Origin: Kappaphycus alvarezii
Taxonomy: Eukaryota; Rhodophyta; Florideophyceae; Gigartinales; Solieriaceae
Assembly (NCBI GenBank): GCA_002205965.3
Contig: NADL03000659.1
Coordinates: forward strand, 864,049-928,048
DNA length: 64,000 nucleotides
Direction of reading: 5' to 3'
The translations under genes were made by a program, and so were the position numbers. This document shows positions 1 through 64,000 of the stretch, in pieces. A model generated the notes under the pieces. That model was not told where the DNA came from, did not search any database, and was given only the letters and a program-made list of their open reading frames with translations. Position 1 is the stretch's first letter; each line of letters opens with the position of its first letter.

Positions 1-216
1 TGTTCCTCTAACTTCAGGCGCTTCTGTTCGAAGCTTTTGTGCGCTTGAATGTGTGGTCGCTCAACATGTTCCTTTCCTCATCGTCCGATTCCGAAGAAAG
101 GTTCCGCTTCCTTCCCTTCATCCTCGCCGATCCAGCACTTCCTTCACCCCCGCCATTGCACTCATCTACCACCACTGCTGGAGTCTCTGCACTGTTACAT
201 CCACTGCGAGCCCTCG

Positions 217-741
217 CTACAGCTCTTCCCTGATTTTCTCCCCAGCTTGTAGCAAAAGCTTGTCAAGCTCCGTCCTTTCATCCCTCTCAGCCCTCTTTGC
301 CTCTTCTCATTCGTCCACAGCCAACATTACATCATCCAACAACACTTCCCTTTCTCCTCTGACTTCTATAATGCCAGAAGCGGCAGCATTGCTTCGCACA
401 GCTTCGCAGTGGTCGCCTAGGATCTTCTTGAACCGATCGCTGAGCGTTTTTCAACTCGGCGCCGCAACCGAATCGAAGCATCCAGAAGGAAGGGAACCCT
501 TGAAGAGAGCGAGAGCCTCTTCGAAGCGCGACTGTGCGTCTCCATGTGGAGCGAGGTGGGCGTCAACGGCGGAGACTGCTTTCAGCAGTTATATATCCCA
601 CGCGGAAGAGAACCGGATGCGCCGTTTTTTTGCGCCGGTCGGAGTGGCGGAGGCGGTCGGAGCGGCGGGGGTCGGAGCGACGGAGGCAGTGGAGGCGGTC
701 GGAGCGGCGGAGGCGGGAGACTCCTCGATAAAGGGCGCCAT
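217..741 (-). pseudogene. Myb/SANT-like DNA-binding protein, broken
   Basis: Read from an ATG at 741, the frame runs 174 codons to TAG at 219-217 with three internal in-frame stops (591-589, 453-451, 309-307) and no frameshift. It opens with an Ala/Pro/Thr-rich stretch that explains the GC-rich repeat at about 640-715. A short basic patch (KKRRIRFSSAWD) and a Trp/aliphatic pattern follow, then WKTLSDRFKKILGDH-like residues, of which the Trp is now a stop. That spacing is what SANT/Myb-like domains of multicopy fungal and oomycete proteins show. The end is acidic and coiled-coil-like (LLDDVMLAVDE, then a Glu/Lys-rich helix). I infer a former DNA-binding role, perhaps for a transposon-derived family. 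The longest plus-strand frame over the same bases (53-781) is judged a shadow because it lacks any domain pattern. Confidence 0.55.
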
Positions 742-1182
742 GATGGAGGAGGGGACGGGTCGGAGGTTGTACGAGTGTTAGTGATGGCGATGGTCAGGTC
801 AGATGGTGATGGTTGGTTGTACATTTGGCGCCAAGCGGCCCCGCTCTTATGCTCCGTATGCGAGGGGTGCCCTGGCGGGTATTTTTCCCTATTTCGCAAA
901 CAGCCCCCGCAACTGAAAAATGAAATGGCAACGATAGCACTTTGCGTCTTACACAGTACAGGTGTACTACGTTTGCCGGCGAATGCCGCACAAGCGAAAA
1001 TCATTTTTGCTCCGTAAACCCTCTAATGGTACTTATTACTAACATGTTTACTCATAATCTCATTACTCATTTTCAGTGGATAACATTTATTAATTTTATT
1101 GCATTAAGTATCTATAATTACGGCATTTGCACAATGCGTATCTGCGGCAGGATCCGACTAAATACTGTACGGTACAGTACAG
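742..1182. other. No gene recognised
   Basis: This is the upstream side of the SANT-like pseudogene and the flank of the non-LTR element. The right end (about 1163-1185) contains overlapping TACTGTAC/GTACAGTA palindromic words, which recur at 51.5-52.2 kb. No coding pattern is seen. Confidence 0.4.
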
Positions 1183-1191
1183 TATGGCTGG

Positions 1192-1819
1192 CTAAGAGCT
1201 AACCAGGTAGTCCACGTTGGCCATGTGCAGCAAAATCAGTGAAAAAATAGATTTTGCAATAAAGGACCAGATTGTACAACAAATACGCCGATAGATGCGC
1301 ATGCTGATAACACCAACGCACTTGTTAGACTTCCTTCGCGATGCGTGGCAAGAGACCCTCTATGAGGAGGATGGTAGCAGGGGAAGGCGAACGCAGGGAA
1401 ATGAAGGCCGGCGGTTGGAACTCGAAATTGGGGGCCTGTATGGGTTTGTCGCAATGGGGGGAAGTCAACGTAACAGTTTTCGCTCCAGGTCGGTCACCTT
1501 GTTGCGGCTCGCAATTGCAACAGAACCGCCCACTTCCCGATTGGCCTTTGATCGTACGTAATCCTTGAATTGCGACACGACGGTCAAATCGCAGGCGATC
1601 GGGCGGACCACGGTGCCGTCGGGAGCTGCTGCTGGGTGGACCAGTATGTCGGCGGGTTGCAGCCTTGGCTGGCTCGAGGAGCGGGACCTCGATCTGGAGG
1701 TCCAGGCCTGCTACACGGGCGATACGGCCGGCTATGACGTTGCAGAGCCGGTCATGCCGGTGCTTGCGACCGAACCCAGAGGGGCACAGGTCCAGTGCGT
1801 GGTCTCCTAACTTGTCCAT
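1192..1819 (-). pseudogene. C-terminal endonuclease-like part of non-LTR copy A
   Basis: The frame 1819-1325 has GRKHRHDRLCNVIA followed by AGLDLQIEVPLLEP. It lines up with HHHNSLCNAIV and AGLDTRQEVPFLVP in copy B. In related RT proteins this H..L......A....E pattern precedes a P-A-D motif and a D-x-T strand, and is read as a restriction-like (PD-D/E-xK) nuclease fold. That reading is inference here. The last 50 or so codons, after a frameshift near 1320, match the C-termini of copies B and C. Confidence 0.5.
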
Positions 1820-2416
1820 CAGGCTTTTAAATTGCTCGAATTTCCGAGGAAACTAGTCATCGTCAACGGGCAGCCCTAGTTAGCGTCGTAACATAATCTT
1901 CCAATGCACCGCCGACACTTCCGTGTCGGCAGAGTGATATGCAAAGAAGAATACGGCACCGGCTCCTTTGCTGAATGCGAAGCCGCGTATCCAGTGCCGC
2001 ACTGCGGCGGCGGTGTGGTCGTCCGGATTCGGGGAACGAGCTCATACTTGGTCGTCCCAGTGTGTCTTGGCCCGTGCCTCCTACTGCACATTCATTAGGT
2101 AGGTTTGGACGTCGATGTGCGCTGCATAGAGGGGAAGCGTGTCGTGGGAGCCCAGGTCGACGGAGGACTAGGGGTGTCCAGGGATGCGGAGCACAATTTT
2201 GCGCGTGGGTATGGGGACTTGGTGTAGAAAGAAGGGCTTATCTTCGCGGCATCGGGGGCCGGTGAGGGCAGTGGAGAGGGGTCCGATGTGTGCCCCGGTC
2301 CTGACATGGGCCAGTGCCTCGTCAATGAGACTTACGGCAACAGCACCGTGGAGGAACGGGTTGAGAAGTGAGAAGCAGAGACCACCATGTCGGAAGGGCA
2401 GGGTGGCCTGCGACCA

Positions 2417-3354
2417 TTATTTGTCCGAGAGCGTGAAACCGTGAAGCTCCACGAAGAACGATCGTTGCAGGGGATCAAAGACCTCGGCAGCGGGACGGGC
2501 GTCTGTCGGGTCGGCGAGCTTGAGGGCATGCTCGACTAGGCAGGCCGAGGCGCACAAGTGCCGTATGTGATAGCGCGCGCGGGGGTCGTCGACCTTGTGA
2601 AGCAGCTGCAGGGTGCGGCGGCAGCTATCGATGTTGCCTTGCAGGAACGAGTCTGTGAACAGGCGGTTGCCTATTCGAGCGTCCAATAGTTCGAGCTCGT
2701 CGGAGGAGCATTGGGCAGGGCGAAACTCACGGAGCAAGGCCTCGCGCGCTGCCTGTGGGACTGTTGGCCAGTAGATGCGGTGTCTCTCAGCATTGAGGTG
2801 CAAGCCGTATGTGGGTCCTTCTTCATGAAGTAGGCGGAGGGCTCTTCGGAGGTTGGGGAGGGACCCGATGAACGTACCGTTATCAGCATACCAGTGGTTC
2901 ATGACGACACCTGTTTCCTCTGCGACCCGGCGCATTAGCGGCTGGATAGTGATGGAAAACAGTACAAGCTGACAGGGTCGCCCAGCTGTGTACCTTGGGC
3001 ACTCACAATGGTCGTATGGTGGCGGTCCGGCACTATCAACGGAGGTTGCGTACGCCCGTAAACCATGTTAATAAACAACTAGGCCGGTAATCCTTCTGTC
3101 CGGGTCAAGGACGGCAGGTGGTCCAGTATTGACTGGCGATCAACTTGGTTGAATGCGTTGTGCACGCCAGTGAGGACAGTGGCAGTATCGCAGCGGCGGG
3201 AGAAACGACAGAGTAGCGTGAGCGTCTCTTGGACAAACGCGTCCATTCCAGCCCTGATTCCATTTGCCATTTGGAATAGGGCGAGGAAGTCGCGAGTGTC
3301 GTCGATTGCTGCAGGGAGCAGCTTCTTCGTCACCAGGCGACGGAGGACTGACAA
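2417..3354 (-). pseudogene. Reverse transcriptase palm of non-LTR copy A
   Basis: Two frames joined across a break. The upstream part (3354-3079) has the ANGIRAGMDAFV region and HNAFNQVDRQ, which corresponds to RT motif A. The catalytic Asp seen in copy B (VLIDANNAF) is replaced here by Gly (VLTGVHNAF). Between them, SAQGTQLGDPVS (about 2970-3005) is motif B. The downstream frame (2935-2417) has WYADNGTFIG, so the YADD catalytic box reads YADN. A GLHLNAERHRIYWP motif D/E region and a Cys/His-containing thumb follow. With two active-site changes and frameshifts the enzyme should be dead. Confidence 0.7.
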
Positions 3355-3640
3355 GGGACCGGATCTTGTCGGGCTTTGGTCAAAGCGGAAGCGAAGTTGC
3401 AGCAGCCACGAGAAGCAGGACAGAGCATGACAGGTCGCCTCTGGCGATCAGATCGACGAGTTGCGTGAGGACCCCCTTGCCCGTGACTCCAGCTTCTGGG
3501 CTGACTGGAGTCTGGACGAGGAGGCGAAACCAACCCGCTGGCGTGCGGTTAGGTCCAGAAGACTTATCGCGGGAGATGCGGCGAACCGCAAACTAGAGTG
3601 TCCCCTCACACCACTCGACTCAAGCCGCCCGTCTCTGCAC

Positions 3641-4509
3641 CCGTGCTCCGGTTTTTCGCCGTTGCCTGGGCGCTACCTTCTTAACTGCCCACCCTGCTAC
3701 CGCGTCGGTCCCGAAGGCGAACTGGCCCGTCATGCTACAACGCCATCCCGGCCTGACTGTTTATTCCGACTCCTTCCCAATTCGCTGCCAACACTGCCAC
3801 AAGTCCCAGGGGGCCTGAGGAGACCACGCGAGTGACCATTGCTCGCACAGATTCAGGCGTCTTCACAGGCACCACCACCTCCGCTATTCCATCGCCTCCC
3901 AGCTTGTGCGCACTGCTGGGCTTGATTGCCGGTTTGAGGCCCCGCTCCTCGTCTATGGGACGGAACCCCGCCCCCCTGCCCGCAGGTTGGTCAGCAAGAT
4001 CGTCCTGCAGCATGAGACATCACCGTGGTGTGTCCCCTAAAGCCCTTTGACCTCAACAAAGCGGGCTGATAGGGATAAATCGGCAGGGGAAGAGATCCTC
4101 AGAACCAATTACCCCAAGAAGGAGGCCTTGCAAGCGACAGACGTGCTACCGTGGTATAGTTGAACGAACAAAAAGGAGTGGATAGGGGAGACAGTTGAAT
4201 GGGCTGCAAGCAAGTATGGAAGGGGCAGGGTCTACCACCTATGCTTTGTGACTAGGGTAAAATAAATGCTTCTTTGGTCTGAAGTTGAGTCTCAACTTCC
4301 TAACTATTTGGGACTGGGCTTGAAGTTGTCTGCCAACTTGCTTGACCTCTCCATGAGGAAGCAGTTTACTCAGCTTATATAGACTTTTGGCTACCCCTAA
4401 AGTCCGAACAAAACTACAGAAGGTACCAGGAAATGCACAGAAACAATTTGTGTGGATGATATACTCTAAACAAAAGATACTTAAGAAACTAACAATCAAT
4501 GAGGTCCTC
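3641..4509. other. Unassigned flank between non-LTR copy A and acidic ORF
   Basis: Short open frames on both strands (for example 3735-4013 minus) show no family pattern. Part may be the 5' end of non-LTR copy A. No repeat, tRNA or LTR end was identified. Confidence 0.3.
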
Positions 4510-5175
4510 TTATTTCCCATTCTCTAAATCAGATCCAAAAAACTCCTCTAAAATATCCATGGTGTCCAAGCAGTCCCCACAAATATCTGCGAATGGCTCA
4601 TAGCTCTCTATCCCCTCCTGGGAGATATGTAAACTACTAAAGATATCTCCATCCGGTTCCAGCGTCGGCACCACTTCTTCCATACTCCCCAGACTAGGCC
4701 CCACCAGTCCAACACTTTCCATTCCCCCTGTTCCCTCATCCACCTCGTCCTCGTCCTCGTCCTCGTCCTCTTCCTCCATCTCCTCCATCTCCTCCTCTTC
4801 CTCCATCTCCTCCTCTTCCTCCATCTCCTGGTCTTCCCCCTCTTCTTAATCTTCCTCCTCTTTCTTCTCTCCATCCTCCCCATCCTCCCCATCCTCCCCA
4901 TCCTTCTCCTGAGTCTCGTACAATAGCTCAGGGGCTAACCATTCCTCGAAGGACTCCCCGCTCTCCTCCTCGACTTTTTCAGTCTCGTCCTCACTTAACT
5001 CCCTCGCCTCTTCTTCTATGAAGAGGCGGCGAACGAACTCGATGATTTGCTTCTTTGTTTGCCGCCGGATGTAGTCGTCGGCATCGGTTGGCCCGTAGGC
5101 GGCGAGACGAAGGCCATTGATGGGACGGGAAGGGCGGTTTTTGGAGATAGGGACAGAGGGGCGATTTGACGTCAT
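4510..5175 (-). pseudogene. Acidic low-complexity protein split by one stop codon
   Basis: A 222-codon frame with a single internal TAA at 4848-4846; both halves are in the same frame. The N-terminal 70 residues are ordinary (PINGLRLAAYGPTDADDYIRR, then IIEFVRRLFIEEEAREL). The middle is built of Glu/Asp repeats (GEDGEDGEDGE, MEEEEEMEEEEEMEEMEEED, DEDEDED), coming from CTC/TCC repeats at 4740-4900. The C-terminal 70 residues are again ordinary and acidic. The stop lies inside the low-complexity tract, so readthrough, a small intron or a single mutation could each explain it. No family recognised. An acidic, partly disordered chromatin or transcription protein is possible but not shown. Confidence 0.5.
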
Positions 5176-5640
5176 ATTTCTGGAAAAGGGGTGAGCGGGG
5201 TGTGTAGGGCGGGAGCAGTGATGAGCAAAATGGTCGGGAACGTTTAAAACTTGGAATGAAGGGGTTTAAATAGGCTCCCGGGGCAGGTTCTATAGATTAG
5301 AAATAGGTAAAATAAATCTGCAAGGGATTTTGTAGTAGTGCATTTGCGCCCTTTTTCTCAAAAAAACGAGTTTGGAGGAGGAGGTAAGCAAAAAGGGAAA
5401 AAGAACTTGATTCGGGGTCGATTCAGAGGGTTAAATACAGTATAAAAATATCTAGATAAAATGGAAGTAAATTTGGAGAGGACCGCGGTAATGATAAGCG
5501 AGGTTCAGGGAGGACGAGGAAGGACCGGAACTATAAGCAAATTTGGATAAGGAGAGGTAGTACAGTAAACTAAAGGCCTGTAGATGACGGCGACAAAAAA
5601 AATCTGCGCCTAAGACGGGCCATGCCCCCTGTGGCCTATT
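5176..5640. other. Upstream region of acidic ORF; no gene seen
   Basis: Contains AT-rich words (TTTAAATAGG about 5265) that could serve as a promoter for the minus-strand acidic ORF, though no convincing TATA box at fixed spacing is seen. It ends at the left limit of the gypsy remnant. Confidence 0.3.
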
Positions 5641-5870
5641 GCTCGACGACCTCGGACTTCGAGTAGAAGATCTCCCGTTTGCGCCCCGCTCGACCTGGTC
5701 CCCGAGCTCTTGGCTTCCGTTTCCAAACTACAGCCTTCGACACGCTCGGCGCACCCTGCCCTGCCACTATCCGCCTCTTCGAAGACCACATATACCGCAT
5801 TGCCCGCCGGTACCACACGACCGACAATGTGACCAGTCGATGCATCCATTAGCGTCTCAGCACGGTCCAT

Positions 5871-6605
5871 TTGGTGTTACATCAACCCAGGCTGTCCTTT
5901 CAAATGCTCCACTGCATGCTGCTGTTGTATGTCCGAATCGGTGAATTTAAAACAAGGGTTCAATTTCTGGTGGTTGCCAATTTAGCCGTCGATGACATAC
6001 TCGGTACTACTTTTATCGGTAAGCACATTCGTGGTATTTTACCAACCGCTCGGAAAGTTGTTTTCCATCATGGATCACCGATAAACATTAAAGGCAGAAC
6101 CCCATCCAAATCAGAGTCAAGCTATCCCTCCCGTTCTTCTGTCCATTCCCTTTCGTACGACAACCGTTCCCGGAAGATTCAACTTACTTCCGCTGTAACA
6201 ATATCCGCTACGCATCATTCTACTGTTTCTGTGCAATGTCGGACCGGCGGTTTATGCCTTGTCCAGAATAACCCTCGCCCTCTCCTCAAGCATTTCTCCT
6301 TTAATGGCAAATGGGATTATAGACATTCGGCCGCACAAACCGTTTACGGTCTTAGTAATTTTTCGGCGAAAACTGTACATCTTCCCACCAGCACAGTAGT
6401 TGGTCTCTCTCTTCCACCCCTGTCTCGGATCCTATCAGTTACCTTCAATGACGCCCGGAGGTCCTCTAGCCTTAAAGAGGGGTACGGAATCCGTTTCGCA
6501 CTCCGCCTCTTCTTCTGTTCCGACCGAAGATGGAATTTTCGAGAAGACTGTACAGAACTGGAAGTTTATAAAAAACTACAACGCTTCCAACAAGGAAATT
6601 GGTAA
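5871..6605 (+). pseudogene. Aspartic protease/spacer region of gypsy 1
   Basis: The residues FLVVANLAVDDILGTTFIG followed by IRGILPTARKV match the C-terminal half of a retropepsin, where a strand and the conserved I-L-G-x-x-F-L segment follow the active site. The catalytic D-S/T-G is not seen upstream, so the N-terminal half is lost or out of frame. The remainder up to 6605 is the Pro/Ser-rich spacer before RT. It would have acted in cleaving the Gag-Pol polyprotein. Confidence 0.55.
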
Positions 6606-6708
6606 AGAGGATTTACCACCAGACTGGCATGATTAAGTCCGTATTGGTCTAATAGATGAGAAGATAAGAAAGGATGTCTTCCACATGTTTAGAAGATTTG
6701 TCTGATAT

Positions 6709-7253
6709 GTGGAATGGCCGTCTCGGAAATATTTCAGTGGCCAAACACCGCATCGAGTTAAAAATGGTTTCAGTCTTGTCTATCAGCAGCCTTACCGAGC
6801 CGGATTGAAAGCGAGAGAATTTGAAAAGAGAGAAATCGACCGTATGTTGGCTGCAGTGGTAAGTGAAACCTCTCACAATGAATGGGCTAGCCCGGTAGTT
6901 TTCGCCGCAAAGAAGGATGGCACCTGCAGAATCTGCGTGGATTGCAGGAGGCTCACTGCACTTACCGTGCGGGATTCTTATCCAATTCCCGAATAGATGA
7001 GTGTATTGACTCGTTAGGAGAAGCAACTATTTTTACAACGTTGGACTGCAACAGCGGCTACTGGCAGGTCGAGATTGCTGAGGAGGATAGGGACAAAACT
7101 ACGTTCTCTTTCCATCATAGTCTCTACTGTTTTATTCGGATGCCTGACGGTTTGAAGAATGCACCCACAACGTTACAACTGGCGGTCGATATTATCCTGT
7201 CTAGGGTCAAATGGCAATACGCGCTTGTGTACCAAAGATCTCCGCTCCTTTGA
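6709..7253 (+). pseudogene. Reverse transcriptase N-terminal half of gypsy 1
   Basis: YQQPYRAGLKAREFEKREID, then NEWASPVVFAAKKDGTCRIC and VDCRRLTALTVRDSYPIPE, are the fingers of a gypsy RT. After a stop and frame change at about 6994, FTTLDCNSGYWQVEI is motif A with its catalytic Asp, and PDGLKNAPTTLQ is motif B. Where YLDD should follow, the sequence reads ALVYQRSPLL and stops. Motif C and the palm-to-connection region are missing, so this copy cannot be active. Confidence 0.75.
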
Positions 7254-7367
7254 ATAATAATACAGGAAAAGGATGCCCGCATGAGTTCGGTACACTCAAT
7301 GATGAGGAATAAAATTCGTTTATTTAGTTGAAGGAGAAGCTAATTTCGCCTCCCATTCTGGCACTAT

Positions 7368-7979
7368 CACGTCACGGTTATCGCTACACGCTAGACAAAG
7401 ATGCCTGTGAGCAGTGAATATCAAGTCGGATGCACTCTTTTACAAGAACAACAGAACGGAGATAAACACCCCATTGGGTACTGGAGTAGAAGTTTGACCA
7501 GTGCGGAACAAAAATACCCTACGACTGAAAAGGAATGCCTTGAGGTTGTGTGGGGAATTTTCTTACTACAACCGTACCTCTATGGTGACAAGGTCACTCT
7601 CCGAACGGATCATAACGCTTTACGATGGATTTTGAATCTCGCTGATGCATCCGGACGGTTAGCACGATGGCGTCTACGTCTCGTTGAGTATGAATGCGAT
7701 GTAGAATACCGTCTAGGTATAAAACAAGAACTCGCTGATGGTGTGTCGCGGCTCCGAACGGAAGGTGGAGACGACAAGGAGATTGACGACCAGGACCAAT
7801 CCTTTATTATTGAGTGCAATGCCGATCCGGAAAAAGCCCGACAAGGCAGTATAATTGATCACCATGATGCTGTTGTTACCTTTTGGAACTCCGCATTCGG
7901 TGAGTCTAGGATTGTTGGTTTTCCCGAGGTCATGGCTTTAGCGGAGACGGAATCTCCAGCAAACTCGTTTACGGTCTAG
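7368..7979 (+). pseudogene. RNase H of gypsy 1
   Basis: YTLDKDACEQ just before 7420 holds the first acidic position. After a one-base shift the frame continues with GCTLLQEQQNGDKHPIGYWS, then TTEKECLEVVWGI (second acidic residue) and TLRTDHNALRWIL (third). The C-terminal connection YECDVEYRLGIKQELADGVS is also clear. The domain degrades the RNA strand of the RNA-DNA hybrid. Its fold looks nearly complete apart from the shift. Confidence 0.75.
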
Positions 7980-8130
7980 GAGTTTCTGACTGAGCAGGGT
8001 AAAGACGATTTTTTTCGACGGAAAGTCAGTGCAGTCGGAGAGCATCGTTCTCAGTTAGACTATTATCGGTACGGGATTCTTGATCAGGAAGTCCCGGCTA
8101 GATGAGTTTCTACAGAGGGTTGTCCCGCAG

Positions 8131-8870
8131 GCTCTTTGCGCACGGTTGTTGCATATGGCACACTTCTCCCGATAAACCGGTCATCCAGGCAGTATTAGAA
8201 TGTACTATTCTCTTCGCAGAGAATATTAATGGCCGCAAATGGCTAATAATGTATTCATGAACGTCCGGGATTGTGTTAGCTGTGCACGAAATCGGGTACA
8301 GTACGGAAGTTCCAGAAATTTATAAAACTGTTTCCCGCGAGTGGTCCTCCGGATTTTGTCACTATGGATCTACTCCACCCGCCAAGGAAAGCTAGTCGTG
8401 GATTTGTCTTCATTCTGGTGATCACCGACCGGTTTCCAAGCTCACACGGTGCACTACTCTTCAAAATATTACCGCTGCAGTAGTAGCTTCAGCATTTTTA
8501 GACCACTGGGTCCATGCCTTTGGAACGCTACTATGTGTTCTAACCGACGACGGGAAGCAATTTACCGCAAATTTCTTCGATGCATTATAAAGGGTGCTGG
8601 TTTTCCGTCATTTTCTCACCACGGCCTACCATCCCCAAACAAATGGACAGGCCAAACAGTTAAAAAAGACTATAGTGCAACGCCTCCATCATTACGTGGA
8701 AGAGCATAAAACCGACTGGGATCTTTATTTACAGCCTTTAACCTACGCATAAAACATTCTAGTGCACCGAGTTACGGGAACTATTCCTTTTGATCTAGTC
8801 CTGACCAGACGAGCACCGAGAATGACCGTTACTGGAGAAATTAAACGACTTTAGGATTCCACCACGGACG
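8131..8870 (+). pseudogene. Integrase of gypsy 1
   Basis: The zinc-binding HHCC module is visible across two stops: LLHMAHF, GHPGSIRMYYSL, then VRDCVSCARNR. The catalytic core follows with a first Asp in MDLLHPP (about 8365), ITDR, and the second Asp in VLTDDGKQFTANFF (about 8540). In the third catalytic segment, YHPQTNGQAKQL, the Glu that normally follows G-Q-x is a Lys. Frameshifts near 8460 and 8600 interrupt the core. The tail reaches 9230 with RTMGP-like residues. Confidence 0.7.
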
Positions 8871-9240
8871 AACGTCTGATTCCTGTACATTTAGCACACG
8901 CTACGGTACGCCGACTTCGCTATGCTTTAAAAAAAAGAAAATGCGAAGATGACTGCCGCAAAGGAAAAGGCCAAGGAGGATTTCGAGCGTAAAGTAATTT
9001 TCCGACCGGTTCTGCGTCACGTTTTTGTTGATCGACCCCCAAGGGCTTTACGTCCTACAGAAAGCGCCGAACGAGATCCACATAGGGGAGAAACGGAGGA
9101 TGATGAAACAAGACTCAATAAGGGACGTAAAAAGGGTTTACTTCGAACTATGGGTCCCTAGGAGGTCAGGTCTGTTATTGAATCGGTCGTCTATATTGAA
9201 CAGAGTGTTTTATTGATCCCGGTCAGTATTGATAGAGTAA

Positions 9241-11984
9241 GTAAGGTCCTGAGCGATCGAATCCGCGTCTCAAGTTCCCCCGACAAATTGTATTGGACTT
9301 CACGGGACGAAGGAACAAAGAAAGACGCGGAGTAGGAAGGATATGTTTACTGTACAGGAGAAAATGACCCAATTGGAAAGTAAGGAAGGAAAGAACGCTG
9401 AAATGTGTCACGGAATTCGCCCATGTGGAAGTGATACCCGAAGTAAGTGAGTTGTCGAATCCCCAAGGGAAAAACAACCATTGTAGGAACCGCGAGGGTA
9501 TGTTTTCGAGAAGGATCCGAAAGGAGAGGAAAAGCCCGAAGGAAAAAAGAGAGAGCAGGAGTTAGGAGTCAACCCGAACAGTATGCATGCGGCCATGTGA
9601 AGAAGGTACTAACTGGGAAAGGGGACGGTGAGCAGCAACTATTGAACGGGGCGTGTTAAGTGTTTCATGCCACAAGTTTCCATGGACAAAAAAACACATG
9701 GGAGGAACGGACAGTCTAAAATAATGCACGAACGGGGCAGTTAACTTTAATTTTCAATATTTTTTGGCCGCTTTAGTAATGTACAGTCCTGCACGTGCAC
9801 ATGGAAATCCCGCGCATGGAGAAATTAAGTACAAAATAGACATCGAGGCGTAATTAGTACATTGCACGAGCACAGCCCGAACGTGATTGGTTGAATTAGT
9901 ACTGTCAGAACCGGTGGAAACCGTCTGATTGGAGGTTTCTTGAAGCATTCCGCCTTTGTCGTCAAAGGAACTGCCCGACTGGCTAACTTAAGGTACAGTA
10001 TAGTACCAATCCGCCTCCTACAGAAAGTGCCCGGATGGTTTGGAGAGCTTCATCGACCCAACTCGGAGCCTTCCTGTCTGTCAATTTTGGGAAAACTCGA
10101 CACCTTTTTTTGGAATATCTACGAAACAGTTTGAGCGGGAAACTTGTGAACATGCCATTTTAAAGTATGGACTCACCCCCCCACCCTGGCATTGAGATAT
10201 CCCGAAACGGCAATTTATTGCAAAAGTGATGACCGAGTGGAAATGAACGATGGTTTAAAAAGGAATACTGTTCTGGCAAGACAAGTCAAGGCAAAGAAGA
10301 GAATTAAGCAAAACAAGACGAGTTTAATGTTCAGGTTCAAGTGCAAGTAGCTCTAAAATACCGAGTCGGTAATCATGGCCAAAGGAACGACTGTACAGAA
10401 AGAGGGTTACTGGCGCCTACGTTCGGTACCCCTAGTCGGTTCCTCTGAAGCGATAATTATGTCCATGCGCAAATCCCGAGTATGAAAGGATTCCAGGAGT
10501 CCAGTCATGATTACCTGATAGCTGTCGAGCTCTATTAGACTCTGAAGGAGTAAGCGCAGACTTGCATTAACAGAATCGGGAACAGTACGCAGGGTGTGAC
10601 GACAAACAGCTTGGATCTCGCTCAAAAGACAGTGGGAGGAGTACGCGAACACAGGCATGGTGGGGACACAACGTACCTTGTCCGTTTACAAGTCAGAACG
10701 TCCGGGCAACTTAGCGACATGCAGATGAGGACGCAGATGCCGAGACTCGTCGAGGAAATCCTTACGGTTGGCATTATGCATGAACTTGCCGCTTTATCGA
10801 GTGTGGATACGGTGTTCGGTCAACGCGGATTGTCCCTTCGCTGCCGCTCGGAGAACCAGAAAACGGTCTTGTCGTGCTGAAGATCGAAGCATACGAGTTC
10901 CACAAACGGTCGATCCGGACGGAAGTCTGCATAAGGGTAGCGAGATATCAGCTCGATAAGCCGCAAGGGATAACAAAAGTCACCACTGCAGCGAAGTTAA
11001 CGGGAATTCAAACCGGGCGGAGCTTCTATGGCGATACCAAGGTAAGTCCAAAACTGGATCCACGACCTTAATCGAACCTTGACGTTCTTACGATGAGCGG
11101 ATTGACCGAGCGGAATTGCAGCAAACCGTTCAGCATCGAGTAAGGTGGGGAATAGACGCAGGAACTTCTCCTATTCCATCGGTACGGCAACCGCTCAGAC
11201 AGACTCGATACGACCAACAAAGTGATCATACGCTTGACCTGGCAGGCTCGGCAAACGCAGCAGAGGCTCTTGCAAGGTAGCCATATGGACGGCGGACTTC
11301 GAGGGCGGTTGAATCAAGATGGGAGGAGGTGCAGGTTTGACCGGATGGCGGGGGATATCTAACGACAGAACCCACCAATCTTGACCGAACGGTGGATTGA
11401 CTTGGCGGTCAGGCGCTTATGGGTCGGCAGACAGAGCGGGAGGGTAAAAAGCGCAGTGGGAAGAAACGGAACGCCCAGTTGGCCAACCGACAGTTCTTCA
11501 TCGGTCGGCGAGATGAGCAGTCCGCGCGGGCAAGACAGAGGAATGAAAAGAGGTGTTGAATGAGTGGAAAAATGGATTAGCGAGATGACAGAGGGAGAAG
11601 AAAAACTGACGGAGAAGCTCACCCACAAGGACGTGAGTGAAATTAAGGAAGGGGATCTGTGGTGTAGTGTCAAAATCTCAGCGGTCGATGCGCGACTGTC
11701 CGGTATTTGAAGGGAAGCGAGGCGATGGATTTACCCTTCGGGTGCGACCTGAGTGATTCGCTTGGCGATACACGTGGCAGATGTGTGGCTGTACTGTACA
11801 GTGCACCTCGGTGAGGAATTCGAACGGTCTTTACAGTCCTGTTGTTAGCGTAAAGTAAGGGTTTTAGAGTAATGCGTATTATTTTAATAAGAAATTGGTG
11901 CCCCTGCGCCACTGACCATTACGGTCTCGGGCCGGGACCAATTGAATGAAACTTTACTTCATTGAGTATCAATCGCGAACACTG
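9241..11984. other. 2.7 kb without a recognisable gene
   Basis: Short frames only (for example 10596-10880 plus, 11381-11563 plus). No gag zinc knuckle, LTR or transposase pattern was found. It lies between two gypsy remnants and may be the untranslated or gag portion of one of them. TACTGTAC-like words recur here (about 9990, 10390, 11790). Confidence 0.3.
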
Positions 11985-12261
11985 CAGAACTGACTATACG
12001 GCTAAGAACTAACCGGATGTTACACGTCAGGCACGTGCTGTGGGGCTCGCGATAGAATCGCCATTGCAGCAGAAGACCACACTGTGCAGCTAATGCCCTT
12101 ATAAATACGTCCACAGATCTTTGCTGTGGTTGTGTTGAACTTCTCTGCGATGCGCGTGATGAATTCTTAGGGGTTTTATCCCCTAATTGGACTTCAGGCG
12201 GACTTAACAGATATTTAACTGCATTCTCCGTCTCGGTGCCCGTCAAGTAAAAGGCAGCCAC
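11985..12261 (-). mobile_element. 3' tip of non-LTR retrotransposon, copy C
   Basis: Minus-strand residues EFITRIAEKFNTTTAKICGR and IYKGISCTVWSSAAMAILSR, ending HVPDV and stop, align with the last codons of copy B (ELVPRIASKCHSTVGVVRRR). The terminal CGGTTAGTTCTTAGCCGTATAGT is shared with copies A and B. Only the extreme 3' end is present, as expected for 5'-truncated target-primed insertion. Confidence 0.65.
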
Positions 12262-12613
12262 CCTTTACCTCTCGAATTACCCTTCAACTTTTACTACTAA
12301 CCTTTCCCCTTCACTGTTTACTCCGTACGGTTTATCCCTTTTGGCCTCTATCGAGCCATCGTCGACACCGCGTATCTCCCTTGACTACGGCCCTGCAAGC
12401 TCGTCCCTAGAGTGAGGCAAACTCTTCCTTCTGTTTCCCTTATTCGTCCGTTCGGTAGTCCCTGGCAGGTAGAAGATATCTACCTACAACGCTCCACCGA
12501 GCTATTGAGATCCTCGTGTCACCGACAGGAGACGTCTGGAAAGAAAAAGAAGTGAACCCTTACGGTTTTACACCTCAAATATTAAAAAATCTCCTGTTAC
12601 GTAGGATACGTCT
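12262..12613. other. No gene recognised
   Basis: CT-rich sequence between the non-LTR tip and the RT connection of gypsy 2. It may be eroded RT of gypsy 2, but no motif is readable. Confidence 0.3.
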
Positions 12614-13073
12614 GAGTTGCGCAAATTTCTTGGCCTTGCCGGTTCTTACCGCCGTTTTATTGGGTCGTTAGCCGAGATTGACACCATGTTATATGCCTCT
12701 AGGTCTAGCAATAATGATTTCAACCGGAAAAAGAAATGATGGAGGCATTCGAGACTTTGAAAGAGAAGCTCAACACTCCACCGGTTCTAGCATTCCCAGA
12801 CTTCGACTCCCCACTTATAGTAGAAACCAACTCTTCAAGCGTCGCAGTAGGGGCAGTCCTCGCCCAGAAAAAGGAAGAAGGGAAGAATATTCCCGTGCAG
12901 TAAGCTAGCCGCACATTGACTTCGGCTGAGAAGAACTATTTCGCATGTGAAAGGGAAGCTCTAGCGGTAATTTTCGCAATCCGGAAGTTTCGGGTATACT
13001 TGTTGTCGACAAAACCATTCAGGTTGGTCACCGACCATCATGCACTTCGCTACGCCTTCACTACGGGTAAGTA
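12614..13073 (+). pseudogene. Gypsy 2: RT connection and first half of RNase H
   Basis: ELRKFLGLAGSYRRFIGSLA is the hallmark end of a gypsy RT. After a frameshift at about 12735 come EAFETLKEKLNTPPVLAFPD, VETNSSSVAVGAVLAQKKEE (first RNase H acid reads Glu), [20 protein letters not shown] and [17 protein letters not shown]. One internal stop (TAA at 12901) lies just before ASRTLT. The reading breaks off at 13073, right after TTGK, exactly where a gypsy RNase H should continue. The rest of the domain reappears at about 19,580. Confidence 0.8.
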
Positions 13074-13969
13074 AATCAAGAAATAATTATGTAGCATGGC
13101 TTTTAAAAGGTCTACATGTATAACTTGCAAAGCCATGATGGCATAAACCTAAGAAGTTAAAAACTTTTCATTATTAAAATTAATCACTATACTTTTGGCA
13201 TGCCATGCAAGTCCATTGTAAAAATTAAAATTTGTATTTTTTTGAAATTGTCCATGATAGCTTTAGTAATCATGACTCAAAACTTTCTGTATCCATGCGA
13301 CATAAATATCACAGTGACAAATTAAAACCTCCTTCCATTATGCAAATAACTATCAGAATGATGGTTCTGACTTTCTGTCATCAAACTTTTTAACTATTGA
13401 AGTAATCGATGAGACATATTGAAACTTCAAACACCCAACTCAAGGAGTTATGCAGTCGAAATGTTGAACCTATCATTAGATGAATTTGAAAGTGCAGTCT
13501 TTCTACTTCACGAAATCAGACTTTAGAAATCCTATACCACGCACTACAACTTCTTGTAGTTCTGCATTATAGTTTTGATAGTTGAGATGTCCAACTTTCG
13601 AAGCTATACTACAGAACTTCCCTAGGTATAAAAAAATAACTATCAACATGAAAGAAACACAAGATGTTCCGATAGTAGTGCTCTACAGATAGTTATATAT
13701 AATCGTAATGGTAGTATGATGCGTTGGGGGATGGTGATATACTAGTCATAACAATATCAGCAACGTTCATTGACGTCACTGGAACATGGTTGCTTACTTT
13801 ATCAATACACGAAGGTGCGCATTGACCGGCCCACCCAAATCAAGACTAATAAGACAAACTAACTTCTATGCATATCACCATTAAAAAAGTCGAACGAATC
13901 ACATATTATTACCAAAAGTAGAACAAAAAATGAAGGGAATATAACTTTTTCCTTCACCAATCATAATGC

Positions 13970-14510
13970 ACCTAATCAGCAACATAAGGACTACATCACC
14001 AGGATCAGTATTGGAACAAAGAGAACTTCAGTAAGATAGGACCATCAACACACAACAAAATTGAACACTATCACAATGAATATAAAGCACCACAAGAAGC
14101 TCGATGAAAGCAAAGCCAGGAGTGGTAAGTTTCAGAAGCAATACTCAAAACGGAATCAACGGCGGTAGAATACACTTTAAATGCCAGCAGCAGGAACAAT
14201 TCGGTTAGTACATTGAAGCGTAATCAATTAAACGCAACATTATCAGCATTATACGAACAAAAAACAACACCAGGGTCATTATTCACAACGAAAACTTCAT
14301 CAAGATACCACACCATTAACAGACAATAAAATTGAACCCCATCACCATGATGATAAAGCAAAAAAGAAAGATCGTTGACGCAAAGCCAGAGGTGCGATGT
14401 CTCAGAAACAGTACACCAAACGGCCGTTGATGACGGCATCCGCGGCAGTAGAACACCACTCAAATACCAGCAGCGGGAACAAAAAGGTTACTATATTGAA
14501 GCATAGTATG
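13970..14510. repeat. Two diverged direct repeats, unit about 271 bp
   Basis: The block beginning ACCATCAACACACAACAAAA at 14,041 matches ACCATTAACAGACAATAAAA at 14,312. The match continues through AGCAAAGCCAG, the AAACGG...GCGG region, GCCAGCAGCAGGAACAA and ATTGAAGC. Offset is about 271 bp with small indels. The two copies are clearly diverged, so the duplication is old. Confidence 0.65.
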
Positions 14511-15469
14511 GCGGTAGATAGAATAAGAAAGAAAGTATAAGTTGTTCTTACTGCAATACGACGAGACGAGAAGGAAGAGCCCGCCGACAACTTGATGGCT
14601 CTGCAATGGGACAACTGCTCCAGTAATCGATTGAATCAGAAGAACATGGGAGGGTAGGGAAGTTACTGACTAGTGCTCGTTGGGGATTTGCAGAGGGACC
14701 GGATGTAGTCCAGGGAGTATTGGAGACTTTACACAACCGCACAAAGAGCATCAACCGAAGAGGGTTGTTCCAAAAAAAATGACACTGTGAGGGCAGGCAT
14801 TCATCTTGGTGCTTTTAAAATTAGAAATCCAGTCGGGGTGTGCCATGATACCGCCGAAATTACCCATGTCACCATGCACCCAATGGTTCTGTATCAAACT
14901 ATGACGAGAGCAAAACCTGCACATAACAGGGCAATCTGTCCATCATGAGCTCTCAAACAGCCTGTCGATTACGGTAATCATTACAGTGATCTTAAGAATC
15001 ATTTCAAGTATGCCATAAGAAAAAGCAATGATGTATAGCTGCAGTTCATTGCTGTTTCTTATGTAACACTGGTGTTACAAATCAACTTAAGTACTAAAAA
15101 TCAAGGGGACAACTTTCTACATGACTATGATGACTCTCAAGTATTAATAATAAAATTAACACATAATATTTCATCGTGAATAGTAGTAATTTTATATGAA
15201 CACATATCAAATGATGTTAATACTGATATCAGTCTAACATGGACCCCAAGCCCGTTTCATTCTCCATCTGAACGGATTGAATTGACACTCTTCTAGCTGT
15301 TGCTTCATTTAATCAGAACTCCGGGTTTTTCATTACGGGTTTAAAGTACAAACAATGGAACATGGTTCATGTCATAGATTAGTGCACTATCAAATGAAAA
15401 ACATTACCACCGTGGCCGCACCGAGTCGGAAACAAGCACTTACTCATTCTGAGTTGGGATTGATTTTCT

Positions 15470-16147
15470 TTGATGACATTCAATTCGAGAGAAATTGATT
15501 CAGGCAGATATTTGGGGCAGAAAGAACCCGTTAAACAGGATGAAGTTCCATTGCCCGATATATTAGATGCAATTCAAATGATGGAGCAATTCACCGTCCA
15601 GAAGGATGCCATCATCAACGCGTTGACGATACGCATAGACGAAGTCAAGGAAGAGCTTTGCCGAACCATCAGAAGTACTGCGAAGGACGCCGTATCAGAA
15701 GCCCTATCCGTAGTCGGACCACTTCCATCTACTGAAAGGTATACATCAAACGTGGAGGGTTTGCAGAGATTGATGTGCGGAAGAAAGAGGAATTCAGAGG
15801 TTGAAGATTTTATCATAGAAGGATTGGAAGATTTAGTCATTGGAGATCGCCTCGAACAGTGCCTCATGGTACAACTGACAGGGAGGATGGAATATGACAT
15901 GTCCAACCTCATCAGAGTGGGACTTGATACCCCTTTCACACTCTCCACATCCCTATTTGCATTTCAAAGACACCATGGCAACGTAGCACACCAAATTGTG
16001 GGTTTTAGAGCATCCAAAAAGATTATCAAGGACACCGTGACCCAGATCCTGTGGACTGCAAGAAAAGGGAGAATAATTCGTGTTCCGGAACATGACAGTG
16101 ACTATTATGTTCGAGGAAAGCCTTATGACCCAATTTGGCTCCTTTAA
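15470..16147 (+). CDS. Unknown 225-residue protein inside the insertion
   Basis: Longest uninterrupted frame of the insertion. It starts MMTFNSREIDSG, has an amphipathic coiled-coil-like stretch (residues 30-75: LPDILDAIQMMEQF, KDAIINALTIRIDEVKEEL), a basic GRKRNSEVEDFI segment and a hydrophobic C-terminal part ending DPIWLL. No signal peptide or membrane segment. A related Cys-containing frame follows after a shift (about 16,222-16,420: CYTCLDECIKM, then EADKDKYNLIEKKWFSNAV), so the gene may once have been longer. No family recognised. It could be the transposition protein of the insertion, which is untested. Confidence 0.45.
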   Translation: MMTFNSREIDSGRYLGQKEPVKQDEVPLPDILDAIQMMEQFTVQKDAIINALTIRIDEVKEELCRTIRSTAKDAVSEALSVVGPLPSTERYTSNVEGLQRLMCGRKRNSEVEDFIIEGLEDLVIGDRLEQCLMVQLTGRMEYDMSNLIRVGLDTPFTLSTSLFAFQRHHGNVAHQIVGFRASKKIIKDTVTQILWTARKGRIIRVPEHDSDYYVRGKPYDPIWLL

Positions 16148-16344
16148 AGCTCCAACTCGCCGTCAATAAACTGAGAATTTCACAAAACACCAGACCAGAA
16201 CAATCATCCAGCAGTACTGGGAAAAAGATGCTACACATGTCTGGATGAATGCATCAAGATGGTCGAGCAGAATGGCATGTCCGAAGCAGACAAGGACAAA
16301 TACAATTTAATTGAGAAGAAGTGGTTTTCCAATGCCGTTAAACA

Positions 16345-16432
16345 TGACTTTGCGCTTAGAGAAGACGCAAAGACGACTTTGCGCTTAGAGAAGACGCAAA
16401 GACGACTTTGCGCTTAGAGAAGACGCAAAGTC
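16345..16432. repeat. Three tandem copies of a 30-bp unit
   Basis: GACTTTGCGCTTAGAGAAGA followed by CGCAAAGAC is repeated three times with almost no divergence. Each unit contains an inverted pair (CTTTGCG / CGCAAAG). A 30-bp unit keeps frame, so it adds repeats to the reading frame ending near 16,420 until a stop in the third copy's frame. Confidence 0.85.
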
Positions 16433-16922
16433 TAAGTTTGATGCCCAGAAGAAAGGAAAACTCGTAGTGATAGCCATCACTCTGATACACGTTTCAGAGA
16501 TGTTCATCAAATTGGCGGCAGCCAGTCTGATATACTGGGGAACTTGACATGTTCTAATTTGCAGTTCAGACAATATATTCCGCAGTCATGAACTTCATTA
16601 CAGAAGGGATGATGAAAGAGAAGGAGGTATTTCTCAATGCAATAGGCTGAATTATGCATGCGAAAAAATAACGAGAATATCAGGTGGAGATCATTCAGCT
16701 TGCAGATCACCCCTTGCAGATGTGCTTACTGGAAAAACGTTTTCAATCGCTCTATCTATTGTGCGGGAGGGAGAATATTGAATATAAGATTCTGTGGAGT
16801 CATTGAGCGATGTGATAGAAGAAACAATAATGTATTTTCCGAAAGAATCGATAGAGGTAGTGCAGCAGTCCAGAGAATTGAACGAAGCGAAATACACCTC
16901 TCTAATGTGAACATTACAGAGC

Positions 16923-17258
16923 TTGAAAGTCACTGTTAAGTTTAAATTTATTGTTGAAGATGACGCTGGAAGTAGGATTGGAGAGATCTCCAACAACAGA
17001 AATACTGGCAGTCAATCTCCAATGACATATTCGGAAAAGCAGGAGATTCACCTTCAAAAGGTTGCCCTGTTATTTCTCTCAGAAGCATCTCTTGCTAGAA
17101 GTTCAGACATGTTCCTTGCAACATCGAAGAAGTCTTTATTAGCTGTGCATACCACTGCTCTGGATTTTCGTGCCCTCATTCTGAAATGGAGAAATGAGAG
17201 GTGCGAGTCGTTCGAGGATGCAGCTCTGAGTGCTACTGAGTTATTACGTCCTACTTAG
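16923..17258 (+). CDS. Unknown 111-residue reading frame
   Basis: MKVTVKFKFIVEDDAGSRIG followed by a helix-rich segment (EKQEIHLQKVALLFLSEASL, LDFRALILKWRNERCESFED). It may be the 3' exon or shifted continuation of the gene at 15.47 kb, since 16,658-16,939 is also open in another frame. No family recognised. Confidence 0.3.
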   Translation: MKVTVKFKFIVEDDAGSRIGEISNNRNTGSQSPMTYSEKQEIHLQKVALLFLSEASLARSSDMFLATSKKSLLAVHTTALDFRALILKWRNERCESFEDAALSATELLRPT

Positions 17259-19540
17259 TCTTCCACAACGGGAATAAATCCAGAAAGGACTCACAACACT
17301 TCTGTTTCATACCTTTGCATGATAGATAGAATTGCCATTCGCCAACTACGCTTTGGGGATGTCACAATAGTGTTTTCAATGCCTTCTGAGCCATGATGCA
17401 CTCCAACGACCAAACGTTGTTCATTGATTCGGTTTTTCATTAATTTTTTTTCATTCACTTCCTACTGGGCTGGTACGTATGAAACTTACATAAAAACGGG
17501 ATATTAAATAAATCGTATAGTGCTTTGGCCTGCCTTTTTTTTCTAGTAAACCCACAGATACAATTGTGCCAAAACAGGGCATATATCGGGCCAAATCACA
17601 TGTTAATGATATTAATTATATCGCTGTACTATATTGGTCAAGGAGTCTGGGTATAGTGTCATATGAAGCCCAACTCCCTTGGGACAAGTGTGATTCAACG
17701 CAAGCGTTGTATCACGCAAGCGTTGTATCACATTACTATCTATGCAAACTCCAGGATACAAATTAAGCCAATGAAAAGTTGCCATCTCAGATTTCTCGTA
17801 TGAAGCATATATGATTTATATGAAGATTTTAGTTCAGCGACGACAATCCCTTTTTTAAAGCAAGTGCCCTTCCTGCACACCGTGTGGTACTGCAGTACAT
17901 GTACCATCATACATGTGGTCGGGTAGGAACATACCTGTCGTTGGGTAAAGCACACTGGTATGCTTCCGAAACTTCATAAGTTGGGGGGTTTGCACCACCC
18001 AGGCGCTTTTAAAGCGGTCAAATGCCCTTATCTTCTTAGTCATTTCCCAAAACAAAGCCTAAATCATCTCAAGAATTCCCTTCCCCTCACCTTCCTATCT
18101 TCTGTGGTACATCAAACAAACCATCAAAACCTTACCCTCGCATCTTTGCATCCGCCCGTACCTTCCCATCTTGCCCTCCCCTCACTGCCCCAACCAGTTT
18201 AACCCTACTATCTCTTGCATAACCTCTATACACTCCCAACACCTCTCGATCCTTATTGTCTCTTGTAATGTAATCTTCATGACTTCCAACAACAAAGAAA
18301 ATACAGGAAAAACCCCTACCTTGTAAGGTGCCGGGATGCAGCAACGGCAAAACCCAAGTTCTCGTACCGCAACACCAACCAGAGTGCGCACTACGCATGG
18401 AGCCCAACGCAGTTAGTCTTGCCCCTATTTTTCACCAGCAGGACAAGTTCGAAAAGCTGCTATTCGCGAAGCTGCTGATCCTGAAGCACGACGTGATGTA
18501 AGAAATCATCGTAACTCGGACCTCTCCGGTACTGACACTTTTATTGGTGGTTCGGGTTCAGGTGATGGTGGGGCAACGCAGAGTGGTTTCGGCCTCGGTG
18601 TTGCACGATGAACTTGGCGTACTGGTAACCTCAGCAGCCCACTACATGCAGTTCGACGCGCTATACAGATGCCTCAAACCGTCGACAGAAATTCCCGCAT
18701 CTTCGTATCCGGAGTTCCCCTCCCCGAGATGTTGCTAGTGGAGCTCAATCCACGTGCTTTACTCAAGTAAAACACCCAATCAAACTTTCTCCTCAATGCT
18801 TAGAGAGATATGAACCCTTTATTTTGTGATTGTTGAGACGAGCCGAGCCACTCAAGCGTCAGATGATGAGCGGGACAGGGCATGGCGAGAAACGGCGTCG
18901 GCCGTGAGCTGGAGAACAGGGGAATTGAGGGTGGTAACTGGCGGTGGTGTTGATCACAGGGAGCGGTGCCGTGGTGTATTGAGAAGAAGGATACAAATTT
19001 GGCAATGGCATCGAGCGGGTGTACCGATTGCACCATGCTTCTCGAAGCCAATTGGGAAGAAAAGTGCTCGTAACGTAGTGCATAGTTCACTGTAGTGTCT
19101 TGATTTTTGAGTTTCGATATGAACTATCGTTCCGCCTGGTGTCTTTCGGGAATTAGTTATGGCTCAGACAGTATACTTGCGGGAGTGGGCTATGGCTCAA
19201 TGGTTAAGTAAGTTATGTGCAATAGTTCTACTATTTAGTTCTCTGGAGCTATGCTGTATAGTTTTCCATTGTAACTTTGGTACATGATGAGTTAGACTAA
19301 GATCATAGCTTTGAAAGGTACAAATATTTACCTTCCTGCAGCCGTAAAGTATAGCTTTTTGTGATGATTATCAATAATCGCCCAAAAGGCTGGCATTTTT
19401 CTCATCAAGTTCTAAAACATAGCTTGGAAAAGTTTAAAATCATAATTTTGGAAATTATATTTTATAACTTTTGGCCAGAAGTTATACAAACATAACTTTA
19501 GAGGTTATAGTTTTATAATTATGGCTGAGTTTTTTCCGTG
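17259..19540. other. Right part of the insertion; no gene recognised
   Basis: A pyrimidine-rich promoter-like tract (about 18,040-18,200) precedes short frames at 18,420-18,740 that show no family. The last 400 bases are AT-rich and contain several related TATAACTTT/AAAGTTAT words. A perfect 13-bp duplication (ACGCAAGCGTTGT) is present at 17,700-17,726. Confidence 0.35.
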
Positions 19541-20867
19541 TTGTTTAAAAAGAACTACATACATGGAAAAAAAGCGCTGTGTATGGTCTTTACTGCTGAG
19601 TACGAGTTCGAAGTCGTGTATAGGACCAGTGCAACTAATGGCACCGTGGACTAACTGTCGCAAGCCTTCCATACTTGCTCCTCACCATCCACACGTGTCG
19701 ACGAAGGAAAATTGGTTGCAACAGTTGGTTCAGTTGCTGTCGTGGGGGTCCGTTCATTGGAATCCCATATTATTGCAGTCTTTCGCCATCTGCAGAAGTT
19801 TAAGGTCGAAGAAGAAGACTAAAAAAGAGGCATACAACCAAGAAGGCGAAGCGCTTCATGGTTTCGGAAGGAAAACTACTACGACGCACAAAAATGGGAC
19901 TCAAGACTGTCCGCTTCTTTGAAGATTGAACGTCGATAATACACAGTTTCCACGGCGAAATTGGAATCTAGGACACTGAAACCATGAAGAAGTTCGTCTC
20001 TGACCGCTATTTATGGCTGTACATGCAAATCGACATCTAAAATTATGTGAAAAGTTGTAAGGAACGTCAAAAGGCAAATATGATTCCACTATAATTGAAA
20101 AAGCCTGAAAATCCTGCTGTGAAACATATTCAAGACTTATTCGATCGATTTTCCGTGTTGCTTCAGAAGTAGAAGGGCTGGAATAAGTTTTTGCTCATTA
20201 CAGTGAAGAATTTAGCCGGTTTTCCAATCGCCTTGACCAAACAGGATTCGTCGGCCAGGACGGTTGCTCTGTTTATACAGAAGGAAATTTCGTCCCATTT
20301 TGGTCCCCGGAAGACCATTGTCTCCGACAACGCGGGGTTCTTCACCGCTGCTCCTCTCATCTCCTTTGTTGGGAAACAAGGAATCGCTCGGAGCACTGTT
20401 TTCTCCTACGCCCTCATGTAGAATGTTAAGGCCAAAGGGAAGGTATTTACCATCAAGAATGTCTCCAAGAAAATGGTTCTAGACCAGGGAATGGATTGGG
20501 AGGAGAGTCTACCGAACGTTTTGTATCGATACCGCATTGTAGTCTCGCACCGGAATATCCCCGCTCGAGTTTATGTGCGGAATTGTGCTACGCATGAAAT
20601 CATCAGATACCCTAGCTGTCATTTCCAACGCCTCAGGGAAGCATCGCAGATTGGATTTGTTAGCAAAAGTGGCACTCCGGGCACGAAGAAAGAATAAAAA
20701 AGAGCGTGTATTAAGAAATAAGGCATTCGCAGAACCGTTTGGGTTCAACGTCGGCGACTGGGGCCTTGTAGCACAATGGGCGGCCTTTTTGACAACAGTT
20801 AAATGGCCAGCTTTCAAATCCAGATACGTCGGGCCGTGCCAGATATGGAAGGAAGATAACTAAAGGT
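19541..20867 (+). pseudogene. Gypsy 2: RNase H end and integrase
   Basis: The left edge reads TAEYEFEVVYRTSATNGTVD, stop, LSQA, which is the end of a gypsy RNase H (…EYxFEVVYRPGxxNxVADALSR in the family). The integrase zinc module is eroded: one His pair is incomplete and YVKSCKERQKANM has Arg for the second Cys. In the core, LLITVKNLAGFPIALTK and TIVSDNAGFFTAAPL show the second catalytic Asp. The GPY/F module is clear at the end (FNVGDWGLVAQW, then FKSRYVGPCQIWKED). Stops at about 20,091, 20,173 and 20,421 and several shifts make it non-functional. Confidence 0.75.
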
Positions 20868-21457
20868 ATTGGCTGAACTCGTATTGTGGACGCTACCCTG
20901 ACGTTCTATCCACGCGAGGCGTTTGATTACCTTTTTTGGTTCGCCCCACAAACCTGCAAAATTATTGCACTCCATCCTCGCTGATTTATTGCACTCCATC
21001 CTTGCTGATCATAGCGGTCTTAGAGTTACCCATTAGCAGAAGTTGTATCCTGTTTGTTTAAATAAAATTTTTTGTTCTGTTTTTTTACATTGCTTGGGAT
21101 AGTATATATATGTTTTGTTGGTTTCATACGGATTCTACAAGATTTTAAAAAAATCCTAAAAAAACCCTGTTTTCCCATCGTTCTTCTTAAATCTATTGAC
21201 GGCGGCGGCTGTAGCGACTTCAGGGTCGGAACAGCTGACCGTAAGATTAATAAGGAGGTCCTCACGGCGTTGTACCTCTTGAATGAGTACAGACCATACG
21301 GCGTAGTTCTTGCTTGTTAAAGGAGGGGTATTAAATTTTTGTGACATTGTCTGATGGGTCTGACATAAGTTGAGGATGAAACGAAGATGGCACTGGATGG
21401 TATAGCTTTGTACTTCCCGGGTTTTTTCGGTCTTATAGAGATGCTGTGTTGAAACGA
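20868..21457. other. No gene recognised; flank of chromovirus
   Basis: Includes a short tandem duplication of TTATTGCACTCCATCCTNGC at about 20,963-21,006. The last bases before 21,463 (ATTGT, 21,458-21,462) form one half of the chromovirus target-site duplication. Confidence 0.5.
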
Positions 21458-21462
21458 ATTGT

Positions 21463-21929
21463 TGTGGGGGTTTGGGCGCACAAGAGGTAATCGATGGTTG
21501 AACTGATGGTTGATGATTCCGGTAAACAGGCTGGAGCTTCAGGTAAATTGTAGGCAGACGATGCTAAATTCAAAGTTGTTCTAGAGGAACGGCCCTAAAG
21601 GTACGAAACTTAAAGGTTTTGAAGATTCATGGAGAAACTATCGGGGAGGTTGACAGTAGTAAACATCATGGAAAAGTTCCATTCGTACAACTGGCAAGAA
21701 GACATAAAGTAATTGCTGATTGGTGAGATTGGAGAAGTTTTGAGAACCACGCGAGATCGCCACAATAGAGTCATGTGATTGGCTCGGCACGGGGTGGTAT
21801 GGGTCTTGTGTTTTACACCGGTGTCTGGGTACAGTGCACTGATGTCTTGGTACAGTGTAAATCTTGGTAACGGTTACTGGCGGGATACTGTCAGTGTACT
21901 TTAGGGGATTTTGGGGCACCATCGTTACA
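21463..21929 (-). repeat. 3' LTR of the chromovirus (467 bp)
   Basis: On the minus strand it begins TGTAACGATGGTGCCCC and ends CGCCCAAACCCCCACA, the canonical TG...CA. It lacks the TATA segment present in the 5' LTR: a deletion of about 39 bp joins CTTCAG to GTAAATTGTA near 21,541. Confidence 0.9.
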
Positions 21930-21945
21930 TCACTCCCCCCTGCGA
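21930..21945 (-). other. Polypurine tract
   Basis: Minus-strand TCGCAGGGGGGAGTGA lies directly against the start of the 3' LTR. This is the position and composition expected for the plus-strand DNA primer of an LTR retrotransposon. Confidence 0.85.
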
Positions 21946-21950
21946 AGAAG

Positions 21951-23267
21951 AATCGCCCCGATTCTTGTATCTGTATAGCAGATCTTCACATTGTTTCAGA
22001 CCTTTTTTCTGATAGCCATGAGTTCTCTTAGTCTGCATATCCTTTCCATTTAATGAGATATTTGGGTTTTCCGTGTTGTTTCTTGTGACTGAGAATGGCT
22101 TCGACCTCGTATTCGTCTTGTCCATCTTGAACCTGTATAGGTGGTGGCGGCGGAGTTTCTCGATCAAACGTATCTTCAAAGTACGGCTTGAGGAGACTAG
22201 CATGGAAAGCATTGTGAATTCCTCTATCGATCGTTGGTTGGGAAAGGATTAAACGGTACGTAACTCCGTTTATATCCTCAGATATTTCGAATGGCCCACA
22301 ATACTTCGGGTTCAGTTTTCGAGATCCTGTACCATCTTCAAGAGCTAGTTTTTTTGTGGACAACCAGACTTTTTCACTAACTTTATGAGAAGAAGGTCTT
22401 CTACTTCTGTTAATATACGATGCCGTTGATTCATATGATTTCTTGATTTGTTCTTGGGCTTTTTGGAGTGATTCTTGCATATTCTTGAGGAACTGTGTTG
22501 CAGCAGGGTTTTCTGCTGAGAGTACGTCCAAAGGGACATTTTTGGGGTGAATTCCATAATTGAGGTAAAAGGGAGAGAATGCTGTGGTTGCATTAACAGA
22601 TGAATTGTAAGCAACTTCGAAGTCTACCAAATATTTGTCCCAATCTGACTTGTCGAAGCTAACAAAAGATCGAATCATTTCTTCGATCTTTCTGTTCACT
22701 ATGTCGGATTGGCCATCCGTCTGTGGGTGATACGCTGAAGAAAGGGATATTTTGGTACCTAAAAGATTGAACAGACTATTCAAAACTTGCTCATAAAAAT
22801 AGAATCCCTATCACAAATGATTTTCGTCGGAATTCCGTGATTTCTGTAGATGTGATCCTTGAACAGCATGGTAGTTGAAGGTGTACCTAATTTTGGCTTG
22901 GTGGGGATAACACGAAGCATCTTTGACAGCCTGTCAACGACAGTTAAGATGCCACTGTTTCCTTTTTTTGACTTTGGAAGTGGTGTAATGAAGTACATCG
23001 TTATGTGCGTCCATTTGGTTTTCGGTGGGTCAAGAGTTTGTAGAAGACCTGCAGGTTTCTGATTAGATGGTTTGTTACTTTGGCAGTGACAAGAATGAAC
23101 GAACCGAAGGAAATCAGCACGTAGGTTTTCCAGTACAACTTCGGTGATATTCTATTGATTGTTTTGGATATTCCTAAGTGTCCAGTATTTGGAGTCGAAT
23201 GGTAGTCATGCAACAACTTGACTTTAAACGCTCCTTCTGGTATGCAAATTTTTCCTTGTCTTAACAA
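21951..23267 (-). pseudogene. Chromovirus integrase with C-terminal chromodomain
   Basis: Zinc module: LLHDYHSTPNTGHLGISK, then in a shifted frame VHSCHCQSNKPSNQKPAGLL. Core: GNSGILTVVDRLSKM (first Asp), TKIICDRDSIFMSKF (second Asp), and AYHPQTDGQSDIVNRKIEEM, where the usual catalytic Glu is Asp. The GPY/F-like part reads LNPKYCGPFEIS and ends FHASLLKPYFED. A chromodomain follows (EYEVEAILSHKKQHG, PKYLIKWKGYAD), interrupted by TAA and continuing ENSWLSEK. Chromodomains steer such integrases to methylated-histone heterochromatin. A frameshift near 22,783 separates zinc/core halves. Confidence 0.85.
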
Positions 23268-23273
23268 AAGCGA

Positions 23274-24682
23274 TCAATTTCTTTCGAAAGGTGCTTTCGG
23301 ATCTTTGTATTCGTCTTTGAAGCTTTCATCTCGATGGTAGTCTTTTACAAGCTCTTCGAGATCGGATGATTCAAAAAACGGAACAGAAATATTGTTTGAT
23401 TCCGAAGATGTCTTCATTATTAATTCTTGGAGTAGCTCCTTGTTTCGATGGTGGGGTGAGGGTACATTCTGGGGTTGTCTTGAGAGGGAATCGGCAACTA
23501 TATTTGATTTCCAGGAGATGGCTATAATCTTGAAATCAAAGTCAACTAATCTTTCCAACCATCTAACCTGTCTCTGTGACAGATTATATTGTGTCTCGAG
23601 GTATCTCAATGGGTAGTGGTCAGAATGAACAGTGAAAAAGTTCCCATACAAGTATGCTCTCCACCACTTTAGGCAGTCAACAATGGCCAATAGCTCTCTT
23701 TCGTGGGCTGCATAATTCTGTTCGGCATCATTTAAAGTTCTGGATGCGAAAGCGACTGGTCTTTTGTCCTTCGCGGTTCCTTGTTCCAGTACAGCACCAA
23801 GCGCGTATTGGGATGCATCTGTAGTAACATAGATCGGTAGACTTGAATCGACATTTCGATGGACTGGAGCGTTGCACAATATTTTCTTCAAGGTTTGAAA
23901 TGGTTTTTCTTGAGTTTCTGTCCAATGAAAACAAACGTTCTTTGTCAACTCGGTAAGTGGTTTCGAAATTGAGGAACAACCCTTAATGAACCGTCTATAA
24001 TTGTTTACAAACCCTAAGAATGACTGAAGATGTTGTTTGTTCTGAGGCGTCGGCCATTCCATAACGGCTTTAATCTTGTTAGGATCCACAGAAATTCCTT
24101 TCCGGTATATGATGTGCCCAAGATACTTTACTTCTTTACTACCAAAGACACACTTTGACAATTTCGCGAATAACTTTTCCCTTCTAAGGATCTCCAATAC
24201 TTCAGCGATGCATTTCAAATGTTCTTCCCATTTCTTACTAAATATAAGAATGTCATCCAGATATACGATAACAAAAACGCCAAGTACATATTTAAAAATG
24301 TCGTTCATATGGCCCGTGAAAGTCGCTGGGGCATTTTTCAATCTTAATGGCAATACCAGAAATTCGAGATGTCCATATCGAGTTCTAAATGACGTGAGGG
24401 GTATTGAAGATTCATCCAGTCTGATCTGATGATAGCCTGACCTCAGGTCTATTTTGGAGAAGTACTTTGATCCTTTGAGCTGATCAAATATATCGTCTAT
24501 TCGTGGCAGTGGATAACTGTTCTTTAAAGTAAGCCGATTGAGTGCTCTGTAATCCACAAAAATCCGCAATGAGCTGTCCTTCTTCGTCACGAAGAGAATT
24601 GGGGCTCCTCACGGGCTCTTGCTTGGTCTAATGAAATTACTCTCCAGAAGCTCATCTAACTGCTTGCGAAGTTCCGCCATTT
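23274..24682 (-). pseudogene. Chromovirus reverse transcriptase and RNase H
   Basis: From MAELRKQLDELLESNFIRPS the frame is interrupted only by TGA where the family has Trp (SP-W-GAP) at about 24,612. It then runs 438 codons. Fingers: VDYRALNRLTLKNSYPLP; motif A FSKIDLRSGYHQI; motif B LRLKNAPATFTGHM; intact YLDDILIFSKKW; connection LQSFLGFVNNYRRFI. RNase H: YVTTDASQYALGAVLEQG, YAAHERELLAIVDCL, TVHSDHYPLRYLETQ, ending NIVADSLSRQPQN. All RT and RNase H catalytic acids are present, so one base change would restore a complete-looking frame for this segment. It is the best-preserved retroelement gene here. Confidence 0.92.
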
Positions 24683-24867
24683 ATTTTTCCGAAAGACGGT
24701 AGAGACCATTTTTCTGGGGTTTTGCTTCTTTTTCTAATTCAATCTTGAAGTCATACTTCCTCTTCTGGGAAGGCCTTTTGGAAGTCTGTTTGGGAATACA
24801 TCCTCATACTTGGTAAGTATGTCTTGAATCTCTCCGTAATAAGTTTTCTTAGAATAGGACTTTGAAC

Positions 24868-25350
24868 TTAGGGTCTCACAAGTACTGCATATGTCCTATA
24901 ATTTTTTTCTAAATCAGCTAGTATTGAATTTACGGAAACGAAAGAATTCAATAGCCTTTCATTGGCAGCAATAACGTAATTTTCGTCCTTATAATTGAAT
25001 GAAACTTGATTTTCGGCGGTGTCGATAATCGCTTTATGGGATCCGCACCATTCTTTCCCAAGGATTGCATCATACCTCTTCAGGGGGCTTATGGCGAAGT
25101 ACAGTAGTTCAGTGTATTTCTTTATCTGGACGATAACAGGATGCGGTGTTTCCATTAATTTTGATCAACAAAATTCGACATTTCGGCAAGTTCTTCTGAT
25201 TCTTAGGTTTTATTCTTATGGTGATCGCAAAATGATTTGCTGAGGAAATTAACCTCACCGCCGGGTCGATGAGGATTTTAGCTGGTCCGTAGGAAATGAA
25301 TCCTTCAATAACAAGGTGTACGCGGTGGTTACGTTGGAAGGTTGGGGTCG
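24868..25350 (-). pseudogene. Chromovirus aspartic protease
   Basis: HRVHLVIEGFISYGPAKILID holds the active-site strand. The catalytic Asp is followed by Pro-Ala-Val instead of Ser/Thr-Gly-Ala, so the active site is damaged. After a frame change at about 25,150, YDAILGKEWCGSHKAIIDTA matches the D-x-I-L-G-x-x-W-L segment of chromovirus proteases. It lies between gag and RT as expected. Confidence 0.7.
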
Positions 25351-25430
25351 GTGTGGCCCTAACTACTTGTTTGGATCTTACCACTGAAAGAATGAGATTT
25401 CCTTGGTCTAGAACTGAATGAGGACAGTTG

Positions 25431-26362
25431 ATCAGTTCTTCCGGGCTTTTGGGCAGTTCTTTGCTATATGTCCTTTCTGTCTCCATCTTAGGCATAGTCC
25501 TTCACGCATGCATCTGTCTCGCTCTTTCTTATCAAGCTTCTGTAGATTCACATTTGATGAATCGACACAAGACTTTACTTCCACGGTTCCAATTTCCATT
25601 GGTCGGGGCCATTATTTCCGGCAGATGAACTTCCATTCAGCAATTTTCCACCAGACTTGGTATTTCTCAGGGGTTCTGAACGCCTGTACGCTGCTTCCAC
25701 TCTTTCTGCATCCCCATAAGATCGGAAAGCTTGGTGTATTCTTTCGTGCATAAGGTTTTCCAAATGTATGGTTTCAGGCCGCGTGAATATCAATCTATTT
25801 GATCTTTTACTCCAATGTCTGGGATGTCCAATAAGATTTTTTAAAATCGTCATTAAATTTTGGAACATCCTTGACCTGTTTCCAGCGAGCCAGTTTGTCT
25901 CGGGTGATTTTTTTTGTTTATCGTCTCAAAACGACTGAGGAGAGCAGCCTTCAATTCCTTCCATGTTTGAATTTCCTTCCCCTTCGCACTCTTTGAATAG
26001 ACCATCCACCATTCATGAGCATTTCCTGAGAGATAGCTCAGAGCAATTTTCATAGTAGCTTGCCCATCTGCTTCACCCAGGTAATTCTCCATCTGCACGC
26101 ACCAGCTTACGACGGACCCTTTCCCACCGAAAGATCCCGGTTTATTCTTCTTAGGGGCTTCCTTGTTTTCATTTTGACTACTAGAGGTACCAGTATTGAT
26201 CCTGAGGAGAGAAAGTTCATTCTCGAGGGCTCCTACCTTTTAAGCAGCATTACTGAGCTGAATCTGCTGCGCGGAGATCTGATTATGGGCCTCTGTCAGC
26301 TGACCTTGAAGTTCGCTTACAGCTTGAGCGAGATACTTTACTGTAATTCCAGGAGTTTCCAT
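25431..26362 (-). pseudogene. Chromovirus gag with zinc knuckle
   Basis: ATG at 26,362: METPGITVKYLAQAVSELQG begins a coiled coil, interrupted by TAA (about 26,242) and continuing KVGALENELSLLRIN in the same frame. A Lys/Ser linker leads to the capsid-like segment ALSYLSGNAHEWWMVYSKSA and KELKAALLSRFE, typical of retrotransposon gag. Frameshifts occur near 25,870. The knuckle near the end reads C-L-R-W-x4-H-x4-C: Trp replaces the second Cys of CCHC, so RNA binding would be weakened. It ends RKN and stop at about 25,431. Confidence 0.8.
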
Positions 26363-26451
26363 GGCCTTTTCCTATTGGTTGATAGAGTCACAGAGAAAAA
26401 GTTTAATGCGTTCAGTATCTCTTGTGGACTGCGCACGTCCTAACTATACGG

Positions 26452-27030
26452 TTAAGATCTAACCAGATGTACTTCGTCGTCCGTGCGCATCGGTGCTCGG
26501 GACAGGATAGCTTCGGCGATGGAGGAACAGAGGGTGCAAGTCAGTCGCTGGTAGATACGGCGGCGGACAACGCCAACTGTCGAGTGACACTTGGACGCGA
26601 TCCGCGGAACTAACTCCTCGATAAATGCAGTAGTTCCAGGGAAGGGGCACCTAGGGAATCAAACGCCAGAGATCGAAACGTGAAATTCGGCGTGTAAGGC
26701 GCAGAAGATGGGCCAGTCGATGGGGCGGGGAGGCGTCGGGCGATGTTGCGTTCCAGGGTGTTAACCTTGCCGCGGGCCGCCAGTACAGCAGCGCCTCCGG
26801 CAATCTGGGTCGCCTTGGTGCGAACTACGGCCTTGAACGGTGAAACGACGGTGATGTCACAGGCAATGGGGCGCAACGTTATGACTTACGGGGTTGGTGG
26901 TGGTTTTACAAGGATATCGGCGGGGCAAAGCTCAGTGCCCGGGACGAGGAACGGAACCTCTTGCCGAGTATCCAGACCCGCGGCGCGGGTAACGTGCGTC
27001 ACAATCGCATTACATAGCGAGTTGTGGTGG
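26452..27030 (-). pseudogene. C-terminal endonuclease-like domain of non-LTR copy B
   Basis: HHHNSLCNAIVTHVTRAAGL, then QEVPFLVPGTELCPADILV, PIACDITVVSPF, KVNTLE, NFTFRSLAFDSLGAP and FIEELVPRIASKCHS, ending SRAPMRTDDEVHLVRS. The spaced Glu, PAD, D-I-T and Lys resemble a PD-(D/E)xK restriction-like nuclease as found at the C-terminus of R2-type elements. No Cys-His zinc motif could be confirmed between RT and nuclease. Function is inferred, with frameshifts at about 26,880 and 26,640. Confidence 0.5.
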
Positions 27031-27560
27031 TGACGACGGCCGAAACCAGGGCATCAGGGGTCGGCGGCGTGATCCCCGAGGGTGTCCAAGGGGTGGTCAC
27101 AGTGGTGGCAGTTGAGGGCCATGGAGTAATCATACACTGGCACTCCGAGGTGACGGCGGAGCATGGTCTGCCAGTGTGTAGTGTGGACCTTCGTAGCTGT
27201 CGTGGGATGAGCGAAGAGAAACGCCGCAGCGGGGCTGCGGCGGAACGCTAGGCCACGGATGCGATGTCGGATGTCGGCATCGCTATGGGCGGTCGGGTTT
27301 GGGGCATTCTCCCAGGAGTCGTCGTGCCAATGTACTCTTGCCCGCGCCTCTTCCTGCACCCGTTTGAGAAGAGTTAGTGTGTTGGTGGGTGAAGCAGCTA
27401 GAGTTGGAGGGTCAAGGGTTGAAAGGTCGACTATTCCGGGGATGGAGAGGGCGAAACGGCGGAGGGAAGGCCCAGCCTGACGGAAGACGAAGGACCGGTC
27501 GCCGCGGTAGCGGCCAGAAGCTAGAGCACAAGCACGCGGCGTGGCGTATGCGGAAGTTCG

Positions 27561-28593
27561 CTACCGTGCGGGCGCAGCATCAATGATGCTGGCGGCGGCA
27601 GTGCCGTGGAGGCACGAGGCGATGCTTTCGAAGCCCTGGCCTCCGAGGTGCATGGGGAGGCACACTTGGTCCCAGTCTCGATCCGTGAGAGCTATGCCGT
27701 GTAACTTTTCATATGATGGCCGTTGTAGATCATCAAATTCTTCTGCGGCGGGTTCTGCTAAGCGCGGATCTGAGAGCTTGAATGCATGCGATAGGAGGCA
27801 TGCAGAGGCACAGATCCGGTGCATGTGGAACCGGGCGCGGGCGTCGCGAACCAGCAGGAGGCGGTCCAGGGTACGGCGGCACTGAGCAATCTTAGACCGG
27901 AGAAAACTCTCCGTGAACGTTTTGTTCCCAATGGGGCCCCTAGAAGCGGAAAGCCGTCCCGCGAGCATTCTGCGAGAGGGAATTCCGCTAAGAGGGCTGC
28001 TCGATCCGGCGACATGACTTGAGGCCAATGTATGCGTGTCTTCCGTTGGTTGACGTGGAACCCAACCGTGGGACCATCTCGGGCAAGGAGCCGGAGCGCC
28101 TGACGGATGGCGCCAAGGTTCCCAACGATCGTGCCGTCATCGGCGTACCATTGGCAGAGAGCAATGTTGGGGATCTCAGCAACCCGAAGTATGAGGGGTT
28201 GAATCGTTGGCGAGAATAACAACATGCTGGCCGCTCCACCCTGTTGGGTGCCCTGGGCACTTTGTATGTCGGTGCGATCCTTGTTCGGGACAAGCAATGG
28301 CGGTTGCATTCGGCCATAGATCATGTTTGCGAAGCGGCATGCGAGGGGGCGAGCATTGGTAGCTGGTCCAGCATAGACTGCCGATCAACGAGGCTAAAGG
28401 CGTTGTTGGCGTCTATGAGGACCGTGGAGACGTTCGGGGTGGCGTAGAAGCGGCGTAGTGTCGTGCGGGTGTCGTGAACAGTAGAGTCCAACCCGGCTTT
28501 AACACCATTGGCCGTCTGATGCGGCGACAGAACCGAGTGTGAATCGGCTATTGCGGCGGGGAGCAGTGCCTTCGTCACTATCCTGCGAAGCAC
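27561..28593 (-). pseudogene. Reverse transcriptase of non-LTR copy B
   Basis: VLRRIVTKALLPAAIADSHS and HQTANGVKAGLDSTVHD are the fingers. VLIDANNAFSLVDRQSML is motif A with its Asp, SAQGTQQGGAASMLLFSPT is motif B (normally QGDPLS), and LCQWYADDGTIVGNL is motif C with both Asp. VGFHVNQRKTRIHWP follows. The thumb has FHMHRICASACLLSHAFK and the conserved LPMHLGGQGFESIAS. Frame breaks occur near 28,320 and 28,020. It copies its own mRNA at the target site in the family. Nearest relatives by style are RTs multicopy in several protists, algae and early fungi. Confidence 0.8.
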
Positions 28594-28730
28594 AGACCCG
28601 ATGGCGATCGGGCGGACCTTGTCGGGAGTCGGCTACAGCGGGAGGAGCGTCGCCGCTAATATTCACCCATAATTTTCCAATTAAAGTACCAAATTAAAAT
28701 GTTCCAATTTGCTCAGCAAGAATCGGTCTG

Positions 28731-28800
28731 CACTGTGGCCGAGTTGGCAAGACCAGGAAAACACCAGTGGGAGGTCTCGAGTTCGAATCGCAGTCGATAA
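28731..28800 (+). repeat. tRNA-like (SINE-head-like) segment
   Basis: TGGCCGAGTTGG (28,736-28,747) matches a pol III A box and GAGTTCGAATC (28,779-28,789) a B box. ACTGT and GCAGT at the two edges could form part of an acceptor stem. The cloverleaf is short and imperfect, so a tRNA-derived SINE head is likelier than a working tRNA. It lies antisense to the chromovirus, between its zinc-finger ORF and gag, and is also present in the second family copy at 32.7 kb. Confidence 0.55.
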
Positions 28801-29078
28801 CCTGGGAAAGTTCATTTTCTCTGACGTAAGGGTTTTACGTCAGTCACGTCGGGTGTGTTATAGTAGCCCTCCTTCCGATGCTTTACCAAACGGTTGTTTT
28901 CCTGTCTAGAACCTGGCGGCGATACGGACTTACAAGTCCTACTGCGAGGAACTGGGGAAAGCGAGTTTGTAAGGTAGCCACAGCGGGAGGTTGAACACAG
29001 CACAAACAAAGTCCGTTGAGAAAGCAACTTTTGGGTTTCTTTCCCTGTTTGACACGGATAAATTGTTCAAATAAAAAC

Positions 29079-29561
29079 TTACTCAGACTTACGAACAGTT
29101 TCGCGGTGACGAAGGCCAAGACGGTGGCGCTCAAGGTCTGCCTTGCTCGGAACTTCTATCTTGCTAATATTGCAGGTGTACCTTGTCTTGTCAGCGCGGT
29201 GCTGATGCTTGCGGGAACGAAGATGCTCGAAGTACTGCACACAGCCTGTGCAGGTGAGTAGAGAGTGACGGCAGTAGAAGGGAGACGACCGAGGGTTCTT
29301 GGTCATTCGAGGCCTTCTGGCAAGCTTTCGGATACGGTGGTTGGCTGTCCTCTGGATAACGATAGAGGCGGCGTCAGGAAGAACAGGTAGGCCCTTCTTG
29401 GGCATCTTAGGCCTGGTGGTCGGTTTGGCCTTCCCTGACTTGACGGGCCTTGAGTGGGGGATCTCGGGAAGCGCTGGTATCGTTAGAAGGTCCGACGGAA
29501 GTGCGAAAGTGGGAGGCGGCGGGTATCTCGGTTCCTCGATTTCAATCCCCGTCGGTGTCAT
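29079..29561 (-). CDS. C2H2 zinc-finger ORF upstream of chromovirus gag
   Basis: A 160-residue frame starting MTPTGIEIEEPRYPPPP. The first 90 residues are Pro/Lys/Arg-rich. Then LTCTGCVQYFEHL with following His residues (first finger, C-x2-C) and RYTCNISKIEVPSKADLERH followed by RLGLRH (second finger, its second Cys replaced by Ser). It lies between the 5' LTR/primer-binding site and gag, so it is an extra ORF of the element. Upstream, CQYCEFFQ could be coded by a short 5' exon: GTAAGT follows it and TTCAG precedes the next block (about 29,785 and 29,705). A DNA-binding or RNA-binding role is inferred. The second copy at 32.1-32.4 kb shows the same protein. Confidence 0.65.
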   Translation of the reverse strand: MTPTGIEIEEPRYPPPPTFALPSDLLTIPALPEIPHSRPVKSGKAKPTTRPKMPKKGLPVLPDAASIVIQRTANHRIRKLARRPRMTKNPRSSPFYCRHSLLTCTGCVQYFEHLRSRKHQHRADKTRYTCNISKIEVPSKADLERHRLGLRHRETVRKSE

Positions 29562-29820
29562 TGGTTCTTGACGGTAGCAAAACTTACTTACTTCTTGATA
29601 ATTTTCCTCGAAAAATCCCTGTAAGTCCTTCTCGGTGTACTCGTCAGGTGACGAGGGGTGGTCCCTGGAAGTCTTGTTTTTCGGTACTGGGCGTTATCCT
29701 GAAGGATAAGAGTAAAAAAAAATGTTAGCCTCTGCTTGCAATCGGGCAGAAAGGCAAATCTAAAAGAGATTTTAACTTACTGTCGGATTGGAAGAACTCG
29801 CAGTACTGACAAACGTTTTG

Positions 29821-29832
29821 GCGATGCTACCA
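29821..29832 (-). other. Primer-binding-like site
   Basis: Minus-strand TGGTAGCATCGC starts two bases after the 5' LTR ends in CACA. The second family copy has TGGTATCATCGC at the same place. A TGG start just inside the LTR is what pairing to a tRNA 3' CCA requires. The tRNA species was not identified. Confidence 0.65.
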
Positions 29833-29834
29833 GA

Positions 29835-30340
29835 TGTGGGGGTTTGGGCGCACAAGAAGTAATCGATGGTTGAATTGATGATTGGTGATTCCAGTAAACA
29901 GGCCAGAGCTTCAGATTAGGGTTTATATAGAAAAATTACTCACCGACAACAAGGGTAAATTGTAAGCAGAAGATACTAAATTCAAAGTTGTTCTAGAGGA
30001 ACGGCCCTAAAGGTACGAAACTTAAAGGTTTTGAAGATTCATGTAGAAACTATCGGGGAGGTTGACAGTAGTAAACATCATGGAAAAGTTCCATTCGTAC
30101 AACTGGCAAGAAGACTAAAGTAATTGCTGATTGGTGAGGCTGGAGAAGTTTTGAGAACCACGCGAGATCTCCACAATAGAGTCATGTGATTGGCTCGGCA
30201 CGGGGTGGTATGGGTCTTGTGTTTTACACCAGTGTCTGGGTATAGTGCACTGATATCTTGGTACAGTGTAAATCTTGGTAACGTTTACTGGCGGGATCCT
30301 GTCAGTGTACTTTAGGGGATTTTGGGGGCACCATTGTTAA
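29835..30340 (-). repeat. 5' LTR of the chromovirus (506 bp)
   Basis: Roughly 95% like the 3' LTR by eye, with the extra TATA-containing segment. Its outer end reads GTTAA before the ATTGT target duplication, where the 3' LTR has GTTACA; one base was probably lost. Confidence 0.88.
29921..29931 (-). promoter_or_regulatory. TATA box in 5' LTR
   Basis: Minus-strand TCTATATAAACCC. The related fragment on the plus strand has TCTATATAAA at 31,521-31,530 at the same place relative to the LTR end, so the element is conserved. Transcription would start some 25-35 bases downstream, defining the R region. Confidence 0.65.
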
Positions 30341-30345
30341 ATTGT

Positions 30346-31504
30346 GCATCTGTCTCATCTCTCCCGTGGGAGGAGTGCCGATCGAAACACTTCATTGCAA
30401 CTCCGAGACCACAGGGCTTCCGGATTATCTGCCCAGTATAACTGTGAATCGTACTTACAGTTCACGTGGTCGAACTCGACGTACATATTCTAGAATTTTG
30501 CACCACGCCTCTGGCTGCAGTCGCCCATACGTAAGAAGAAATGCTGGCGGCTACGCTGCGGCGCCACGTGGAAATTCACGTGTTTGACAACATATTTTTT
30601 TTAAATATGCCGATTGTGTTGATGATAATAATTTATTATTTATCTATTGCCATATGAATAAGGAAAACAGGGCGGAACACAGGCCCAGATTAAATTGATA
30701 CAGAGCAGAGACCAAAGTCCTTGTCAAAGAGCCGTTCACAACAGCAGGGGATGGGTTTTGACAACCCAGGGGTCAGGGATGAAGAAGACGTTAGTTTGTG
30801 GAGAGGATCAATCTCCTTCAGAAAGGACCGTTTTTGTAAAAAACTAACCTTTAAAAAATTGTTAGCACCCTCGCATTTATGTCTTTCATTAATCTAATGA
30901 TCAATTTCAGCACATCGGTCACATGTTAATTTTTCTTGAGTGCCGCGAATACTCCAGGGGGTACTTTATTGTCATCCTTTGTCTTGAAGATTTAGTTTTC
31001 TACATATGAAGTGCTTAATTGATTTGAAGAAAAATACTATTCCGAATTCCTATTCAGCTGGGTTACGTTTTCCGGCTTATCGCAATTCAAACGTAGTAGA
31101 TGATGTAGCGGAATGTTTGATTAATTATACAAGTTTTCTGGCCCCATGTTTGCTTCTTCATCGTGTTTGGGAGATGCATCAGTTAGAATAGACACTAGCT
31201 GGGTTGAAAAAACTTTCGAGCTAGCCAGGGGAAGAAATATTGTGAGTGCATATGATTTTCAAGTGCCAGTAGATGAATGTAATTAGGTAATTTGAGCCTC
31301 AAACCGTGATTCAAAATTTTTGAATGACTCAGTATCACTAAAAATAGTTTGCTAAGGATCCAGAAACATTTGAAATGCATCCGATGTTGACGCTAGAGCC
31401 CCCGTACTGTCGCCTTAATAACTAGTAGTTGTTACTAGTATAACTAGCAATAGAGGACTAACTATGGAGGTACTAGTAGAGAACTACTCCTAGTAACGAC
31501 GGTT
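30346..31504. other. No gene recognised
   Basis: AT-rich, with only short frames. Near its right end (31,418-31,500) are several ACTAGT-centred words (CTAGTAGTTGTTACTAGT, GTACTAGTAGAGAACTACT), which could form hairpins. They lie just upstream of the TATA box of the fragment that follows. Confidence 0.4.
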
Positions 31505-32092
31505 GCCAGTCCCGTTGAACTCTATATAAAAATGGTCGGAAGCTCCGGTCTGCTCACAAGAGGCTTGAACCATCAGTTCAACCACCGATTACCTCTTGTG
31601 CGCCAAAAACCCCACATCTGGTATCATCGCCAAAAGTTTGTCAGTACTGCGACTTCTTCCAATTCGACAGTAAGTTAAAGTATCTATTAGATTTGCCTTT
31701 CTGCCCGATTGCATGCCGAGACTAACATTTTTCTTTTTACTCTGATCGTTCTGGATAACGACCAGTTGCGAAAAAAAAGAATTTAATGGACCGCCCCTCG
31801 TCGCCTGAAGAGTACACGGAGAAGGACTTGCAGGGATTTTCGAGGAGAATTGTCGAGAGGAAAGTAAGTTCTGTTACGGTCAGGAACCAGGGACACAGAT
31901 GGGGATGAAATGTAGGAACCAAGAACCCCGCCGCCTCTCGCTTTTGCAATTTCCTCGGCACTCCAACCGATATCAGTGCTTCCCAAGATCCCACGCCTTT
32001 GACCCGTCAATTCAAGAACCGCCAAAACGACCACAAGGCCTCCAATTTCCAAAAAGGGTCTACCTATTTTTCCTGAAGCTGCCTCCATCGTT

Positions 32093-32371
32093 ATGCATAG
32101 GACAGTCGTCCACCGAGTCCGGAAGTCTGTCAGGAGGCCTCGAATGACCAAGAACCCTCGACCTTCTCCCTTCCACTGCCGTCCGTATCAAGTCACCTGC
32201 ACAGACCGTGTGAAGTACTTCGAGCACCTACGTTCCCACACGAATCAGCATCGTGCTGACAAGACAAGACACACCTGCACTATATGCATAATAGAAGTGC
32301 CGAGCAAGGGATATCTTGAGCGCCACCGTCTTGGCCGTCGTCACCGCGAGACTTCTCATAAGTCTGAGTAG
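32093..32371 (+). pseudogene. C2H2 zinc-finger ORF, second copy
   Basis: VRRPRMTKNPRPSPFHCR is nearly identical to the chromovirus ORF. The first finger is broken (VTCTDRVKYFEHL, Arg for the second Cys). The second finger is a complete C-x2-C-x12-H-x5-H (HTCTICIIEVPSKGYLERH followed by RLGRRH). The N-terminal Pro-rich half upstream (31,900-32,090) is frameshifted. Confidence 0.65.
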
Positions 32372-32654
32372 CTTCAATTTGATTAAATATATCCTTTCTG
32401 AATAGGAATTAAAGACACAAAAGTTGCATTCTGAAGCGACTTCATTTATGCTGTGTTCACCCTTCCACTCTGGTTACCTTAAAAATTGCCTTTCCTAAGT
32501 TTCCTTGCAGTAGGACTTGAAATTACGTATCGCCGCCAGGATCTAGACAGGAAAATACTGCTTAAGAAATAATCGGAAGGAAGGCTACCAAAGCACACCC
32601 AACGTGACTAACGTCAAACCCTTACGTCAGATAAATTCAAGTTTCCTAATTTAT

Positions 32655-32710
32655 CGAATTGAGACCTCCCACTGGTGTTGTGCTACTCTTACCAACTCGG
32701 CCAAAGTGTA
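32655..32710 (-). repeat. tRNA-like segment, second copy
   Basis: Minus-strand TTTGGCCGAGTTGGTAAGAG keeps the A box. The B-box region has lost several bases. It is followed by the same body as at 28.80-29.05 kb (TCTGACGTAAGGGTTT..., CCTGGCGGCGATACGT). Confidence 0.5.
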
Positions 32711-32760
32711 TACCGATTATTGCTAGCCAGTTTCGAAAATTTTTATTTAAAAAAATCAAA

Positions 32761-33591
32761 AACAACCCCTGTGATATAGTCAAATGAGTGGCACCTTCCA
32801 CCCACTTTCCCGCCTGCCCCGGCCCTTTCAGTCTGCCAACACGCCACTACCCTCCCGCGGTAACACTAATTGCACATACCCCGCCTTCCTCCTCCCCCTC
32901 GCCCCTGAATCCGCGTTTCTGCCCCCCTGCCACCCCGAAACGCAACTCACCCCGCATTCCCGCCTCTCCCCCCGTATTTTCGCCTCTCCCCCGTTCTCTT
33001 CCGCTCCTCAGAACCTCCCACTCTCCCCGCTTGCCTTGCCCCTCGCCGTCTTATTCCTCCACCCCACACTAATTTCCGACACCCGCCTCCGCCCTCTGCG
33101 CCTACACACTGTCCCCAACAGCACGTTCTCCTACACATATCTGCCCCCAGCACCCCTCTCAGGTTCCACACTGCTATTGGCGTCCCCATGATCCCCAGTC
33201 CCGCACTTTCCACTTTGCCCCAGTCCGTTCGCGGGCCACTCTATGCCTCGGATGGGGCCTATCCCGCTCCATCACGCCACCCGAAAATATTTCGGCACAT
33301 TGCGCTCCCAGTTTCTCTCGATTCGCGCTCTCTTTCCAAATTTCAGTCTCTTCCATACCCCCTTGCATTTACGTCTCAGAAGTTTGTTGGCTCATCCATA
33401 AGTGTTTTTGGTCCCGTACTCACGAAAACGTTTGTCGTTTGTTGAGAGTCACATTCGTAAAGAGTCGTCTCGAGAAGCTATTATGTTTCTCACATTATCA
33501 AAACTCTATCCAAGGAGCCTGGATTCCAAAATGAGATGTGCTACTGTTTGAGTATTTATAAAAAGCAATTTGAATGTCTTAAGGAGGGGGT
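32761..33591. other. CT-rich tract with proline-rich open frames
   Basis: Bases 32,790-33,200 are strongly pyrimidine-rich, so two plus-strand frames are open at once (both Pro/Ser-rich). I treat them as a compositional effect or a promoter-like tract, not a gene. The remainder shows nothing. Confidence 0.4.
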
Positions 33592-34106
33592 CGTGGGGTG
33601 TCATTCGCATAAAAGGTATTCGATGGTTGAGTTGTTGGTTGATGCTTCCGTCAAAGAAGCCGGGCCATCAGACCAGAGTTTACATAGAAAAAGTTCTCAA
33701 CACCAGCAGAGATAAATTCTAAGCATACAGTACTCAGTTCAAAGGTATTCTAGAAAAAGCGGCCCCAGAGTGATCAAACTACAAGGTTTTGAAGGCTCAT
33801 GTAGCAGCCATCAATGTAACTGACAGCAATGAAAATCATGGCAAAGTGCCATTGGTGCAATTGGAAAGAAGTCATAAAGTAGTTTCTGATTGGTAGTTCA
33901 GAAATGTTTCGAGAACCACGCAAGATAGCCACGATGGCTCCATGTCATTGGCTTTGTACACATAGGTACGGTCTTTTTTTTACATTGGTGCTTGGGTACA
34001 ATGCACAAGTTGCACTGATGTCTTTTTACAGTGTAAATCCTTGGTACAGATTACTGGAGGGATACTGTCAGGGTACTTGCTGATTTATGAGCGTAGTCAC
34101 AACAGT
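33592..34106 (-). repeat. Diverged solo LTR of the chromovirus family
   Basis: Follows the LTR from CGTGGGGTG/ATTCGATGGTTGAG through GCATACAGTACTCAGTTCAAA, GTTTTGAAGGCTCATGTAG, TAAAGTAGTTTCTGATTGGT and ACTGGAGGGATACTGTCAGG. It is clearly more diverged than the 21.5/29.8 kb pair and in the same orientation. No gag or pol adjoins it. Confidence 0.7.
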
Positions 34107-37100
34107 GGTTGGTAGGAGTTACGGAAGGATAGAGGAGAATTCACTGTTTCTAACAACATGAAATTTTCAACGATTGCTGGCGTGCAGAGAGCGGAGGCCA
34201 AAGTAGTCATATTTTCAGGAACAAGAAGGAGACTGGATCTTAAGAGGCCGGCGCACCGGGGGGAATTTATCAGGCTGGTTGTTGATGAGAAGGCAATCTT
34301 CGTGATGCTGACGAGGGCAAGTTGTTACTTGTATATGGTTGGAGACAGTGAGCTACAGTTTGCAATCCATATTGGGATAAGATCGTAGAAATTTCCAAGT
34401 CTGAAAGGCTGTACGAAATTTACATTAAGGAACTTAAAGCAAATTGTTTCAATTGGACTCAATTTCACCAACTCCAGAGCTTCAAAAAGTAGCTGGAGGC
34501 GAAACAGCGCTACTGAGGTAGCTTGAGAGCAGTAAGGCAAAAAAGTAAAAGCGATCACTCACCCCAAACAATCCCCCAATACAGGTCTACATATTCGGAA
34601 CCACAAATTCTCGAGTCCTAGTAATAATGCGCACACACTCGTACGCCAAAAAGCATGGTAGAAATTTCAATAACGTGACGTAAATGGACGACCAAATCAA
34701 CGAACTCTACTGACGCAGATCAGCTCCGCAATCAACAAGTGGAGCAGCCTTGTAATCTACAACCGCTGTGGAAGTAACAGCGTTCTCTCCCTGGGAGTTC
34801 GGTGACTCAGACCGTGGATAGTTTGCAACTGGGGCAGATATCTGTAGAATATTTACATTAAGTGTATTTCGGCCAAGTGCTATTTGAAAAATCTGAAAAA
34901 CACGTTTGAAGGAATTCCTCAACGTACCAAACGAAACTCCCGCTGCAGATTACAGCGAGAATAATATTTACTCAATCATTTTCTAGAGTTCACACGGATA
35001 TACTGACTAATCATTTAAGAGGGGTAAAAACTTTGCTAAATTCTCCATGAATTGCGTCGATTAGTTTGTTTCGCGGTAAATTTCAAACTGGCACTGAAGG
35101 GGAGAATCATTGAATGCAAGTAGGAACTTGACCAATTCTGTCATAACCTGCGCCAGTTGCCTGATGATCGGCCTCGAGGTGATTTTTTGCAGGATATTGA
35201 TTGAGAGATAGTACTTGTCAAATATTCCACGTCACATCCGACCATTTATTTCAAACAGTACCGCAGCTCATATGAAATGTGCAACTATATATTTCAAACA
35301 ATACAGCAGTTCATTTAAACCACCGTCTGTATACAGCACAAGTGTTATTCGAAAAAATGTGAATTAACCGTGTCAAGAAACCGCCCAAATTTTCACCCTA
35401 TTATACAAAAATAGTTTTAATTCCTGAAGTCTACAATGTGTACACATTACACACTCTTATACTTATAAATGGAAATTTTTGAAGCCGTGATCTTCTTCAG
35501 AAGGATCTGTAAAACATTTTTTTTGGGGCAATGACGGTTTGATCCAGACAACTGTATTATAATACCACATTTTATAGACTTTTTCTTCCTTTCTAAGAAA
35601 TTATCGCATTGAGATCCCATGCTCTCAACCAGCTCTTTCTGTTCCCAACTAAGCGAAGTAGAATCCATTGAGAGGAGATGGGAGATATTTTTTCAACATG
35701 CCGGGCAAGGTGAGTGTCCGGCTGCGAGCAGAACCCAGGCGCTAGCGCACGGAAGCTTTACATCTGTAAGAGACATATGCTTTCGCTGTCAGGCTAGTAA
35801 GAATACGGTAACATGTGCCTATGAGGAAATGTTGGTGGAAAGTATTAATTTTGTTGTAAATATTGATGGTTTGGGAGTTTACATCTAGCATGTGCAATGC
35901 GCCCTCCACTCTAAAAAGTTATAGATACTCAGTTTTAGAAATATTACGCAATATTACGTTGTAAAAACATCGGTGGGATCGAAGAGCCAGAAATATTTCC
36001 TTCCAATGAGATTTTATCCCTGTATTAATGAAGAAAAATTCCCTCTAGGCTATGTGTATGACCCGGCCTGTATATTTCTGGAGTAATTTCTATATTAGCA
36101 AACCTCTGTTTTGCTCATGCAGAGACATGGGCCGGTGGGGTGAATACAACGTTATGGGAACATGAGGGTTTGGAGAGTAATGTGATCATCTAGGTTCTTG
36201 CCGATGGATATTAGAAGGATCACCGAATGTGGGCTTTGAAAGATGTCTCCGAAATTATACAGTTCATAAAGCCGAGTGGCTCTTTTAAGATTGCATCCGC
36301 CATGCGCGATCGGGGGTTTCGGTAGGATTTTAATGATCTGATTTTCTTTCCCCCGCAACAAAACAAGCAAAGTGTAAAGGCAGAAGGTGCAGAAGGACTT
36401 GCGGTTGGTCAATACAAAAAACAGAGGATTTCGTATTCCGCAAATGACGCCTTGAATGCAGCTGTGGAAGAAAAAACAGTAAGAATCCGGGAAGAGACGG
36501 GTTTGGGGACGAGACGGTAAGTGGAGGATATGGGAGAGCGAGTGGAGAGGAGGTCGATGTTGGACACGAGGTAGAGAATGAAGAGGGGACTGACGCGCAA
36601 CAAGAGAGAGAGAGGTATTAGATTGTTGCCCTCAATAAGTCACATGCCGTCAGTCTTCAGGGAAACATACCTCTTCCCCTGACCGATACAAAAAGTACTC
36701 CAGACATCCTTGGCAAGAAAATACGTCTAACATTCCTTTCCTGTTTACGCATTTGCCGTATTTGCTGTAAATCGAGTACCTAAATAACCACTACAAAGGA
36801 ACCGTGAGGATTGGGAGAGTTGGTATTGCAGAAGCACTAAGGACGCTTCAAAGGGCTAGTACTGGTATCTTTGTCTCGGGTCTTCGAAGTTCAGAGTTGC
36901 TGCAAATTGGCCTGAGCGAAAACGCGGTTGACAAGCTTGGGTTTTCATATAATAAACTGCTTTGCGATTTCGACTCGATGTATGTTGTGACACATACATG
37001 GGGTAGGATGTTTTCCGTTGGGGATTGATGAAAACATACTCTTAGTTTAAGGGAGGGACAGGGACGAAACACGCAATTTCCCAGCTAAATGATAAGAATG

Positions 37101-37400
37101 ATTTGACACTGTTAAAACGTGTGATGAGTACAAATACCCTGGTGCGTATTTTTTTATATAAAAAGTGGCCGGAAACAGCATATACCAAGGACCGAAGAGG
37201 AATTGGATCCTATTGGACTGAAGATGTTTCAAATGAAATCAAATCTGTGCATGGAGAGCCTCATTGTTCGACCTATTGTCCCTACATGGGGCATAAGTAT
37301 GGCTTTTGTTGGAAAAGGATAATTGTAAAAGTTATTTGCAAAGTATTTGAAGGATGGGTGAGCCGATAGTGTGGATTCGGAAGATTGTGGTCTAAGTAAC
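34107..37400. other. 3.3 kb of unrecognised sequence with short frames
   Basis: Possible small genes: 34,158-34,388 plus (MKFSTIAGVQRAEAKVVIFS; preceded by no clear TATA), 35,619-35,888 plus, 36,152-36,412 minus and 36,804-37,028 plus. None shows a family pattern or a repeat of another part of the window. The region may be the eroded 5' part of the pseudogene that follows. Confidence 0.3.
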
Positions 37401-37430
37401 GGACACCTCGCGGGGCGTTTCTTTTAGTAT

Positions 37431-39625
37431 TTGATACAGGGGTTGCTTTTCTTTTCTTTGTCTTTGTTCTCGAAAAATGTTTACTACCCCATATCTAGGA
37501 ATGCGTTGCCTTGCTGTGCGATTGCTACAGAAACCAATGGGTGCCGACATGATCGACAAGCGGACCTGAAATCAAATTTTAGAGGCGGAGTAGTTGTGGA
37601 AAGTGAGAAGATGATGATATGTATTCAGATTCTCTGCTTCTTTTTCAGGGCACTAGAAGTTCCCGCTGAAGTCCCTGTTGAGCAGCGATCATTTTCAGTC
37701 AGTGAGAATGATGAAATTTGATACGAAGTTGGGAGCGAGCTACTGGATAGGATTGAATATGAATCATTGCGGGAATGTCTCCAATCGGACTTAGGGGATG
37801 GTTTTGTGCTGAATAATTTCAAAACAATGTGTGGAATGGCATAAAAGTATTGAACTGAATTTTAGTGCTACAAATTGACGAAACCCAAGAAGGAGGCAGG
37901 CTTTTCCAAATGAAGTATCCAATGAGGGCTTTCTTTCCAGAGGACACATTGTTCTAGAAGAAATTCTGATTTTGGCACCTTTTGTATTCCGCATGGTTCT
38001 TCATGGAATGAGGTGAGGTTTCTACGCTTCATAGAGCAGCGAGGCAGTTAAGAATCTATGTACCGGGGAGGTCTCCTTGGGCATGATTCAAGACGGGGTG
38101 ATAGACGTGGCGTTTAATCTAGAAAGCCCCCAGAATAGTGCAGTGGCGGTTGTGCTACCGGCATGGACAGTTCAGAAAACACGACTACTTTTTCCGTTTG
38201 AAGAGTCCAATAGATCTCTACAGAGCCTCCGCAGAAGCTTTTACACTACGTTGTTATATCCAGAGACGCTAGGTTTAAGTACAGGCAGAGGTCGAGCTGG
38301 GTTTCCATTCACTGGGTTGCAAGAGGAAGGGATTCGGAAACTGAGGGCCTATTCTAAAAACTGATCTATGGAATTTAACCGTGGGCAAACTGTCTATGAT
38401 GGTGCTGGAAATGCGCTAAAAGGTGCTATTCATAATGCCTCGGCACTGATTTACGAGTGGAAATGTTTGCAAAGCTGTAGGGATAGTCGAGAGAAGGTCA
38501 AAGTGAAAAAAAGTGAGGCGCAGCGTTTGAGTAGCTTTGAGAACTTGTTGCATAACGCGGAGCGATGAGAGGTCGCTGTTAGAGATCGGACACGTTTGGA
38601 GTCCAAACAGAACTGTTGGAGGCTCGCAAAGGAGGGGTAGAAAGTCTTGATGCCATCATACACTTACTCCGGATGAAAGAGAATAAAATGAAGACGACCG
38701 TAATGGGGTTTTAACTTTGCTTCGTCGATCATCCTGAGCAGCGGTCTTGGTTTCTGAGCATTCCGATTTGGGATATGGGATTCCACAGAGCAAGAGGACT
38801 TTTGATATATCACTTTTACAGGTGACTTTGATTCCATGCAAGGATTTCATGCAGTTCAATGCGACTGTAGAAAATGAATTTCTCATGAAAGCGCACGCAT
38901 GGTACAAGCTGAGCCGTGCGTGAGTTGCGCAGCACAAACTTCCTGATATTGATGGACGCACTGAAATGTATCTATACTTTCTCTGGGAACTTCCGCATGA
39001 TAAGTCTATATCTTTTGGCATACTTGCGTGTAGGTCGTTTTTAAGAAGTGCAAAAATGTTTGTTCACTCAACATCTTGTATGAAGGAAAACATGTACCCC
39101 CGAATTCCCCGCGTTTTTGAGTCTGTGCTTGGGTTAGACATTTCATATTATGAGTTTAGAATTCCCAAAGTGATAATGTCTTGGCTTATAGCGAATGAGG
39201 GACCACTTGAGTGGGTGGTGGATAATAGGATTTCAGGATCAGGGACGCTTCTCACTTCCTTGTGTGAAAGCCCTAGATTGATAGAGCAGGCTTACTGTAA
39301 TCTAGATTCCGATCTTGAAATACCGTACCGGCTCTCTTTTGAATTCAGACGAGAAGCTCATGTATATTCATTGCAAGTTATGGGTCCAGCGTTTCAGAAA
39401 GGCATTACCGCGGATATGCTTCAACAAAGGACCACTGACGAAATCTTACATGGTATTTTCTTTATTTCGTCTGAACATGAGGCCAAAATGACGATGTGGG
39501 GCACGGCTGCATTTGTAGCTGCATTGATTGTAAGCTACTGCGCTGAGTTAAGATTAGGAGATTTTAATGTCAAAATCATAATCAGAATCTCCCCTAGACG
39601 CCATGTGTTTGTCCCCTATAAATAA
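37431..39625 (+). pseudogene. Unrecognised protein-coding remnant in three frames
   Basis: Consecutive plus-strand frames (37,431-37,721; 38,077-38,568; 38,80x-39,625) are each rich in ordinary, non-repetitive residues and abut at shifts, as in a decayed single gene. The longest (38,966-39,625, 219 residues) reads YLYFLWELPHDKSISFGILA early, then IMSWLIANEGPLEWVVDNRI and PYRLSFEFRREAHVYSLQVM, and has a C-terminal hydrophobic stretch (AAFVAALIVSYCAEL). No family recognised. It could belong to the same large element(s) as the genes at 42-51 kb. Confidence 0.35.
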
Positions 39626-40589
39626 TCAAAGGCCGGGGTAGGTCCGACATCAGAAACAATAATTAAAAGAGCACATACAGAGGGGGGAGGTTTATTGGCG
39701 CTCAGCAAAATATACTTGGATTCTACTGAATTTTGCACTTTATTCGTAACTGTACAAATATTTTCCTGCAATTTGGAGGCAGGGATATCAATAAGCATTG
39801 CCCTCGTCCAATAATATTTGTCGATCAATTTCATAAAAAAATGTTATGATACACCTGCGCTTGCACGCGTTTGTACCGGGCCACACTTATGATCGGTCAA
39901 GAAATGTCGAGGCGTGGGAGGGAATGCTGATTGGACGGGGCCGAGACCGCGAGGTAAGGGGCGAATGCTGATGGGAGGTGGGCAGGAGCTCTCATTCAGG
40001 CATAATAATCTCCTTCATCGGGGGTAGGTCCAGGTACATCGGTTGTAAGTCCGCAGTGAGGTTGATATTGTGCGAACGTGCACAGCCCGTAAGTTGACCT
40101 ATAACTTTTTGCATGAGGTCAATGCTTCTCCCACCATATCCGCGTGGCGTGCTGTAGGTTTTGTAGAATAGCATATAGAAAGTAAAAAAGTATTTAAGGA
40201 TTAGTAGAGTTGAGGTAGAGAGAAAACGAGGATACAAGAAACGAGAAAGCATGCTGCAGTGGAGGTTTAAGAGGTGAAAAGAAAATGCAGACCGAGCTGT
40301 CGGATTAGCTTCGTGAACAGACAAGCCAATTTTTACTGAATTTTGAAACCAATTTATGAACCATCGCACAAAGCTCTCCTGGATCGCGCTTGTAAAACCC
40401 CATGCAGATCATCAGTAGACAGTTTGCGGAAAAGCGAAATTTTGCAACTATTCTGTAACTCCATATTTAGCACGAAAATTTGAGCATTACCTGCACAGGA
40501 GTGTGCTCGTAGGGAAAATCACATATACAGTTAGCAGCGATGAGTATTAGACATGAGTATTACAGACCTACACCGCCGTGTAAAGAATT
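39626..40589. other. No gene recognised
   Basis: A 125-codon minus-strand frame (40,369-39,992) is open and contains TPRGYGGRSIDLMQKVIG, but there is no family match. The stretch 39,880-39,990 is GC-richer than its surroundings. Confidence 0.3.
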
Positions 40590-41330
40590 GGGGTTTTTTT
40601 ATGGGTCTTAGAGGGTCTAAGAAGGTTCAAAGTGCTTTAGTGTGAATAGAGGACTTGAGGCTCTTTAGAAGACTAGGGGTTTACTGGTGTTTGGAAACTG
40701 GCGATTAGGGAGTTTATGAGAATAACTTGGTTTTTTTAGTGGTTTTAGGGGTTTTCACCACTAAGGGGTTGTATGAAAACACGAAACTAGGGGATTTATA
40801 ACAATTTTTTGCTTTTATGGGATTACTGGTTTTACTGGTTTGAGGGATTTAGGGATTGATAAGGTTAAATTGCTTTTAGAGGATTGGTGGCCTTATTGGA
40901 ATAAGGGACTAGGGAATTTGTAACGATAAAGTTGTTTTAGGTTTAGGTGTTTTAGGGGATTTTTATGAATAAATTTCTCTACGGGACTTGTTGTCGTAGG
41001 GTAGCTAATGAACTTTTTGGGTAATCTTATTAGGAGATATATAGGAGATTATGGGAATAAGGGAGTATGGAATTTGTGAGATTAGGGATATAGGATTTTA
41101 AGAGGATAGAATTGATGAAAGGGGTTTATCATGTTAGGGAACTATATTATTCTTGGTTTTAAAGGTTCTTAAAGGCTTTGGTATTAAGGAGCCCAGGTGT
41201 TTTTGGATTAATGTAATAAGAGGTTGAAGGGATATGGTTGATATTTCTTTGTCAATTTTTAATGTAGGGAGTGATTCTGTAGAGAGGATCTGTGACTTTA
41301 TTGTGCTTTGATATTTTTGGTTTTGTCAAA
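40590..41330 (+). repeat. G/T-rich tract with TTTAGGG-like words
   Basis: More than 20 words of the form TTTAGGG, TTAGGGA, TTAGGGG or GGGATTTA occur in degenerate, irregular spacing on the plus strand, with long reading frames absent. Composition is strongly strand-asymmetric (G and T over C). It resembles degenerate telomere-like or subtelomere filler. It is not a clean telomeric array. Confidence 0.55.
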
Positions 41331-41504
41331 ATATGCAATGGCTGTAGGACAACGTTTCGAGATGGAAGATCTTACGAGGACTCTCCTAGTCTTTTAATGA
41401 AATGCAAAAGAGGAAGGGATTATAAATAGATTATAAAATATTATACGACATTTGATTAGACAGAGTAGGTTGTGTGAATGTACTGTATTTATGAATGGTG
41501 CGAG

Positions 41505-41514
41505 TGGTATAAAA
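41505..41514 (+). promoter_or_regulatory. Possible TATA box
   Basis: GGTATAAAAT lies about 75 bases upstream of the ATG at 41,587. Spacing fits a short leader for the small basic ORF that follows. Confidence 0.4.
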
Positions 41515-41586
41515 TTTGGGATTTATTTTGAAGTTGAGAGTGTCGGCGGAGGATAAAAAAAGACGACGCCGAATTCCGCATTTTCA

Positions 41587-41973
41587 ATGGAAGGAGGCGA
41601 AATAGGAACTTCGGATGATTTGGATGTCATAGAGGAAGCTATTGGAATGGGACGTGTTCGTGGAAGGGAGACAGGCTGGGATGAGTATATTAGTGAGTCT
41701 GACTCTGATTTTACTGGGGAATCAATCAGACGGCGTAGGTTTCAGCTGGTAGAGAAAGAGGCGAGGAACGTGTCCGGAGGGGGATGTAGGAAGAGGAAAA
41801 ATTGTGGGAAAGGGAAGAAAAGGCGGATGGAGGGAAGGGTTCGTAGGGAGATTAGAAAGGAGTCAAACGGTGGAGAACGGTGTGAACCTGTGGTGGGAAG
41901 AGTTCTAGATGGGAAGAAGCGAGAGAAGAAGAGGTACTGGGTGCGAACGATGTTGGCTTACGGGAGAATTTGA
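41587..41973 (+). CDS. Basic 128-residue ORF, unknown
   Basis: Starts MEGGEIGTSDDLDVIEEAIG, has an acidic patch (SESDSDFTGES), then a Lys/Arg-rich middle (CRKRKNCGKGKKRRMEGR) and ends KKREKKRYWVRTMLAYGRI. The final KRYWVR-like motif is reminiscent of the N-terminus of PIF/Harbinger nucleases, where a basic stretch leads into R-Y/F-W-V. No nuclease domain follows, so the link is weak. A possible TATA box precedes it. Confidence 0.35.
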   Translation: MEGGEIGTSDDLDVIEEAIGMGRVRGRETGWDEYISESDSDFTGESIRRRRFQLVEKEARNVSGGGCRKRKNCGKGKKRRMEGRVRREIRKESNGGERCEPVVGRVLDGKKREKKRYWVRTMLAYGRI

Positions 41974-42380
41974 GCAGAGAAAGGAAAGATGAATATGTGA
42001 GGGAGAAAATCTAAAGGACTGGGAGGCTAGAACGTGATATTTGGAGTGGATTGTACTCCCTGTGCCCAGGCGTCCGTTTCGGAGCAGTAGTGGTAGAGGT
42101 GGAGGGGTTAGTTGCGGAACTGGACAATGACCGTGAATTTTGAGAAGGATATAGGAAAGGTAGGGGGTGTGGACTGTATAAGTAAATGATTAAGAGAATA
42201 GAAAGGAAGAGAAAGGTTTGAGTAGAATGTGATAAGAAACTATTTAATGGATCCTGTGGATTTAAAAAAGAGTGATTGAAGTCAGGGAGAGTAAAATAGG
42301 ATACAATGGGTCAAGTGTGTGTGAGTATTGTTTCATGCAAGAAAGGGAAGATATCTGCAAGACCTAAATAGGTGGAATCG

Positions 42381-45300
42381 CTATGGCCAGCTAGTCAAGA
42401 AACATATCAAGAGGTCGTATGGAAAATTTGTGTTATGGGAATTGCGGTTTGTTTCTTGAATTTTTGATAAGGATTTTCCCAGGCGATGATGAATATTTGG
42501 ACGAGCACTTAGAGAGGGCATTGACGGTTGCCATAAGTGCCTTTTGGATGGAGATGGAATCAATGGAGAGTATGGATGGAGCAGCGAAAAACAGCCTTAA
42601 TTTGGGGGTTCCTGTTTTGATATTGGGACAAGAATTTGCCATGTGTGCTGTGCCAGTGCAGCGGACGCAAAATCCTTTGAAACATGCCTTGAGCTCAACA
42701 GAAGAGCAATGTCTCACCATGTTTCTAGTTCGGATAGTACAAATTGAGCAACATTGATTGTAGGTTGTAGCGAGTTATTGGAGATAGTCGGCAGATTCCT
42801 TGCTTGATTTTGAGGAGCGAGATGGGAGGGCTGAAATGGTTTTGAGTGGGGACACGGTTGTGGGGATGGAAGGGAAGGTAATTTCCCTGTTGTGTTTGGA
42901 AGGAGGGGGGTGAGAAAGTTGTGAAGGCGGTGGAGGTACATTAGGGGGTTAAAAGTTTGATGTTTGGGGAAGGTGGTACATATGTCGTAGCACTACAGTT
43001 GGCGTTCAGTTCAACTTTGCTTGCCCACAACTCTGTCGAGGAAAGAGTCAGGTAACCATCTGCGACATTGCTTGTGCGATCCAGAAATAGTATTGGTTGA
43101 GCCAAAGAGCTGAGACTCATTAAGGGAAGTGTGAGAGGATAGGTGTGGAGATTTGTCTGGGACGAAGAGAAAGGTCTCCTGAGTACTGGTGAGAAGGGGT
43201 GGGAGTGATTTCCGTTTGCCTGGGAAAAGTTGAGTAGGATGCTGTGGGCTGGCTTTCCGTCTCTGCCTGCGCGGCCGCTTTCTCAGCAGAATTAGGCGAA
43301 GGAGTCTCGTTTTATGACGTGAATAAATGCAAGAACGATTGGAATATCGATACTGCAACCATATACACTAGTGGCAACCATGATATGTGCGCGAAACTCA
43401 TCAACATCTACCCAAGCGTTGAAGTTGTCTGTCTTGGTCTTTTCATCCAATTTTCAGTAGTAATATGTAGGGGAGGCGGAGGGAATTAAATACGATAAAA
43501 GGTTTGCGAGGGACTCTAGAGATATCTTGTATTGACAAAAACAATGGGATGAGCTGGAGGATGTTGAAATTCGAAGACGAGTTGTTCGACCTCTGCGGCG
43601 GTTTTGAGTGCGGGAGATGAGCTACTCGGTACACGATTGATAAGATACCAGATGTTATTCCGAGTTGTAGAAGAACGGAAGACCTTGTAATTGTTGAGAC
43701 CGCAGGCTTCAGCTATATTTTCGGTGGCTGAAAGGGGCGATGTGGCGGAAGGAGCGATGATGGGGCCAGTGACTCCGGCGGGTCTAATATTTTAGTGCAG
43801 TAAAAGTGGTACTCATCGATTTAGACGTCGTAAAGTTTTCCAAGAAAAGAGCAATCTCTGATGAAAAAGGCGTGGTCGTCACATAGGGTGTGCTCAGCAC
43901 TGCAGATGACTATTCTTTCAGTTGCGTTATGTTGAGTTCCCCACCTCGCGCAATCTTTTCCAGCGGATGAGCACCTTCGAATCAGGTCTCACTGGAGAGC
44001 GATGAGCGGAACGATGACGATTACTTTGTTCGGATGCATGTAGGCTGGAAGTAGAAAGGTGAGTGTCTTCCCCCCTCCTGTACGAAGGATGATGAGGGCA
44101 TCTGTCGTTGGGTCCCTTTCAATGCTACAGCCCGTTTCTGCATGAGAGTACGAAAGGTTGCGGAGGGGTTGTTGAGGAAGGTCTTGGAGACGGTGAAGAT
44201 GTCTTTGGTTTTTCGTCGTTTGGATGAGGGCTTGGAGGAGAGATCTCGTCGTTGGTCTGAATCAAGGGAATTTTTCGAGGAAAGGATTCCTTGCTCGGTA
44301 ATCTTGTTGTAAATGTTCTCGACGAGAGCATTGGTTCTCATAATAAAGGTGAGGCACTTTAAACAAGCGGAAGAGCTGTATTTGGCATTACTCTGGGGCG
44401 CTAAAATTGCTTTGCTGTTAGGGCTGGGATTTGTTCTTTGAGGTAAAAGGTGGTCCATATTTGCGAAGATTGTTTCTGTGTGGAGTAGGGAGGAATGAAG
44501 AAATGTAGCCCTAGGGCTCGATACCAAGCCTCCGACCCATTTCGACATTGCTCCAATTGAGATTTAGTTAATTGCCGCATCTCTAGAAATAAAACACCGT
44601 AGATTTGATGGGTAGTGTCGTTATTGTGGCCTGCTTGTAAGTGAATAATGTTAGAGAGTTGATCTTCACCTTCTGTGACGTGAGCGACGAAATTTTTCAC
44701 GGCTCTGGCGTGGTACTGACGGTACTGACTCAAATTGAAGGTGACGATTGCGGATTTGAGACTAGAAGTGATTTTAGTCCTCAGTTGTTGAGGTTTGATT
44801 GGAGCTCCATCTGCTATGAAAAGCATGTCCAAACAGCTCTTTGTGCTCTCCGTGGTACCGGAAACTGTCAACAAGAGTGCGTTTTCAACGTGTCGAACGA
44901 CAAGGAGGTACACGAGGAGGAAGCAGTATGTGACGACGTCAAGAAACCGAACGATAGGTTTTGAGAGTCCCTTTTGAAGGGCACGAGCATTGTTGTAGAT
45001 ATTGGCCTAGAAACGTTTGCCTTTGGAAACAAAAATATGGCGCGAAGCTGAGACAAAATTTCGTATTTGGATGACGCTAGCTTCAGTGCCGCGGTATAAA
45101 ACACCTCAGCACACTTACAAATGCGCTTCAATAGAATTTTGAAGGTTCTGGCAGAAAGATAAGTAGTCCTAGGCTTCTTCGATGCGGACATGCTTGTCGG
45201 GAGAGAGTATTTTAGGTAGGAGATAGTGAAGCAAGCGATTTTGCCAGAGATTATAAGTCTTCTCGCTTGCGGAGTGCATTCCAAGCCATTATCTAGGGCT

Positions 45301-47072
45301 CCTATCGTAGATAGCGCCCTAGATTTGGGAGCAGGCGGCCCAGAAATCAGCGGTGATGGGAAATGAGGCCAGCAGTTTATCATTGAGTAGATTCCATGCT
45401 TGGAGGGGGTTCCATGCTTGGAGTTGAGGGTCCCTCATAGATTTGTCGAGTGTTAGGATTTCGAGTTTATGGCCATCTAGGACTCCAAAAAAGGGTTGCG
45501 GGGACAAACAATAAAGGTAATCTTGTGTGTTTCTGCAGAACGCAGATAATTGCCGACTTTGAGATAGAACTCAATGTACATGATGCCAGTGTCCGCCATT
45601 TACGAAGTTTCCTCCTGAAATTTCTTCCATTTTTTTGGCCTTTCTTTGGCAGGGTGGCAGCAGTAAATATCCATGACAATAAAGGTCCTTGAGAGATACC
45701 TCAGAGCTGCAAGCAACGGGGGCAATTCGGATGCACTTTTGAATCGGAGTGGTTGTTGCTGTGTTTCCCCTAGGACGGCAGAGCAAGAGAGGAAGGTGGG
45801 AATGACCCCTTGAATAAAAGAGTCCGTGGTACAGAAAAAGACGTCAGAAATGATGCTGTGTAGCAATTGTGCGGCTTGATCCTTATTGGTTTTCTTCTAA
45901 AGGACGAGGGAAAACTCATTTAACTTCTGTGAGAGGGAGGAATGGAAACACTCATGTAGTTTTCCATGGCAAGGCTCGGAGGAAACCCTGGAGAGGAAGA
46001 ATGAAAGTCGAGCCGAAAGGGACTCATTGCGGGCAGGAGGTTCTTCTTCAACGGAAAAGCCAGTTTTGCACCGAGGTAATTATGAGCACGTATTCTCGGA
46101 TGATTCCGAGTGAGTTTCCAGACACGTCTCCTGTAGTCCGAAAGAGAGGAACGTATTGCCGTAGCAAGGTCAGTATCCACCCAGGTGACGTATTCGGAAG
46201 CTTTTTGTAGGAATAAGGAAACGTTTAGGAGGTGGTCATCAAAGCAGAGCTCTGGGAGGTAAGGTTCCATGGAATTGTAATCTTCGGGGACAAATGCGGA
46301 AGGGGTGAGCAGTTCAATGTTCTAATTCTATTGAGAAAATGAGATAAATGATCGGTTTTGTTGAAGACGGCGAAGAAATGAGTGTTTTTACCACCGAAAA
46401 TTGTTTGAGCCTTCACGGGTATCGAAAACGAGTCGTTGAGGGAAACTTTCTTGACATGGTCTCTGACATAGCGTTTGAGCGCAGTTATTGCTTTTGATAT
46501 GAAGAAAAAGTGAGCGCACTGGAAGAAATTGTGGATCGGTACACTGGAAACGGTAGGCAGGGGGGTAGTTTTGTCGAAAACAGCATGTGTGGCTCCAGCA
46601 ACTGGATACAGATCACGCATGGTGGAAGTGGGGCTTTCATTTGCCTGTAGAGCCTCTTTTCAACGAATGCTTGAAATTTTTGAGCTGTTTCGGCGCTAAC
46701 AGAGTGACCAACTCGAAGGTGACGAGAAAAAAATTCACTTACAGCGCACTTTTGCAGGGGGAGTGTTGCAAATTGCATGGTAAATTATGGGACCGAAGGA
46801 GATATTGGCAGTTGGAAGAGAATTCTTGGAAGCAATCATGGTAATAGATACGATAATGGCTCGTAAGAGGAATGTGAGAGGAGTAAATCAACAGGAAGAG
46901 GGGGACTGGAAGGGTGTTTTGAGAACATGGTTGCGAGGAAGGAGAATATGTTGTGATCTGAAGGGGTAGGAGCCTCCTTCAGTGCTAGAGGTGAATTGAA
47001 AACCAATTCAGCTGCAGTGTGGAGCATTGGTTCAGAACTTATCGCTTTTAGCGGGAAGAATCTGTGGAGCAC
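42381..47072 (-). pseudogene. OrsD-like / tyrosine-recombinase-like / RecQ helicase gene, decayed
   Basis: N-terminal zone (47.07-46.2 kb): RHLRVGHSVSAETAQKF, QCAHFFFISKAITALKRY (eroded C2H2) and FSIPVKAQTIFGGKNTHFF, the pattern of fungal OrsD (DUF3505) proteins. Middle: SASELPPLLAALRYLSRTFI (45.7 kb), then YRQYHARAVKNF and LQAGHNNDTTHQIYGV (44.71-44.60 kb), recalling the recombinase C-terminal G-H...Y box. Helicase: ILRTGGGKTLTFLLPAY (motif I, about 44,065-44,090), VIVIVPLIAL (Ia), IDEYH (II, 43,806-43,820), APSATSPL (III), VFRSSTTRNNIWYLI, PIVFVNTRYL (IV), HIMVATSVYGCSIDIP (V), ESGRAGRDGK (VI, about 43,255-43,280). A Cys-rich tail includes CFKGFCVRCTG. Stops at II, IV and VI plus several shifts show decay. 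In fungi such helicases repeat near telomeres. Confidence 0.82.
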
Positions 47073-47842
47073 GAAAGTAGAAACAATGGAAGGGAATGTG
47101 TATAGGCTCTCAAGTCGGGGTCAGGCTATGATAGAGCGGGTACTTGAAGATATGATCCCATGACGGCCAATACCTCGGTCACTACAAGATGGTTTGAGAT
47201 TAAGGATTTTTACGTTAAGAGTGATGGAAGAAAATCCTATTCTCGAAGGCTCTGTAGACACGTGGGGAAGGAAGATGAATTTGAAAGTAATGCGAACGGA
47301 GCAAAGAATTACGGAAGGTATGGGATGTGGAGGATAGTGACAGGAGCGATGGGATGGTGGGTAAATTTTAAACTAACCCAAGGACCTGTTTGAGACCTGC
47401 CGAACACGCGAATATTCGAAATTCACATAATGCAAATTTTTGTCAATGCATATGACAGTGTTCAGTATGTGTACTATAGAGGTAGAATGTTGGTCGACCG
47501 ACCAGAAATTTTAGGCCAACATTATTGATCAAAATTTGTGGCCCGAAAATCTATGCGTTTTAGCCACCCCGGAAACTGTTGAGGTGCCTGATGGCACTCT
47601 TCTTCCCTATCATATCGTGACTCAGGTTTCGGCATGGTACAATTTGCAGGAACGGGAACAAAAAACTAGGACAATGGATGGAATGGGGAAATTAGAAGCA
47701 GAAAATGTTCATTTTGCTACATCAATATGGATAAAGGTAAGTAGGTCGTTCTTTCGCATTGATGGTGTTCATTATAACATTTAATCTTCTACGAAACACT
47801 ATGAGAGTGATAAAAGCTATTTTAATGAACAACAAACCGATA
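47073..47842. other. Spacer between the helicase and methyltransferase-SET genes
   Basis: About 47,488-47,560 is a hairpin-prone stretch (GTCGACCGACCAGAAATTTTA and following) resembling the MITE-like units at 51-52 kb. Two small plus-strand frames (47,160-47,393, 47,536-47,784) show no family. Confidence 0.35.
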
Positions 47843-48358
47843 CTAAAGTTGATCTACGGTACCAAAGAAATCTGGCTTGACGTAGTCCAAGTTAAGCTCT
47901 TCTCCAGCGTTGATAAGACGCGTAGAGGTCACTGTAAAGGCTTTGTAAGATATGAGGGAGTCTTTTGAGATAAAGCCTTCATCCTGTGGTAAAATAATGC
48001 AGTTTTGGGCGTGTGGGTTCTGCAAAACTTGATTGTTGAAAAAATCAAGTTCCTCGTCCTCAAGACCGTACTTCCAATCATTGGTGAATACCGAGACGCA
48101 ATAGAGAGAAGGGACGATGCAGAAGGATTTATTCCCATCAATGAGAGTACGAATTCAATTGAACTGTGATCCCTCGACTGGCACTTTAATCGCGTATGTC
48201 AAAAACGGTTATGGTCCACTCCTAATATTTCCCGACCGTAGAGCTTGAGAGAATTATTTCTTGTAAACAAGTCGTGGTAGACCACGGTACCGTAGTAGAA
48301 CGAAATTTGGGTACTCTGTTACAACGTTCGGGCTGCATGGACTCCCAGACCCGCATTT
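47843..48358 (-). pseudogene. SET domain (histone lysine methyltransferase-like)
   Basis: Begins NAGLGVHAARTL, stop, QSTQISFYYGTVVYHDLF, the G-x-G and Y-x-G-x-hydrophobic core of SET. LKLYGREILGVDHNRF follows; after a shift, LTYAIKVPVEG and LIDGNKS; then NDWKYGLEDEELDFF, HAQNCIILPQDEGF, and YKAFTVTSTRLINAGEELNL leading to DYV (the G-E-E-L-x-x-D-Y motif that holds the catalytic Tyr). The usual N-H-S-C motif is only partly visible (AQNC). One in-frame stop and at least one shift break it. No pre-SET or post-SET Cys cluster was seen. Confidence 0.78.
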
Positions 48359-48673
48359 GGGTGCTTGATTCTCGATTTTGCAACAATGGGTTAAAATAAA
48401 GAGCCTCTGCGCGTAAAAGAGCGGAACAGTCAAAAGTTTGTATGACTCATTGATAGCGACGTTTGGAGGTAGGTTTGAACATTGGATGAAGATGCCTGGG
48501 TCCTTGGCTTCGAAAGCAAGAGGAGCACCTGTTGACTAAGGGAGTTTTTGGAATGGAGGAAATCCAGGTGGATGTTCCCAGCCTTTTTCTCGAGATCTGA
48601 AAGGAGCTTGAGGTCTACGCAAACGTAGAGCTACGTCAAGGTGATCTGAGGATAGGCAAGTGTCGGTTACTCC

Positions 48674-49540
48674 CTAAACGACAGCTTGGGAAAATGCTTC
48701 GATGGCGAATATTTTTGCAGTCTTGAAATATTCCTTTTCCAGCGCACATCCGACGAAGACGCGATGAGCAAGGAGATTGAAGCAGAACTTGGCAGTGGCA
48801 AATGTACCGGCGAAGAGGTCAAGGATTAAATCATGGGGTTGAGAGAAACGGAAGATGGGATCTTGAAGGGTTTCGATAGGTTTTTGTTCGGGTCTGAGCA
48901 TAGTTCAGCCTCAAAAACAGGCCTGCGTCTTCAATGAGACTCATTATCATGGCAGTAGGCACATTTTATTGTTAAAGACGTTTCGATAGGCTAAGAAGTT
49001 GGATCTGACGAAGTTGAAGTTCCGTTAGCTGCCCATAACATCTTCTCATGCTAAAGGTAAACTTCATGCAGTTTATTTCTAGACATGCAGGGCGAATTCG
49101 GTAGCGCTGCTGAGGTAATACGATATTCGGACTGGATTGATCTTCTTGAATGAGGGATGATTAGGAAGGACGATGGGAGACTTGGACGCCATAAAGATAT
49201 TATAATCACTTTCATCATCGTCTCTGGTGTATGTAGTGAATCCACGCTTCCAGCAGGGGAATGTACCTGCGGTACAGAATATAATCGCATGTCCGACATT
49301 TCGAAGAGCGAAATCGCCGACTCGGACTCCTTCCATCATATCACTTTTCGTGAGTGTGTCGTAGGGGTTCTTCTCGGGGTTGCGGGCTCTCCGGACGTTG
49401 TACGGGGTGTCTGTTAGGAAAAGATGCACTGCTTCTTCTATGCTTGTTCCGGAAATGACCTCGTGGCTACCCAATATGTTTGTGAAAGAACATGTATACA
49501 TCGAGCACCACTCCCGCATTGACTCGCGAAGTAGTTTCAT
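48674..49540 (-). pseudogene. DNA N6/N4 methyltransferase domain
   Basis: EAVHLFLTDTPYNVRRARNP (motif IV at about 49,414-49,400) reads D-T-P-Y where the family has D-P-P-Y. NVGHAIIFCTAGTFPCWKRG follows as the next strand. A stop-ridden 180-base stretch separates this from PEQKPIETLQDPIFRFSQPH and LILDLFAGTFATAKFCFNLL (motifs X and I, about 48,890-48,790), then RVFVGCALEKEYFKTAKIF. The K-P...L...LDLFAG-T and G...E..Y pattern is that of the N6_N4_Mtase family, common in bacteria and phage and rare in eukaryotes. DPPY favours adenine-N6 but does not exclude cytosine-N4. Confidence 0.8.
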
Positions 49541-51140
49541 TGTGACCTCTTTGTCTTGGTTAGAAATGCTGGAAGAGATAGCAGCGGAGGAAATAGAGTT
49601 GAATTGTGGTGGATGAACGGGGGCGGATGAAGAAGATGAGGGAAGCGGGCCATCAGAGTTTGTAATGTCTTGGAGAGGCTTTTGGGATTATTGACGCATG
49701 TAGTTCCAGACGGTTCTGGCCAACGGCTGTGTGTGACAATCTTTTCAACCGACGTGGAACTACGCCATAGCTTGAGCGGTACTCGTCCAGAAATGTGCAT
49801 TGATGGGGAAGTTACAATGTATACAAATCGGATGACCAAGTAACTCTGAAGATATCCTCTGGGAAATGCTGGAGTAGCTCACGCAAAGCGTTTTCAACCT
49901 CTGCTAGTAGTTGCACCGGGAAAGGAGCGAGTAGTGAGGTATTGAGAGTGAGCTCTACGTCCAATTGAGGATTGGGACGATGGGAGAGTGGGACGTAGCC
50001 ACCATCCCGGTTGTTGACAATCGACGGTTGAAATGAAGGGTATAGGAAACAAAGGTATGTGGCGGCCATTTCCAAGATACACAGAAAACGAGGGAGGTAG
50101 CAAAACTGTCCCATGCTTTGACGACTGATTTGATACCATACGCAGTCCTTGTCGACTTGTTGAGTGGAGGTAGGAAAGTTGCGTCTTGACTTGCAAAGAA
50201 TCGAGATAATGTTCCGGATCTCCTTCGCTTGATACCGGTTCGGCCAGAGAAAGTGGTGGTAGCATCAATGGAGGAAGTTATTTGTGCAATGCTGGATAGA
50301 AAAAGTAGCTCCTGGAATTAGGTTCCACCGGAGGTATTAAAGAGGTCCTTAGTCGTTGCTTGTTTTTGTCTCGCTCCACAGTCTGTGAGAAAGGAGCAAA
50401 TGAGAGCTGGGACGCGAAGAGGGATTTCATTGGATACAATGCTTCTGCAGAATGATATCACTCGCAAGTCTTCTTGACTGCGCAGTATCATTCCTTGAGC
50501 TACAGGGTAGGTACGCATATTGATATTTATTTGTAACACATCCCGTATAGCATTGCTGTTGTAGTTAGATGGTTTACTTGGAGATACGACAACTTGTAGA
50601 AAGGCCGAAATCGTCATGTTAATTTGTGAGTCAGTCTAGTCGTAGAATTTGTTACAAAACGCTTCGCAAAAGGCTGAGTACGCGAGGGTATCATTTCTTT
50701 CGGAAGATGAAACGAAGTATTCGACACAGCTAGCTGCTTTTTGGACAAAGAGTCTTGTTTCCCCATGGCGGAGAGAAAGTAAATGTAGATGAAGCACACA
50801 GAACAGTTTCCAGAAAGAGGAAAATGGCCTTGACGAAAACAAATCAGAATGGAAAAGAATGAAAATATGGTAATATGGGGCTTAAAATAATGACGTAGAG
50901 AGAAATGAAGTTAATGAACTATGATGAGTAACTTTAAGGGAAAATGGCCGAAGAAATAGATACCATTCATACAGAATTTTATCATGTGATATGCTCATGA
51001 ATATTAGGAGGATTGTTTGTACAATAGTGAACTAATACGTTTACGTTAGGTAAATTAGACAAAACAAATTATTTTCGTTCAACGAGCGGGGTTAGCCGTG
51101 CTAAGAAGCGGAGTGCTGAAAATGTACTGCTTTGTATATT

Positions 51141-51230
51141 TTTGGATCAAGGATTTCTGGCCAAAATTCCTTGGTCAAAAATCCTAGTCGACCGTCCTTA
51201 CCAAATCTTATAGTGGTGCTCTCATTAAAT
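51141..51230. repeat. MITE-like unit 1
   Basis: TTGGTCAAAAATCCTAGTCG, ACCGTCC, TACCAAATCTTATAGTGGTG. The same ordered motifs (CCTAGTCG, GCCGT, ...AGCAAACCTTACAGTG) occur at 52.2 kb, and a shorter version at 51.98 kb. The left part forms an inverted pair around GGATTTCTGGCCAAAATTCC. Confidence 0.55.
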
Positions 51231-51859
51231 ATACTGTAAGGAAAACTTGGAATAGCGTTACGGCACGTGGTGACGAGTAGCGGCCGCCATCGCAGCCTTT
51301 ATCAGAAGCCTTAAGGCGAAGGTATTCCCTCGGCTTCACCAAAAGTGCACCTATGCCATTTAGGTCACCTATAAAGCTTCAGCAATTGGTCGTAGGCCAT
51401 AAAATGCAGATTCCTGGCTCCCGCTCTAAATCTATTCGACTTTAGTGGCCCTTTCAAGTACTGAAGAAAATTAATGTGTATAATCGTTAAAAACCTGGTG
51501 AGTTCTGGGATTCAGAATAGCATATTTTGCACAGGACTATAGTGTACTGTACATGCACGTTGAGAATTACTTCACCACAGAAATAATCAGGTGCAACATG
51601 CAAAGTCTTGATTACCCCAATGTAACAAACCTATAACCGTTAGGTTTGACCAAGGTGGCTAAACTCTGCATGTTGTGGGGCATGACATATTACAGGCGCG
51701 GCACACGTGGACCAAATCGCATAAAGAATCTGCTGATAAAGCAGAGTCCTCACTCCCCACGCCAATCATCCGCTGCGGGTTGAGACAGCGGCCGCGTATT
51801 CGTCGATTAACTTCGACGTCGTTTCAGACGGCGATCCAAATGAGTCGAAAGCTAGCGTA

Positions 51860-52160
51860 GTATGTACTGTACATGCACTGTAAAGTACATACAGTACTTC
51901 AGTGCAGTATAGTACTGTACAATAGAGTGGAGTACAGCAGCGGGCCGGAGGGGACGGCCGTTGCCCAAAATGTTGGTTGGCCGTGTATAGCAATCTTAGA
52001 GTGGAGCCGTCAATGGCTGCACTGTAAGTGCACCGTGATGAACAGTAATGTACAGTAGTGTAATCATTGCACAGTACTGTACACATTGCAGTGCTTTGTA
52101 CTGTAAATGCACCGTACTGTACATGCACCCTACTGTATATACTATACAGTACAGCAGCTG
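51860..52160. repeat. TACTGTAC-rich palindromic repeat and MITE-like unit 2
   Basis: The words GTACTGTA, TGTACATGCAC, CTGTACA and CAGTAC occur about 20 times, on both strands because they are near-palindromic. A MITE-like unit interrupts them (51,940-52,020: GGACGGCCGTTGCCC, then TTGGTTGGCCGTGTATAGCA). The array starts again after the unit, so the unit may have inserted into it. Confidence 0.6.
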
Positions 52161-52262
52161 GACGGGGAGTGACGGCCGACCAGGATTTTTAGGCAAGGAT
52201 TTTGAGATAAAAATACTTGGACTAAAATCCTAGTCGGCCGTTCATAGCAAACCTTACAGTGA
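52160..52262. repeat. MITE-like hairpin unit 3
   Basis: CGGCCGACCAGGATTTTTAG (52,173) and CTAAAATCCTAGTCGGCCG (52,212) are inverted repeats with a 20-base AT-rich loop. The right end continues TTCATAGCAAACCTTACAGT as in the other units. No coding capacity, so a non-autonomous element moved by an unidentified transposase is likely. Confidence 0.65.
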
Positions 52263-52965
52263 TGGCTACTAGATTGGAACTGTGGCAATACCCTTGTCTC
52301 AACCGCAAAAAGTTGACGTAGTTCTGTGGCGGTCCAAGAAAATATGATCACGTGTTTTGCAGAGCTAATTTTCATTCAATCTTAGAAATTCGAAGCAGAG
52401 TGTCAATGTCGGGTAGAGGAAAGAGTTTGGAAACAGTTCAAATATAAATAAAATTTTAGTACCTTCATTAAAATATGTAAATCGACCTGCTAAACAAAGG
52501 AAGGACTCGAAAGGCTTAATCTATATCTGATTTATGTTAAATGATCTGTTGAACAATTGTGGGCTAGAAAATAGCCTATGATTTGATATTTTTCCCCTTC
52601 TCATGTTCATAAACTACTCGCCTGCCTAGGTAATATGATTTAATTTTCAGTAGTCGCAAATACAAAAATCAATCCTATTTCAAAGAATGGACTTCAGAAG
52701 GAGCATCTGAATCTTAAAAAAAATGAATGTTCTTTTGACGGCCTGGAAAGAAATAGTAGATCTGGAATTATTTGATGTTAGAGAATAATGTCGTTTATGA
52801 GCGAAATGAGAAGACAGTCATGATGAGAAGTGGTGTAAGTTAGGAGATGAATTCAAGGCGATCCCGGAAAACAAATCGTGGAAGTTTGGTACACTTAGAC
52901 AAAAGTTTTTTTAGATAACGTTGTAGCTAAGCTTGTTGGGTAAAACATGGGGTCTTCACTATTGG

Positions 52966-52977
52966 GTATATAAATCC
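52966..52977 (+). promoter_or_regulatory. TATA box
   Basis: GTATATAAATCC lies about 115 bases before the ATG at 53,086. It is the only clear core promoter motif in this stretch and points at the small Cys-rich gene. Confidence 0.45.
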
Positions 52978-53085
52978 AAGCTTTGAACTCGTAATCTTAG
53001 TAAAGCTTTGTTTCTGTATACAAGACCTCTAGCTTTAATACTTTCCTCCATTTCTTTCTTCTATCGGTCTTTTTCACAACATTGC

Positions 53086-53356
53086 GATGAAGTTCTCCGT
53101 TCCATATTGGAACAACACTATGAAGATCATCCTCAAGTGAGAATGCAAGATGTGCGAACAATCTGTTCATTACAATTGCGACTGTGGACAAAGAGAGTAT
53201 CCCAAGGATGCGGCGTCCCACAAGGATCGAGTTTTAGATTTCGTGGTGTGCTCAGTGGACTGCTGGAAGAAAGAATTTTTTTGGCGGGATAGCAATGATC
53301 GGAAGTTCTGCGGATTTAATTTGTGCTTGTTGAAGTCTGAGAGTGGAGTTAATTAA
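53086..53356 (+). pseudogene. Small Cys-rich protein, broken
   Basis: ATG at 53,086 (MKFSVPYWNNTMKIILK) reaches a stop after 17 codons. Reading resumes directly after the stop (frame 53,150-53,356) with CKMCEQSVHYNCDCGQREYP, KDAASHKDRVLDFVVCSVDC and WKKEFFWRDSNDRKFCGF. The spaced C-x2-C, C-x-C, H and C-x3-C could bind zinc, in the style of the Cys clusters seen in some fungal transposon proteins. No exact family match. A further frame at 53,421-53,729 may be its continuation. Confidence 0.4.
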
Positions 53357-53420
53357 GAGACTGCGCAAAGAAGAGGTATCTTGGACGAAGGAGAGGGTTG
53401 CGGGTAGAAAGTGAAGGAAA

Positions 53421-53729
53421 TTGGTTCTAGAGAGATTGAAGGTGACAAAAAAGTTGAGCTTATTGCGGTTTCAAAGACCCCTAATGTCGTATCGGAGTGA
53501 ATTTTGGACAGTTGTCACAGCTCTTCACGAGATTATAGACGTGCTTATGGATACTCGGCGACCGGAATCTTTTTGCAATATTGTTTTGGATGTTTCGGGA
53601 ACTCAATGCGCTTACGCATCATTAAAAGTTCTCAGGATCTTTAGTTATTCTTTCAAAGGGGCCACTAGTCGAGTACTGCCTTTAATGTGTCGGAAGAGTT
53701 ACCTTTTCCACAATGTAAAAGCATTTTGA
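53421..53729 (+). CDS. Unknown 102-residue reading frame
   Basis: MVLERLKVTKKLSLLRFQRP, then YRSEFWTVVTALHEIIDVLM and FKGATSRVLPLMCRKSYLF. Not recognised. Its position suggests it belongs with the small Cys-rich gene just upstream. Confidence 0.25.
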   Translation: MVLERLKVTKKLSLLRFQRPLMSYRSEFWTVVTALHEIIDVLMDTRRPESFCNIVLDVSGTQCAYASLKVLRIFSYSFKGATSRVLPLMCRKSYLFHNVKAF

Positions 53730-53930
53730 TTCCTTCGTACCAAATTTATGTGTTCAAAATCAACATTTCGCACTTTTATTTAGTCATGTCATTTCATTTG
53801 TCTATGAAGTTTAGCTGCGTACTCGTTATCGTTTGGCACTTGCACTTCGGAACCATCGATGATGTCATGAGAAGCTTTTCATTTGGGTTCATTGTAACCC
53901 TCAAACTGGATAGCTAATCAGCAGGCTGAT

Positions 53931-54185
53931 TATTGCATCCGAGTCTGTTCGCAATTTCAAACCGACACTCTCTAGAATTTTCGAGATATCGAACAAAGCG
54001 ATGATGTACATCTTTCTTATAAAATGGTGTCTTAATTTCTTGGTGATCAGATATCAGGACAAATCTTTCGAGTGATAAAAGGTACACGCGAAACTTTTTC
54101 AGTGGGAAGAAGACAGCGTGTAATTCTTTTTCACAGACTGAGAATCTCTTTTCTGCATCATTCGGAGAACGACTTGCGAATTAAA
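53931..54185 (-). pseudogene. RNase H C-terminal half of gypsy 3
   Basis: [40 protein letters not shown] and VRYLENSRECRFEIANRLGC, ending NNQPAD and a stop at 53,931. E (in CEKEL) and D (in ISDH) are the second and third acidic positions. Confidence 0.7.
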
Positions 54186-54601
54186 GAGGATTAAATCTTC
54201 CGTTTTCACCTTTTGGGAACAAAACGGCGCCCAGTGACTGTTCGGAAGCATCTGTTTCCACAACAAATGTTATCTTCATATCTTCATACAGCACTGGAGA
54301 GACACATAGCTCATGTTGATACTCATCAAATGCAGTTTGCATTTCCTAGTTCCAGTAAAAAACTTTGCGTTCTTCGTAGTACCGGCATGCAACGGTGCTG
54401 CTGCTTTGGCGAAACTTTTGTAAATCTTTAGTAATATGTGCCCATTCCTAAGAAGCTTCTAATCTCCGTCTTTGAATTTAACCTTGGAGCCAACTTGTTT
54501 TTTTGTTTTCTCTGGATCCATTTTAATTCACTCTTGATCGACGATATGACTAATTAATTGGATAGAAGTTTACGCAAAGAAGCATTTGCTCAGCTTAATA
54601 T

Positions 54602-54844
54602 TCAGGTTTTATGCTGATATCGTGTATACCATGCCTTGACATGCGATATGTGTTGATCCAAGTGATTTGAGAATATTATCACATCACTCATATAAATTCT
54701 TGCAAATGGAAGTACTTTCAGAACCTCGTTTATCATTCTTTGAAATGTAACTAACGCGTTCATGAGACCAAAAGTCATCACTTCGAATCTGAAGGTACCG
54801 GCATTGTTCGTAAAAGTTGACTTTTCCTTACATATTTCATCCAA
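54602..54844 (-). pseudogene. Reverse transcriptase palm of gypsy 3
   Basis: TFRFEVMTFGLMNALVTFQR is motif B, and ARIYMSDVIIFSNHLDQH contains the catalytic box as YMSD in place of YxDD, so the first Asp is lost. Flanks in other frames extend RT to about 55,100. Confidence 0.7.
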
Positions 54845-55899
54845 CGGAATCTCCTAATAGCCAGTGTAAAGGGAAATTGCGCTGAAGTATCCTCTATGAT
54901 TCTCCCCATTTTTGAAATTGGGAAACGATCAGGTATCATGTTCCCGTTCAGTAACCCATAATCAAGTCAGAATCTCGTGTTTTCATCCTTCCTGGTTTTG
55001 ATGAAAACTGGGAACGACCATGAAGAAGACGTCGGTGATATTATACAATTTTTAGCATCTTCATGACGTTTTATGAGATAAACTGTGCCTACTTCGGCTG
55101 CGGGAGCCAAGGTCTGTGATAAATTGGTTATGGTTCTACTATCTCAAAGTCGTCTCTTATGCGAATATCTACTTGACGCAAGTCTCGCACATCCCATGCA
55201 ATGACTCTTTACCAAAAAAAATATCTCTAAAACGTTCTTGGTTGCTTGAAGAGGAAGATGACTCCAATTGTTCCTGAATTTTCGGTCTTCTTTTCTCTTT
55301 CTGTTCTAATTTGATCGCAAAAGGTCCTTTTTTACTCCCATAAGGCTAATTTCTTCCTCTAAACTCTCATTTGCTATATTTTTTTTCCATTTTCCAGTTG
55401 ACGTACAATATACAGGCCTGCTTTCATCGCCACAGTCCCTGAAATCATCCTTTACGAAGCCAGAGTCCAAACCGTCCCACTCGAAGTTCAGGATATCTTC
55501 TTCGGAGTTGGCCAAGCGGTCACTTTGATCCTCGGTCCCCCAATCTTCACTTGCCTTACTAGATGTGAATTCATCGCTGTTTGTTTCACGTAAATTCCCC
55601 TTACCACCGCTTCTTTCGTAGTCGAGTGGTATCCAGTCCTCCGTTCTATCTACCTGGAAGGACACACTTGGATTCCAGGATCTATGCATGTCTCCAATTT
55701 TTCCTTCGGTGGGCAGCCAGTGATTACGTCTAATTGAAGGTCAGGAGTGACCAGTAAATCCATATTGACTTTTAGATCTGCGAGTAGCAATGCAGTATTT
55801 TCGACCGTGCTAAAAAAATAAGGGACGCGGTCCCATCAGCGACAATCATCTACCTCGTTGTAGGAATAGATTTAAGGCCAATATGGTCTACCAAGCTCC

Positions 55900-55965
55900 C
55901 TAAGATCAAGTTTGGAACAGCCTCTGAATCGAGAAACGCTTGAGTTGCTCTTCCGAAAACCTTGA
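55900..55965 (-). pseudogene. Protease active-site remnant of gypsy 3
   Basis: TQAFLDSEAVPNLILGSLVD holds D-S-E-A where an active retropepsin has D-S/T-G-A. The strand MIVADGTASL follows after a stop. Position between gag and RT fits. Confidence 0.5.
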
Positions 55966-56354
55966 CCGGTACTAGTTTAAGAAGTTTCTGAGTGGTGGAG
56001 GCGGAGTTAAGAATTACTCTCTTCCTGCCTGGGGACTAAATGCTTTTTCCAGTTCTTACCTCGCGTTATCCATATTACCTCTTAAAAGATTGCCAAACGT
56101 CATCCCCGCAGGCGCTGCCGCTAGTTACGCCACCAAGTTACATTTTTTCGCGTAACATGGGACGTCATTGGATACCCTCTTGTTTTTCTTTTGCTTCCTC
56201 GTTTTCCTGGCTTTCAAGGCCTCTGGTCCTGAAGTAGTGGAAGCAGGACTCTGAGTGCTGGGTTTTACGGGAGCGGGGATAAAGTCCAGAATATCTTTCC
56301 CCATTCTTTGTTTTTCCGATGGGACGCTGCCTTCCACGTCCCTTTTCGTTGCAT

Positions 56355-57526
56355 TCACCTGATCAGATTATTCTGCGACCGAGACATTGCCGACAATTTC
56401 TTGGTTTTTTGCACCATAACTTTCAGCATTTTCAGCTCCGGAACCAACTCACTCTTTACCCCGAGATATTTGCCGACAGCCATCTGTCGACCAGCAGTCA
56501 CTCCGACTGTGACCATACCGACCGCATTTTCCACAACGAGTATTTCTTTGTAGATTAGCAGGGCACCCATTTGCAAAGTTTCCGACATTTGAGCAGTAAA
56601 AAAACAAATTCTTCTGCTGCCTTTTTGACCACAAACTGGTTGTTTCTGATGGTGAGTAAGGCTCTCCAACTTCCAGGTTATCATAAAAAGGCGATTATCC
56701 AAACTTTTTTCCAGACGCTCTTCTAAGATTTTACCATCTCTCCTGACATACTCCAATTCCGCTGCAATAGAAAAAGGACTTTGATAGTTCTTCTCAGGAT
56801 GTATTGAAGATATAATAAGGTCCCTCCTCGGTACTTCACTCTGCACCTGAAATATCTCCGAGTTCTTCGCAAAATCTAATATGGTACCCTGTAGTTCATC
56901 AAAAGTATGAGGGTCCTTAATAAGGAAGAAAATGGAGCGCCGGTTATCTTCCATCGCCGCCTTACGCAGCATTCCGTATTTGGCTTGGGCGTTGAACCCA
57001 GCCTTTTCATAAATATCAGAGAAGTACCCCTATGAGATTAACAAATCATCAAAGTTAAGCCCGGCTTCTATGGCAGTCCGAATAATTTCGTCCGGATCCA
57101 ACTGCTCAGCATGTTCTTTTACAAGGCACTCACATACCTCACCACAGTGGCGTCCATTCCCAACAACAGACCACCCTTCGATGAACTTAGCAATATATTA
57201 TGCTTTGCTTCACCATAAAGATAGGCTAAGATACTTGTGACCTTCTCCTCATAGCTCCTTTCATACATCAAAACATTTACACAAAAATTGTGGTAACTTT
57301 CACTTTCCTCCCATCCTCTCCCCCTCTCATCGTCCCCTAGTCGTTGCGCGGGCCGCCACGAGCCGCCACGAAGCGGGCGGTGCCATTCAACAAGCCGACC
57401 TCGCAAGCGCGATCTTCTTTGTTTTCTCACTGAATTTCTCATTCCGACAGGATCATCATGTGTAAGTATCGCACTACTTCTCACTACTCTCACTTCCGTT
57501 TTACTTCTTTCCGTACTATCCACCAT
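56355..57526 (-). pseudogene. Gag of gypsy 3 with two zinc knuckles
   Basis: NFCVNVLMYERSYEEKVTSI and LAYLYGEAKHNILL are the capsid-like segment. DELQGTILDFAKNSEIF follows after shifts near 57,119 and 56,972. Two CCHC knuckles lie in a shifted frame at about 56,610-56,500: FFYCSNVGNFANGCP (its second Cys is missing) and RCGKCGRYGHSRSDCWS (complete). The gag would package the element RNA. Confidence 0.7.
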
Positions 57527-57530
57527 CAGG

Positions 57531-57840
57531 TGGACCTTGGTGCCGGGCGCCCCCCTGCTTCTCTTTGCGAAGGCGATCGCTTATAGCATCGCCACCTCCG
57601 ACCGCTCTTTCTTCATCGCATCGCCCATAGGCTTTCCAACTGGCTTCCGTGTTCCCCGCTGACGAGGAGAAAAGTTCAAAATTCCAAAAGGTCAACTTCC
57701 GCAGCACCTTATTGATTGCACCGCTGTATCAACTGACAGTGAGGCACGGGTGGCAATTACAGTTTCGAACAAGGAGGTCTGAAATGCATACCGACCGTAC
57801 AGGACAGGAAGTTCCGAGAATTGGCACACTGTACTGAAGT
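57531..57840. other. Leader side of gypsy 3; no further gene
   Basis: A 63-codon minus-strand frame (57,707-57,516) may be the start of gag. No LTR end was recognised. Confidence 0.3.
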
Positions 57841-57905
57841 AGTAAGTCTATAGGGATTTAAAGGATTTAGGGGATTTAGGGTTTTTTTAGGGGGTTTTAG
57901 TTACC
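57841..57905 (+). repeat. Short TTTAGGG-like tract
   Basis: GATTTAGGGGATTTAGGG and following TTTAGGGGG words, about 50 bases. Similar words recur at 59,946-59,966 and 60,205. Related in composition to the tract at 40.6-41.3 kb. Confidence 0.55.
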
Positions 57906-59499
57906 GGCCAGGTGGGGATTTGGGTGGCCGAGGGGATTTGTTGCACATGTTATTTATATGTTGTGATAAGGCTTGTATGGTCCTTGACAGTATTCAGGAG
58001 TGCTTCGTTGTCTTTCTAACAACAGTTGAAGGCATAGAAGTAAAAATATTTTGGGTTATGACAATTTTTCGAAAAATGTCGATTTTGCCTATTTTTGATG
58101 CGGTTGTTTCGTTTTTTCTAGGAAATGGATTACAGACCTATATTAACCCGTTATTATTTAAGAAATGGATGGAGTAGGCAGTGTATCACAACAATTTTAT
58201 GAAAAAGTGTGCAAAGATAGCGTCATGCACACTCTTGGTGTTGCCATGTTTTAAGGCGGTTTTGACGGTAAACTCGATTTTGTGGAGTGTTTGTTCAACT
58301 AAAGCATGAATCTTGTGCTGAGGTGGTCCCTTGATAGTGGTATTCAGCGTCTATATTATATTTGTGTGCTGCGATCATGGCCTATGCAGTGATATGGGTC
58401 GGGGCTACCTGATTTTCCCTACTATATCCATTTTTTGGGATTGCAGTGAAAATCGATGAAATGAACAGTTGATATTAGTAAGGCTTATGTTGGATACGCT
58501 GCAAGTCAAACTCTGTATAAAAGTGGCCAATGCAAAAAACTTGCTCTTTAAGCGGAATTGATGACGGCTCTCTTTGCGAACAAGTGATCCAATGTGCTCT
58601 TAGTGTGTTCTTGGGACCTGGTAAAGTGAGCTGGATACAAATTCGCTTTCATCCGAAAAACTCCGCAAGGAATCGTTAGTAGTAAGAAATTGGGTAAGGT
58701 TTCCTGAACACGAGGATCTGCTGAATTTACATAGGTGACTCACTCAAAGCATTTGTTTATAAATTGCTTCCTAACTGAGAAAAGTAAAACTGAATACCGT
58801 CTTGCCTTTATTGAATCCTTGAATCCATTTGGTAGAGAAATAATTCCTAAATCCTGATAAATGGAGCAGTCGGTATTAATATGCCTTGTTTTCGGTGCGT
58901 GGAATGTAATGCTCCGGTGATTGGTGTCGATAAAAAATGACACAGAGTGACCTTTTTGTGTTTACTAGATCCATTTGGGGATAAATATGACTTGAAATCC
59001 GTTGGATTGCTTATATCACAAGAGTAGGAAAAGTATGATGCTGTCCGGGATGTAAGGATTTCGAGAATGTATTTGTCTTTAATCAAGTCATTGGCTGGTT
59101 CAATGCTTCCTAAATGAGAAACGTGACGTACAAATACCTTATGGTCTTTATTCAATTTAGTTGATGCGTGTGTTTTCAGTTGCAACCTGATGAATACAGC
59201 AGATCACCTAAGTAAGTATTTGCATGGTGCTCGTAATGTGAGGTTCAGGCTAATGGTGGGGTGGGAATATATGCCTTGAAATCCGTTGGAGCGATTGTCC
59301 TAAAAATGAATTTTTAAGGGAAGCCCAGTGTGAGCCTTTCCAGCATGGATGGAGATCTTTTATCGTTCTGATGAATATCAAAGTCTTACGCGATCTAGGA
59401 GTGAGAGTCATGTTGGAAGGAGGAATTTTGCCATTTACGTTCTTACGGACTGCTCAAGAAACATAGGACTTATGGATAAATGACATTGAGGGCCATCCG
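57906..59499. other. 1.6 kb without a recognisable gene
   Basis: Open frames such as 57,920-58,177 plus and 59,185-58,847 minus show no family. AT-rich. It leads into the tandem repeats. Confidence 0.3.
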
Positions 59500-60140
59500 C
59501 ACTTGTTTCTAACTGACATGATGTAGCAATGGTAAAGAGATTTTTTCCTCTACAAGGCTCATAGAACTTGAGCGTCATTCTAGGCTCTATTTCTATAAAA
59601 ATGATCATGAAATCTATCACAAACGGCAGGGTTTTAGCGTATTTATTACAACAAAGAGATTGTAGTTTGCCATTCCTGGTCTTACTTGCAAAACAATGAT
59701 CATAAAGTCTACCTTGCATGGCCTTGAAATTTCAGTTCGGAATGAGAGAATTTGGAGCGAGCCGTCATTTCTGCATATTGTGTTTTGAAAGAAATGGCAG
59801 CGAAGATCATCTGGACATATTTCTATCTGACATGATTTCACCATGGAAAAGAGGTTTTGGACAACAACGACTTTCTGTGAAATACAAAGTCTTTCCCGGT
59901 TCTGTTTACATAAAAATGACCATAACGTCCATCATATACGGCTTTAGGGTTTTAGGGTTTTTTTTCACCATGCAAAAGAGGTTTTGGACAACAACGACTT
60001 TCTGTGAAATACAAAGTCTTTCCCGGTTCTGTTTACATAAAAATGACCATAACGTCCATCATATACGGCGGGGGATTCGTAGTGTGTAATTTTCGGTTCT
60101 ACTTCCAAAAACATGTTCATAACGTTTAAATAAAACGGCC
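59500..60140. repeat. Tandem repeats of about 130 bp
   Basis: TTCACCATGNAAAAGAGGTT ... CATAACGTCCATCATATACGGC is present almost identically at 59,838-59,942 and 59,967-60,068 (offset 129). Related but diverged units end at about 59,625 (ATGATCATGAAATCTATCAC), 59,715 (ATGATCATAAAGTCTACC) and 60,137 (ATGTTCATAACGTTTAAAT). The two inner copies are far more alike than the rest, so one duplication is recent. Confidence 0.75.
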
Positions 60141-60354
60141 AGGAGCCGGCGGGTTGCAATGGAGAGAGTTCAGAGCAGGCTGCACATATAGTTCTTGGAT
60201 TTAGGGGTTTTCAATTTGGGTTTCATTCTTGATTTCAGTTGCCACGTGTATATCACAATTTTTAGAATTACAACTGTAAAATCAATAGTCAGTTACTATT
60301 TGCTTTGATTTGATTCTGCGCTTGCAATTAATTTGGGTACTTAAAATCCAACGT

Positions 60355-60490
60355 TTTTCTTCCGTCTCTTCCTTCTCCCTCTCCAAACATATCCACATCT
60401 ACCCTGCATCTCCACCCGCACCTATATCAGAATCAACAGATTATATTTCTCTACTAACTTAACTCGTTGCATACCTCTCTAAACATCTCT
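60355..60490 (+). promoter_or_regulatory. CT-rich promoter-like tract
   Basis: TTCCGTCTCTTCCTTCTCCC and further pyrimidine-rich bases, then TATATCAG at 60,423, precede the ATG at 60,498. Pyrimidine tracts of this kind are common ahead of fungal start sites. Confidence 0.4.
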
Positions 60491-60497
60491 CTTCCAA

Positions 60498-63400
60498 ATG
60501 GCGCAAATGTTCCGTGCCTGTTTTAGCATCAAGCAGCTCAACATAATCTCCGATGCGATGTCAGAGAAGGCTCTTCGTCCTGTCGATAATGACTGTCGAA
60601 GTTATTGCGGAGGACATGAAAAGTTTTGGTTTTGACCAAGCGAAGAGAGGAACATTTATCATGGGAATCAAGACTTCGCATAGAGCTCACTTCAACGATG
60701 TCGCGCCCGGCTCTATGAAGGGAATGGTTTGGAACTTGAGCGCCAGGGAATTAGAAGCACTTCCATCCATAGATCTATGCACCTCACAAGCGGACGCCGA
60801 GTCGGATCTGAAAGAATTCATTTTTATTGATGGCCGTCACCGACACAGGAGCATTGTTCAGGCTTTCCCGATCGGGATGACATACTGGAAACGTACTTGT
60901 ATTTGATTTTTTCCTCAATATACCTACAAGCCAGGCCTTAGTGATGTCTTACAACGCATCTCGCATTGCGAAATCGTCAGTTCCGTGCTTTCTCGACGAG
61001 TTGATCTGTATGAGAGGCCAGAAGTCCAAGCACGAATTACATTCTGCGATGAGGTTGTCGAAGAAACAGGTATCCGTTCTGAAGCATTTGAATGCCTTCA
61101 TTACTCCCCTTTCACAGAGAGTGATCCAGCGTTGGCGCTCTTTGGGCCTCTTCTCGCTATCTAACATCATGGACAGGGGAAACAGAATGCTATGGACTCT
61201 CTTGCATGCTTTTTCGCCTGGTACCATCAGATTGACGATGATGCGAAGGGGAAGAAAGAGCGCACTTTGCTCATCTCTTCACGCAGCTTCTTTGTATTCT
61301 CATTCCGTTTGATGTTGGCTATGCAAGGATTTGTGTTCGCCGCTATTTTTGTTGTCTACCGGCAGGTTCACAAGAATAATGGCTCCTTAAGCGCCGCGGG
61401 AGTTCTTGAAAGGGTATCCAGCAGCATTACGATCGCTATGCTGGATATACTACCGAGATGGAAAGCCGAAAACAACAGTCTATCAGATGCACAGAAAATG
61501 TTTTGGGCGCTTTTTGTGACTTCGATTTCTTCCACTGCCCCATTTGATCAAGATTTGGAACAAGCTCATTCTAAATTTCGCGAGGTGTTGCAGGGTGTGG
61601 GTTCGGTCGAATTTGCTTGTGAAGATCTTGCACCAGCAAAACATCTATTCGACTCCATCCAGTCTCGTCTTTCCTCACCAGCTCGTGGCATGAAAATTGG
61701 GAAGGGCACAAAGAAGCCAGATGAAGCAACATCCCCCCAAAAAAGAAAATGCGAGTCGAAAGTCATGACGTATCTGACGTAATTGTTGAGGGGAAATCTC
61801 AAGAGGCTGCTGACGAAATCACCGAAACGATCTCCGAATACATACCAAAGGGGAGTAGTCCCAACGTCATTGTTGCTCGATCCCCAAAACACCGTGGATA
61901 CCAATCCAAAGCTCGAGGTGGTGGAACCTATTTTGAAAGTAAGGGAGAAACGCGCCTCGGTCGCAAAGGTGGTACATCTTACGTCAAAAGAAGTTATGGG
62001 GAGGGAAAAGATTCTTCAAATATCTGATGATAGCGTTGGAAGCACGGACGAGAAGTGTCTTGATGTTCGGAACGTGGAGAAAGTGAAGATGCATATGCCA
62101 GCACGTGAGGAAGCTGATGAAGAGGTTGCAGACCGAACCGAAGACGATGCTGCAATTATGATTCTGCCTTCAAGCGCCCGCAGGCACCGAGAAAATACTC
62201 ATTTAAGTGTTAGAAAGACTCGGAGTAGCGAAAGGCTGCGCTCTAAAAGGGACTTCTGCGATTCCATCGCAGTAATGAGGTCAAGACGCAGCGCGAACAG
62301 GTCCCCTCGCAAAAGGCCAAACGAAAGAACTTCCCGGGAAAACGGGCATCTGAGCCTACCCCTCAACCGTCGAGTTCATGTGGACGTATTGATCCAGAAA
62401 TTCGACGCAAAATTGCGTGCGCCTCAAACTGTCTCGAGCTGGCTGATAAATACCTACAACAAATCGAAATCGTTCAGGTATCGCAGCATGAAGAGAGAAT
62501 TCTCGAAATCGAGCCGGAACCTCTCCACAATGGAGCGAAATGGATTGGCTTCTTCAAGTCCTATGATAACTGCTACGGACATACTGTCTCCGAAGTACTT
62601 GAAGAGATTTTCCTTAAGAACTATACATGGAGTATGCCATAATAATGAACGAGACTGCCGTTATGTCTCCTGAGAAGTCATTTGGAAATGGAAAGATTAA
62701 ATTAACTCTCAGACGATCTTTGTCTCGCCAGAGTTCGATGGGTCTTTGTCGAATATTGCTTCGACATGCATCTGCCACTTTTTGGTTTACGCTAATATCC
62801 CTGAGATCCAAACATCGCTTAAAATTCAGTCGTTGAGCTCCGAGGGTTTAGAAAGTGACCTTCACGCATTTCTCAAATTGGAGTTTAGCAAAATCATGCA
62901 GAGATTCCCTCGTTATAAAATTCTCGACGTCACCGGCGAGGATACGGAGGTTCTCAAGGAATTTCTCACCGTGACCCGTCCATCATCTCCGACAGTTTTC
63001 CGAAAGGTCATGGCATGGGTGTTCGATGGCCGGAGGTCGACATCATTGGGGTCTTCGAGGCGTTGAGATCTACTGTCCTGAAGAAGTGCCATTGTGGTGG
63101 TCATTCGGTCCTTGGAAACATAATGAAGGTGCTTTCAACCGCCATCCTGAAAGAGATAACCTTGACAGATCTGTTTCTGTTCCTTTTCTGATGACACTGC
63201 ATCAGTCGGATAGAGTGATTTCGAAATTGGTTTGAAGGCACATGTAAGCATTTTTCTAAGTAAGAACACCCTACATCAGAGTCAGACTGTTACAAGAGGT
63301 TCAACGATGATGGAACTCCGGTGGAACTTGGCGCTTTCATTTCGAAGGAGCAGGCCAGGGAAATAATCCAGCGTGGGGAAAGGCCTTTGCCATTGGTTCT

Positions 63401-63841
63401 TGGGCAGGCATATTTAGTTGACTCAGAGAGTGGCGTCAAGGATCACAAGCATCGCCTATCGCCGTTTGAACAGCGGGAGCTGTTTGTAAGCGGTATAACA
63501 GATAAGCTGTACTGCTCTTTTCCATGACGATAGCCTAGCTTCTAAATTCAACCACAAACAGTGACGGCAGTTGCGTTGTCTACGAACGGCAGCTGGACCC
63601 CGCACAGCTCACGGAAATATACTCAGAAGGAACGAAAGCGCTAAAAAAGAACCACCTTGTTGTTCCGATGTTGTACCCCAAGCTATTGGAAAGGCTGTTG
63701 AAGTCCAAATGCTACGAATGTCCTATATGTGGTGCTGTAGAACTACTAGTAGACTATGGAGCAAGTTACACATTCACTTAGCGTGTCATCAACTTGGGAG
63801 TAAAGAATGTAATCCGAAGCAATGGGGAGGTGCTAAAGGGT
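60498..63841 (+). pseudogene. ParB-like domain protein with C-terminal CPIC zinc motif, decayed
   Basis: MAQMFRACFSIKQLNIISDA starts the reading; after a shift the frame 60,553-60,906 holds the ParB/Srx-like segment, with TVEVIAEDMKSFGFDQ and EFIFIDGRHRHRSIVQAF (about 60,818-60,870), the family's DGxHR motif. Consecutive frames (to 61,782) read QDLEQAHSKFREVLQGVGSV with helical content. 61,783-62,400 is basic and low in hydrophobics; 62,385-62,640 reads IDPEIRRKIACASNCLELAD; 62,746-63,066 reads SDLHAFLKLEFSKIMQRFP. It ends DGSCVVYERQLDPAQL, CYECPICGAVELLVDYGAS (zinc-binding) and a stop at 63,778-63,780. ParB-like domains bind DNA and CTP or act as nucleases, usually in bacteria and phage. Role here unknown. 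Confidence 0.5.
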
Positions 63842-64000
63842 AAACAACTCGCAACCAAACAGTTAAGTTAGAAGAGCTTATTTTCAGAGCACCATGACAC
63901 GTGTATTCCAAAAAATTGCCAATTACACGTGGCAAAAAGGCTCCCTGTAAACAGGGGTTATGTGACGAGATATGGTAAGAAAAACCTCCTAACCGGTGGC
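63842..64000. other. 3' flank; no gene seen
   Basis: Contains an inverted pair CACGTGTA/TACACGTG (about 63,898 and 63,925). The window ends here. Confidence 0.3.

Follow-up and report, generated by a model that had tools for sequence, protein, structure and literature searches.

The window, by which we mean the whole 64,000-nucleotide stretch of Kappaphycus alvarezii DNA analysed here, carries a decayed copy of a gene that joins a DNA methyltransferase (MTase) to a SET domain. It is accompanied by the remains of a downstream helicase gene and of a divergent upstream gene. The features are as follows, with HMM positions referring to a profile of the family.

53051..53479, plus strand: remnant of a divergent upstream gene, 50% identical to P0024
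47843..50766, minus strand: decayed copy of the joined MTase-SET gene, in ten collinear pieces (HMM 57-980 of 984)
49818..50620, minus strand: family-specific N-terminal region (HMM 57-319; E 1.5e-14, 1.1e-6 and 4.4e-7)
48677..49594, minus strand: beta-class DNA MTase domain, motif IV (DTPY) before motif X/I (E 1.3e-40 and 1.2e-29, family profile)
48539..48670, minus strand: conserved linker between MTase and SET, W..P.G.P..Q..P (HMM 706-750, E 0.0014; alignment)
47861..48387, minus strand: SET domain (HMM 805-980), N-terminal half in a different frame (family profile, Pfam, sequence comparison, key residues)
42314..46612, minus strand: decayed downstream gene, a region with tyrosine-recombinase-like motifs recognised by eye, followed by a RecQ-type DEAD/Helicase_C helicase (placed by tblastn with P0025 and P0022)
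39614..50983, minus strand: part of the repeat unit collinear with genomic copy C168 in a single alignment (83.4% over 11.5 kb)
39614..39619, minus strand: right end of the unit, ATAGGG, common to the window copy, C168 and C523 (within one base); the sequence beyond differs

The joined gene and its two methyltransferase-type domains

The window gene comprises ∼960 codons, with a possible ATG at 50,766. The 984-position profile, which represents 18 relatives, matched ten minus-strand pieces between 50,620 and 47,861 in order over positions 57-980, with E-values from 1e-40 to 1e-3; the best unrelated piece of the window reached only E 0.5. An earlier note, made from the letters of this DNA, had proposed from three pieces that a DNA MTase and a SET domain form one gene. 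The ten collinear pieces bear this out, as does the presence of both domains in single predicted proteins of all 18 relatives, and the gene extends 5′ of those three pieces (HMM 57-319 at 50,620-49,818). The motifs that the note named also lie on the minus strand where it placed them, in the beta-class order of motif IV and then X/I. TDTPYN (in 49,687-49,082), KPIE...LDLFAG (in 48,904-48,677) and GEELNLDY (in 48,154-47,846) share one frame, and GLGVHAAR and YYGTVVYHD fall in a neighbouring minus-strand frame (48,390-48,202).

The copy is broken, as the note had also recognised, by several in-frame stops and frame changes. Gaps between the pieces equal the profile spacing to within a few codons, except at a poorly conserved hinge (85 positions versus 74 codons), so no intron is required and introns in place of decay were rejected. 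Decay of the RIP type was likewise rejected, since by two dinucleotide indices the gene is no different from the window.

On the sequence evidence, the family MTase is a beta-class, phage-related enzyme. Pfam N6_N4_Mtase matched the window's motif X/I piece at E 8.4e-9 and gave no match to the motif IV piece by itself; on a read-through of the window the match covered positions 1-220 of 221. Motif IV reads DPPY in all 18 relatives but DTPY in the window, and the window copy is therefore probably non-functional. The nearest folds to the family MTase are the N6-adenine enzymes M1.HpyAVI, M.BceJIV and CcrM, and we consider N6-adenine the likely predicted base rather than N4-cytosine.

Pfam SET on the window's C-terminal piece alone gave E 0.021, under the gathering score; the window SET pieces matched the family profile at 2.1e-16, 6.5e-10 and 7.5e-5. 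Among ten members with scores listed, five (P0004, P0006, P0008, P0010 and P0015) exceeded the gathering score and five fell under it. The closest sequence is KMT2C, with KMT5A and EZH2 also similar, and judged by these comparisons the domain is of the eukaryotic KMT2/KMT5A/EZH2 type. SET domains of the KMT2C type are usually associated with active chromatin; the note had suggested that the chain could couple two silencing marks. A chromatin protein is the probable substrate of the predicted enzyme.

Another reading is that the SET part has become a binding or structural domain that has lost lysine methyltransferase action, so that the DNA mark alone matters. The MTase is indeed more strongly conserved than SET (mean pairwise identity among the relatives 0.43 versus 0.34), P0009 has lost the SET key residues, and where SET domains usually have an Asn-His motif, 17 of 18 relatives have Asn-Asp or Asn-Glu. 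However, the key residues (GxG, Asn and the C-terminal Tyr) are retained in 17 of 18, and Pfam SET (PF00856) is matched by 16 of the 17 relatives scanned at E 0.1. We regard loss of activity as a real but minority possibility, and retain the reading of SET as a second writer.

A family of joined proteins

In each of the 18 relatives a single predicted protein, 592-1,450 aa long, carries both domains. The earlier note had held that its proposal would fall if relatives always encoded the domains in separate genes; instead, these 18 are joined, and within the window's own genome nine of the 11 copies that we examined carry both MTase and SET parts. A Pfam scan for both families returned N6_N4_Mtase (PF01555) in 17 of 17 and SET in 16 of 17 scanned relatives at E 0.1. 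The broken window copy and its weak match to Pfam SET alone might be taken as a chance or chimeric assembly of two unrelated adjacent genes. This is refuted by the ten collinear pieces, and the relatives, which differ widely (13-77% identity by region), share the same architecture and linker; the gene also recurs within the genome. We give such an assembly practically no credence, and the joined MTase-SET protein is almost certainly a real family.

Phylogenetic analysis places the 18 relatives in a single clade (bootstrap 100, SH-aLRT 100). The closest row to this clade is the ParB-type methylase P0021, on long branches. The tree omits four of the 29 open frames from prokaryotes and viruses, in which no PPY motif was found, and P0020 was omitted from the alignments used for structure prediction and Pfam. 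The N-terminal region is largely helical in the predicted model of P0015. In prokaryote loci from GTDB, all 17 matches fall in the MTase range only. When the SET parts of seven family proteins were compared with 27 prokaryote and viral loci, six gave no match; rows obtained with P0011 reflect MTase sequence inside the cut and were not used. An IMG/VR scan with the SET part found no relatives among 64 stretches.

The family shares its beta-class MTase with the ParB-methylases of phages and prophages, which combine a ParB fold with PF01555. Such ParB-MTase fusions are described as frequent in phages in the available text of one report (PMC12704722). The best PHROG was phrog_67 in five of five family members scanned. 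A ParB-like N-terminus was indicated by PHROG in P0011 (E 2e-5) and weakly in P0013 (0.027), and in none of the other three. A ParB fold of P0011 could not be accepted on structure, as the predicted model was too poor (mean pLDDT 60), and the alignment of P0011 with P0021 is confined to the MTase part. No SET match was obtained in the prokaryote and viral loci examined, whereas the present family has SET and a family-specific N-terminal region in addition.

Two further groups of eukaryotic enzymes invite comparison. The available text on bdelloid rotifer N4CMT describes a PF01555 MTase with a chromodomain in a eukaryote (PMC8885841). N4CMT and the present family thus both join a PF01555 MTase to a chromatin domain, and N4CMT appears at rank 22 among the fold matches. 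N4CMT, however, reads histones and writes DNA (4mC), whereas in the present family a second, predicted writer domain takes the place of the reader; a chromodomain is absent among the nine Pfam families matched by 17 members. Fungal writers of 6mA, given as the MT-A70 complex, METTL4 and MetB (PF02384) in the text available (PMC13297926), likewise methylate DNA amino groups but belong to other families, and none described there is a PF01555 domain joined to SET. The literature searched held no description of an MTase-SET fusion and no paper with both PF01555 and PF00856.

The repeat unit and its neighbouring genes

The MTase-SET gene occurs at about 18 places in the window's own 336-Mb genome. 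In seven genomic copies homology extends far past the gene, mostly at 80-97% nucleotide identity, and includes the RecQ-type helicase gene downstream. The unit is at least 13.9 kb long in the window. Of the 11 copies examined, C523 carries both domains but is rearranged, in C267 the match ends at the start of SET, and C450 shows no SET match within the 5 kb examined. All 11 are broken or incomplete, and consequently no working copy is known in this genome.

The downstream gene adjoins the MTase-SET gene in this genome, its P0025 part in all seven copies and its P0022 part in six. In a less broken copy, P0025 and P0022 match DEAD (E 1.4e-15) and helicase Q5 (E 7.8e-29). The tyrosine-recombinase-like motifs were recognised by eye only and gained no support from further comparisons, including a search for relatives with the recombinase-like piece (0 of 607 candidates). 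Pfam found no recombinase family, DUF3435 included, in the window parts and less broken copies scanned, which did not reach the left end of the unit. On the other side, the divergent upstream gene is present in most copies compared, and the stretch 53,425-52,149 has nucleotide homology with C846, C860 and C168 at 67-70%. Two assignments made by eye were rejected: a ParB-like P0024, which has no similarity to P0011 and no meaningful PDB match, and a dioxygenase-like HxD motif in P0023, which has no PDB match.

Neither the left end of the unit nor a target-site duplication was found, and the case for mobility thus comprises dispersal and one end. No terminal inverted repeat was seen. A repeat finder run around the gene, over 40-56 kb, returned three direct families and one inverted pair (34 nt, 74%), none acceptable as element ends. 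A possible left end shared by C37 and C860 shows no inverted counterpart of the right end, and it was rejected because its start falls inside an open frame. Pfam detected no transposase or integrase family on either strand of 43.0-53.0 kb, a scan outside which the left part of the unit lies, and no transposase was found in eight open frames of less broken copies.

The ∼18 places, the flanks shared by seven copies and the sharp end common to three indicate that the gene is carried by a large mobile element present in multiple copies, as the earlier note had suspected in calling it possible cargo. We consider this very probable. A non-mobile host gene family, descended from an old horizontally acquired two-writer enzyme that silences transposons and multiplied through segmental duplications of a genome rich in repeats, would account for the MTase and SET residues conserved over 18 diverse relatives, and bdelloid N4CMT, used by its host for transposon silencing according to the text available (PMC8885841), is a precedent. 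Such a family is highly improbable given so many places in one genome with every examined copy broken or incomplete, flanks held in common as a unit with one shared end beside differing sequence, and the same downstream gene in all seven unit copies. Instead of a transposon, the unit could be what is left of a large DNA virus, or of a virus-like element, that integrated into the genome; this would fit the large unit, the helicase, the phage-related MTase and the long stem that separates the family from the closest bacterial row of the tree. Yet capsid, packaging and polymerase families were unseen in the parts scanned, the left part of the unit lying outside them, and three IMG/VR scans returned MTase-type loci only, or none; we hold a viral origin to be unlikely.

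A mobile element remains the preferred reading, and it has partial parallels. Transposons are known to encode epigenetic enzymes, among them TET/JBP (in KDZ, Plavaka and others) and SET (in HarbingerS and MuDR), according to the available text of one source (PMC12730594). These are likewise mobile DNA with a chromatin or DNA modifier; in contrast to HarbingerS, MuDR and KDZ, the present family combines the two writer domains in a single protein, and Pfam detected no DDE transposase at 43.0-53.0 kb. Starships, in the part of the literature available, are large multi-gene fungal elements classified by their tyrosine recombinase, whereas the present unit shows recombinase-like motifs by eye only, beside a RecQ helicase, and no Pfam recombinase in the parts scanned. 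The Starship captain is a DUF3435 tyrosine recombinase at the 5′ end.

A proposed double writer carried by mobile DNA

The window gene is best explained as a broken copy of a predicted epigenetic-modifier gene carried by a large multi-copy mobile element. We infer a single entry of a phage-type MTase into an early eukaryote or into the mobile DNA of that host; the MTase may then have acquired the SET domain, and mobile elements would have retained the fusion. Intact copies would bind DNA via the N-terminal region and the MTase and write N6-methyladenine on the element, while the tethered SET would methylate lysine on histone H3 or another chromatin protein over the same stretch. Copies of the element might thereby be marked as open chromatin against host silencing; alternatively, together with the helicase, the marks could license replication and movement of the element. 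The direction of the mark left aside, we find this whole chain of origin, element and double writing moderately probable. Whether the mark is anti-silencing rather than silencing is evenly balanced. Only tentatively do we suggest an undescribed class of giant eukaryotic mobile elements that would combine a tyrosine-recombinase and RecQ-helicase protein, a single enzyme writing DNA and histone marks on the same chromatin, and ParB-methylase chemistry from bacteriophages.

The coupling between DNA methylation and histone methylation normally runs through separate proteins, which recognise one of the marks and deposit the other. If the proposal is true, this family would provide the first case of a single chain that writes both DNA and histone methylation, and with both writer domains together the coupling could be tested directly with one purified protein. 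The carrier seems to be mobile DNA of a large kind, of which one 336-Mb genome has several broken copies. The family would show that eukaryotic mobile DNA has put a phage DNA-modification enzyme to new use, and would explain how some DNA marks of bacterial type could enter eukaryote genomes.

The window copy and its relatives

Working from the sequence, the earlier note described a beta-class DNA methyltransferase (MTase) domain and a SET domain joined in one broken gene. Three-frame translation of the minus strand at 50,800–47,800 recovers its pieces: motif IV (TDTPYN), motif X/I (KPIE...LDLFAG) and the C-terminal end of the SET domain share one frame, and the SET domain begins in a different one. 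The copy is indeed broken, with several in-frame stops and at least two frame changes. Pfam N6_N4_Mtase matches the motif X/I piece above the cut-off and, in a read-through of the gene translated across its breaks, the match spans the whole domain; the motif IV piece by itself gives no N6_N4_Mtase match, and the C-terminal SET piece matches Pfam SET weakly (E 0.021). Ten window pieces at 50,620–47,861 match a 984-position profile of the relatives described below collinearly, from position 57 to 980. An eleventh, of 17 aa, scores at chance level by itself (E 5.3), yet is consistent with this order; the next best profile match elsewhere in the window has E 0.5. The spacing between pieces agrees with the profile and requires no introns.

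That both domains belong to one gene is borne out by 18 predicted proteins of 592–1,450 aa (P0003–P0020), each of which carries the MTase, linker and SET region in a single chain. Querying 5.8 billion proteins with read-through residues 370–980, with scoring limited to the 7,990 candidates that had most words in common with the query, yielded at least 11 proteins. A second search with an alignment of these returned nine rows, eight of them new: seven full relatives and P0021, a ParB-type methylase in which SET is absent. Gene prediction in such collections would favour intron-free genes. At E 0.1, Pfam finds N6_N4_Mtase in 17/17 and SET in 16/17 of the relatives scanned (all except P0020), and SET exceeds the gathering score in five of the ten members with scores shown. 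The member without a SET match is likely P0009, given its E of 0.1 in another Pfam scan and the absence of the SET tyrosine. Averaged over pairs of members, identity falls from 0.43 in the MTase to 0.34 in SET, 0.26 in the linker and 0.24 in the N-terminal region. In a tree, the window copy falls inside the family, close to P0003, P0015 and P0016 with weak support, and its motif IV departs from the DPPY present in all 18 relatives.

The window (C655:864049-928048) belongs to a 336-Mb assembly of 884 contigs. We took the host to be a fungus, a supposition based on the chromodomain Gypsy elements and on the earlier note. Searching this genome with a 202-aa MTase piece gave 23 rows, or about 18 places once rows from one copy were joined: the window, six close copies (69–85% identical), one on C267 (37–45%) and ten distant ones (24–34%). 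The profile was applied to 11 copies (C655, C846, C523, C586, C168, C37, C860, C267, C671 at 48 kb, C753 and C450), every one of which is broken or incomplete. MTase and SET parts are both present in nine, including the rearranged C523; C267 extends just to the start of SET, and a SET match is absent within the 5 kb examined in C450.

Origins of the two domains

Prokaryotic and viral matches lie on the MTase side. All 17 loci matched in GTDB genomes (from cyanobacteria, Bacteroidota, one planctomycete and one acidobacterium) fall within the MTase range of the query. Two IMG/VR scans with the MTase gave seven and three loci, and a scan with the SET part gave zero. SET parts of six family proteins likewise produced no row against these 27 loci. 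In an MTase tree of the 18 members and 25 prokaryote or viral rows (4 of 29 were dropped, the PPY motif missing), the family forms a single clade (100/100) on a long stem, and the nearest row is P0021, at a point where long branches meet. The best PHROG for all five proteins scanned is phrog_67; a ParB-like N-terminus is found in P0011 (E 2e-5), weakly in P0013 (0.027) and in none of the other three. Phages frequently join ParB to N6_N4-type MTases, according to the accessible part of one study (PMC12704722). The SET sequence is closest to KMT2C, KMT5A and EZH2. We infer that a phage-type methylase was likely transferred once and gained SET once.

In a fold search with an AlphaFold model of P0015 (mean pLDDT 76, pTM 0.43), the predicted MTase part best matches N6-adenine enzymes, with Adineta N4CMT at rank 22; the best 50 matches are all MTases, so this result concerns that part alone.

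The repeat unit and its genes

Nucleotide comparison of 20-kb stretches indicates that homology between copies exceeds the MTase-SET gene. The window and C168 align in one 11.5-kb block (50,983 to 39,614, 83.4%), and upstream of this, window 53,425 to 52,149 is 67–70% alike with three copies. C846, C860 and C586 are mutually 92–95% alike in blocks of 8–10 kb; at this level C267 has little in common with the unit. From the C860 and C168 parts together we estimate a unit of about 23 kb.

Features of the window beside the MTase-SET gene
46,612-42,314, strand of the MTase-SET gene: downstream gene (P0025/P0022 matches)
53,479-53,051, opposite strand: remnant of the upstream gene (P0024/P0023), 429 bases
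22028-24608, 7395-7979 and 54895-53500: Gypsy-type LTR retrotransposon remains (RT, RNase H, weak integrase zinc finger, Tf2-type SH3 and chromodomain)
51178-51195, 52172-52189, 52224-52241, 25262-25279 and 51967-51984: matches to AAAATCCTNGTCGRCCGT

The downstream gene, on the same strand, has two long frames in C860, P0025 (621 aa) and P0022 (868 aa), which match 7/7 and 6/7 unit copies respectively (C37 being the exception; the source copy is counted). P0022 carries helicase domains (DEAD, E 1.4e-15; Helicase_C, E 4.4e-15) and matches helicase Q5 (E 7.8e-29). Ahead of it we noted by eye R-G-T-E, R-x-x-H and G-H-S-x-x-T-x-x-x-Y, a spacing that we take to be tyrosine recombinase-like; no tool supported this reading of the region. 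By eye, the RecQ-type P0022 (L046:4128-6731) also has a C-terminal knuckle-like stretch (C-x2-C...H...C), which seemed unusual among RecQ helicases.

Upstream, a divergent gene (P0024/P0023) is present in C168, C37, C846 and C860 and was not found in the C586 and C523 stretches compared; no family match was found for either frame. A second copy of its region, 65–69% alike, occurs in C37, C860 and C168. The end of P0023 (L038:4859-6637) contains GGRFLVV...LHTDF, recalling by eye Fe(II)/2-oxoglutarate dioxygenases, and this stretch has no PDB match.

At the right end, the window copy, C168 and C523 lose their match at window 39,614 (C523 one base earlier) and run on into differing sequence. Beyond this point C523 enters a piece of the same gene family, which marks it as rearranged; clean evidence for the shared end therefore comes from two copies. 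The left end was not reached, the C37/C860 match beginning within an open frame, and neither terminal inverted repeats nor target-site duplications were seen, the right end being the sole end reached.

Other repeats occur in the window. The Gypsy remnant at 54.9–53.5 kb sits directly against the upstream limit of homology with other copies. The short repeat AAAATCCTNGTCGRCCGT has five matches with at most three mismatches, against 0.33 expected; it belongs to a partly palindromic repeat of roughly 70 bases, with short matches near other unit copies. A 281-base segment (51842-51564) lies upstream of the MTase-SET gene in the window and, inverted, directly downstream of that gene in C846, C860, C586 and C523; given these differences in position and orientation, it appears to be a small, separately mobile piece. 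Long blocks at window 34104-21463 (73–89%), common with the flanks of the C37 and C523 copies, are probably other dispersed repeats, and 59836-60069 is a tandem array (127-base unit, 1.8 copies, 99%).

Possible function and classification

The protein joins its two domains in one chain, the relatives conserve catalytic residues, and the repeat unit carries a helicase gene. The DNA domain would write N6-methyladenine, the SET domain would methylate a nearby lysine, and the two marks may jointly set the chromatin state of the element. According to the available sections of one paper, TET/JBP enzymes encoded in fungal transposons have been proposed to aid escape from silencing, and SET genes occur in oomycete transposons (PMC12730594). 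On these precedents, and since SET is nearest KMT2C, we lean towards the element being shielded from silencing, or licensed to move, rather than silencing itself, a choice with roughly an even chance of being right.

In full-text searches of a library with few subscription journals, titles and abstract openings showed no description of an MTase-SET fusion. The accessible part of a review of DNA methylation in fungi names as amino-methylases MT-A70, METTL4 and MetB (PMC13297926), that of a eukaryotic 6mA survey mentions neither 'SET domain' nor 'N6_N4' (PMC12695648), and bdelloid N4CMT has no eukaryotic homologs according to the portion available of its paper (PMC8885841). We file the MTase-SET protein with element-borne epigenetic enzymes and phage-type methylases, as a variant. 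Within the family, P0009 keeps its MTase motifs intact and has lost the SET Asn and Tyr, and thus provides a natural test of whether SET activity is needed.
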